Positions 1-64,000 of a stretch of 64,000 nt of DNA are shown here, in pieces. The stretch is from Hypomesus transpacificus (Eukaryota > Chordata > Actinopteri > Osmeriformes > Osmeridae): contig NW_025813837.1 of the NCBI RefSeq assembly GCF_021917145.1, positions 2,509,591-2,573,590 of the forward strand, written 5' to 3'. Each line of letters opens with the position of its first letter. Within the stretch, counting starts at the first letter, position 1. The notes under the pieces were generated by a model that was not told where the DNA came from, ran no database searches, and saw nothing but the letters and a program-made list of their open reading frames with translations. The position numbers and the translations under genes were made by a program.

Positions 1-880
1 CAGCGTCGTGGTTTCGGATGGAAAAGTTATCCAGGCACATTGTTACCTGTCAATCATCGCGACATGTAGTGAAAAGGGTTTGCCGATACCGTAGCTTTGA
101 TGTGACGAAGGATGGAACCGCTCAATTAAAAGCCTATCAATGTGTAAGTAAATCAACGCCTATCAGTCTTGTCACATCAAACAAACGGTTATTGCACTAA
201 CCCGCCCACCCCATTAATCTCCCAGTGTGCGCTTGCCAACGTAAGGTCACGTCGGCGTTAGGGAAATCCCGGCACGGAGTCAATAAAGGAAAACGCATGC
301 TGTATTCTTCTGCGTGTTGATCGATTGATCAAAGGAGAGCAGAACAGGGGGAGAGGAGAGCAAGGATAGGTGGGCTGCAGTGGGCTGCAGTGGCAGTTGT
401 AAACGACCTTTCTACAACCGTTCCTTAGGTAGAGTTGACGAGAACAACAAACGGTGGCCATAAACACTGGATGCAGCGTTCCATTTTTGCCACAAACAAA
501 CGATGATAATTTTACAGAAACCGTGGTTTGAAAAAATACAAAATATCACCATTGTAAACACATTGAAGCAAAACACAGCTGTTGACAAAGTATTATTTTT
601 CTCCCAGCTCTGCGTGATGACATAGCTCTCTTGTCTGAGCAGTAACTCACACACGCTGAAGAATACATGAAAGTGAAGCAGTGCCATATATCACACTTCT
701 CTCCTGCACACTCATGTGTGCCCTAGCAAAGTCACATGGGGCCGTTTGTCATCCAAGCGTGCATTCTCATTTCGAACTCTGTGTTATAAGGGCTGTGGGC
801 CAAGCCTGACACTTGTGAAATATATCTCCTGCTGACCCTGGCTACTGCTGTAGCCTGGCAATTAATCCTCGCTCTGCAGA

Positions 881-1195
881 GGAGAGGAGAGCAGGATAGG
901 AGAGGTGGGGAGAGGAGAGGGGAGGTGGGGAGAGGAGAGGGGAGGGGAGGTGAGGAGAGGGGAGGTGAGGAGAGGAGAGGAGAGGGGAGGTGGGAAGAGG
1001 AGAGGAGAGGGGAGATGGGGAGAGGGGAGGTGGGGAGATGAGAGGAGAGGGGAGGTGGGGAGAGGAGAGGTGGGGAGAGGAGAGGTGGGGAGAGGAGAGA
1101 TGGGGATAAGAGAGGGGAGGTGGGGAGAGGAGAGGTGGGGAGAAGAAAGATGGGGATAAGAGAGGGGAGGTGGGGAGAGGAGAGGTGGGGTGGGG
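881..1195. repeat. Purine minisatellite (GGAGA/GGTGGGGA units)
   Basis: About 315 bases of almost pure G and A on the plus strand, built from degenerate units such as gagaggggaggtggg. The regular purine pattern leaves long open frames on both strands (Pro/Ser/Leu-rich on minus, Gly/Arg/Glu-rich on plus) that are not genes. Tracts like this can form G-quadruplex or triplex DNA, and the assembly gap lies only about 200 bases to the right. Confidence 0.9.
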
Positions 1196-1400
1196 CCCAT
1201 AAAGCATCCACAACACACCCTCACTAAGAGCTTCACGGAAGACCGCACAAACAACAGCAGTGATGACCAGTCAATGCTGCTCTTATTGATTGTCGTAGGA
1301 GCATGATGTTCCATTATTCCCCTCATGTCCCTTTTCCCCTTCATCTTGATCGTCATCCTTACTTTCATACAGTGTCTTTCAGTTGGATTTCCTTTCCTCC

Positions 1401-1500
1401 NNNNNNNNNNNNNNNNNNNNNNNNNNNNNNNNNNNNNNNNNNNNNNNNNNNNNNNNNNNNNNNNNNNNNNNNNNNNNNNNNNNNNNNNNNNNNNNNNNNN
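1401..1500. other. Assembly gap (100 N)
   Basis: A run of exactly 100 N, which is the usual placeholder for a gap of unknown size. Coordinates across it may not reflect true distance. Confidence 0.99.
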
Positions 1501-1918
1501 GGAAAGGTGTGACCGGTCTGACACCTGTTGTGACAAACTGTGAGAGAAAAGCTTGTGTGTAACACATCCAGCTTGAGTCACTGCTCCGATGAACCATGAC
1601 GAATATCTCTGAAGGCTTTCTGTAGATTAACAGTTGGGCTGAGGTTTCCATCTAGTGGTGAGCCAAGGAATTGCACCACCTGGCCTCGAGATAGATCGAG
1701 GATGTTTCCTGTGTTGGAGTTCCTACCGTCCTACCGTAAGACACTTGCTCGGTCTCATCCTGAACAGCTTTGTAAAGCTGTTGTAATATCTCACACAATA
1801 TATAGGCCCTGGCGAACACACCCTATTTTTCAATGAAGCAAGCGGGCTCTGAAGGCCCGCCCACCAATGAAAACGAAGATTTGGAAAATTAATATCGAGC
1901 AGAATTGTTTTTAGTTTT

Positions 1919-1949
<31 letters not shown>

Positions 1950-2282
1950 GATAAATAAAACAACAACCCGTTTCTGGTTTCTGTTTGTGACAATTGTACC
2001 GAAAACAACAAACGGCTTTTTGTCATGGGAACTTCCGGCTTGGACTACAAAATTACGTCACCCCTGAGCGCGCGAATTTTGCACCGGAAGCAAGCTCAAT
2101 TTAGTGTGTGCGAAAACACGCTTGTTGTGTACTATTGTAGGCTGCTGTTCCTTCTTCCTAACATTCATTACTTCTATTTTCGTAAAGTTACAACTTACCA
2201 AATGTACTTCAAGTGATAGCTAGCTAGTAATCCTATAGATTTTTCGGTATTTGTGTAGCAAATTTTGCTAGTCGGTGCAGTC

Positions 2283-4138
2283 ATGTCTGATGCCATATCT
2301 GATGCTGGCAGCGACATTAGCGGAGATGACAGTCAAGAAGATGTGATGACTCCGGCAGAGCTCATTACAAAGCTAGAAGAGGTAATATCCCAGAAGTTCA
2401 TTGTTGTTTGAGAGATGTTGTGAGGCGTATCTGTTTAACTTTCTGAGGTCTGGTTTCCTTTGCAAACTCCCCTAATAGCGCATAAGAACAAAAGCAAAGG
2501 CAAGCCCTGGGACACTTGCCGTGGTGAGACGCATCTTGACAGCAACAATGTATCTTCCCGTTTTCTTCTAGGCCTGGCTGAATGAGAAGTTTTCTCCTGA
2601 ACTTCTCGAGAATAAATCAGAGATGGTAGAATGTGTAATGGAACAACTCACTCATATGGTATGTAAACATAGCACCCAGGTTATGTTTTCGCACTTTACG
2701 TTCGTACATTTGCGGGCTATAAAGCTAACGACAATTATGTCGTCCCTGCATAGGAGGCTAACCTGCAGAGGGTTAGGAAAGGTGATTTGAAGGCCAGTAT
2801 ACACCGTATGGAAATAGACAGGATCCGCTTCGTTCTCAGTAGCTACCTGCGGTCCCGTCTCCAGAAGGTAGGCCAGCAGTTAAACCATGAATGCATGACG
2901 TACATACATTTGTGTTGCTTGCTTTTTCCACAGGTACAGTCTTGCACTTTTGAGGTTCTTACTGTTTAATTGTAACTTGTCTAACTACATGCTCTTATTG
3001 TTCTGCCCTTTGGGACTTATTTGGTTTCACACCGTATGCTACATGTTTAGGGGCTATCTCGTTGTTATGATCAGTGACCTATGCACTTTTGTAAAACTCT
3101 CTTGGAAGTCGCTTTGGATAAAACCGTCTGCTAAATGCATAAATGTAAATGACGTATCAGCTAAATCACCTGGACGTCATGAGTAGAGGGATATCAACGT
3201 TACTAGGATCAATACTATGATTAAACCTAGCAAAGCTCCCAAGTTCCATTCATTTCTGACTCGTTCTGCTTGTTTAGATCGAGAAATTCTTCTCACATGT
3301 CCTGGAGAAAGAGAAGTCACGAGCCGAGGGAGATCCATCCTTCCTGTCTCCTGAGGAGTTCGCTTTTGCCAAAGAGTAAGTTTCCTGCTCTTTAACTCTT
3401 CAGCTCTGCTATGCTGACACAGAGAGGGAGGGGTTTTGTGGGTCAGGTGTGTTTGTGTTCTGAAGTACATTCCTTGTCTCTCCCCAAGCAACGTAGCAAT
3501 ATCAAACCACTAATCTGTTTCCCTGATCCACTGTACAGATACCTGGCCAACACAGAGATGTATCTGAAGGCTGTAGCTTTAAAACACATGCCCCCTAACC
3601 TGCAGACGGTGGACATGCTGAAAGCTGGTAGGAGCTGTCAAATGTAAAAGCTCATCGATCTGTCCAAACAATTTCAAAATGTTTATTGATGTGTGTGTGT
3701 GTGTGTGGTGTGTCTAGTGCCAGAGCCATGCCTGGACTCCTTTGTGTTCCTGAGAGTGAAGGAGAGACAGGAGAACATCATGGTGGAGCCTGAGACTGAT
3801 GATCAGAGGTAACACACCTGCATTCCAGACTAGTCCCCAACCTGCTGCCTACCTGACATCAGTCTGCATGTACTCTTACTGTCCACTAGGTGGCGGTATT
3901 GGCCTACAACTCATTACATCAGTATTTCACCATTGAAAGTAAGCAGTAAATGGTGGAATTGAATTATGGACTGATCAAACAATAGTTTTAAATGAAAGTA
4001 CACCAGATTCTTTATGTGTTTGTTTGTTTGTTTTCCTTCAGAGAGTATGTTGTCGATTTCGAGGAAGGTTCACAGCATCTTATACGATATCGGACCATCG
4101 CACCGTTTGTTTCCTCTGGAGCGGTTCAGCTCATTTAA
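2283..4138 (+). CDS. gins4: GINS complex subunit 4 (SLD5)
   Basis: SLD5 is a subunit of the GINS tetramer, which joins Cdc45 and MCM2-7 in the CMG replicative helicase in the nucleus. Seven coding exons read as 2283-2381, 2572-2658, 2754-2867, 3278-3375, 3539-3627, 3718-3808 and 4042-4138. All have GT-AG borders and phases that close to 224 residues, against 223 in human. The start is the first ATG, giving MSDAISDAGSDISG with the acidic N-terminus typical of SLD5. The middle carries the helical A domain (AWLNEKFSPELLE, then RMEIDRIRFVLSSYLRSRL). The C-terminal beta-rich B domain ends in LIRYRTIAPFVSSGAVQLI, which is almost the human ending. The acceptor of exon 6 follows a GT repeat. In human this gene lies near GPAT4 and NKX6-3, both also present here. 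Identification is firm; UTR limits are not known. Confidence 0.97.
3052..3151 (+). repeat. SINE-like repeat with LINE-type 3' tail, in gins4 intron 3
   Basis: This 100-base stretch is the same repeat as the one at 24681-24785 on the other strand. Both share the order 'gttgttatgat', 'gtgacctatgcacttttgtaa', 'tcttggaagtcgcttt' and 'cgtctgctaaatg'. The last 40 bases resemble the 3' tail of the tRNA-derived SINEs elsewhere in the window, while the body differs. It is therefore probably a second family that uses the same LINE-type tail. Confidence 0.75.
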
Positions 4139-4555
4139 CTATCCAGGTACTAGTCTGTGTTTTAGTCCTTCAGTCCGTGTTCTGGAGGTCATGTTCTGTG
4201 CTGTATACATGGCTATGGTCTTTGCCTGACTGTGATATATATCTTACATAAGCCTCAGTGTTTTTTTTCCTGTCACTATTTTTAGCCCACACTTTTTGCT
4301 CTGGACATTGTTTCATGGCAACCGAAATTTGTTCTATCTGACACCACATTGCCGGAACGGTAATGAGGGGATTTGACGTTTGAATGGGTCCATGGCTCTT
4401 GAACGTTGGAAGTCCTAATCCTCCCAGAGTGTAGATAAATGTCTCAGCAGGGCTTACCAAAACAGCTTTGGGAAAACACTGATGGAAGAAATCTGCTTAT
4501 TTGATGCTGCCACAACTGGCTGGCCAGTTATATCAACTGCAGAATATGACAGAAT

Positions 4556-4561
4556 AATAAA
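4556..4561 (+). terminator. Candidate poly(A) signal of gins4
   Basis: AATAAA lies 418 bases after the gins4 stop codon and is the first canonical signal I see downstream. Use of this site is inferred. Confidence 0.5.
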
Positions 4562-6840
4562 CATTTCTGATAGTGTGTCAATATATTTTCTGAATTTGTT
4601 CTCTTATTTTTTTCCCCTCTATTTTTTCAGGTGCCTGTTTATCCTCGGTTGAGATGCAGTGTGTTGCTCGCTTCAGTTTGAGATGGTTGACTGGAGGATC
4701 TTGTCGGCTCATTATTGAACTCCTCTGAGCAAATGAGAGTGGACGTGTTCTAATTAGGACCCTAAAGATCCAGGAATGAGCCCCACCACTCTGCCTAGCT
4801 GTGGACAGAGCTTTCTCAACTGCACTTCTTACCTGAGAGGAAACAGACTACTCCAGGGGCCTTCTGTGTATTTTCACAAGTAGTGAATGAGCATATGTGG
4901 GCCACATGAGACTGCGATGGTCGTATGTGATTACAGGACAGGCCCTCCATAAATGAGATACACACTCTCACACCCATGACACTCTTGGGTGACTGCTTCG
5001 TCTCAGCAATGACTATATTTTGTGTAGTAATTGTTCTGTTGTCCATTTGGTCATGCTTTCCCTTTTGTAAATATATTGTTTTGGTGTGAAGCTGAGTTGT
5101 CTTGTTTCAGGTAGGATGGTAATGCAATGATTTCCAGGTTGTGATCATTTTCACTTTTAGAATAAGCCATCACATTCGTATTTCCTGTTGTCTGAGTGGT
5201 GGTATCTCTCAATTTTCTCCTGAATCGTGCAGTTCAGTCTATTTACATGTGCATTGTTAGTGTCTGACATCTTGGGAGGTATCTCATGCTGTCTTATAAC
5301 TCTCAGTCAAGTTAATAAATATGATACTTGGAACAGTTTTAATACCGCCCATGAGTGAAATAAGAGCATTCCAAACCACGAGTGACAGAAGGATGTTCAA
5401 GTTTGTGTGATTTGTCAAACAGGAAGTGTGTAGTAGCTACTGTTTCCATGGTCCTTATCCTCCAATCACCTTCGAGACTGAGCCAGAAGTGTGCTACTAC
5501 CTGGGCCGACATCGACGGCGTCAAATGAATAATCTGATTCTGATAACCTGGTTGTCTGGTTCTGACTAAAGCACTAACAGCTACGTGCAAGAGCACACGC
5601 CAGTTCCCAATCACCACATTGCCACATCATTTTGATGAGCTTCTTTGGAGATATGTTGTGACGGTTGATTTATATCGCAATGTTAAAGAAATTTCCTATC
5701 CTGCTTAATCATGGGGTTTTCATCATCTGATGAATCTGACAGAAGTTGTTGTGTGTTGTAATTTACTTTTACTTGAAAATACATAATTGGAAGTAATACC
5801 TTTTACTTCCACTCATCACTGCAATGAAGCCTAATTATATTGAACTAAGATGGTTAGTGTATAATTATGCCCATGCATCTTTTAAGTATACCTGTTGTGA
5901 CTTAACATTGATTGATGGACAGCCTATACATTAATTCTAAAAGTTTGCAGCTAGATGCAGTGTCAGAGTACTCATCAAAATGGTGTCACTAAAGTAGGCT
6001 ATCTACATGTTAATTCCACATAATAGCACATCCAACTTTACATGGGCCTATAGTACACATAGTATGTAAAGTGATAATTGATCGTTTTTCTGTCACGCCC
6101 TGGTGATTGACGTCCAGGCTGTTGTATAACATGGCGTTCCTCTGGTCACGTCTGCTAAGCACCGGAGAAATGGCACTGGAGAAGGTATGTGGGCCACCAG
6201 ACACCGAGAGAAGGAAGGACCTTCAGCAGAAGGTTTGGACCCCGGCCCAGGGTTCAGTGCGACCATCGTTCGATCAATAACGCCTGGAATAGAACCAGTT
6301 ATCGGAACAGTCCCCATAGGCCTACCTGTGTAGTGCTGAGTTACTGAAACCTCTGTGCCTCAACACCCCACCTCAGTAATCAATACTAATCTCATCTCTG
6401 ATGCCTTATCATGTGACTTGGTGGTGATGCGATCATTGTTCATTTACGGGTAAACGCTCTGTTCTCCTCTGGTCATCAGACAGAGACTATGTTGTATTGC
6501 GCAAGAAGGATTAAGTTGATTAGTCAAAAGAATTTGGAGGCGGGGCATATGGGTCGTCCTTACAAAGGAAGGAAGAGGAGGTGTAAGTATTGGCTCTACT
6601 CACTCAAGATGAATAAATGACAACCAACAACAGTTAGCCTACAATATATTTGTACTGTCTTCTAGAATAAACTTTCTAAAAGGGCAGGCTACGGTTCATT
6701 TGACAGAGGAAATTAGAAAATGATGGCTTTTGATATTTAGGAATATAATGACATCAACTCGTGGATTGATTATCAGGTTGTTGTAGAATATTCTGTAGGC
6801 TATTCTTGGTTCACCTTTGCCGTTCCAAACTAGGTTAGGA
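4562..6840. other. Intergenic region between gins4 and the PPP1R3 gene
   Basis: No coding exon recognised. A consensus-like donor (aag|gtatgt at 6185) follows an open stretch at about 6131-6184. This could be the 5' exon of the PPP1R3 gene, whose single coding exon is preceded by acceptor-like AG sites at 6830-6838. The frames of the two pieces do not join, so if real it is probably untranslated. Confidence 0.4.
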
Positions 6841-7566
6841 ATGCCTGCTGGAGGGTCTATTGTCCAGGGCCCTGAGAACCTGAGTCTGTTCTTCGGCCAG
6901 CTCCCTCCCCTGCCCCCACTCTTCCGTGGCACGGATCTGAAAGCCCTTCGACCCTGCATTCGAAAGTTCTCCAGCCCGACCTCCGCAATGTTCCGGGGAG
7001 AGCATGGACATTATCGGGAACAATCGAAGAAGAAGCGTGTGGTTTTCGCTGACTCCAAAGGAATGTCCCTAACAGCCGTGAGAGTCTTGTTTGAGATTGA
7101 GGAGCGTCCTCGGATGATCCCTCTACCGTCGCTACGAGAGCTGGGGGCCATGACGAACGGCACAGTCAGCACATGCAGACAGGGGCCACAGTGGAGGCTA
7201 GACTTTCAACTGCCCGCACCAGACGTCGCTTCCAGACTGCAGGATGTGATGGTCCTCCTGGAGAACTGCAGCGTGTCTGCCTCTGCCATTCATGGGACCG
7301 TGCGTGTGATGAATGTCAGCTATGAGAAGGACGTCCACATACGGATCACCTTTAATTCCTGGCGTAGCTACCTCGACGCGCCATGTGCTTTCATGCAGCA
7401 ACTGTATAGCGGACACGATAAAGACATCTTTGAGTTTACCGTTGCCTTCCCTAAATCTCTGGATGAGAAGGACAAGATAGAATTCTGTTTTCAGTATCTG
7501 CCTGGTGGCTACACAACTCCATTCTGGGATAACAACAATGGGAAGAACTATATCCTTTGTCACTGA
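6841..7566 (+). CDS. ppp1r3c-like: Protein phosphatase 1 regulatory subunit 3, C-type (glycogen-targeting)
   Basis: Glycogen-targeting subunits bring the PP1 catalytic subunit to glycogen, where it dephosphorylates glycogen synthase and phosphorylase. The coding part is one exon of 241 residues from the ATG at 6841. The PP1-docking RVxF motif is RVVF at residues 66-69, in the context KKKRVVFADSKGMSLTAV, closest in memory to PPP1R3C. A CBM21 glycogen-binding domain covers about 128-240, with NVSYEKDVHIRITFNSWRSY and the hallmark WDNNNGKNY at 229-237. The protein stops four residues after that motif, while PPP1R3B and PPP1R3C continue for some 40 residues or more. The last CBM21 strand and the tail are therefore short. 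An upstream leader exon is possible, because the family often has one. The family is certain; 3C against another fish duplicate (such as a '3C2' type) is less so. Confidence 0.93.
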   Translation: MPAGGSIVQGPENLSLFFGQLPPLPPLFRGTDLKALRPCIRKFSSPTSAMFRGEHGHYREQSKKKRVVFADSKGMSLTAVRVLFEIEERPRMIPLPSLRELGAMTNGTVSTCRQGPQWRLDFQLPAPDVASRLQDVMVLLENCSVSASAIHGTVRVMNVSYEKDVHIRITFNSWRSYLDAPCAFMQQLYSGHDKDIFEFTVAFPKSLDEKDKIEFCFQYLPGGYTTPFWDNNNGKNYILCH

Positions 7567-7623
7567 TTGTTTTTTTTTTATCGCCCGACCTTTTTCTTGC
7601 TGAAATGTTGCTTTCTGTTATGA

Positions 7624-7629
7624 ATTAAA
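7624..7629 (+). terminator. Candidate poly(A) signal (ATTAAA) of the PPP1R3 gene
   Basis: ATTAAA lies 58 bases after the stop codon, followed by a T-rich stretch. It is the common variant signal. Use is inferred. Confidence 0.4.
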
Positions 7630-8335
7630 CTGTTTTTAATTACTTTTATTTGTATTGTTTTAAATTGTATACTTGCTAGACTTTTGAGTTAATTGCAACT
7701 GAAATAGGTCTCATCTCAGAAACCAGAGTTCTCAATGCCATTACGCTGAGTTTCACCCAAATTAACTGTCAGTTTTCAGGACCAAAATAGTTTGAATAAG
7801 GGATGTTTTACACAAAAGCTAACTTTCTGTGATGGTTTTTATGTAAGGAAACAAACAGACATGATCATTGATGTTACTAGGAGTCCCCAGATAAAATCTG
7901 TTTAGACTTTCAGCTGGGAACATTTGTTAAGTATTAGGCATTCATCTCAAACCAGGGGGAGAACACAGATATACAGACACAATGTTACTTGACTTAAATA
8001 ATGGTATCTGTACAATATGGTTGTCACCAGTACATGAAATGCTCTGAACTCTGGCCACATCCCCAGCCATTTCGTCTTTCACTGCCCACCAGCCTTATCC
8101 CTAGATGTGTTGCTACTATACATGACAATTCTGAGTTCTAGAACAGAGAGATGGAGGGGGAGGGGGGGGAACAGCATGCGTAAGCCCTCATGATGAGGGC
8201 TGCCCCAGATGTGTGACTGTGCTCTACATAGGATGGGTTCCATAGCTCTGCAGCAAACGTCCCCGCGGTTCCTCTGCAGAGAGAACCACCGCGACCATCC
8301 AAGTCCTGGTCGGCCCCTCCCCCCCTCCATCCCCC

Positions 8336-11215
<2,880 letters not shown>

Positions 11216-11227
11216 GTTTGCCGGCTT

Positions 11228-14038
11228 CTGTGGACAGAAAGAGGAGGGTCAGAGTCGTAAGGTCGGCTGCACTCATCCCCTCAGGAATGTCTGGGGGGAG
11301 ACACACACTGCTCCAGGAAAATAACAATGAAAAAGCCAACAGTTCAGACCAAATTCAATGAACCTTTATGCAGGAGTCGGTGGTCACATCTCCTCTGCTG
11401 TTATTTACAGAGCTTCTCAATCTCCTTCTCGACCCCCGTCTTGCCCTCTGTCCCCCTCCCTCCCCTTTGTCCCCCTCCCTCCCCCTCCTTCCCCTCTGTC
11501 CCCCTCTCTCTCCCTCTTTCCCCCTCTCTCCTCCTCTCTCACCCTCTCTACTCTTGCCCTTCTCTGACATTTCCCTCCCTACAATATACAACCCTGTATT
11601 AGCCCCTCAGCTAAGCGACGGGCGTCTGCAGGTCCCCATCATTTCATAACCCACCTACAGTCTCCTGGCAACCACACAGTGAAGGCTATTATGTTCACAC
11701 AATGGCAATTTCACTAACAGCTTCCTCATCTGCGATTTCTCAAGGAAGGCATTGTAAAACGTGCGTTTATAGTTTTGTCGGATTGCGTCGAGATGGAGGG
11801 AAACGACTGAGTCAGCCCAACAGGAACTGCTTGAGGGGATTCTTGCAGCAGTTTCAAGGCATTTAAAGTCATAAAGGACATAGAAAACCAAGAGGTGACA
11901 CCACCAGGTGAAATATGACCCAATATATTTGTTTGTCATCAGTCTGGGGATCCAAGCCGGTGCACACAGCCTTGAATACTGGACTGAGTGTGAGACTGAA
12001 CAGTGGCTCACGTCTACTAGCGTTGATTAGCTGTCATCTCTCCTCTCCTGAATTGATCGCCCCATTGACGTGTCCCCAAAAATGATTATCTCTATGATAT
12101 TGTCCTGAGGCTAGATGTGCTCCTTGATATTCTACAGTCTCTCTATCCATTTCATTCCTCCATTCTGCACAGTGAAACGTTTCTCTGCTACATTGCTTGT
12201 TATGATATTTGTCTGCCTCATCACTCCTTTTGATTCCATGACCTGTTTCCCACCAATCCCAGAAAAGCCAAGAAACCCACAACAAAGCACATGGCACGTT
12301 TCCCCGCCATCTCAAGCCAACACGCATCATGGCATATGCTGAAGCAGTGAGGTTCCTGGGAGCACGCTGCTAGCGAATAACACTGAGGGCAGAAAAACGA
12401 CTGTAAGCTTGTTTGGGGATAATGTGAGGCTGTGTCACACATGGGCGAACCTGCCTTGTGCTGCTAGCGGTTCAGGTCCAGTCCGTAATTGACATGGTGC
12501 GGCAGCTCATTAAGGCTTATGCGGTGAGAGAGGAGCCGGCACCTTTGTGTTGTGCTGTGGCTGGAGGGTGCGTACTGGGGCTTGTTGGTTGTGTGTGTGT
12601 GTGTGTATATGTTGTGAGTCTCTCCCAGCTGCTGCAGCTGTTCTCGCCCTGTGTTCTCTGTGTGTCCTCTCACATAGAAAACGAGGGCAAGAAGAGATTC
12701 TCACAGGACGGTCATCAAAGCATTTGTAGGTCCCCGGTCGCGCTTGCCCCATTTTCAGACGTTTCAAATGTTCAAATGTGGCGTTCCCATATCATTCAAA
12801 TCGTCACATTTCCTTGCACTCAATTATGCATTGGTGTGCTGAATTGTCAGTCAGTCTAGTCAGAATGACTATGTGCCCTAAATAGGGAGCATCCCTTGAA
12901 CAGAACTAACAACTATGGACCAAAATATCAACTGTGTATATCAGGATGGCTAAGCCTAATTTGAATATGGTAATTCATGCACTTCCTGTTTGTGTTTGAT
13001 GTTTTCCAGCATTATTTTCCTCCACAGTCTTCTAGTTCTATGCATGGAAAATGTGCTCATAGTAGCAACCCAATGAAGGGCACATTACTCACTCTGCCCT
13101 GTGATATATAAACCTGCTACACTCATACATTATCACACAACATATCTCCATGTGACACTGCCATGATGGATTTCACTGCATCTACTGAGCAGAAATAGGC
13201 AGAGAGGTTTCCATGGTTCGAAGAGACGTTGTCTACTGGAGTTGTGGGTATCAGGTGCCGACGAAAGGCTTGATAAGAGTCGTAGGACGTGTGCTGTGAG
13301 GTGGAGGGTAACATATGTGAGAGTCAGTAGAGCGGGGTTAAAGGAGCAGATCTCTCTGCATGGCTTGGGAAGAAGATGGTATCATAGACAGTGAGAATGC
13401 ATATTTGCCATGGAGGATTAGATACGCTTTATCTCAATTCTAAATCATATTTGTAAAGTGTATCTTTTAGTCAGCTCTTTGTTCAGGTTTATGCACATCA
13501 GATCATGGTAATCATCATTGATTGGTTGATTCGGTGAGCCTTTTGCCTCTCCATCTGTATCTCCTTGTCTTTACTATCATTGGCACATAGCAGAGATTCA
13601 GTACATATTTTAATCACTGATTTGCCAAGGAATATCAAAACAACATATTTAGCATCAAATCAACTGTTAAGTTAACTATTAACTGAGAGGAACTTAGCCT
13701 TCAGAAGACCAGAGATACAAAGACACTGACCAGTAAGATCAACAGCATAATAAAACAAGAGATGCCATACCTTTGCTTGGCGGCAGAACGTCTCTGGAAA
13801 GTCTGACAGGTCCTCTAGCAGAGGAGATGAGTGTAACTGGAGATGCCCTACCGTCCCCTCCCCTTCTCACTCCTCTCCTCTTCTGCAGTCGATGATAGAT
13901 ACCCTATGAAAAGCGATTAGGAGCTGAACACACTGCCTGCCTTCTCCTCCCCCCTCTCTCACTCTCTCTCTCGTTTACACTTCGTCCCTCCCTGCCTCCC
14001 TCCCTCCCACCTCTTTTTTCTTTATCCCGTGGTTCGCA

Positions 14039-14104
<66 letters not shown>

Positions 14105-15921
14105 CCTCTCTCCCTCTCTTTCTTCTCCAATCTCTCTCTCTCTCTCTCTGCGCTCAGAGGTTTCTTTTGCTGTGCGTAGCTGCACTGCCTTAACATAAAC
14201 AACAGTAACTGCTGAGAACACAAGAGATTTGTAATGCCGGTCCATGAGCATTCATAATGAAACTATTCAGCATCAACTCGCTTTCAAACGCTCATGCAAT
14301 TACACATCGCTGACCAATAACCCTCTCAGAAGGGGTAGCTTCATCCAACAAAAGACGGTGACACTCTGCTAGTCCTTACAGCAACTAGGAAAATACCCAC
14401 TTGACCCAGGGAATGACTTGTTTGTGAAAGACCTCAGCTGCCTATTTGGCCCTACATTTGCCCTAAATATAGAGATAATCTGTTGTTTATAGATGGATGT
14501 AAAAGTCCCCCATGCTTTTATGTTATGAAAATGTGTATGATGATCTTATAGCTCTGACCAAATGTTGCGCCATATGGGCTACCCACACAAACCTACTCAC
14601 CAATCCTGGGGCAAGGAACAGCCGTTTCTATCTGTTATCAGGGTTAACAAAAATCCAATTTCGAAATGTGAGGTTTGTACTAAATTTTTTAAGAGAAAAC
14701 ATGTGACATTTCAGGACTCTCAAAACAACGGCACCATTAAAATAATGATAACTAGGTGGTTGTCGAAATAAGGGCATGTGGAAAAAGCTTAATCAAGCTT
14801 TGGGAGAGATGATTCATTATGCTAACAGCAACAACAATATTATGAACCCAGAAAACGTTTTCAATGGTTTGGCTGAGTGTTATCGCCTAGCACCAGAGCT
14901 CCTGTAAAAGGCTGGCTAATGTAGTGCTGGTAAAGCTCACTGATTCCAAAGTGGAATTAAAATGCAATCATCCATCATTAGACATGCCATGACAGCCACA
15001 AGGTCGAAATACAGCTGGGGACAGCAGCACCTTGCAGGTTCCACAGTACTTTAATGAATCTCTTCTAATGAGTAATTATGAATAAATTGCATAGGCTACT
15101 CGGCAGCAACTCCAGGAGCATAACCAAGAGGGGACCAGGGCCAAGCCACTTCATTCACATGTCCACAGATTTCTGATTGCTTACAATAATTTATTTTTAG
15201 AGGCCGCCTCATTTTAAGATGCGACCCCCCAAAATTACATTTTGTCCACGTACCGGACGTTGATACAGTTTGGAAGATTGATCATAAAAGTATTTTTAAT
15301 CCTCTATATTCGATTTGAGACTGCACACTCTGAACCCCATATGTATAATACACTTGATAACATTTGCATATTACAAAAATATGTAAATGTACAATAACAA
15401 ATACTTTATTTGTTATTGTACGGTCGGCTGGTACGATAAGAGGTACTTTAGAATGCGCAGGGCAAAAGAAATGCTGCGCAAGTTTGATGCAACCGAAGTG
15501 ACATAAACGTCACAGACATGGTGCTCTTCAACGCGTAGTGTACAATGAATCAGTAGTCTTACAGTTAATGTGCAGATTTGACAGAAAAGTTAATAACATT
15601 TCGGAACAGTACTGTTTATTTGGTGGAAAGCTTCACAAACATCGAGGTAAACTTACCTATAGTTCACAATCGCATTTTTACAGCAGAGGGGTGGAGCAGG
15701 TTTTACCCGGCACACCAGAGCGTGGTCTAACCATGTGTTGCCAGTTGCTAGCTTGTGAGTGTGTTGTCACGTTATGGGATAGCTAACTTTAACGACGTTC
15801 ATAATGAACTAGCTCGCTAACATAAAGCAGGTCTTGTTGTGGTATCGGTTCGGCGGATAATCGGCAATAATCGGTAATCGGCCTGCTAAACATATTCTCC
15901 TGATGTAGTCTATTGGCTAGG
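11228..15921. other. Divergent intergenic region phyhip / polr3d
   Basis: This stretch lies between the first coding exons of phyhip (-) and polr3d (+). A C/T-rich tract at about 11434-11580 and the CT repeat at 14043-14098 give only low-complexity frames. On the minus strand a donor-like site (gcaaag|gtatgg, exon edge at 13771) could end an untranslated first exon of phyhip, with its promoter near 13870-14200. The last few hundred bases should hold the polr3d promoter and 5' UTR. I see no further gene. Confidence 0.5.
14043..14098. repeat. CT microsatellite
   Basis: About 28 uninterrupted CT dinucleotides, with further short CT runs on both sides (13951-14150). Read on the minus strand it gives an Arg/Glu repeat frame that is not a gene. 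Confidence 0.95.
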
Positions 15922-18470
15922 ATGGCAGAACCTGGCCCCAGCGACGCCCCACGCACCCCAACCCCAGGTGGGAGTGGAAGGGGTATGCTGATGGGGCGCA
16001 GGCTACCAGCAACCATCTCCCCCGGTCGCCTGCCCTCCATGCGCTCCAGGGACCTTACATTGGGAGGGGTGAAGAAGGTATTGACACCTTATGTAAAGGG
16101 AGCATTTCTCTTAAGAGTGCAAGGGTCTGGTGAGAGTGAAAATTATTATTAGACCTAGGTTGGAAGTGTTTTGTGTTAGTCACTGTGCATTTACCGTTTG
16201 GTTTTCTTATTTCAGAAAACCTTCACTCCCAACATAATAGGCAGAAAAGCAAAAGATGAGTAAGTTGAATCGATGATTTCCAGAAGCCCTTCTGAAATGT
16301 CCTTCTCCCGAACGAGAATGAGCTGTTTTCTCTCTCTCTCAGGCAGAAGGTTGAGGGTGGACAGGCCAGGGGCAGGAGGGACGCAGAACGAGGCGGCCGT
16401 GGTCAGAGGGACGGGCGAGGCAGGGGCCGGGGTCGTCCTGAGGTCATCCAGTCCCACTCCATCTTCGAGCAGGGTCCAGCGGACATGATGACTAAAAAGA
16501 GGGGTGAGGAGATCACTCTCTGGAAAACCAAATCTGTGTGTGTTCCTCCATAATCTGTTCATTGGGGTTGTTTGTGGCCGTCGTTTGTTCAGCACGTGTG
16601 TGTGTGTGCGGGCGCTTCCATCATCTTACATTGTAATTTATCCGACGCTCTTATCCAGAGCGACTTACAGTAAGTACAGGGACATTCCCCCGAGGCAAGT
16701 AGGGTGAAGTGCTTTGCCCAAGGACACAACGTCATTTGGGGTGGGCGGGAATCGAACCGGCAACCTTCTGATTAATAGCCTGATTCCCTAACCGCTCAGC
16801 CATCTGACTCCTATCTTCCTGTGCTGTTCCCAGGTGGCTGGGAAGGACAGGCAGAAGCCCCTATTGTGGGGCCGTCGCCCATAATCAACATCAAAAAGGA
16901 GAAAAGAGAGACGGAGGAGGAGACCAAAGAGATCTTGCGCTCGCTGGAACGAGACAATGTGAGACAATTCAGCACTGGACAATGCGAGTGTGTGTGTGTG
17001 AACTTCTACTACATGATTACGTTATTCATTCCCGCTTTCCTCTGTCAGTTTTTGGATGACCCGTACCTGAAGAGTGAGGAGAGGAGCTGCCCGGTCCAGC
17101 TGCCCTTGGCCGTGTCAGGCTGGGGGTTCAAGGAGGAGTTTGGTGAACCTGTTGAAAAAGACAACAAGGTGGAGAAGTCTGAGGAGGACAGTGAGGCGAT
17201 GGAGGACACTGCTGAAGTTAAAGGTACAGGACACCCCAGCCCCCTCCCCCCCAGGCTTTCAGCGACACCCTCCCGAGCTAGGTCACAAGTTGATCCTTTA
17301 AGCACTTTTAAAAACAGGTTTCTTTTCAAGACGCCGCTGCCTCCTGTTCCCTCTCTCTCAGTGAAACAAGAACCGGAGGAGGTGTTGGAGGTGAAGGCGG
17401 AGTCCATGTTCAAACGTCCTCAGATGCCGGACCCTGAGGTCCTGCAGGACCTTCTGCAGAGCTGCACCCTGAGCAAAGACGAGAAGCTGTTCTTCATGCA
17501 GCTTCCTGATTCGTTACCAGGGCAGCCTCCCACCAAGGAGGCGAGGCCAGTGAAGACAGAGGTGCAGTCGGAGGACGGACAATCCATGCTGCTAAAAACG
17601 GAATCTCCGGTAGGTTGAATTGGAGGCCTACCTACCAGTTCTCTCAAATGAATGGTCGTTACACACCTGGTTCAAATGAATGGTCGTTATCAGGCTTGGA
17701 TAACGACCATTCATTTGAATCAGGTGTGTTGGAGCAGGGAAACATCTAAAACAGGGGTGTCGAGCTCCGGTCCTCGAGGGCCGCTGTCCTGCATGTTTTA
17801 GATGTTTCCCTGATCCAGCTCACCTGATTCGAATGAATGGTCGTTATAACAACCCTTTTAATTGAATCAGGTGTGTTGGAGCAGGGAAACATCTAAAACA
17901 TGCAGGACAGCGGCCCTCGAGGACCGGAGTTCGACACCCCTGATCTAAAACATGCAGGGCAGGGAGGGCCCGAGGACCAGGATCGGGAACCCCTGTTCTA
18001 GAAGATTCTGCTAGATGTCGGGACAGGGGACTGCGAGAGCCGGGTGTGTGTGCGCACAAGTGTGTCGTTGGAGTGTGTGTGTGTGTGTCACTGTGGCTGT
18101 TGTCTCTGTCGAAGGAGGAGCAAGCGGAGGAAAACACTTGCAGTCTGAGTGACTTGCAGGAGGGCCTGGTGGGGAAGATGCTGGTGAGGAAATCGGGTCG
18201 TGTGCAGCTCATCTTGGGACATGTCACGCTCGACGTGGCACTGGGGACGCCATGCGCTTTTCTTCAGGTCAGATGACAACCACGGTCATGTTTCCTCGTT
18301 GGGTGCGTGTCGTTTTGGACCCGACAGTTTCTTCCCTAAACCGTTTGTTTTCTCAGGAGCTTGTGTCGGTTGGAACGGGAGATGGTCGGACGGGCGACAT
18401 GTCTGTCCTGGGCCACATCAAACACAAAATGGTCTGCTCACCTGACTTTGAAGCCCTACTGGAGAGCTGA
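15922..18470 (+). CDS. polr3d: RNA polymerase III subunit D (RPC4)
   Basis: RPC4 pairs with RPC5 on RNA polymerase III and helps initiation and termination on tRNA, 5S and other small RNA genes. Eight coding exons read 15922-16077, 16216-16259, 16343-16503, 16834-16958, 17049-17223, 17362-17609, 18115-18267 and 18357-18470, giving 391 residues (human 398). The N-terminus MAEPGPSDAPRTPT leads to a basic segment (GVKKKTFTPNIIGRKAKDE) and an RG-rich stretch (QRDGRGRGRGRPE), both typical. A long acidic linker follows. The C-terminal RPC4 domain has VGKMLVRKSGRVQLILGHV and ends LGHIKHKMVCSPDFEALLES. Exon 4's acceptor sits just beyond a SINE, and exon 7's acceptor follows a GT repeat. The exon 7 start at 18115 is the best in-frame choice but 18118 is also possible. 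Confidence 0.96.
16625..16810 (-). mobile_element. tRNA-derived SINE (copy B) in polr3d intron 3
   Basis: A nearly full-length reverse copy: LINE-type tail at the left, tRNA-like head with B box (gaatcgaaccgg) and A box (ccgctcagcc) at the right. Its head ends only 23 bases before exon 4 (16834). The intron's branch point may therefore lie within or at the edge of the SINE. Confidence 0.93.
17641..17995. mobile_element. Older hAT-type MITE, interrupted (outer element)
   Basis: The flanks of the inner MITE are pieces of a related element. On the left are repeats of aatgaatggtcgttat and the segment ggagcagggaaacatct. On the right is a terminal-repeat-like end ggatcgggaacccctg (17980-17995). 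The left terminus is not clear. The pieces are more diverged from each other than the two arms of the inner copy are, so this is the older insertion. It lies in polr3d intron 6. Confidence 0.65.
17752..17942. mobile_element. hAT-type MITE (inner, 191 bp) with 8-bp target-site duplication
   Basis: The ends are inverted repeats beginning caggggtgtcgagctccgg and ending ggagttcgacacccctg, the CAGGGGTG type seen in hAT elements. The whole copy is a long foldback: arms share ctcgagggccgctgtcctgc and its complement. It is flanked on both sides by the 8-base direct repeat atctaaaa (17744-17751 and 17943-17950), the target-site length of hAT transposases. It contains no coding sequence and would need a transposase from elsewhere. 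Confidence 0.88.
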
Positions 18471-20598
18471 GTGCCGTAGGCCACAGGGTGCTTGCATGTG
18501 GGATTCCACACAGCGACAGACCATAATATCTGCGCCTGGCGGTGTCACAGCTGGACATGACAACAGTTGGACATGACCACCTATCTCGTTGTTTCACAGA
18601 TGTCTAGTTTGGATTTTGAACAAGGTATAGGTATGCTGTAATGGATGAGTTGAAATGTGGATTTTTGAGAAAATACAGTTTGTATATTTAACCAATTATT
18701 TATTTTTGGATTAATGTGATGGGGGGGAAAAAAAGATCAGGTTTGGTGGTAGTTTGTTGATATACATACATCTTGAAAACACTGATGCCCTCAATTCCTT
18801 TTTCACCTTGGAAACAAAAAAATGAGTGGAGAAAGCAGAAAGTAAGTATTCTGTACAATAATATACCTGTAACAATGGAGAACACTTGTGTGTATATAAT
18901 ATAAATAAAGATGTAAAGAATAACTGAAAAAAAGAATTTTCTTGAAAATAATCTATTTTGGGATATATTTGGCTGCCTAAAGATTTCTGTTGGATTCATA
19001 TGATCATCATGCCATTTGCGACTGTGCAGGTCTCACCTCAAACCACTGGTGTATGGCATAGCCTGTACGGTTCACACATTATGAAGGTGATTGTGTTCAT
19101 ACATTTCGCCACCAGATGTCAGCTTTGAGCAAGCACGCAGGACTACACGGGAGGGTGTGCAAGACCCCGGACGGGGATGAACATCTGATGCGCAGCATCA
19201 TCGTTCACGTTACATCCACGCTACTGGCCAGGCCGTTATCCACCGGGTGGAGTTGAGACAACAATGCGAGTGTAGTCGCCGGACACAAAGACGGAGTACA
19301 GTTAGTGATCGGAGAAACCAATACTGTGACCAGTAAGGTAATCAATGATGTTGCTACTTAACAATAATTAGTCACCGGGTAAGCTAAGAAGCTATCTACT
19401 GCCAGTGCATGTTATTGAAGCCAGCAGTTGGCTACAGTACTGGAACTGTACTATTAGACGGATCGTAACTGGAACTATTACTCTTGCTAGCTAGCAGTGG
19501 CTAGGCGGCACATATAACATGCTTTCTAGCTGGAATAGTTGAGTACCTAACCTAATCTGACATGTATTTTTACATTTTAAGCCAACGTTATCAATCAATA
19601 CTGCGCGAAATCATATTTTAACATGGCTAATGGTAGCTAGTAGCTACCTCTCCAGCCACACCACAGCTCGAAATAGAACTGGCGTATGTATGGTGATGGT
19701 GGGCTAACGACGTCGTGGTCGTCGTCGTGACTTAAGTCATCATTTGGGTTGGGTGGTTTTATCGGTTGTTCAAAAAGCTAGATCAGGTGTCTACTCAGTT
19801 TAGTCAAGTCATCTCTTTCGCAAACTGTCAAATACTGTTGTACGCAGGACTAAGGATGAGTATATGTGTGTTCGCTATAACCAAAAGTCCTAACTTCACT
19901 ATTCCGGCTAGCTAGCCCAGCAACGTTAGCCGCATGTGAAACGCCAATGGTGATTTCTGCACAATAAATGTCATTGTCAAAACAAGTTCATGTGAAGAAC
20001 GATCTCAGCATACAGCTGCAGCTGTATGGAATGAAGGGCAGACTGTTATCACCCTTGGGAAAGCAGCATGGTTGAAGCGTTATCTTGACCCAGCCACATC
20101 TCTCGTGAAAACAACATTCCCACGTTTATGAGCTATAGATTTATAACAATAACAATAAAAGAGAAACAACTTCACAGAACACAATTTTATTAGCCAAGTA
20201 ACTTTGTTTTTGTGTTTTCCCCAGGGCTTATGCTGAACGACAGACAAGGGTTGGAATGTGCCATTGACACCTTTAACACCTTGAGGATGTTGGAGTGGCA
20301 TTGTACTTGGTTTGATTTCTTTGTTTTGACGAGAGAAACATCGCTCATCTGAAGCGACTTGCACACGGACTATGCACTGACAAGGCCTGGAGTTACACTA
20401 ACAAGATGCTGGCTTCCACAGAGAAGGTGAACATGAGGAGGACTCTGGTCTCTCAGGATCCTTAATGAAGGCCTGCTCCTCGATAAAGAGACTGAGGCTG
20501 CATAGGGCTGAGAAGTGACCCATCACCCCTCCAGCTGTTGGCCAGCCTTTTATATACATAGTATACACTACCTCCTCCCTCTCCATCCGGTTGGCAAG
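18471..20598. other. polr3d 3' region and gpat4 5' leader region
   Basis: The first part is AT-rich 3' flank of polr3d. The AATAAA at 18904 is its likely end. Around 19200-19332 there is a plausible untranslated gpat4 first exon ending at a donor gacca|gtaagg (19333). The coding exon has an acceptor cacccctccag (ending 20534), which leaves a 64-base leader before the ATG. The transcription start is not determined. Confidence 0.5.
18904..18909 (+). terminator. Candidate poly(A) signal of polr3d
   Basis: AATAAA lies 433 bases after the stop codon, in AT-rich sequence. Use is inferred. Confidence 0.5.
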
Positions 20599-23500
20599 AT
20601 GTTCTTTTTCCCCTTTGACAACCTCCTCTGCATCCTCCTGGGAATCTCTTTCACGGTATGGTTCACCCTGCTACTGGTCTTCATCATCGTGCCCGCCATC
20701 TTTGGGGTGTCCTTTGGTATTCGCCGGCTCTACATGAAAACTCTGCTGAAGATCTTTGAGGTGAGCAGGGGTGACTGGAATAGGGCTCGTCTTCAGGGTG
20801 CTCTAAATGGAAATGTACAGGAACTGTGAAGTTGCTACATGTATGACTTATCCTAATAGAGGGAGACCTTGACCTTCTGGAAGGGGGAGTTACTGGTGCC
20901 TGCTCTCAAATGACATGCAGTGTTCTTTTAGACAGTGCATCATTTGCCCAAAAGCTTTAGCTGAAGATCATTCTTGTATTGTTTTATTCACAATGTACTG
21001 TTTTCACCTTGTGGTTTCCTCCCCCACCTTTATTTGGCATTCGTCAGAGATCTTTAGCTGTGAACAGGACTGGGACAATCCTTTATTAACTTTATCTGTG
21101 GCCTGTATCTACAGTTCATTGGCTTGTCTGTTTACTACTGTTGACACGGATGGGAAAGACTAGTAGGCACACCCTAAAGTCAAATATTATATATTTTATT
21201 GTCAATATAGTCCTATGGTAGAGACTTTGGTAGTGAGCCACTGCCCGTCAGTATTTACAACATTACTTTTTGAAACTATTTTGGGGATGCGGTTGGTTCT
21301 TAGTGTAACCCAGCGCCTCATTCAGTGGTTGGGGTCAGGAAAGAAGATCACTGGCCTGGGCTGTATTTCTCCACTTAACAGGACGTCTTCATGTAGAAAA
21401 CCAGTTGATTTACGAAGCGACTGCGGGGAATCTGCACCGACTAGACCCGCTTCATCAACTGCCTATTTCTGGCCATGTTCTCTGATGGTGCCCAATCAGC
21501 ACTGCCTAGGTGCCTGTTGCTCTTCCTAGATTCTAGACACTGGGGCAAGGAATAACCATAATCGTTCGCTTCCCCACTATGTTTAAAAAAAGAATCTTTG
21601 ATAAAACCAGAGAAGGTTATCCAACCTCTCTCTTTCTCTGCTGTCGTTCGTGTCAGCGGCTGGTGTGTCAGCAGTTTCCAATTATTCCTTTCGAGATTGG
21701 AGATCTGTTACCTGAAATAAACGCACCAGAGAAAGAGTGGGCCTCGGATATTAATGGAATCATAGCTCACACCTCAGAGAGTACTGGTAATGGAGGGGAA
21801 AAAAAGGGCAGTTGCATGCCAGATCACATGGGCCTGGGAAATGTCTTGGCTGTGTCTTGGAAAAAGACCACCGTTTTCTCTTTTTCCTTTATATTTGTCA
21901 CATTGCATAAAGGATTTAACTAGGTCATCATTAGTTCTTGTCAGATTAGTTTAATAGGAGGTATAGTACATGCATGCCCTGCTTTAGACCTCTGGTCATG
22001 TGAGCTTGGACTGACTCCTCTGTGACCTGGATGGGTGAGTTAGACTGAGGAGATATCTTGGCCTACTGTTGAGTTGTAGGTCTGTCCTCGAGCAGAGCTA
22101 AGGCTATGTCAGATGCCAGTCAGCGAAGCTTGGCTTCTTACGTTTACCCACCAGACCTCCAGAACAGACTCGACTGCATCTGGAGCCAGTCATGGAACGA
22201 GAATATGAGGGGAAACAGAAGTATAATGCCTTCTTCTGGCGAGGTAGAATGGAGGCAAAAACAAGGCCATATGTCGAATTCCTACTCACACACTCATCCC
22301 TTATTGGAGAGAGTTATGCAAGAGGCTCTGCTACCACACACCCTCTCCTGCTCTGGCACAACGTGTGTTTGTCTGGCTCTGCTTTACCTTGCTCCAGTTT
22401 TCTGGCTCTGTTTTCCACTCTACGAAGCCGCAGCATGGCTAAACATTCTCCTCCTCTACCCAACCCAAACTGGTATTAAATTGAGCTTCATACACAGGTG
22501 TAACAGCTAGACTTTGTGATCAACAAGGACCATACTGTATGTTCACTCGACTGGTTTATCCAACTGGTGTTTCGAATGGGTTCCATAGAGAACAACTGGG
22601 TCCAGCCACTATGTGACCAAAGTATATTGCTCCACAGGCATATTGCTCTCATTTTCAGAATGAACAGACACCCTTTAAATTTTTTGGGATATAAGTCCCC
22701 TCTTAACTAACTCCAGAAGCATGTCGTCTCCCAGAAGCATGTAGGGCGAGTGCAATAGCAGATGTTACTTGTCGACCGATTTGCTGAATACCGGGCTTTG
22801 GTGTGTGTTCAGCTCCCCTCTCTCCTGACCATCCGTCACTGTAATGAGGGTGTGCTCTCTCCCTGGTGGGAACTAGCTCTCAGCCGAGGGCCTGTGTTTG
22901 GCGTGAAAGGTTCAGAGCTCCTGCCCCCCCCCCCCTCCCCCAGGAGGTTAGACAGCCGCCCCTGTACTCTGCTTGTTGTTGCTAAGGAAAGGAGAACATT
23001 CTGTCCTTTTCCATGGCTCCCAGCCCTGCCAAGCCTGTTTGTTTTAGTCTTAGGTGTACGCATGGATAACACAATCTTCTAAGTCTGGATGTAAGGCTAG
23101 ACGATCTCTCATTGAAGAGGAAACAAATGAAACGGCCTCTTCGATGTTGGCCGTGGAGATATTTGAGAGCTCAGGGATCCTTGAACTTGAGTCGATGTTC
23201 TGGAAGTGATGTGCCTTCTCAGAATCTCTTTGTGGAATGGGGAACGGCTGCAGGTGGATGGCAGTCTGCCAGTGTGGAGTAAACCCAACACTGCTCTGTA
23301 TAGTACAGAATCATATCTACAGTTTCAACATTATATCACGTCTGTGAAATAGCTGTATTCATAATCTGCTGTTATCAGTTTGATATTAAATACAGAGATG
23401 GAGTAGGCATAAATTATTAATCAGAGTTTCCGTTTTAAGGATTTCATTGGCTAGGTTTCAAATTGAGTTTAATCAGATATACATCTTTTTGAAGTTTGGC

Positions 23501-26110
23501 TCTAAAACTCTTCTTTTGTTTTCCATCCAGTGGGCTACGCTGAGGATAGAGAGAGGAGCAAAAGAAAATAATCATCTCATATACAAGCCCTACTCTAATG
23601 GTGAGTTAGTGTTTGGGTGTGTGTGTGGTGGGAGGGCTGTGTGTAGTTTGTGTGTGACGCCATCCCATAATGTCCTGGTGCTCCGTCCAGCCATCATTGC
23701 CAAGGAGCCTACCTCCCTGGAAGAGGAGATCAAAGAGATACGACGCAGCGGCAGCAACCGTGACCTGGACTCGGCTTCTGAGTTCGAGATGTCCGACATC
23801 TTTTACTTCTGCCGGCGGGGCGTGGAGAGCATCATGGACGACGAGGTGATCAAGCGCTTCTCCGCCGAGGAGCTGGAGTCCTGGAACCTGCTCACGCGCA
23901 GCAACAACAACTTCCAGCACATCAGCCTGAGGCTGACCGTCATATGGGGGCTGGGCGTGCTCATACGCTACGGCTTCCTGCTGCCACTCAGGTACGCCAG
24001 CTAGCCTCACGCACCAGCTAGCCTCGCGCACCAGCTAGCCTCCTGTACCAACTAACCTCTCTCCCCAGCTAGCCTCTCTCCCCAGCTAGCCTCTCTCCCC
24101 AGCTAGCCTCTCTCCCCAGTTAGCCTCTCTCCCCAACTAGCCTCTCTTCCCAGCTAGCCTCTCTCCCCAGCTAGCCTCTCTCCCCAGCTAGCCTCTCTCC
24201 CCAGCTAACCTCTCTTCCCAGCTAGCCTCTCTCCCCAGCTAGCCTCTCTCCCCAGCTAGCCTCTCTCCCCAGCTAGCCTCTCTCCCCAGCTAGCCTCTCT
24301 CCCCAGCTAGCCTCTCTCCCCAGCTAGCCTCTCTCCCCGGCTAGCCTCCCTCATCAGGTAGCCTAGCCTCTCCCCTGCCTTCCTGCGATATACCAGCTAG
24401 CTGAGGTTCTCTTCAGCTTTGGCACTTAAGTACACCAGCTAGCCTAGCTCTCCTCCCCATTCAGGATACCAGTCCACTTCCAGTGAGGACGGAGGTTTCC
24501 CCCTCAGGGGTGAGAGTTGATTGGGGAGACAAATGGGTCACAGACCCAGGACTAACTCAAGTCTGGCTTCAGTCCAGATACACATTTCCAAACCAGGCCA
24601 CCATTATCCATCCAGACAGACAACACCCCCACTAGCCTAAACCCTAGGATTCCTTACTAGCTTGTATTCCATACTATACTCATTTACATTTATTCATTTA
24701 GCAGACGCTTTTATTCAAAGCGACTTCCAAGAGAGAGCTTTACAAAAGTGCATAGGTCACCTATCATAACAACAAGATAGCCTCAAACTACTTCAAATCT
24801 AACTAGTTTCCCCTGTAACAGCGGATATTCCTATTTATCATGTCCTTGCAAACAATGGTTTTCCAAATCTAGCCATGTTAGTCTCTCCTCCTAATAAAAC
24901 CTGTACAACATCAGACACCAACGCTGTGATCCAGGGAGCGACCGAACTAGCTTTATGCTGTGCACGCGGTTAACACACTGAGTGGAAGGAGCAGGGGGGA
25001 GGGCAGGGCCAAAGCTGTCCTGGATAAGCTGGTTATTATCTTGAGTGGTACCCAGAGGTCCCTAGCTAGTGACTTGGAAAAGACACAATCTCCCAGTGAC
25101 CCGCTTCACGCTCAGGATCCCGTTTCACCAGCCCTCCTCACCTCACAGCGGAGGGATTTGGCTCTCCCTTCCCATGAGTAGTGGATCTCATTGGCCCTTT
25201 TAATCTCCTCCATCTCCAGCCGTGTGGGTATTCACCTGGATTAAACCTGCCTCTGTCTGTCTTGTCTGCCCGCCGGCCGCCTGTCTTAACTGCGGCCTAA
25301 TGTGACCGCTGGAGGTCTCCAGTTGACATGACAGTCATGGTTGCCTGACAGAGTAGAGAGTATAAACCAATGGAGAACGCAGTCTACCTGCAGTGAGTAA
25401 TCTGCATTTGTTTCCCTGTGACTAGTAGGTAGAATGTTTCTTCTGGAACGTAGAGGTTCTTTGTTAAGACACAGCCCACACACTGGGCTGTATGACTACT
25501 GTGTGTGTGACTGCTGTGCTTCTTCTACAGGGTAACGCTGGCCTTCACTGGGGTGGGCCTTCTAGTGGTGCTGACCTCCATCATCGGGTTTCTTCCCAAC
25601 GGAAGGTGAGACCTTTCACCTCATTGGATTTGATCCCATTCAGCTTCCGGAACAGTCTCTGTAAATTCCAAAAGTCTACCGAGTGTTGCTGTGGTATCCA
25701 GGCGTCAGGTCTGTCCTCTGTCCTCCCCTCAGGATGAAGAACCTTCTGAGCGAGAAGGTTCATCTGATGTGCTACAGGATCTGCGTACGGGCACTCACCG
25801 CCATCATCACCTATCACGACAGGTTAGTGGCGTCAAATGCGTTAAACAGCCACGCGTAGGGCATCGAAGAAGGGATTTTGGTTGTCATTTTAATCGTTTA
25901 CATAGGACTTGGATCAAACGGTAGACAGAAACTATCCGTTAGACAAAGTAGGAGAACTTGGTGTGTGTTTACAATTGGAACGCAGCTTGCTAAGAGCTGT
26001 TCCGGGAAGAGGAGACAGCTAGGGGCCAGCATAGTCACTGTCTACATTAACTTCCACTGTGCTGAACAGAGCCAGCTTAGGTAGAATACAAAAGTCTGTG
26101 GGCCGGACCA

Positions 26111-26145
<35 letters not shown>

Positions 26146-28402
26146 AAAGCTCAGTCTGGTCAGATGAGGCCTCCACATTCCAAACGAGGCGTAGTACCCT
26201 TACAGATACCCAGCTCCAAATGGTCTTAACTCGTCTGCCTTCTACAGTTTTTAACATGGCTCCCCCACTGTGTTGTTCACTGGAAGCAGTAGAACATGCA
26301 AATGGATCTGCCTGTGGTCGTCATCACACGTCGGATGATAGTGGTATCTTGTGTTTGGAAACGTTTAAAGGAGGGCTTTTTCCCCCTCATTTGAATGGGG
26401 GAGAGGGAGAGGGAGGGAGGGGGGGAGAAATGGAGAGGGAGGCCTGGAGACAAACAAGGCCCAGGGCTCAGAGCTGAGCTGTCTCTGGGGTGCTCTGGGG
26501 TCTACAGGAAGTAGCACAGGAAGTGAAATGGCAATTTTCAAAACAAAACCTCCATGTTAGTTGAAGAGTGTTCTCGTCCCGCTTCGCTCTGTAACGGATC
26601 AGTAGAGTCAGACTGACGTTCGCTCTGAGATGACTCACGGAGGTGACCCCTCTAACGATTGATTTTATTAATGCTCAGTCATTGTTGTGGCGGCGGCCAT
26701 TGTCAGACACACGGTGCCTAGAGGCCGTCCCTGCTGTTGTGATGAGACGACTTGACTACTGTTTGAGCCAAGTCTCTCCCTGCCAGCATCACGAGTCAAA
26801 CCACAGATGCTTGTTGCAAAACAGGAAATTCTGCGACAGAGAGATTTTGAGAAGTTGTCCGAACAGACGCCTACATTAAATAGTTGGGGCGACTCCGGCA
26901 AGCAATTGACGGGTGACTTCCCAGGAATGTGGCAGTTAAAGTTTGTGTCCCATCTTGCACTTCTCTCATTAGCCCTGTCTACAGTTCAGGACATGCAACA
27001 CCAGACCAAAGGCCTGTTGTGACACATGCTCTGCTCTGGGAGGGCCTAAAAATACACAGTCACAGAGGGGTTCTCCAGGGTTGTAATAGGACCTGAAACA
27101 TGCTCCCAGATCAGCCCGACTCCAGGCCTTCAGCCTCGACCTTTGAACTCTACCACACTTTCTCTTCCCTTTCCTTTTTTTTTGTAGTTTTTGTTGGTTA
27201 CAGTGAGGGGAAAGAGCGGAACTACCACGTGCTAGGTATGACCTCAGGCTGAACATTTTTTCATTTCCTGCCGCCCACTTCCTCCTTCCAAGTCAGAACC
27301 CGTCGACAAGGTTGTGTTTGATTAAGTTCGATGACAAATCCTGTTCTTTCCCAACCTCTACCCCCCCACCCTCTTTGTCCCTCTCCCTTCTCTCTCTCTC
27401 TGCTTCTCTCTCTGCCCTTCTCTCTCTCCCTCTCTCCCTCCCCTGTCTCTCTCTGTCTCCCCAGTGAGAACAAGCCCAAGAATGGAGGGATCTGTGTGGC
27501 CAACCACACCTCCCCCATCGATGTCATCATCCTGGCCAGTGATGGCTGCTATGCAATGGTAACTTTATGCCGTCTCACCAGGCACAAGACTACAATCACA
27601 CGGCCAGCTGCCAGCGATGTAGACATGCCGTCTCGCAGTTTAACATTTAATAAACAATAACCGCCCTTAAACCGCCAAGAGCAAATTAAGCGACACTTTA
27701 TTTTAGTTATGACAGGTTCGTCAGGTTTATTATTTATCCCTGTGTGTTTGCATGAGCTTTGTTTTATTTACAACTTGACTGTGTCGCAGGTTGGTCAAAT
27801 ACATGGCGGTTTGATGGGAGTTATTCAGAAGTCCATGGTGAAGGCCTGCCCTCACATCTGGTTTGAACGCTCTGAAGTAAAAGACCGACACCTGGTGGCT
27901 AAAAGGTGGAGTTGCACATTGAAGTGCTTCTGTTTACAGTGGCTCTGTGAATCCCCCCCCCCACACACACACACACACCTACCCGGTGGAATGAGAAATC
28001 AGATTTAGCGTTTCTAATAAACTGTATCTTGTTTGGTGCAGATTGAGCGATCACGTCGAAGACAAGACCAAGCTTCCTATTTTAATATTCCCCGAGGGTA
28101 AGTTGTTTCTGGGTATCTGCTCTGCCACACATGAAGCGACGTGACTGGTCTTAGACTGGTGCTGTGTTTGGAACACGTGTCGTGTCTAATCGTCCTGTCC
28201 TCCCTGGCTGTTGCATCCCCAAGGTACCTGCATCAACAACACGTCAGTCATGATGTTTAAAAAAGGCAGCTTTGAAATTGGATCCACAGTCTACCCTGTC
28301 GCAATCAAGGTGAGGTGTGTGTGTGTAAAAGACATACAGTGTGTGTGTGTGTGTGTGTGTGTAAAAGACATACCGTGTGGGTGTGTGTAAAAGACATACA
28401 TA

Positions 28403-28458
<56 letters not shown>

Positions 28459-29150
28459 GACATACAGTGTGTGTGTGTGTCATTGAGAGACAGTACTCCT
28501 AACCCTTCTGCATCATGTCCCCGGTCTCTCAGTACGATCCCCGCTTTGGAGACGCCTTCTGGAACAGCAGCAAGTTCGGGATGGTCAGCTACCTGCTGAG
28601 GATGATGAGCAGCTGGGCCATTGTGTGCAGCGTGTGGTACCTGCCCCCCATGAGCAAGGAGGTCAGCCCTGCCCCCTACCTGCCCCCCTCCCCTACCCCC
28701 TCACCTGCCCCCCATGAGCAAGGAGGTCAGCCCTGCCCCCTACCTGCCCCCCTCCCCTGCCCCCTCACCTGCCCCCATGAGCAAGGAGGTCAGCCCTGCC
28801 CCCTACCTGCCCCCCTGCCCCCTACCTGCCCCCCCCCCTCCCCTGCCCCCTACCTGCCCCCCGCCCACGAGCGTGCTTGTTTACCTGGGTCCACCAGGGA
28901 TTGCATTTGGGAAATGCAAATGACACTTGGAGAGGGATTTCAAATCCGAAGCCACTCAGCCAGCGTTGAGGCTGTGGCGGCGGCCATCTTTTGATTTTAA
29001 AGAAATGTTATTCAAAGTGGCTTTCGCTGATTTCCCTAATGTGTCTGGGCCTCATGGGCAAGTCATTCCAGGGTTGGGGGAGAAAAAGCGATCATGAATA
29101 AGCTTTTGCTAGGCACATAGACCTCGATGTTAGCCAGTGGAGTTCAGGTT

Positions 29151-29189
<39 letters not shown>

Positions 29190-30022
29190 ATTACAATTCC
29201 ACTGCGCTCCATGCCAGCCAGGCACAGCTCCTGAACAACAGGAAAGAGAGGGGAACCACCCACCCCTTTCCAGAACAGAGAGCGTGTGAGGCAGGGCCCA
29301 AACGGGCCCCAGTGCCCTGACCGTACATAGACCCCCATGCTGATGTGGAAAGCAGAGAGGAAGGCAAGTCACTCTCTCTATTTCTCTCACTCTCTGAATG
29401 TCAGTCGGATGAGCGCAGTGGGCCGCGAATCAGGTCTCTGGCCTGCCCTTTGATCAGTTTTTCCACTGCACTGAGCCCCCTCCTCCCCCTCCTCCTCCCT
29501 GGTCATGAGGGATCTCACTGCCGAATCATTAGCCTCCATATTTAGTCTCCTTCGGGGAGACCTTCCTGATGCAATTCAAAAGGGAGGGAATCTATTCTGA
29601 TCAACGGTTTTACGTAACGTAAAACCTAGCTACGTGCTAACTCCCAGGTACTCCCCCAGGATGTGTGATGTGTGGTTAATAAAGCTGAGCGTCCGGGCCT
29701 GACTCGTGTCTCCTCTGTTCCGAGCAGGAGGGAGAGGACGCGGTGCAGTTCGCCAACCGCGTGAAGTCGGCTATCGCCAGGCAGGGAGGTCTGGTCGACC
29801 TGCTATGGTGAGCAAGGCGGTCGCACGCCCCGGCAAACTCTACGATTACAACTCTCACAACGGTGGGAGATGAGTCGTGACCTTTGCTTGATCTCTTTGT
29901 TTTGTTTTTTTAGGGATGGAGGTTTGAAACGAGGAAAGGTAAAAGATACCTTTAAAGAGGAGCAGCAGAAGCTATACAGCAAAATGCTCGTAGGAACACA
30001 AGAGGACCGTAGTCGTTCTTGA
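20599..30022 (+). CDS. gpat4: Glycerol-3-phosphate acyltransferase 4 (AGPAT6)
   Basis: GPAT4 is an ER and lipid-droplet membrane enzyme that acylates glycerol-3-phosphate, the first step of triglyceride and phospholipid synthesis. Twelve coding exons read 20599-20760, 23531-23600, 23691-23991, 25531-25605, 25733-25822, 27465-27558, 27790-27905, 28042-28097, 28224-28309, 28533-28661, 29728-29807 and 29914-30022. They close to 455 residues (human 456). An N-terminal membrane segment (about 8-40) is followed by [19 protein letters not shown]. Two hydrophobic stretches (about 150-200) come before the catalytic motif NHTSPID (His247, Asp252) and FPEGTC (319-324). The end [17 protein letters not shown] is as in human. 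Intron 4 holds a 21-copy minisatellite starting 10 bases after the donor. The 3' end of exon 11 is triplicated in the genome. It neighbours GINS4 and NKX6-3 in human as well. Confidence 0.97.
24001..24357 (+). repeat. 17-nt minisatellite, 21 copies, in gpat4 intron 4
   Basis: Exactly 21 head-to-tail units of ctagcctctctccccag, most identical, with diverged units at the ends and a few inside. The array starts nine bases after the exon 4 boundary (23991). The leftmost units (ctagcctcacgcaccag) resemble the donor flank gtacgccag, suggesting growth from the donor side. Each unit is a pyrimidine run ending in CAG, like a 3' splice site. There are no spacers, so it is not a CRISPR array. Confidence 0.95.
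24681..24785 (-). repeat. SINE-like repeat with LINE-type tail, in gpat4 intron 4
   Basis: Reverse-strand relative of the element at 3052-3151, sharing the body (tgcataggtcac, aagagagagctttacaaaag on plus) and the tail (catttagcagacgctttta). The body is unlike the tRNA-derived SINE heads of the window, but the tail is shared. Confidence 0.75.
28310..28484 (+). repeat. Compound GT repeat in gpat4 intron 10
   Basis: GT runs of differing length are separated by four copies of a short unit taaaagacata. This is a microsatellite inside a minisatellite, directly after the exon 10 donor and about 50 bases before exon 11. Confidence 0.92.
28641..28870 (+). repeat. Tandem triplication covering the end of gpat4 exon 11 and its donor
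   Basis: A unit of 63-64 bases is repeated three times with decay at the right. It contains the last 21 coding bases of exon 11 (encoding LPPMSKE), the donor gag|gtcagc and a C-rich intron flank. Donor copies fall after 28661, 28725 and 28788. The first gives the conserved protein. Use of the second or third would add 64 or 127 bases and shift the frame. Confidence 0.88.
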
Positions 30023-33000
30023 GGAGAAAAACCTGTCTGAAGAGGGGCGGATTCCTCTCACTGGGCACTGCCGGACTGACGGTCTGCTTTCCACGGGAGG
30101 GTCGAAACCTCCCCCCTCCCACGCTCACCCCCACCCTTGACATCAGGAATTTCTCCTGTTGCTTCCTCGGTCCTTGCCTCCGCCTGGCATATCATATCCT
30201 CATAACTGTCCCACTCCAGTCCGAGCTTAACTCTCCCTGTGTTGTCGACGGTGGATTTTGTCACTGTGGCGCGCGCTACACGCGCAAGAAAACTGTGGGG
30301 TCTTCCGTCGTGACGGACTGTCTTTTTGCGAGACAAATGTATTTGTTTGAATTCATGTGCTGGTTTTAAGTCTGTTCTTTTTTCTTTTTCTTTCATGTTT
30401 TGCAGTTATTCTTGCAATGGTTCTAAGCAGCTGTTATATGACCAGAGACAGAGAGGTGGGGTAGGTAATAGTGGAAAGGGTGTAATAAAGGGAAACTGGT
30501 GACCATGTCAGGAAGTGAATGTCTTGCAATCTGCCACGTTTACGTCCCTCATGCCATGCCCAGTTTTTTTTTTATTGTTGACTTTTGTTTTAAGCGTTTA
30601 AATCCCCATGTAGAATAATCACAGGGGAGCCCAGATTCTGTGTTCATTAGTGCTTCTCTCCATGGAATGTGGAGATTTGTTCACGTTATGAAATGGAGAA
30701 GGGCGTTACTTCATGGCAGGGAAAGGGGTCTGGCCCTCTGTATGAAACATGTTACAGACCCCCCCTCTCTCCTCCTACTATGCCATTGAACTGGGAGGCT
30801 TTCTAAGCCCCCCCCCCCCCCCCCCCCCCCCTATATGTTTCAGACACAGATTAGCTTTCTTACTAAGCAGCAAACTAATTTCAATTAACGTCCCCACTGT
30901 TTGTGAGTTACGACATGGTTGTAACATGTCATTACCCCTTATGTATGTGATGTAAAATATATAAACATGCCCCCCCACCACCACAAACCCTAATAATTTA
31001 TTAATACTTCCACTTCTTAAACGGACCTCTGGGGCTCGTTTATTGTAGGAATTGTCTTGCCAAATCCTTTTGACCTTCCTCTGCTCTTGTTTTCGTCTGC
31101 CATCTTTCCCCTGCTCTGCGGCACCTTGGTGGAGTGAAAGCGTAGCTGTAGTTCTCTCTGGCCTCTGAGGTTGTGTAGGGAAATGTTGAGAGAGATTGTA
31201 CTATGCCTCTTTAATAATAGGTCACGATGGTAGAACGACCTGTTACGGGCAAGGGTATAGATGACATGTAACCAATACACACACAAAAAAGATTCCAAGG
31301 AGGAGTCTGTGCAAATTTGATTGATTTGGAAAGATCGCATTGAGATTTGTTGCTGGCATTCACTTGGGTCCTTTCAGGATTCCTGTTTTGTATACAAACA
31401 AACAGTAGGCAAAGTAAGACTTTGAACCCATTAAGAGACGGCCAGATGGAAATAACATGCAGGCCAGCTCGCTGGTCAGTTTGCCAGTAGTGGGGCAAAT
31501 GTGAGTGTTGACGGTGCATTTCATCCTGTAGCAGAGTGCTAACTCTGTATTGTTGACTTGACTCATTGCTTGGTAACCTGTTGAAGACCCATAGCCATCC
31601 AAGTCATTCCCATGACTCTTGACATCATTCATAATAAACCCTCTGTTTAAATAAGGTTTCCAGAGTTTTAATTGGTTTAAATGTAGCCTACAAAACACGA
31701 TCCTCTGGTGTCTTTCTGATAGGAGCTATGGCAACTGAGAAGAAACCTTAACGTTGATAGTGGTGAGGGAAGAAAGCTTCTCTTTGAGAGTTTTCTTGAT
31801 TCTGCGTCGATCCCATTAGTTTACAGCACACGCAAGGACATGTTGTCCCCGCCAGAACCGTCTTCGAGCTTGGCTAAGTTATCGCTAGCGGTTCTTTTGG
31901 GAGCCTATCCAGAACCCAGCTTGTGTCCGAGGCGAGCGGTGACAAACTACCTCAGACTGCTTTCAGTGGTTTTCCTTTTAGGTAGTGGGGGGGGGGGGAG
32001 GGGTGTTTTGTATTCACGACTGATGAAAACACGATATTCTCAAGCCCCAGTGAGCTGCAAGAGCTCCGAATGGATGCAGTGGATAAAGCACACAAAGCCT
32101 AGAGGAGACGCAGGAGGAAGCAGGGAGAAACCCTGAAAGGTTGGTTGTGTAAACCATCCCATGGTTCAACAGCTCACTGCCAGCGCCATGGAGAGGCTGG
32201 CTAAGGCCTCAATAAGGTTTCCCCTCAAGGCTCATTTACACGCCGACATAACAACCCAGTGCTGTTTCGTGCAGTAGGTCTCCAAATATACCTGCACTGC
32301 ATAGGGTCATACTGGTGTACACCCGAGAACAACAATACAAGCTTTTAAAACAAGGGTAAACCTACCTGTGGAGCACATTGAAAAAAATGTTTTCTACAGA
32401 GCTTCAGAAACTTGAGGGTTTTAACCAATGTGATGGGCATGCATCCATGGAAAATAAATGATTGTTAAATTAAATCAATTGGATTTAAAAAGGCTGTCCC
32501 ATGATAAAAATGAAAAAACGTAAATGAGTTACAATAGGCTATTTGGATCAGAATCTATTTGTTAATAAATGTAGGCTATCCTAAAAAGGCCTAGTTTTTT
32601 TTAAATTCTGATCTATAAACCGCAATTTGAATCGTGATTAGATGTTTCCAACATGACAGGCCTATGCCACAATCATTGTTATATAAACGGTCTGAATATT
32701 CAGTATGCAATTGTTTCATCAATCTGAATACAACTATTAAAAGTTACAATTCCAATGCTGAATAATATATGGTTGATTGAAAATCGCTGTAACTTGACAA
32801 CAAGGTTAGTTACACTTGCAGTAGGCCTACTGTACTACAGTAGCCCACACGGCAATAACTGGGCGGAGCTCTGAGTTCAAGACATTACACTGACAACTGC
32901 TTTATGTTGTTCCGACAGAGAACTCTACGGGCAATAGCAGACGCTGCACAGTCCAAGGTTTAAGTCCGTTAAGAACCTGTAGTCCAATTACTCTGAAGAG

Positions 33001-33283
33001 AGATGAAAATCCTTTCCTGCGATCCCACAGTCGACATTGGAGATTAGACCTGCTCAAGGAAATAGCGTGAAGACGATAGACGACAACCCGCCATGAGCGG
33101 ACAAATTTGAACAGCAGACAAATCGTCAAAATGATCAATGCGTACGTTTGGGCAATAATTATCTCAGTTTTTAGATATCGAGGCCTGTTCAATAGATTTC
33201 CTTCCCGGTAAACTAGGGCGTAGCATTCGATCAGCTCGCGCAGGAGTTCCTTCTTGGACTATTTCTGGAATTTGATCGTTATC
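30023..33283. other. gpat4 3' UTR and upstream region of the INPP5A-like gene
   Basis: The first ~470 bases are likely gpat4 3' UTR up to the AATAAA at 30484. Beyond lie a C-run (about 30810-30832), a G-run (about 31987-31999) and AT-rich sequence without a recognisable exon. Minus-strand open frames of 100-110 codons at 31017-31698 overlap one another and resemble nothing I know. The promoter of the INPP5A-like gene should lie in the last few hundred bases. Confidence 0.5.
30484..30489 (+). terminator. Candidate poly(A) signal of gpat4
   Basis: AATAAA lies 462 bases after the stop codon. Longer 3' UTRs cannot be excluded. Confidence 0.45.
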
Positions 33284-36200
33284 ATGGAAACGTACACTGA
33301 CGTCTTACTGGTCACCGCAAATGTTGGATCCTTATTTGACAATGTAAGTGATACATTCTGCTCCTGTATTCCGTTTCGCATTTCCCCTATAGCCATCCTG
33401 CGAGTTAGGCTACATATAACGTTCAGACGCATCCAAAATCACATGGTTGCCTAATTCATGCAATTTAGAAACGGCTTGCATTATCGCTGCATTTTTCATT
33501 CCCACAAGACCAAGGCCGGAGACCTTCACAAATATATAGTTTTTTACTTTGCAATAACAAAAGTTGGGAAGATAAAGGCCTGGGTGTAAAAAGCGAGTTT
33601 ATTTCAACAGTCTGCATGAGACCCTGTAACTTTGTTGTTGCTTCATTCTCAGAGCTGCGCTGAAATGCGCGCGTGATACGTTTTTGATTTAATCAATAAA
33701 TACAAATCGTTATGTGAGCTTACACAGTGCGTGCCCGTGTCTACACTTGTACTACCACGCTTTCTTCAGGAAAGTTAGTTTTTGTACGTCATTCTCACAT
33801 CAGTTCCGTCAAAGAAGAACCTACCTATGCGCCACGGCTGGTAGTAAGATACAGGAAATTGACAGACAGCGCATTGTTTAAATCTATTCCCGCGAAAGAG
33901 CTGTGTGCAAGTTGGCCTTTGCCAAGTTGGTTGGTGTACTACAGCAGAAATACCTACAACCCGATTATTATTCATTCGACTTTTTATCATGACAGTTAAT
34001 TTTCCAGATACAAACTGTTTAAACAATGGAGAGTGAAAGCATAGGGTAATAATCTTGTAAAACGTTTCCAGTAGGCTGTTTTGCTTCAGAATCAAAACCC
34101 AATGCCTGACAGGCCTCTAACACGACCAAGCTTCTTCTCGTATAGTGACGGGGACGGAGCTAGACTCATGGAAATTTGGCTCAGGACCACGTTTCCGTTT
34201 GCCATATCTGGCACCGATGAAAACATGTCAGATCCCATTGTGGGAGACAATGTAAACAGATGAATATCGTCCCCAGGCGGTTTGATACTCATGGCCCCCC
34301 AGACGTAGCCTAGATAAACAAATGTTTGCAAATGTTTTTCCAGGCACCATTTTCTTCTAAGTTAAAAAACATCTTTTAAGCCTTTGAAATTATGTAAGAA
34401 TTCTAATTCGTATCGTAAATTACCATTATTAATCATTGTCAGGCTACAACTCAAGTCAACCCTTTCCCCATCACAAAAAGGTATTGCTAAAAAACTTTAA
34501 TATCGAACCAGAGGCGTAGACACATTTTACTGGGGAGGGGTAGGGGGGGCAGTGTTTAATCAGAGGGGCACATTAAAAAACGGAAACAAATGATATTTAA
34601 ACATTAAATACTTTAATTTAGCTTTACATTAAAAACATACAAACGGCTCTGGCTCTACATCTTCCAGCTCCGCCTTGGGTTCAGAACACTTGTTTTATTT
34701 ATGTCTTTACTTAGCACCCCCATCCCAGAACCATCCTAGTCATAGTTTTTGCCTCTGCTTTTTAGAGTAGGTTATTTTATGGTCCTATTTTATTACCTTA
34801 TGGTCCTTTTCCGTTCATTTTCCCTCCTGTAACATTATAAAAACTGTTGAAACTGTTGGACAATTCTGTCGACAGATACCACACCCATATGATAAAGTAG
34901 CTAATGTGTTAGCTTTTCATTTAGGCAACTTTGATACAGGCTATTAGCCGTGTGTCACGTTTGGGCCTGACACGTGGATTGTGCGTGAGGTAGTCAGGTG
35001 GCTGAGCGGTTAGGGAATCGGGCTAGTAATCAGAAGGTTGCTGGTTCGATTCCCAGCCGTGCCAAATGACATTGGGTCCTTGGGCAAGGCACTTCACCCT
35101 ACTTGCCTCGGGGGAATGTCCCTGTACTTACTGTAAGTCGCACTGGATAAGAGCGTCTGCTAAATGACTAAATGTATATGTGCGTGAGATACCCTCCCTT
35201 AAGGTCAGTGGGCGAGAGACTTGCTGTCACTTGGCCATGCAAATACACTATGCAAAGGTACGCCAGTCACACTGCTGTCTGTAGGCCCGGCAGAAGCCTG
35301 CACACTGTTCTAGGTCGTTGGCCGTTTCCCAGGAAATCCCAGGAGACCAGAAATTCAACTTTTCCACTTGCTGTCTGATTATAATCAGTTGGGTGTGCTG
35401 CCAACATGGACCATTTACCATTTGTAAATACTTGGACGACCTTACTTTGTGTAGCTCATGGCTGTAAACCATGGTTGATCAGCTGCATGATTGACAACTG
35501 TGACACAAATCAAGCAGATCTTCAAAAATGTTCAAATACTTTATTTTCTTCGACTTCTGTTAGTGACCCAACTTAGCTGTATGCATTTTGTTTTCCATAA
35601 ACATATGAAAAACTTCTGAAGTATACACACATTTGTACTGAATTCCATAGTCTTGTTTATAGAGCACTTGTAAAGTTAATGTTTAACATAAATCTTCCTT
35701 TTATAACCAATCTGGGTAGGATTGGCCAGAATGGTTTACCAGACAGGGGTGTTTTGTTTATTTGCTTGCTTAGCTCATACAAGTTTGATGGCCTTCACTA
35801 TCGGGTCATCATCTATTATGAAACATGTCCAGCGATCTGTAGAGAATGATGTCTGGAACATTAGCATGAGGACTCTTAAAATATTTATATTAAGTTAATT
35901 AATATTTATATTGAGTCCTGCAACGTCAGTTTACAGTTGTCTGTATTTATTTGTTTAAACTGTTGGGTTTGTGGCACATTGTTTAATGACGAGTTGATGT
36001 GTTTAAGACAGGGCTTTTCAATGTTTTGGGGCCAGGGACCCTTTACCAAGGACCCCCCAGCATCTTTGCTCTTAAATGGACACAATATGCTTGTTTTATT
36101 GGTGCAAATGTTCCCCATCTGTGGATTATTTTTATATTTTTCCCTTTTAAATGATACAGCACAATTTTACAATGTTATAATTTATGGTCGTTTCTGATCT

Positions 36201-39200
36201 TCAGATATTCTCTCCTTCTATCCACAGGTCGGCGAGATCCAGAGTGAGTGGTTACGAGAGTTCTTCACGGTGAGTTTGGGACCTTTCGTCTTCACGCTAA
36301 TAGAACAGACAGGTCCTCCGAAATGTCTCTGTAACTGTGCAGTCGGCATCATTCCTCACGAGTTAAGTATGACATGATTTTTTTTTTTTTACTTCTTCAC
36401 CCTGTCTCCATGGGAACAGACTGTTCACAACCTCAAGCCGCGGTTTGTGGCGTTGCACTTCCAGGAAGTGGGGGGAAAGGACTACATGGTCAACATGGGC
36501 CACGCTGAACACTTCTTCTGGTACGGAGACCAAACCAAAATATGACCAAACTTCCCTCCAAAAATACAGCTTGACGTCAATGACGAGATTTTGTAATTCT
36601 GTACAGTTTGGTGTTCTCTATTCTTACTATGATTATTTTACTTACTGTCGATAAACAATTTGAAAATCTTTTCCTCATTTCATTTTCTGGCTTTAGGACC
36701 ATTGAGACCAGTGAGGAGATGAGGGATTTTGACCGAGTTTGCATCTATGTTGACAACCACTTCAAGGCAGTGGACAGTTTCACTGTGAGTATTGTAGTGA
36801 GATTAACAAGGTCTAGATTGACTTCATATGGTCGCTGGTGTATGTTAAGATAAGATAATATATACCTTTATGTTACAGCATTGCATGTAACACATGGGGT
36901 TAACATTACTGCTGTGATCCTTAACTAGTCTGTGTCAGAGTGTACCCAAATTAGTTTCTTGAAAACGTCTCACGTGACTTGTGTTGTTGAGTGTAGTTTG
37001 TCTGTATAGCCACAAGATGGAGCTGTGCCCCTAATAAGCATGCTTGGGGTTCCTAATAGATCCATGCTACCTAATATATTTTTAGACAGAGAAACAGAGG
37101 GATTTGTTGGCAAATATTGTATAATAGAGCACACATGTCCAGTTACAGCCAACACATCTTAAATATTGATTTTGGGTCATCTCTGCTGCATGGACAAATA
37201 AAGAGAGTTCATTTCCTGTTACTAGCTTGTTCAAACTGAAATATGAATTGCGAAGCCTAGAATCATTGCAATGCTCTCCTTAAGTATGTTGTAAAACGGT
37301 TGGATCATTCAAACCCAATTTTAAACATGAATGATCAGGGGTTTCAAAGTTTGACGTGATAGTCGTTGTACTCATACAGTGGTACTGTTTACAGTTTAGA
37401 AACATTTAGAAGTCAAGGAAGGGGACGTAGAGCTTCCTTTCTCAATGGAGTAACAGCTCCTTTTGTCTGTCACGAACAAGTCCATCATAGACACATAGCT
37501 TGTCGACTGTTGATGTAGTGTAATGTAAGTTTAACCTTACTCTGTGGTAAGAGACTGTGGTCATCTCAGTTAAAACCTTTGGAAAGCACCTTTGGCTAGT
37601 GACAGCCTTCATATAACTGACATCTATCCCAAAGATGTAGTATGAGCCTTGTTCTTGGAGAGCAACCCAGCGAGAGCCCAGTCAGAGGCGAGGTGTTTAA
37701 AGGCAGGTTTATACACTGCCTGTGAGCTGGGCCCAGGTTTCACATCCTCATCCATCCTCTGGGCTCGCTCCTCTCCTTCTGAGCAGCGCTCCAGTGCACT
37801 GGAGAATTAGAAAGCAGTGAGGAGACCGTCGGGCCTCATGGACACTGTCTCAATCTCCAGCCCTGTCAACCCACCTCCCACCAGACCTCACGTCCTCTCG
37901 TGGTTTATGTTTTGCTCCCCCCCCCCCCCCTCTCTCTTTCTGTCTCCAGTTATCCCACAAGGCAAGGGCAAGGCTCGTTTGTGTACGAAACATTCTGACT
38001 TGGAAAGATGCTGTGTTCGAAAAAAGTCACCCCCCCCACTCACAACACGGTTGTGCGGCACAGTGTTACTGGTGTTATTAACCCCTACCCCACCCAGGTG
38101 AGACCCTGCCCAGGAGCCCTGACTGTGGGGGGTCAGTGGGTCGGCCCAGTCTGAGGTGTGTGAGATGGTTGGAGGAAAGTCAATGGCCAGGTGTTGGGGG
38201 AAGACAGGCCAAAGTCAATCAATTTAACTCTAGATTAAAACTATTGATCCCGCCCCCATTTGTAAACAATAAATAAAGGGGGGAGAGGAGGAGCCGACAG
38301 CTGGGGCTATGTTTCTCCTGAGCTGGGGGTGTCTGATCCCCCCCCCCCCCTTCCGTGGACTGTAGCCCCCCCCCCCCCCCCCCTCCTCCCTTTCATGCCT
38401 TATTCTCATTTCGCCCGTGCCACCTGGATTGATTTTCCATTTGTTTCCTCTTGGCTGTGGATCATCATCTCTCTGGCCAGGAGTGGGTGTGAAGGTGGGG
38501 GTGGGTTCTGGGAGGCAGGGGGGCTCAGTGTGTGGAGAAGTGCTGTGAGAAAAGGGGAGTTGGGGAGGGCTGGTGGTGGGCAAGCTCGCATGCATTCCCC
38601 AGTACAAATGGTTTTTTGATAAAAAAAATCACTTGTAAGTCAATATTTTTTTATTAAACACTGCACAAACGTGATTGATGAAGATAGGTGCTTGGCAGAG
38701 TATGCCGAGGAGAACGTTTCTCTGTCTGTGTGTGTGCACGCGTGTAGGTGTGTTTGTGTGTGTGTGTATCACAAAACAACTTTAGGTTACACCCCCCTGG
38801 AAGTGCCTGGCTTGCCCACCCTCTTTTTAACATAAACTTTGTCCAGATCACCTATTCCAGTTACAGCAGTATAACTCCATTACCTCAATAACAGGTCCCA
38901 GATAACCTTTCCGTATGAATCTGCCATAACAACCCCCACCCTAACCCCTCCACAGTTTAGACAAGTTGGTCCCTAATCGCTGGCCACTGGGGCTGGTCAC
39001 AAGGACAGCTCGGGCCTATTAAAGAACGGTGGCGCTTGGCGGGTGAGACGAATGTTCTCTTCAGGGAGAGATCTCTCATGCCGGGGTCTGAGGGGGGGGG
39101 GGGGGGGGGGGGGGGGCACTGGCCGTCACGCCCCGGGGCCCCCGGGGGGGCGCGTTGATCCGTCTTCGTCCTGGAGTCACAGGCAGGGTGGGAGCAGACA

Positions 39201-41320
39201 GCGCCCCCCCCCCCCTGCCTAATACCTTTTAAATTGTTTTAATTTTCTGTCTTTATTGATCTCAGGGGGGCATGATTAATCAGATCACTGGAGCAGGCAG
39301 TTAGTACATTAAAAATTGTCAGCGCTACGTCAGGCTTGATTGGGTGCTGATGTGTGTGTGTGTGTGCCTCTGTTAGTTTTTTTTACATCACACGAGCGTG
39401 TGTGAACTGCGAATATGCCTGGCATTGCATTCACAGGTACTTATTGAACTCACTCAATGAACAACTAAATCTAAGTTTAGTCTCATGTAAAAATAAGTCT
39501 TTATTTGTAAAAAAAATTCTCTCTCTCTGCCCAGGCCCTGGGAAGCATGTACTTTATCCATAAGTCGTTGAAAAACATCTACCAGTATGATTTTAACGGT
39601 AAGAGAGAGCATGACATCCCATATTTCTATGACATCACTGTTGACCATGAATGACAAAAGATTTGATGTCACTATGTTATCGGCTAGTGACAAATTATGC
39701 CCATTTATGCCCTGCACATGGTCGTTTGTACATCGTATCCAAACATGACCAAACTCTAGCTACGATAATGCTCCTTTATGTTTATTCTATTGGGTCGTTA
39801 TTATCTTGCTTGTATGATTGGAAGGGAAGTTAAAGTCAAGATTACAATCAAACAATGTTTCATATCTTGGCAAGACTTGTCAAATATTCTCCCGAACGCT
39901 GTTGAATGATGGCCACCTCTTTTGGTACAGGCATTTGCAAAGAATCTGAATGTAAAGCAAATGTGTGATTTTTCCCCCTGTTGCATAGTCCAGTCACGTT
40001 AGGCGTGACAAAGCTCTTCAGAAAGAGCTTATGGAAGAACTATAAACATTCCTTCCTGCCACGTTCTGTGTCAGCCCATCTGATTGGTCCACGCCAAACA
40101 GGGCCTAATGGCCAGATTATGGATCCTCTGATCACGTATGCTACCCTGATGAGGTTTACACAACTTTATTGATTGTTGTTTGCATGTTTTGTCACTCTGT
40201 TACCCTACAACTCCCCCCCTCCCCCCCTTTTCACCCCCCCCCCCCCCCCTCATCTCTAGCTAAGGACTTTAAAGCAGTGTCGGGACAGAACAAGTATGTT
40301 GGTTCCCTGGACGGAGTAACCACGGTGGAGAAAGAAAAATTTCCAAAGAATTTCTGGCCGGATGTGAGTATTTCTGTGACTGTGTGTGTAGGAGGGAGAG
40401 GGAGGGGGAGGGGGAGAGAGAGAGAGGGGGAGGGAGGGAGGGAAAGAGGGAGGGAGGGAGGGAGAGAGGGGGAAGGAAGGAGAGAGGGAAGGAGAGAGGG
40501 AAGGAGAGAGGGAGGGAGGGGGTTGGCACAGATGAGTCTACTGGGACTGAGTTGGGCAGGGGGGGGGAGAGGAGTCAGTCCCCCTGTTGGGCAGGAGGGG
40601 GGGGGGGGGGGGGGGCGGTCAGACCCCCTGTCTGACCAGGAGACGAGATCAATCACACTGAGGACAAGAGATGAATCAATGAGCATTGAGCGCCCACACT
40701 GTGCCATAGCCACACTGCTGTGTTGTCTAAGGCGGACATGCTCCGCTCGTAACCACGGTGACCCTGGTGTCGTGTGTTGTTTAAGGTGGACATGCTCCGC
40801 TCGTAACCTGGTGTCGTGTGTTGTCTCTTGCAGTTCAAGTGGTCCAGGAAGGGCTACCTGAGGACTCGTTGGATCATACACAACCAGTAGGTTAACGGTC
40901 ACACTCAGCCAGCAGCTACTCAGTAGATAGGAAGATTGGTTGCTCAAGTCTGCAATCAGCAAACACACTCAGTTTTTTGGGCGCACAATGGTAACTGTTT
41001 GCTTTCCTGTGTCACTACCACTGTGTGTGAGACAAAAGGAGGGAGTTCGCGGGTGAGTGTGTCAACACTGCTCGTCAGTTGCATGCACATTAATTGTTCT
41101 CCAGTGGCAGGTTGAGAAAGCGGTGAATGGAGGGAGAGCAGGAGACAAATGTGTTTGTTTGTGGATTAGCGTTACCACAAGTCGCTGATAAGGCTTTCTG
41201 GTAGACAGACACACACTTACTTTACACGGTCACGGACAAAAGGGGTTAGTGTCACTTCAGGGTCTCATGTTTTCCTCCACCTGTATGTATTCATTAAATA
41301 ATTCTGTGTATGTGTGCATG

Positions 41321-41384
<64 letters not shown>

Positions 41385-41859
41385 CCTATGGTCTGCAGAG
41401 GTCTGGACCTTGTCAACGTCCATTTATTCCATGACGCCTCCAACCTCATTGCCTGCAACTCCAGCCCCTCTATCTACTCGGCCAACCGCAAGAAGGCCCT
41501 CAGATATGTCATCAACAGGTGACATGTCCACCCTCTCCCCCTTCACTCGAGCTCGAGCTCTGTGAATAAACGATGCGAAATACTATTGTTGATTTTTTTT
41601 TTTTACCAAGGAACAGATGTTCCAGCCTCGTGACTCTCTTGAGTCACCTCTCTGTCATTTCCTCCCAGGATATCAGACAGCAGCTACACCCCCCTTCCCT
41701 TCTTCCTGTTTGGAGACTTCAACTTCCGTCTGGACACGCTCAGTCTGGTCCAAGTATGGTCAAGTGTTGACAGTGCGGTCACATGATCAGGAAGTCTATT
41801 ACCAATGGTCAGCTGACAGTTCCTTCTTTGTTGACCTGTGTGTGCGTGTGCGTGTGCGT

Positions 41860-41903
<44 letters not shown>

Positions 41904-43439
41904 GTGTGTGTGTGAACAGAACCTGTCCACCTCAGCAGATGTCCAGACAGTGAAGGACGGCAGTGATGAGGTGGAGAAGATCATCTTTGAGGAGAAGGAC
42001 AATGACCACCAGGTGATTCCTGTCCTCTCCTGTCCTCCAGTCTGTCCTCTCCTGTTCTCCAGTCTGTCCTCTCCTGTTCTCCAGTCTGTCCTCTCCTGTC
42101 CTCCAGTCTGTCCTCTCCTGTCCTCCAGTCTGTCTTCTCCTGTCCTCCAGTCTGTCCTCTCCTGTCCTCCAGTCTGTCCTCTCCTGTCCTCCGGTCTGTC
42201 CTCTCCTGTCCTCCAGTCTGTCCTCTCCTGTCCTCCGGTCTGTCCTCTCCTGTCCTCCAGTCTGTCCTCTCCTGTCCTCCAGTCTGTCCCAGACCCCCGT
42301 CCCTCAGACTGACTGATGCCCGCTGTCCTCTCTCCTCCAGGTCCTGCTGCACATCGAGACCAAGCTGTTTGCCTACCTGCACCAGGCTGTCTTCAGAGAG
42401 GACAATGGCAAAGCAGTGAGACTTTCTTCCACCAGTCACTGTCTTATCCCCATGCTTCTAATGATGGCCTGCTTCTGCCTGATGAAAATGAACTCTAATA
42501 ATTGTTAACAGCTAATACATTTCTGTTTGTATAAAAACTCTGTGGGGAATATTCGCTTGTGGGTGGTAGCGCTAGCTGCAGTGTCGTGTGATCGGTAACT
42601 CATTTCTTTCTACTAACTCAGCTTTTGGAATATGACAAAGAAGTGTCCGCCTTCCATGATGTCATCACAGAGGAGGAGATCCTTTTCCCGCCCAGGTGAG
42701 CATCCCAGGGGCGGTCGCCTAGTAACAGGCCCTCCTCAGAATCTCATCGTATCTCGTACCAAAAAATAGCAACGTGAAAATTAACTCATGGTGCTGTACT
42801 AGCTGCGTGTTGCAGCTACCAATATACCTGCCTCCCTGAATATCTAACTACGATGCCACATCTCTCTCCCAGCTACCCTTACAGCGAGGACTACGCTAAA
42901 CCCACGCAGTATATGAACACTCGTTGTCCTTCCTGGTGTGACCGCATCCTCATGTCCCACACGGCTGAGGATGTCATCCACAGGGTCAGTCCAGCACCAT
43001 CACCACCACACCAGGGCCTTGGAAGTAGAACATGGATTTAGAACAGACAATCCTCTAGATTTGGAACATAGAATTCTGAAAGAGTAGACCATGGATTTAG
43101 AACATACAATCCTTTAAATTTGGAACATTCTGAAAGAGCAGAGCATTGATTTATAACGTAGAATCCTGAACAGCACAACAGATTTGAAAGCATAGGATTT
43201 CCGATCTCGTATGTCTGGTGCGTTTTCTTCCAGAGAGATGATAGAGAGAGGAGCGTGGTTTACAACACACTGGGACCCAACGTCTGCATGGGAGACCACA
43301 AGGTAACAGCTTCATGGAGCCCTCAGTTTGTCTTCAGCGCTACCCAGGGTGCACCTCTGCTCTAACAGTTGCTGTTTTCCTCTGTCTCTCTCCAAAGCCT
43401 GTGTTCCTGTTCTTCACACTGAAGACAAATTACCATTGA
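33284..43439 (+). CDS. inpp5a-like: INPP5A-like inositol polyphosphate 5-phosphatase
   Basis: The INPP5A family removes the 5-phosphate of Ins(1,4,5)P3 and Ins(1,3,4,5)P4, ending calcium signalling. Fifteen coding exons (33284-33343, 36228-36269, 36420-36520, 36697-36784, 39535-39598, 40260-40363, 40834-40886, 41399-41518, 41669-41753, 41920-42012, 42341-42415, 42622-42695, 42873-42984, 43234-43302, 43398-43439) give 393 residues (human INPP5A 412). The start METYTDVLLVTANVGSLFDN aligns with the family N-terminus. Catalytic motifs are intact: FLFGDFNFRLD (223-233), CPSWCDRILMS (338-348) and GDHKPVF (377-383). Many positions differ from INPP5A, so this looks like a separate paralogue rather than the orthologue. 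It ends LKTNYH and lacks the C-terminal Cys-rich prenylation box (CCVVQ) that anchors INPP5A to membranes, so it may be soluble. It converges on nkx6.3. Confidence 0.93.
34993..35178 (+). mobile_element. tRNA-derived SINE (copy C), near full length
   Basis: The tRNA-like head (gtcaggtggctgagcggtta, B box ggttcgattcc), body and LINE-type tail (gtaagtcgcactggataaga, ctgctaaatgactaaatgta) are all present. It lies in intron 1 of the INPP5A-like gene. Confidence 0.94.
41325..41385 (+). repeat. GT repeat at the exon 8 acceptor of the INPP5A-like gene
   Basis: About 30 GT dinucleotides with one interruption end 13 bases before the acceptor cctatggtctgcag (exon from 41399). Little polypyrimidine tract is left between the repeat and the AG. 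Confidence 0.93.
41837..41914 (+). repeat. GT/GCGT repeat at the exon 10 acceptor of the INPP5A-like gene
   Basis: A TG run with several GC interruptions reaches to within five bases of exon 10 (acceptor gtgtgaacag, exon from 41920). There is no normal pyrimidine tract. Exon 10 is 93 bases, so skipping would keep the frame. Confidence 0.93.
42019..42282 (+). repeat. 22-nt minisatellite, 12 copies, in INPP5A-like intron 10
   Basis: Exactly 12 units of tctgtcctctcctgtcctcc plus ag (or gg), starting six bases after the exon 10 boundary (42012) and filling 264 of the 328 intron bases. Each unit is a pyrimidine run ending in AG and strongly resembles the true acceptor of exon 11 (ctgtcctctctcctccag, ending 42340). 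Only single-base differences separate most copies, so the array is recent. Confidence 0.95.
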
Positions 43440-46400
43440 CCAGGACCATCCTCCACGCACTGTGAGAGTCCCTGTGTGTGTTTTACTGGTGTGTGCTGGT
43501 CCCCAGACGCTGAGGGGGGGGGGCGTCACGGTGACAGAGCGACCCCTGTAATCTTGCTCAGCTCACGGCTGTATTCCCCAGAGGGCTGTAGTGCGGCCTG
43601 GTCCTGGAGGAGAGGGGATATGAACTAAGATGAAGTGTTGGCGGGACAAACTGGCTCCTTTGTGCATAATGCAGCTGAACCAACCGCACTGCTCCTGATG
43701 TATGCGTATCGGATCCTCTCCACTGTCGCCACGGCTACACCCGTGTTAACAGCCGTGTTCATTCGATACCAGACAGACGGTCGACCGGAGAGACATCCAT
43801 TGCCAGCCAGACGGGTCTATTGGCATTTTTACGGCCTCTGGTTTTGTTTCGCTGCCATTGCTATGGCTGTTTCATAGGATGTGCCACTGGTTGATATGCA
43901 TGGAGCTAGAATGATGAAAGCCATGCTTTGGAAGTCATGTCAAAGAGACAGACAGCTGAACAAGGCCGAACACCATAGAAGAACCTTGTTCTTTGCTAAT
44001 GTTTTCATGTATTACCCTTCTGATCAAGCTCCGCATCGGCATAATAACTTGAGGGCCAGCCTTACTGTCCTCACTAACAACCCATGTTCCATTTTTTTTT
44101 TTTTTTTACCATTTATAACTTATTGTATTGTTACTTATCATGGGAAGGTTGGGATATGGTCTTAGTGGTGCCATCACATGACTGACCGTTCTCTCCCATC
44201 CTCCAGATGTAATCCAGTCTGCTCCAGTTGGCCCTGAACCCATTCCAGCACTACTCTCAAAACCAGAACCAGGACCAGGGGAAGCCCAGCCACCCCACAC
44301 CCACCTGAGAGCAGCCGCTCACGGGACACATCCTCTCCCTGACCCGCACGCATTGTGTGTCCAGGACCCCGTCCCCCCCCACCCTCCACCCCTCTATCAT
44401 ATCCCAGTACCCCCTTCCCCATCCACTCCTCTGTCACTCCACATTATTGATTCCCAAGACTCGGGTGACATCACACAGATTTGATCATCAGCATTATGGA
44501 TTTTTTTTTGATGGACAATCTCGCACGGCCCTCTCCCTCCTACTCCTCCACGTGTCTCCAGAACTCTGAGCCCAGGGTCTCTGAGGACGCTCCTGCGAGT
44601 GGAGGCGTCCACTCCGGGCCGGTTTGAATCAGAGGGAAGTAGGACAGGTTGTCTTGTGAGACAGGCCCGATAAGTCCTTCTGAAGGTTGAGGCCCCTCGG
44701 CTGTTTCTGGAAACATGATACAGTGGCACCTCTGTCTCCTGTGGATTCATGGATATGTGAAGACATGCGTGGGCTTACACACACACACACACACACACAC
44801 GTGTACACACACACGTACACACACACACACACAGTTAACTGTAGAGACACGAGGCAAGGTAAACCCCATAACTTCAGATGGATAAATGGTTCTCAAGCAT
44901 CGAGGGGTTTGTTCCACCAAGTATTGATTGTGCTCTGCTGACATTCAAGCAGCTTTCACCCCCATTTTCGGAAACATTTATTTCTTCTATTTATTTTTCT
45001 TTAATGGCTTACTATCAGAATATCCATGCTAATAAAGCAATTTTGAAAAACAGTCAACTAATCCTGCTGTTTCAGTGCACTGCTGGCGAACCTTGTCCAG
45101 AGAATACAAAGGTCATACGAGGGTATGAACACGTTATCTTAGATAGTTATCCGTTTGCCTCACAATCACCGTTTATGACATTGTATGGCTTGCATTGACT
45201 GTTGTTACAGTGATTAACTTTATTTCCACAAAAGATTGGCCGAGCAGCTCCATGCGGCTTCCGTTCTGTTTTAGTGGTCTACAGATTTCCTTGCTTACAG
45301 AAAACAGTTGGGAAGTTAAAAACTTAGCCGCTGTTTGCAGACACATCCCCTGTGCTTTGTCCTCACAGCAGCGTCCGCTAGTTTGTTCCACAGCTTGAGA
45401 TCGCCCCGCTTTATTTCATTGCCAAATCACTGATGACGTTGACCCTATCACTCTCTATTAAAGCTAGCTACAGTGCCAGCATCTGGCTGAAAGGAACCAC
45501 TTACACTACACTCACGAACACACACACACACTGTACCCAACCCTGCATGCAAATACACACACCTGACACGATATAACAAGATATAAATCTTGAAGCACTG
45601 AGTTATTTCTGTTTTAATTATGTTTTATTGATTATATCTTTTATATGTTTTGTAGTCATATGGTCTCGTAGCAACCACTGTGTTTTGTATGGATTGTCTG
45701 TTTTTGCAAATATATTCTCATAATATGAACTAATTTGAAGTCTCAAAATACGTATGGTGTTCTAAATATTCAATGGTCGTCTTTATAACTAAATTAATTA
45801 ATTAGTGTTAATGTTTTTTTTATTTTATTATTTCATTGTACACAATCCCCATACCAACTGAAATACATTTGAAAAAAAGAACATACATAAACATAAATCT
45901 GATTTGCACGCAGTTCGTGAAGTAATTGTTGCCGGAAATAGGACTCACTGTGAGTGTTATTGACGATATCAGAGCCCACTCAAATGTCCTTACATTTGTT
46001 TACAGTCGATTTGTACGTGTCATGGGTACACTTGTCAATAATAGACTTGTGGTAGTTGATTCATGGTGTGGTCAAGCACCTCTAATGGCCTCCAAGGAGT
46101 CCTCTGGCAGTGGGGGGTTCAGCATAGGGCCAGGGGCATCATTAGATGGAGTGGACTAACCTCATTTTTCATTTCAGATCAAACACAAACACTACATTCT
46201 TGTAATCCTTCCAGTTTGGTTAATAAATGCTGGTCACTGCGCTAATAGTAGTGATGTGTGTCTCAGTTATTCTACCAGATTCCTTAGAATCCTTGCCTGT
46301 GCATGAAAGTAAAAACAATTTCCTGTTGATTTTGATGTATTGACATTTTTTAGGTGACTGGAAGTGCAAGACGGGTTTAAACTCGCTTTCCTGCTTTGGC

Positions 46401-48328
46401 ATAATTCCGTGATTACTGGACAATACTTATTCTGCACAGTGACATTCCAAACCATAGACGTGTCTATTTTCCGAACATCATAACTAGTTTTTTTTAAGAA
46501 TCTGAACTAACTCGCTGCTGCACGCGCCCCTGTCTGTTCTTGTCCCTGAGACTCAGGGCCCTTACAGCTCCTGAGACGCTTTGTTGAAACGAGATGACGC
46601 TGGGTTTCTTTTTTGAACCATGCAAAATTGCCATTTAGCCTATAAGCAGTAGGTGTCGAAAAGCACTTTCTTCTTGTTATATATTTCGGTTCTATAGTTC
46701 TGAGATTCAACCTGTGGGTCTGAGCCATGGCTCCTTGGTTGCCGCGTGAGAATGTAAAACTACCTATTAATGGGACTTTGGCATAAATGGATGCGATATT
46801 AAGCCTGCTCTCTCAAGGTGGAATAGGCTGGCTGTTTAGAACGGTGAGAACTGGGCATGTTGTACCGATCAATTTACAGGTCGAGAGAGAAAAAGCCGAC
46901 TGGAATGGTGAGTTGTTCTACATCAGATGCTCAACATCACTGCGTTTTCCACGACAGATGTGGCTTCAATAAGATCGACTCAGATCTGTCTTCAGTGAAA
47001 GGTCTACTGAACAGCGCCAGCAGAATACAGTTCACAGCAGCCTAATGAGAAGTGTAGGCTAGGGTATGTTTTATGAAAACGAAAGGCCTACGGCATCAAG
47101 GCTAATCGTCCTCTTTCGTTTTTAAGAACTTTCCGAAGTTGCAGGCCCACGCCGAAACATCTCGAGCTACTAATGTTTGCACAACCCGCAACTTTTTACA
47201 CTCTTGGCTGCATATTTAATAGTGATTTCAAATATAAACAGTCACTGTGTAAAACTCCCCCCTCAATTAGCCATCTGTCCTACAGTCACAGCTCATTAGG
47301 CTGTTGTATGTGACACGTCTAATGTCTGAATACCACTCAGACCGCCATTGATTTAATGTTGGAGTCGAAGCCACTGAAATCCTCTCTCTTCCAATCAGAA
47401 ACAGCTCACCGGTAACGGACCTAAATCACTACGGATCTAACCTTTGACCTTCTCACATCTCAATAAGTGTGTAAGCCCTATCTCCTAATTCAGATGTGTG
47501 TGGGTTGTCATCTCCCCACCACATTCATAACTAAAAACAAGTAATGACACCATCACACATGTATTCAATAAATAATCCACAATTTATTGTACAATATCAA
47601 CATCATAACTCATTTACAATGTCTGTAGATTCCTTGAATTATTAGCTCTGAGGTTTATACAGAATGCTGAAAGCTTGCTGACCTGTGGTCTAGTCTGCAT
47701 GAAGGCCAAAACGAAATCTCAGTTTGAAATGCACATGCTCATAAACCATAAAACCATAAAAATGAATTAACAGCGCAGCATAACATCAAATACTGTAGCG
47801 AAATGCAAGTAAAACAAAAAACAAAACAAAAAAATGTTTACTGTAACCTTAAGCCACTAAATTAATTCAAATCTGAGTGTTTTGAAAGATTAGCAAGAGT
47901 TGGATGATAGGAAACAGTTGAGGAGCAGGATTAAGTATTTAAATGCAGCTATACTTGTACTTACATATGGCAAATGAAATTGAAACTAACGTCTGTTGTT
48001 GAGAAACAAACCAATAAAATTGCTATACGATTCAACACTTTACCTGGTTAATTTACTACGGCGCCCAGATATTAAATTGAGTACAAAAAGTAAACATCGG
48101 TTTTATCAATGACCGTAGATTACATTTGTTTATTATTAGTAACGCACATCAAAGGGTTGTTCTTGGCAACATGCTCAAATGTGTCTGTATTGCAATTAAT
48201 TCTTCATCCTAATTAAATTGTTGCAACTGCATGCATATCTGCTTTACAATTGTACGCGTGTGTGACAGAGAGAGATATCTGCATGTGTGTGGGTGTGTGT
48301 GTGAAAATTGAGCGAGTGTGTGAGTGTG
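43440..48328. other. Region between the convergent INPP5A-like and nkx6.3 genes
   Basis: It holds the 3' UTR and flank of the INPP5A-like gene and, on the other strand, of nkx6.3. Contents seen are a T-run near 44090-44107, a C/CA-rich stretch at 44190-44420, and a CA repeat at 44776-44832 interrupted by gtgtac. From 45590 the sequence is AT-rich. On the minus strand an AATAAA at 48134-48129, about 195 bases after the nkx6.3 stop, is a candidate poly(A) signal. I see no other gene. Confidence 0.5.
45031..45036 (+). terminator. Candidate poly(A) signal of the INPP5A-like gene
   Basis: AATAAA lies about 1.6 kb after the stop codon. A nearer canonical signal was not found, but variant signals are possible. 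Confidence 0.3.
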
Positions 48329-50391
48329 TCAGACGTGCGGTCCGAGGCGTAGGACTGAGAACGCCCGGCGGTGCTTTCTTAGCAGCAGTCGGATCTTCTC
48401 GTCGTCAGAGTCGGGGTCCAGAGGCTTGTTATACTCCTCGTCCTCCACCTCGTTCTCCGACTCCTCTCCGCCCTGCTCGCCGTGGGTCACCTGGGTGGAG
48501 CTGGGCTCCAAAGCACTCTTCTTCCTCCACTTGGTGCGGCGGTTCTGGAACCACACCTGAAGGAAGGATTCCTTTCGTTAGTAGGTTGTACGTTTTGCAA
48601 CATCAAACTATTTCATGGGTGCAGTCCCTTCCTCGTGGAACAACAAACAGGAAGGGAGATGAGGGAAATGAGCAGGCACCACAAGCAGAATTGTGCTGCT
48701 AAATGCTGTTTTCGGTGCCCTTAGGCCAAGCAAAAAAGTAGTCTAGGTGAAGAGCTAAATACTTCGGTATTTGTTTGTGTGAACGTGCAGGTCAGCTGGC
48801 GTCAGGTGGCTGAGCGGTTAGGGAATCGGGCTAGTTATCAGAAGGTTGTTGGTTCGATTCCCGGCCTTGCAAAATGATGTTGTGTCCTTTGGCAAGGCAC
48901 TTCACCCTACTTGCATCGGGGGGAAATGTCCCTGTACTTACTGTAAGTCGCTCTGGATAAGAGCGTCTGCTAAATGACTAAATGTTAATGTAATGTATTA
49001 AATGAAGATGTTAGATGCGTGAGATGGTGTTGTACCTTCACCTGGGACTCCGTCATGCCCAGGGAGTAAGCTAGCCTGGCACGCTCCGGGCCTGCCAGGT
49101 ACTTGGTCTGCTCAAAGGTTTTCTCCAGAGCAAAGATCTGGTGTCCGCTGAACGTCGGCCGTGTGTGTTTCTTTCTGCCCGACATGTCGCCAAGGTGACC
49201 GCTGTCTGCAAATATAAGACATCACGCTAAATGTTCCTTTCAAATGATAGCCTACATGAATGTGTTTTGTCTCAGAGCTCATGCTATTTATGTTTAGAAG
49301 GAGTTCTGTATAATCTGTTTTTGGAACTGTATGACAAACTGGAACACAGTAATAGGTGAGGCTAAATGTTATGACAAACCTTTTCAAAAGCTCCACAAAG
49401 TTTTAGCTTTAATATGTGTTTCTCTGTAAAAATGTATATTATTCCTAAATTCAGAGCTATTTTTAGGTATTGACAAATCAGAATATAAGTAATTATTACT
49501 GACTTTCACCTTTCAATAAACATTTCCTCAATTGTTTAGTTGCTGTAGATTTATAAATGCTGTTCCTATAACACAAATGATCTCTCTTATTAACCAAATG
49601 TATACAACTTTCATTTCATAAAACTTTATTTCTATGTGTTGTGAAATAAGTTCAGGTTGTTTACTAAAATGTTTATTTACAAAATGTACAGGTGTGAGAT
49701 ATTCCATTTCTTCTCAAAGGACTGGCTGAATGAATCAGCAAAATATTTCCTGAATGCAATTAGTGTACTCCACTGAAACAAATCGCTGTTAAATTCGAAG
49801 ATTTACATTGTGTCATTTTAGTCAAGATAAGTTACATTCAAGAAAAATTAAATGCCGAATGAAACATGCGACAAATGAACTTGAAAATCCAGAGAGTGAG
49901 TGAAGTGAAACTTCACATAGACGCAGCAGCCCTGCCCTCAGTCAGCAGCCCTGACTGTGCAGAGTGATAGACTCACTGTTAGCGCAGTGCTGCCTCCCTG
50001 CTCTCCACTCGTAGGCACCCTCCCCCCAGCAGCTGCCCGGCCGCCCCTTCATGGGGCACTCGGCCCCAGGCTTGGAGAACCCCCCCGCGGCAGGGTTGCA
50101 GTCCCGGTTGTAGTAGACTCCCGGGGTGGCGGCGACCGGATGGCTGAAGCCCCCCATGGCGGAGTACCCGGACAGCAGGGAGGTGCCCGACGCCCCCATG
50201 CCAACCATGGAGCGGCTGAGGATATCGCTGATGCCGTGAGGCGTGCCCGCCGCATACTGGCTGTTCAGACCCTGGTTGAGCTTGTAGAAGGAGTTGGGCA
50301 CGGAGTACTGGCACATGGGCGCCTTTAAGTCCGAGGGGAACTGGTTCAGGCTGTTGTTGAACAAGAAGGAGCCCTGGATGTTGGGATCCAT
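48329..50391 (-). CDS. nkx6.3: Homeobox protein Nkx-6.3
   Basis: Nkx6 proteins are homeodomain repressors that pattern neural tube, pancreas and gut; NKX6-3 acts mainly in stomach and duodenum epithelium. Three exons on the minus strand (50391-49977, 49205-49036, 48556-48329) give 270 residues (human 265). The start [20 protein letters not shown] matches the human start; an in-frame ATG upstream (50445) would add 18 residues but lacks family support. An eh1-like repressor motif GISDIL lies at 53-58. The homeodomain is residues 150-209, with [20 protein letters not shown] and [12 protein letters not shown]; the intron between exons 2 and 3 falls after QVK. The acidic tail [19 protein letters not shown] is diagnostic of NKX6-3. 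A SINE sits in intron 2. The gene is divergent from neurl3 and close to gpat4, as in human. Confidence 0.97.
48801..48995 (+). mobile_element. tRNA-derived SINE (copy D) in nkx6.3 intron 2
   Basis: Complete head, body and tail, in antisense orientation to nkx6.3. It ends 40 bases from the exon 2 donor. The tail reads gtaagtcgctctggataaga then aatgactaaatgttaatg. Confidence 0.94.
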
Positions 50392-51020
50392 GGGAATTGT
50401 GTCCGCCTCCAGGTTGAACAGACTCACCCAGTCAGGTCTGGTCATGAAAAGGCCCTTTGCTGCTCACAGGGGGTTGGTGCTTCAACCTCGCCGACACGCC
50501 GAAAATCAAAAGTACTTGAAAGAGGTTGGCCCGTCTTCACATTGAAAGGATGACCCGCGTACGTGGACTCCTGTGGTCCCTACCTGTAACTCTGGTTCCT
50601 CCAGCTCTTGGTCTCAGGAGATATGGAAGTCCCAAAGGCTGGTTGGTGCCAGTACACAAGCTCTCCTCAGTCTCCTCCTTCACCTGCTGTGAGACATGGT
50701 CCAGAGTGCTGACAGTTCCAGAATCAGGCTCAGACGTGGTGCCACAGAGTGAGACACCTCCCAGCCGATCCTTAAGACAAGATTCCTCCTCCCCGCTCTC
50801 CGTTTGGGGCCGTGAATGAGCAGTATCATGAGGTGGAGTGCAACCTTGATAAAGATAGGCCGCATTTGAATGCTGCCTGCGATTGGCTGGGGGCCTCACA
50901 ATGCCTGAGTGTTTCTGTTGGCTCCCCTTGAGAAAGCCAAGCCTTCAATTGGACGGCAGGAGATTAATTGGGATTTGAACAGGTGTAGTGGGAACGAGCT
51001 GCCGTTTGATGGCCTGTCAT

Positions 51021-51344
51021 GGCAGCTTCTGTAGGAGAGGCAGCTTCTGTAGAAGAGTCCGCCTCTGTAGGAGAGGCCGCCTCTGTAGGAGAGGCCGCCT
51101 CTGTAGGAGAGGCCGCCTCTGTAGGAGAGGCCGCCTCTGTAGAAGAGGCAGTCTCTGTAGAAGAGGCAGCTTCTGCAGAATAGGCAGCCTCTGTAGAGGA
51201 GGCAGCTTCTGTAGAAGAGGCAGCCTCTGTAGAACAGGCAGCTTCTGTAGGAGAGGCAGCTTCTGTAGAATAGGCAGCGTCTGTAGAAGAGGCAGCTTCT
51301 GTAGGAGAGGCAGCCTCTGTAGAAGAAGCAGCTTCTGTAGGAGA
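51021..51344. repeat. 18-nt minisatellite, 18 copies, upstream of nkx6.3
   Basis: Exactly 18 units of ggcagcttctgtaggaga and close variants (ggccgcctctgtaggaga in the left half), located 630-955 bases upstream of the nkx6.3 start. Because the period is a multiple of three, both strands stay open. The variants are grouped: the 'ggccgcc' units form one block and the 'ggcagc' units surround it, which points to local expansion of two subtypes. Confidence 0.95.
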
Positions 51345-51733
51345 GGCAGCTCAGAGAGGAGTGACTCTTTACACATTACAGCTCCACTCTCAGTCTTTCT
51401 GCTGTTCACCAAGAGGAAATCAATGGGATTTTAAAATTAGATCTTCTCAACAAAAAAAATAAAAGTGCATTAGTATGTTGTAAATTGTAGCACCAGGTAT
51501 TCATTTGCTTTAAGGTTTAATCATGCACTTTGGGTTCAATCACAATATAATATTGCAGTGTTGCAGTAAAATTATATTTTAAAGTTAAGTGTATGTGCAT
51601 TATGTTATCTATCATGTCATTCATTTACACACAGGCCTACTTAAAATACAGTATTTCATGATTAATCATCATCTGTTAATCTGTACATGATATATGTATG
51701 TACAGATATCTGTTGACGAACATGGAAATGCGA

Positions 51734-51923
51734 TTTACATTTTACATTTAGTCATTTAGCAGACACTCTTATCCAGAGCGACTTACAGTAAGTACAGGGA
51801 CATTCCCCCTCGAGGCAAGTAGGGTGAAGTGCCTTGCCCAAGGACACAACGTCATTTGGCACGGCGGGGAATCGATCCGGCAACCTTATGATTACTAGCC
51901 CGACTCCCTCTCAGCCACCTGAC
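51734..51923 (-). mobile_element. tRNA-derived SINE (copy E)
   Basis: Reverse copy with tail (catttagcagacactcttat), body and head (gaatcgatccgg, cagccacctgac). It has a small deletion in the A-box area compared with copies C and D. It lies between nkx6.3 and neurl3. Confidence 0.92.
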
Positions 51924-52427
51924 TTCCCTGTGATGGATCTGTGATGCATGCAATAGAAAACCAAAAGGATAATGCTGTAAAAAAAACTTTTCATCTATAC
52001 ATTTCTGGGAAACTACAGTACATTTGGGAGGATGTCGTTTCTGGTAAAACATGTTTTATGGCATTGCTTCACGTGATTACACTCCCTTTGTATACACACC
52101 GGGTCATTAAATTAAACAGAAAGTGATACCACACCAGCAAGATACATGGGGGTTGATGGTTGATATCCAAAAAACTATAAGACAAATGTATACATTCTTC
52201 CACAGGCCACGATGGGTGCACTTTTTCACTATTTCAGATATCTATTCTAACCCAAAAGTAACTAAATTACTCATTCTGAGACATTTGGCAGCTGGCCCAT
52301 TTAAAGCGGTCTTAGTTTAGGTTTGAGTTTTAGTACTTTTCCAGAGTGTAGTTCCTCCCCTTGGCCCTCCCCCTTTCCTCTTTCCTCGTGATCGGTAGAG
52401 TGTAAATATCTGACATGTGCTTGTCTC

Positions 52428-52433
52428 TATAAA
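52428..52433 (+). promoter_or_regulatory. TATA-like box of neurl3
   Basis: TATAAA occurs 87 bases before the neurl3 start codon, in the context ctctataaagcc, with a C/T-rich stretch upstream (52350-52385). Start of transcription near 52458-52465 would fit. This is inferred from position only. Confidence 0.5.
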
Positions 52434-52514
52434 GCCTGTCTACACTCTCCCTTCCACAAATCAACATAACCTACTTCAACTAAATGATCCATACATTTCT
52501 CTACTGGAGCCACC

Positions 52515-55500
52515 ATGTACAGCTGTTCAGACCGAACGATGAGCCACAGTAATGATCCTGGTAAGAAGCTTACAATTCATCTCAAGTCTTTGGAGAGAAG
52601 AACTGCATTTGTCAATTTAGGTTGATATAGAATTTTCTACAACTGTTGATCTTCCTAGAACATTTTGATATAAGGATGTTGTAAGAGTGTTTTTTCAGAT
52701 ATTGTGACAACTTTTGTATTGACTCATATGATAAGCTTGTCATTTTACAAGCTGTCGACTGTCATTTATTTATGTAACTGACAACCTGATTCACATGCAT
52801 TACATTGCCGGGCAGTGAAATAGGATATTAAACAGGACATAACTTGTAAAGTGATGCAACATCCTCTTTTGGAGATAAACCAATCATGTGTGTTCATCAT
52901 TGTGAAGTTCCCTTGAGTGTGAGATGAATTAGCTGTTGGAGACTCACCAGGCTTTGTTTACTTAGAGCAGCCTTTGAGCTCAGAACTGACAAGAGACTGA
53001 TAGATCTGAAAGGTTGTATTGGTCAGGGATGGGAATGATCTGAGAAGACCGAAACAAGAAGTGTGTCATGTCAAAAAAAGAAAAACAAAACTAAAATCCC
53101 AGTACTGGCTGATATAACCAGACTTTCTGCAGTTCTAAACAAGATACACGTGACCCAACGGGTTTCTTGATGTTTCTGTCATCAGAGCCATGGCTGTACG
53201 GTCTTAAAGATTAAGAGCTCCTGACAAATATTTAGTTGTTGTTGAAAATAATAGATTATGGATGGTTTTGCCCACAAATGCAATGCAAAACGTGATAGGC
53301 TTTTCATTGCTCAGGTAATCTACAATCAGAATGAGTTTTTATTGCCATGTAAATTCACACTAACACAGAAATTACTGTGGCAGGAAGGTGCATAAAATAA
53401 AAATGTACAGATCTTTAAAAAAAAGTGTAATACTAAAGAACTAAACTAAATATCTAAGATATAAAATCAATATAAATATAAAATGTTACAAAAAATATAT
53501 AAAATAGGGCAGCATAGTGCAATATGACATGTGCAAATAGGGTGGTGGATGGACTTAAAATAAATAATAATAAATAGATAAAAGTGTTATAAGTTATATG
53601 TCAGTGTGAGTCCTTGGCCTTGTTGAAAAGGCCAGCGGCGGATGAAAAGAAAGGTACACAAAGAAAGGTAGATTAATCTGTGCAGACATTCCAGTCCTGA
53701 CACAAGATTTCTCAGAACTGATGATTGAGATTGAAACTGAAATCTGCCTCTGTTTTCATGAGCGTAATCAAGTCAACATCAACTGGTCTTCATGAGTTTC
53801 TTTATTCATTCGTGATGGGTACACTTGAACAATTAAACCATAAACCAATGATATCTTTATGCTCTTATTGCAGAGTCGCTACACACCTGCGACCTGCGCT
53901 GCCTGGGCCCTCTGACCTTCCACACGACTGCGGTGGGGAACCAGGTGAGTCTGAGCCAGGGGGCCAGACTCGCCGAGAGGAAAAGGAGCTCCTTCCACCA
54001 CGGCCTGGTGTTCAGCAACCGACCGGTGAGGGTGAGGGAGACTGTGTGTTTGCGGGTGACGGGCTGTGCGCCCAACTGGCACGGAGGCCTCCGCGTGGGC
54101 TTCACCACGGTGCCCCCCGCCGGGAGGATCCTGCCCCCCCTGGCCATCCCTGACCTGACAGTCAAGCCCGGGCACTGGGCTGCCGTCGTCCCCGAGGCCT
54201 GCTGCCGGGAGGGCGCCCAGCTGGAGGTCTGGGTGACCCACGGGGGGAATGTTTACATCCAGAACAAAAATGGCCGAGCGATAAAGCTGCTGGAGGGGCT
54301 GGACCTTAGCAGGCGTCTCTGGGCCATGATCGATATCTACGGGCAGACCTGCTCTGTGCTGCTGCAGGGTATGTTCACATTGCCAACCCGTCTGTCAAGT
54401 TGAACATTTAGTCATTTAGCAGGCACTCTTATCCAGAGCGACTTACAGTAAATACAGGGACATTCCCCCGAGGCAAGTAGGGCGTAGTGCCTTGCCCAAG
54501 GACACAATGTCATTTCTCACAGCCAGGAATTGAACCGGCAACCTTCGGATTAAGGTTCTACCCTTCTGATTAAGGTTCTAACCTCCTGCCCGATTCCCTA
54601 ACCGCTCAGCCATCTGACCAGACTAGACCAGACCATCTTAACAGACTAGAGGGTGCTCAACTGTCACCGGCTAACCATCCGTCTGATTCTCACTTGCAGG
54701 GTCAAAGAAGAAAGACATTTTTGGGACACGGAGGTCCTGCTCTCCTCCCCAAGGATGGACTCAGAGGGCCCCCTCGCTCTGCTTTGACTACAACCAGGTT
54801 TCCAGTCCCATCTCTGTCAGTCGCAGTGACAAACACGGATGCAGCTGCAAGAACCACCACATGTCCCGCCCAGACCACAGGCAGACACTAGGTAACCCAT
54901 CATCACGGTCTTTTAAGTCAGATGGCTGAGCGGTTAGGAAATCGGGCTAGTAATCTGAAGGTCGCCAGTTCGATTCCCGGCCGTGTCAAATGACGTTGTG
55001 TCCTTGGGCAAGGCACTTCACCCTACTTGCCTCGGGGGAATGTCTCTGTACTTACTGTAAGTCGCTCTGGATAAGAGCGTCTGCCAAATGACTAAATGTA
55101 AATGTTGAATCATTTTTTACAATCATGTATTACACCATATCAATGAGTAAAAAAAAAACTGTATTAGGAGTAATGCTCATGTTCTACTTAATCCTTGGAG
55201 CTTTCTAAGAACTTTGCCATAGCATCTTGACCCAGCAAATTAGTTTCAAGCTAGTGCTCCGGGTTTAGTTAGTTAAACATTGACAGAAAACTTCTAAGCT
55301 GTTTGCTCAAGGTCATGTGCCAACGGTGGCAGTTGCATTTTTATGTTATGTACTGTATGCTAACCTCACAGACTCCACCCTTCGCTAGCACCCCCCCCCC
55401 CCCTCTCTCTCACTCCCTCAGTCTCTCTCTCTCACCCTCCCTCCATCTCTCTCCTTCCCCCTCTCTCTTTCTCTCTCACCCTCCCTCTCTCTCTCCCCAC

Positions 55501-55719
55501 CTCTCTCCCTCCCCCTCTCCACATCTTTTTTATCTCTCCCGTCATGTCATGTTCTGTGTTCTGGTTTCAGACTTGAACAGTGTGGAGAACTGTGCGGTGT
55601 GTTTGAGTAAGGAGCCAGAAGTCACTCTTCTGTGTGGTCACCGGTGCCTGTGCTTCCAATGTGCAGCGAGGGTCATCCAGGAGTTTGGCACCTGTCCTTT
55701 GTGCCGGCAGAAGCTCTAG
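52515..55719 (+). CDS. neurl3: Neuralized-type E3 ubiquitin ligase 3 (NEURL3/LINCR)
   Basis: NEURL3 is a small RING E3 ubiquitin ligase induced by inflammation in mammals (first named LINCR). Four coding exons (52515-52560, 53874-54368, 54700-54891, 55571-55719) give 293 residues. Exon 2 encodes the neuralized homology repeat: LTFHTTAVGNQVSLSQGARL, FHHGLVFSNRPVRVRE, VTGCAPNWHGGLRVGFT and VYIQNKNGRAIKLLEGLDL. A Ser/Cys-rich linker in exon 3 leads to a C3HC4 RING with C252, C255, C266, H268, C272, C275, C286 and C289 (ending CPLCRQKL). All ligands are intact. Exon 3 (192 bases, phase 1 at both ends) is flanked by two SINEs in opposite orientation. A TATA-like box lies upstream. NEURL1 is the alternative, but the single NHR and short length fit NEURL3. 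Confidence 0.95.
54404..54618 (-). mobile_element. tRNA-derived SINE (copy F) in neurl3 intron 2
   Basis: Reverse copy with tail at the left and head (ccgctcagccatctgac) at the right. It has an extra internal duplication near the B box, where gattaaggttcta appears twice in tandem (about 54549-54580). It ends 82 bases before exon 3. Confidence 0.93.
54917..55104 (+). mobile_element. tRNA-derived SINE (copy G) in neurl3 intron 3
   Basis: Forward, near-complete copy starting 26 bases after exon 3. It is inverted with respect to copy F, so the two could pair over about 180 bases around exon 3. Confidence 0.94.
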
Positions 55720-56067
55720 CCACCGCTACAAAATAACTCTTTAGCTGTAGGCCAGCGTACACACAAACACCCACTACTGAATGTTCTCACGTGTGTCATG
55801 GTGGACCACTGTGAATGTATGTATGTATAATGTTTTGCACAAATCTATGTCTGACTAAAAGTACAGAGTACAATACTGTGTGATATGCGGGTTACCACGC
55901 GGACTTTACAAGGACTTGTTGATACAGAATCAGGTTGTATCAGGCTGAAGGATGATCTACTGACTGGGGTTAAATATCCATGATCCCATATTACACTATG
56001 AATTTTCTATTGTCTACTTTTGTACCTCTTAAATATTAGATATTTGTATACAGTGGTATTTTATAGT

Positions 56068-56073
56068 AATAAA
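56068..56073 (+). terminator. Candidate poly(A) signal of neurl3
   Basis: AATAAA lies 349 bases after the stop codon, in AT-rich sequence. Use is inferred. Confidence 0.5.
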
Positions 56074-57548
56074 ATTACTTACCAACAACTTGCCATTACC
56101 AATGTTGCTTTGTGCTTTTTTGTTGTGGAAAAAATTATAATACTGAATGTGTCCACAAGGGGGCAGTGTTGTAGGTTAATGATTCACTGGCTGCTTGAAG
56201 ACCCTGACCTATCGTTCTGTCATGAACGTTGCGCCATCTAGCGACAAAAGCAACAACGTACAAGAGATATAGTGAAAAAGTTTTATATTGGAACATGAGC
56301 TTTCTTTTAAAACCCATGCTTGCAATGTGCGTGTAAACGAGTGTATTTTTTTGTCTGGCGCAATTTCCATTTAGGGGAATAACAAATAATCTCCTTTAAG
56401 TGTCTTAAAGGTGTTGGCAATGCCAGGGAAGGGGAGGAATGAAGGGAAGAAAGAAAGAGGGGTGACCTTTGGTTGTTGATTTCACAGTCAAGCAGTTAAA
56501 TATTTATCTTGGAGGGCAGATTTGGGTGTAGTCTTAAAATTGGCCGAGCTAAAGCATTCACCAATTGTTCGTGGCTCCTGAAATGTCCGTAAATAAACGT
56601 TTGTTCAAGAAATACTTGAAAAACTAGATGTTTTATCAAGGGACAGGCTCCGGACTCGAGGACAGACTATAAGGTGGAAAATTAACCTGCACAAGGAGGA
56701 CGAGGACACATGCTATAGAGCTACTAAGCCTGTGAGTAAATAGGCGACATCACATCTGGGAACACAATCAATTTACTTTTGCACACACAAACGGGATACA
56801 TTCATTCATTCATTATGATTATGATCAGTTTATGATAATGATTTGTTTGCACGGATCATGATCGTCCCAGTGATATTCACTCACCGTTGTTCAGGTGTAC
56901 CACGTGCTTGTGGCCTTCGTTGGGTAATTATTGACGTTATGACTTCATCACTGTCGGATGCTTATTGCTGCTACACAGTTTGTACAACAAATGGAGTGGG
57001 CAGAAGAGACAAACTGCTAGTGTACTGGCACAATTGGTCCACAGTATGGAAACGCAGATTCCTCACTCAGCGGGGAGCTCGAGCGGGCGGGTGCGTGCGT
57101 TGTAGAGGAGTCCTTGTTCATCAGCAACTGATTCTGAGTTGACTGGAACCAGAAAGCAAAAAGTTGATCCCAAGTTTCTCTCACTTCCTGATATGTTGAA
57201 CAGACCGAGGTACGGTTGGCAGCTGGTCAAATACGAGTGGGTTTATTTAGATGGCTATGGAGATTGCCTCCTATTTTCCTCTAAAACAGTACAGGGCGGT
57301 GCCACTGAGCCTGTGCCTGCATGGGAATTTCTATTATTTCCAGCTGTGGATGGAAACTATTACTGAGTCCCTGATGAACTGCAGAGTGGAGTGGTGGGTG
57401 TAGCAGGACTGCAGTGCACACTGACATGCTGTTAGAAGCTTTCTCTCTCACACACACACACACACATACACACACACACAGACACACACACACATACACT
57501 GGAACCGGCGCTGAGTCACTCGCTGAAGATAAAAGACACCCTGTTGGC

Positions 57549-57735
57549 TCGAGAGAGAGAAAGAGAGAGCGAGCGAGATAGAGAGAGAGAGAGAGAGGGA
57601 GGGAGGGAAGGAAAGGGGCAGAGAGAGAGAGAAAGAAAGAGGGAGGGAGGGAGCGGGCGAGCGAGCGAGGAAGAGAGAGCGAGTGAAGGAGGGAGGCAGA
57701 GCGAGAGAGAAAGAGAGACAAAGAGTGAGAGTAAT
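57549..57735. repeat. GA-rich degenerate microsatellite
   Basis: Mixed gaga, gagc and ggga units giving Arg/Glu frames on plus and Ser/Leu frames on minus. Open frames here are artefacts of composition. Confidence 0.9.
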
Positions 57736-60719
57736 GGGTCCCTCCCACCTTCTCTCTCTGTTAGTTGGCGTGGAGAGGACCTCACTACTCAGCCTAACCC
57801 TGCACCGCTCTGTGAGTACAACTCTCTCTCTTCCCTATTCCCCCTCTCCCCTCTCGCTGTCTCCCTCTCTCTGCCACCAACACTATAGGGACAATCTTTC
57901 TGTCATCCTCCACCACTCTATAGGAGGGCAGGGAGAGAGCGGCTGATCCACAGTGCTGTTGGCCTGTTTGGAACTGTCTGTGGGCTGGGTCTCCCCGCGT
58001 CACCCCTGGGAGGATTTGAGTTGGGTCAGAGGATTGTTGTGCGATGTTGAGAAACCTTTTGAGTGCTGTAGATGGGGGGGGGGATAACTTACTGTAGACA
58101 ACTGCAGAGAAAAGTGAACTTACTGCAGATTGGATGTAACTCACTCTAGGCACATGTTAGAAGGACAATAACTTACTGGGTGGGAGCTGGTGGGGTGTGT
58201 TGGAGTGTTTGGAAATATGATTGTTTTATAAAATTAACTGGAATCAGACCTTCACCCCAACACAGATCTCTTGCTAAGTTGCAAGGCTCTTATATGGCTT
58301 CAAACAGCCTATAACATCGTTATAATTGCCCCTTTTATGAAAGCATGGCTTTGGCATACCTTAGGGTGTTTTCACCTTGACGCTCAGCTGGAGGACCAAG
58401 ACAAGGACACACTGACGCGCAGAGCGGAGAGCTACACTCTGCTCTGGGAGACAGGGCATCTATCTGAGGGTCCAGAGCAGCGTCTCAGCCAGACTGAGAC
58501 CAGGAGAGCTGGCTCAGGAACGTAGGCCTAGGCCAGCCTGGGAGACAGGCCAGGTCAGGTCAGGCCACACTGGGAGATGTGCCTGCTGACCAGAGGGGTG
58601 TTTACTTGTAAAATAAACCCAGTTGCTGTGTTGGACCTCTGATGGACATTCCTTTAGTGCAGTTCTCCCGGATGCACGGATTAATATTTACATACCCTAA
58701 CCCTCTGGGGAAAAGCTTAGCCAAGGACAGATGGGTTACGATAACTTCTATCCTGTTTGTTTTCACACCAACGATATCTAATGGCAATATATCCAGTTTT
58801 ATAACTCTCCAAACACTGGGTTTTAGATTAAAACCTCCCGGGTCTGTTTTCCTGGCGGTTATGATTGCATGTTCCGAATCCTCTGATCCCTCTTGCTCCG
58901 ACAAGTTAGTTCCTAAAGTGATGTAGTTCAGCGTTACGTAACACAGATTTATGTCACGGTGCGTTCAATCTGCGGTCCTCTCTGGCCGTCAGCCTTTTAA
59001 TGAGCTGTGTGTTTGCCCCGTTCTGGAGTCGACTACCGGTACATTCCACTGTCTGTAGGGGCTGGGAGTGTCTGTATCGAGGTGGCAGCGTGGGGCGGTA
59101 GGGGAGAGGGATGAGGCACTAAAACTGTGACGTCTGTGGTTTGAGGTCTGTTATCCCAGAGGCTCACCCCTGGGAGGACAGGCTGGCAACAGTTAGAAAT
59201 CTTTAGCATCCTTTACATGCTAACTTGTCGCCTCTGATGTAGACATGCATCTGACGGAGGGGTGCGGAATGTGGGGGCTGTGTGTGAAGGAGGAGACGCC
59301 GGAGCCAGGAGGACACCATGGAGTCTGAGAGTGACAGGGTGTGTGATGCCTACCCTGCAGGGTGCTGTGAGTGTGTGTGTGTCAGTGTGTGTGTGTGTGT
59401 GTGTGTGAGTGAGTGCAGTAACAGGGCCTGTGCCTGGCCTCTGCCTCAGCCAACACTGCCCAGCTCGCCCACCTCTCCCCAGGTCTGGCTCTGCAACTGT
59501 TTGGCAAAAACAACAGTGGTGGGGCAGTCTCAGTAAGTAGATACAGGCATTTGCCTGTGTGTCACTGTGTTAAGCCAGACCACTGAATTATTTAAAAGAG
59601 CTGACTCTTTCTGTTCCAACCTGGGGCTGGGTTTTACACACACACACACATACACCGCTGACCAGACATATGCTTAATGATCTTAGGTTTACGACCAGGT
59701 GTTTTGGAAGGTCAAAGTGCGAAGAGTTCTACCACCTGCAACGTGGAATATTGCCCTCAGTACCAGAAGGATACCAGTGGACTAAACATGCTTGTCAGCA
59801 TTTAAGAATTGCCTTTCCTCAGTCTGTCTGTCTGTGTTGGCTGAGTCTGCGGACAAACTGGAAAACCAAGTTCCAATTAGCCATGTATGGTAGAAAACCT
59901 AACAGAGGAATTTGAAGGCGTGTGTTTGCCACTGGTTCGAATGTTTTGGTGGTGTACACACTGTTTGAACTTAATCCATGCTCATTATTCTCGATCCAGC
60001 TTGATCCAGCCTCTCTACTGAGTGTCTGTGTCGAGCGAGGTTTTGAGTCACGGTTCTCCGGCCAGGAAACACGAGGAACACCAGAACCAGGACACGAGAG
60101 AGAGACAGCAGCAGTGTAGCCCAGGGGGTTAGACCACCTCAGAGAGAAAATGAGTCAGAGAACCTTCCAGAAGTCCTGGGCACAGAGACGTCCTATTCTC
60201 TCCCTGTCCCTTTGACTGGACAGGGACCTGGCCTGTGTGCGCCCTCACGACACACACACACAAAAGAGAGGGAGGCATGGGAGACAGGGTAGGGACGTGA
60301 GATTGGGGTGGGGAGGCAGGGGGGGGGCATGGGGGGAGGCACGGGGGAGAGGCAGGGGGGGAGGCAGAGGGGGAGGCAGAGGGGGAGGCAGAGGCTGGCA
60401 GGCTGGGAGGCAGGCTGGGAGGCAGAGGGGGAGGCAGAGGGGGAGGCAGGGGGGGAGGCAGGGGGGAGGCAGAGGGGGATAGTGTGAGGGGAACTCTGGG
60501 GTGTTGGGGAGGTGGAGGTGATGAACTATTCGTGTTCCCCTTTCCTTAACCCCGCACTGTGAAATATCACCTTATCACAACAATGGGTCCTCTTCACTGA
60601 AGGAGCCTTATGCTGACAGGAGGGAGGGGGGGGGGGGTGCTTGTGAACAGTGACCAGGGGTTGCCATGGCAACGCTTGTCAACCGGGAAGTCCTTCACAG
60701 GAGGAGCGAGCAGAGAGAG

Positions 60720-60780
60720 AGGAAGAGAAAGAGAGAGTGGGAGGGTGGATGGAAGAGAAAGAGGCAGGGAGGGAGGGAGG

Positions 60781-60876
<96 letters not shown>

Positions 60877-60960
60877 AAGGGATGAGAAAAAGAGAGGGAG
60901 AGAGGGAAAGCGAGCGAGAGGGAGAGGTGGAGAGAGAGACAGTGTGTGAGAGAGAGGGAG
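60720..60960. repeat. Long GA microsatellite
   Basis: The core at about 60785-60872 is nearly pure GA, broken once by gata, and is flanked by degenerate GA/GGGA sequence. It is the longest purine tract in the window. Confidence 0.95.
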
Positions 60961-61708
60961 AGTCTCAGAGGGAGCAGGACTGCCCACAACACATTTGGTC
61001 CAGAGAGCAGACAGGAACTTCCAGAAAGTTCCCAGAAACTTCCAGAGAGCAGACAGGATTTCCAGAGCTACGTTTCTCTGTGCTTCCCATGCCTGGTTTC
61101 CTAGGTGAGTACAGAACTGGTTACCTAGGTGAGTACAGAACTCTTAATCCTACTGAAGGGGCAGCAGTGCGAAGAGAAAGCTTGTTTCCTTTCTAACCTA
61201 GTCAGACCCACACACACACACACCCACACACACAGTAACCTTGCGATCAGGTGTGGCGGTAGTTTGCTGTGTTTTATTGAGGTCTTGAGTAACCTGCCTG
61301 ACCGCTCGGAGCTCACTTGATCTGCAGGATTAGAGCTGCTGACTTTCCCAGGAATGTGTCAGGGCTTTGAGAGAGAGCAGAGGATGGCCACACAGTATGA
61401 GTCACCACCTGGGCTGAAGTCTTCCTGCCTGAGCCCATCTCGTAATGGTCCTGTGGTCATAACGTTCTGTATCTGTGTGGGGGTGGAGGACAGGAGAATT
61501 AGCAGGGTGGAGGAGTGGGGTGGAGTAGAGGAGACTAAAGAGAGGGAAGCACTGAGAAACTCCCTAAAGTGAAGACTTGGCATTGGCGGAGGGGCCGATT
61601 CCAGATCGAAGTGTGTCATGACTCTGTTCTGCCCAGAGGGTGTCCGTGTTCTGTTAGACGCTAGCCATGCCCTGTAGAGGCATGTTAGTGATGTGAGGAG
61701 GACGTGAG

Positions 61709-61842
61709 GTTGTTGGTTCGATCCAAGGCCGTGCCAAATGAAGTTGTGTCCTTGGGCAAGGCACTTCACCTTACTTGCCCCAGGGAGAATGTCCGTGTTC
61801 TTACTGTAAGTCGATAAGAGCGTCTGCTAAATGACTAAATGT
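61709..61842 (+). mobile_element. tRNA-derived SINE (copy H), 5'-truncated
   Basis: It begins at the B box (ttggttcgatcc) and keeps the body (gtgtccttgggcaaggcact) and a shortened tail (gtaagtcgataagagcgtct). The A-box half is missing. Confidence 0.88.
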
Positions 61843-61902
61843 ACGTCAAACTGGAACCTCTCTCTGCTCTTGACTGGACATGCTGACAATGTGTTCTGAC
61901 CC

Positions 61903-62512
61903 CAGCCCTCATCCCCTCACCCCCTCACCCCCCCTCCTCAGCCCTCACCCCCCTCCTCAGCCCTCACCCCCTTACCCTCACCCCCAGCCCTCACCCCCCC
62001 TCCTCAGCCCTCACCCCCTCACCCCCCCTCCTCAGCCCTCACCCCCTCACCCCCCCTCCTCAGCCCTCACCCCCTTACCCCCCCTCCTCAGCCCTCACCC
62101 CCCCCTCCTCAGCCCTCACCCCCTCACCCCCCCTCCTCAGCCCTCACCCCCTCACCCCCCCTCCTCAGCCCTCACCCCCTTACCCCCCCTCCTCAGCCCT
62201 CATCCCCTCACCCCCTCACCCCCCCTCCTCAGCCCTCACCCCCTTACCCTCACCCCCAGCCCTCACCCCCCCCTCCTCAGCCCTCACCCCCTCACCCCCC
62301 CTCCTCAGCCCTCACCCCCCCTCCTCAGCCCTCACCCCCCCTCCTCAGACCTCACCCCCTTACCTCACCCCCAGCCCTCACCCCCCCTCCTCAGCCCTCA
62401 CCCCCTTACCCCCCCTCCTCAGCCCTCATCCCCTTACCCTCACCCCCTTACCCTCACCCCCTTACCCTCACCCCCAGCCCTCACCCCCCTTACCCTCACC
62501 CCTAGCCCTCAC
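61903..62512 (+). repeat. C-rich minisatellite (about 28-nt unit)
   Basis: Over 20 variable units of the type ccctcaccccctcacccc followed by ccctcctcag, with ttaccctcacccccag variants. Units vary in length through different C-run sizes. The plus strand reads as a Pro/Ser/Leu/His frame of 221 codons, which I reject as a gene. Confidence 0.94.
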
Positions 62513-63740
62513 ATTGTTGCTTCTCTCAGATCCTGCCCCACATAGATCTCCAGCCTCTTCCTTGACGCTCTATCGCTCTTTGAGATCTGCCTGCCCCATG
62601 ATGCTCTGGGAGATCTATCTGGCCCCATCTCCACAGCCCGGCATGCAAACCCACGACATGCAAAACCACCCCCTTCACTTTAACGATGGGTGAGGGATCT
62701 GAATCTGTTGCGACTGTACTCCACCACACTTTCACAGTCCGATTGTTGTTTTGTGAAAGGCTAGGCAGGAGCACAACCTCCCCAGCTGAGACAGGCCGAG
62801 TCTGGCCTGCATCGTCTCCCCACCGCTTCTTCAGCGTCTCCTCCTGCCGTCTTCCTGGCCTGCATCGTCAGAACCACAGTTATTTAGACTGGAAAATCCA
62901 ACAGTGATCCTTTATTTACAAACAGCCACACAGCCTCCCTCCTCCTCGTCTGTCCGTCACAGTTTGAGGGGAGGAGCACCGTACAAGGAGGTGAAATAGT
63001 TTCCTCCTGATAAATGTGTATATCTCCCGGTAACGTTCCATCATAAACAGGCATGCTCCATGTCCTTGTATGGTCTATGGTCTGTTCTCTCCCATGTGCC
63101 AAGCTGCAGACAGGAGAGGCTTAGAGGCAGTGGGCTGGAGGCTGCTCCATCAAGAGCACACGTGTGGATAGCTACACGATGACTCACTTTACAAGGTTTT
63201 ATTCATCCCTTAGATGTTTGTAATCAGCATCCCGTTAAAGTGAAGGTGTCGACCGTTTAAGTCGCGTTACTCTCTTATGTAACCGCACTCTGATGATTTG
63301 CACGGGTCTGGACAGGAGGGCGCAGCTTGGCTGGCTTCTCTCTCTCTCTCTGCCAGTTTTAAGTGCTAGACGCCAGTTATGCTTTAGACACGGTGTGTGA
63401 AAAACTCAGGAAATAGCCACTCCGACAAAGGATAGGGTCAGACCCCTCCCGCGCCGATAGAGAGACGAGAAGTGTTTTGGTAAAGCCAGCTGTGAGTGCG
63501 ATGTGTGTTATACAGGAGCAAACAGAACGACGCCCGGGGCCAAGTGGCTGACCTGGACATGGACCAGTTCTCAGGACTGAGCAGAGCTGTGGAGGAGGTC
63601 AATGATTAACATGGTCCCCTGCTCAGCACAGCCCCTGACACACAAGCCTTAGAGGAGGCTCCTCAATGAGGAAGCACTCTGGAACAATGGAGCTCCTGTC
63701 AGGGTGTCATGATTGGTTGATATACGTCATGTGCTCTTAG

Positions 63741-64000
63741 GGAGAGGTCGAATCGGGGTACCCAATAAAAAGGATTTGCAGCTCTAAGCTGAGATGCTTC
63801 TCTGCAGTTGGCCCCCGTCGAGCCCCCACGGATCTTGGATCCATCCCTCCTGCTTTTGGATCTGAAAACTATTTTCCATTGCGCTTGGCTGAGGGACAAG
63901 TTCAGGACATGGATGTGCTGTTTGCTTCCCCCGTGCGTCCCTTGAGACGTCCCCCATGCTCCCATCCGGGGATCCGATCCTCCAGGACGCTGTGCCCCCG
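63741..64000 (+). other. Open stretch cut by the right edge, unidentified
   Basis: One plus-strand frame stays open for about 86 codons to the window end, with an acceptor-like ctctgcag at 63800-63807. The minus strand is also open over most of the same span (63965-63699). Composition is less repetitive than its surroundings (for example FGSENYFPLRLAEGQVQDMD on plus). It could be an exon, a piece of a mobile element, or chance. I do not recognise it. Confidence 0.25.

Follow-up and report, generated by a model that had tools for sequence, protein, structure and literature searches.

An intact 15-exon gene encoding a 5-phosphatase related to INPP5A lies exactly between gpat4 and nkx6.3 in Hypomesus transpacificus and, with a probability of about 0.8, we regard it as a 2R ohnologue of INPP5A that belongs to the NKX6-3 (8p) side of the duplicated block and is absent from human, a reading that draws on gene order in one species. 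The gene model retains the catalytic residues of INPP5A and ends without the C-terminal lipid anchor, a new point that was absent from the first-pass annotation of this DNA. All positions given below refer to the window, by which we mean the whole stretch of 64,000 nucleotides that was analysed.

Structure of the INPP5A-like gene

Splicing of the predicted coding segments exon by exon yielded a single open frame of 1182 nt, which begins with the ATG at 33284, ends with the TGA at 43439 and specifies 393 aa (Table 1). GT-AG borders were found in 14/14 introns, and the two remaining frames of the spliced sequence contain 7 and 25 stops, respectively. GC content at codon positions 1, 2 and 3 is 0.49, 0.32 and 0.69, compared with 0.46 in intron sequence (8974 nt), and this pattern, together with the open frame, led us to reject the idea that the gene is a pseudogene. 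A retrocopy was ruled out because the gene contains 14 introns. These data bear out the 15-exon 5-phosphatase postulated in the first-pass annotation: both peptides quoted there were recovered, from exons 7 and 8, and the span that it had singled out (33284-50391) extends from the ATG of the phosphatase gene to the ATG of nkx6.3 on the opposite strand, with both genes being intact. When the window was searched by tblastn for a second INPP5A-like copy, only the gene's own exons were returned and the next matches had E values of 1.5 or worse.

Two of the introns have a composition of their own. Most of intron 10 is occupied by a minisatellite (42020-42289) with a period of 22, 12.3 copies and 96% matches, and intron 4 includes a complex, non-repetitive AT-rich stretch (39225-39350) that is flanked by simple repeats and might be a candidate conserved non-coding element.

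Table 1. Positions of genes and exons in the window.
Feature	Position	Strand	Remarks
PPP1R3 gene	6799-7566		CBM21 (Pfam)
PHYHIP-type gene	8336..8956	-	Pfam PHYHIP_C 9.8e-86; phyhip or phyhipl
polr3d (RPC4), two stretches	16779..18470	+	PDB RPC4 chain 3.4e-68
gpat4, C-terminal exons	27481..30019	+	gene begins further upstream
INPP5A-like 5-phosphatase gene	33284..43439	+	15 coding exons, open frame 393 aa, Pfam Exo_endo_phos2
INPP5A-like exons 1-5	33284-33343, 36228-36269, 36420-36520, 36697-36784, 39535-39598	+	
INPP5A-like exons 6-10	40260-40363, 40834-40886, 41399-41518, 41669-41753, 41920-42012	+	
INPP5A-like exons 11-15	42341-42415, 42622-42695, 42873-42984, 43234-43302, 43398-43439	+	
INPP5A-like terminal exon 15	43398..43439	+	ends FTLKTNYH-stop, without CaaX
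nkx6.3	50391-49977, 49205-49036, 48556-48329	-	3 exons, 270 aa, intact
Neuralized and RING finger gene, NEURL3-like by layout	53852..55719	+	one Neuralized domain; adjoins nkx6.3

Family assignment, catalytic residues and the C-terminus

The predicted protein matches the Pfam family Exo_endo_phos2 with an E value of 5.7e-16. The two motifs reported for the 5-phosphatase family, WXGDXN(Y/F)R and P(A/S)W(C/T)DR(I/V)L (PMC7781601), are both present, as FGDFNFR in exon 9 and PSWCDRIL in exon 13; the former starts with F and not with W, and F is also found at this position in the human INPP5A sequence that we used for comparison. That sequence is a working copy and not a database record, but we trust its register because its length (412), the residues D384, C408, C409 and Q412 and the CVVQ tail fit the numbering given in papers on the protein. 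The INPP5A-like protein is shorter by 5 residues at the N-terminus and is identical to the working copy of human INPP5A at 214 of its 393 residues, compared over its entire length (54%), a value that by itself fits a 2R twin and a fast orthologue alike. With both motifs found and an identity of this order, the earlier description of a protein that shares INPP5A family motifs and yet diverges throughout was accurate. In contrast to INPP5A, the solved type II/III enzymes SHIP2, OCRL, INPP5B and INPP5E, which belong to the same catalytic family and carry the signature motifs, match only weakly: the best E value was 4.9e-4 (SHIP2) among the 5 sequences listed when the INPP5A-like protein was used alone, and 1.1e-5 among the 8 sequences listed when a two-sequence profile was used. 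Consequently, a type II/III identity was rejected, and the protein is closest to the type I enzyme INPP5A.

For a closer look at the active site we selected 14 positions from the family motifs, the description of the synaptojanin 1 active site (PMC7781601) and general background on the enzymes. All 14 (N13, E50, N177, H179, D227, N229, R231, Y323, N335, R337, D343, D378, H379 and K380) are identical to the working copy of human INPP5A, a comparison that serves as a check and not as a blind test because the alignment was already in view when the positions were chosen. D378 aligns with D384 of human INPP5A, and an INPP5A D384G mutant was reported not to rescue (PMC10965444). Because the 14 positions are kept, the natural inference is that the protein would be an active enzyme; INPP5A itself is described as acting on soluble IP3 and IP4 only (PMC7947285). 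Searches of non-vertebrate collections, which are uninformative on fish, gave no match to the protein among plasmid sequences, and none of the stretches that fitted a search pattern was confirmed, either in viral contigs (20 and 326 stretches) or in genome contigs (92 stretches).

The C-terminus sets the two proteins apart. INPP5A is a known type I inositol 1,4,5-trisphosphate 5-phosphatase, which breaks down IP3, the messenger that triggers Ca2+ release, and it has a described palmitoyl/farnesyl anchor, in which C408 of the human protein is palmitoylated and C409 farnesylated (PMC12450637). Whereas INPP5A ends in CCVVQ, the INPP5A-like model ends in FTLKTNYH and has neither a CaaX box nor the preceding palmitoylated cysteine that mark the INPP5A subfamily, and we use the name INPP5A-like rather than INPP5A for this reason. 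As predicted from the DNA, the protein appears to be without a membrane anchor and, because the palmitoyl/farnesyl anchor is missing from the gene model while the catalytic positions are kept, we predict an active, soluble IP3 5-phosphatase. In human INPP5A, the C409S substitution is reported to take the enzyme off membranes and to cause its accumulation in the nucleoplasm, and the mutant strongly inhibits Ca2+ oscillations at the lowest agonist dose only (PMC12450637).

It is unlikely that the INPP5A-like enzyme is nonetheless membrane-bound, be it via an unrecognised 3' exon, another lipid or a partner. Exon 15 is a prediction from DNA, which leaves some room for this reading, but the sole exon with the PVFL codons runs to its stop with no GT donor 3' of these codons, the last GT overlapping the L codon. 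Moreover, inspection by eye of the next 5 kb (43303-48300, + strand, three frames) revealed 10 C-x-x-x-stop strings, none of which resembles the INPP5A tail, and we rejected a hidden CaaX exon on these grounds. The two sequences are compatible both with a loss of the anchor in the INPP5A-like protein and with its gain in INPP5A.

Gene neighbourhood and evolutionary origin

The human genes NKX6-1, NKX6-2 and NKX6-3 have been placed at 4q21.23, 10q26.3 and 8p11.21, respectively (PMC2211742), and the NKL paralogon comprises 2p/8p, 4p, 5q and 10q (PMC2211742; also PMC3112091). GPAT4/AGPAT6 and NKX6-3 share one common locus at human 8p11 (PMC6358625), INPP5A and NKX6-2 together flank CFAP46 in birds (PMC10445033), and in dog both are located inside one 201-kb CNV region (PMC7774950). 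In the window, the phosphatase gene (+) and nkx6.3 (-) face each other tail to tail, with gpat4 on the other side of the phosphatase and polr3d beyond. Thus, both phosphatases have an NKX6 gene as a neighbour, but the INPP5A-like gene adjoins nkx6.3 whereas INPP5A adjoins NKX6-2. We take human INPP5A and NKX6-2 at 10q26 to be likewise arranged tail to tail. The identities of the flanking genes agree with this picture: the nkx6.3 product, which contains a homeodomain (match of 1.1e-21), is 64.1% identical to a working copy of human NKX6-3 versus 49.1% to one of NKX6-2, and a working copy of GPAT4 exceeded one of GPAT3 in both score and identity for 6/6 pieces of gpat4, one of which also gave a weak match to Pfam Acyltransferase, below the cut-off.

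Since gpat4, the phosphatase gene and nkx6.3 follow each other in this order within the NK paralogon, we infer that the INPP5A-like gene arose in 2R. An ancestral INPP5A-NKX6 block would have been duplicated, and the 8p-side phosphatase would have been kept here and lost from human. The most economical explanation is that the block was duplicated in 2R, because NKX6-2 and NKX6-3 belong to one paralogon, INPP5A lies near NKX6-2 and the tail-to-tail order is the same on both sides. The INPP5A-like copy appears to be missing from human, because INPP5A is the sole type I enzyme in the published lists of ten human or mammalian 5-phosphatases (PMC7947285, PMC7781601), with which the single human INPP5A assumed in the first-pass annotation agrees. 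The 2R ohnologue proposed there gains from the positions of gpat4, nkx6.3 and polr3d and from the INPP5A-NKX6-2 pairing in birds and dog, although the PPP1R3 neighbour is of no help to it, and the accompanying claim that fish kept the gene holds for H. transpacificus, the single genome covered. Among the literature matches listed, taken by their titles and the beginnings of their abstracts, none described an INPP5A ohnologue of this kind; gene databases may well already list the gene as INPP5A-like, and ohnologue tables may include it.

The remaining genes of the window were compared with their presumed human locations. We take human PHYHIP and POLR3D to lie at 8p21, PPP1R3B on 8p and PPP1R3C on 10q. 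The best PDB match of the PPP1R3 gene was PPP1R3C (1e-40), and chains consisting of the CBM alone matched at 1.5e-31 (PPP1R3C) and 3.2e-29 (PPP1R3B). The gene thus matches PPP1R3C over PPP1R3B, though the remaining block resembles human 8p. Because its best match is PPP1R3C, a 10q gene, this neighbour lends no support to an 8p identity of the block and may speak against it. On the far side of nkx6.3, the NEURL3-like gene matches Pfam Neuralized (4.5e-40) and RING (1.3e-9) as well as a neuralized chain in the PDB (9.1e-28); human NEURL3 is presumably located at 2q11. Placental mammals carry PROM2-KCNIP3 on another chromosome as the result of a move, whereas other tetrapods have it linked to this cluster (PMC2446394), and the NEURL3-like gene may be a further member of the block that was relocated in mammals, for which the PROM2-KCNIP3 move could account. 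Repeats are also found in the window: a minisatellite with a period of 18 and 18.3 copies, in which several frames are open, lies upstream of nkx6.3 (51021-51350), and five copies of a tRNA-like, SINE-type repeat were recognised by eye in both orientations (34990-35190, 48800-48990, 51730-51930, 54410-54620 and 54920-55110). A tRNA scan of the window found 0 tRNAs.

Other histories of the gene have to be set against a 2R origin. According to one of them, 2R gave two copies and this fish kept the 8p-side copy alone, which now does the work of INPP5A here. The origin would then be identical to the one that we favour and only the role would differ; we consider this improbable, as the enzyme is without the anchor that INPP5A requires for full effect and teleosts presumably possess an inpp5a gene. 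It is very unlikely that the gene is instead a later teleost duplicate of inpp5a, produced in 3R or on a small scale, that evolved fast and came to lie beside nkx6.3 by chance. Its divergence (54%) and the fact that 2R is supported by gene order alone would suit such a duplicate, but the 14 introns exclude a retrocopy and a chance landing beside an NKX6 gene, tail to tail with it and exactly between gpat4 and nkx6.3, is itself hard to credit; this position is why we rank a recent or 3R duplicate low. The least probable history in our view places the split before 2R, with two INPP5A-type genes adjacent to each other, of which one type survived next to nkx6.2 and the second next to nkx6.3. INPP5A is a slowly evolving enzyme, for which the identity observed is low, as an older split would predict, but this history calls for one additional duplication and for further losses, and the same order is explained by plain block duplication.

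Possible role and wider meaning

If the gene is a 2R twin of INPP5A, as we favour, its product would be a type I 5-phosphatase that depends on Mg and cleaves the 5-phosphate from Ins(1,4,5)P3 and Ins(1,3,4,5)P4 in solution, whereby Ca2+ release would end. Without an anchor, the enzyme would be expected to act in the cytosol and the nucleoplasm and not at membranes near IP3 receptors, and such a soluble enzyme would trim global rather than local IP3. We tentatively suggest, at somewhat less than even odds, that early vertebrates possessed a lipid-anchored INPP5A near IP3 receptors together with a soluble, partly nuclear twin on the nkx6.3 side, which was kept in fish and lost towards human.

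If this division into an anchored and a soluble enzyme is true, the disposal of IP3 in vertebrates was once divided by location between 2R twins. With a true 2R origin, the 2R NK paralogon would gain one further gene family. If many fish keep the second copy, they would have two type I enzymes, compared with the one described in human; the INPP5A-like enzyme may then mask the effects of fish inpp5a knockouts used as models of ataxia and Ca2+ signalling, and the INPP5A/INPP5A-like pair offers a natural test of lipid-anchor function.
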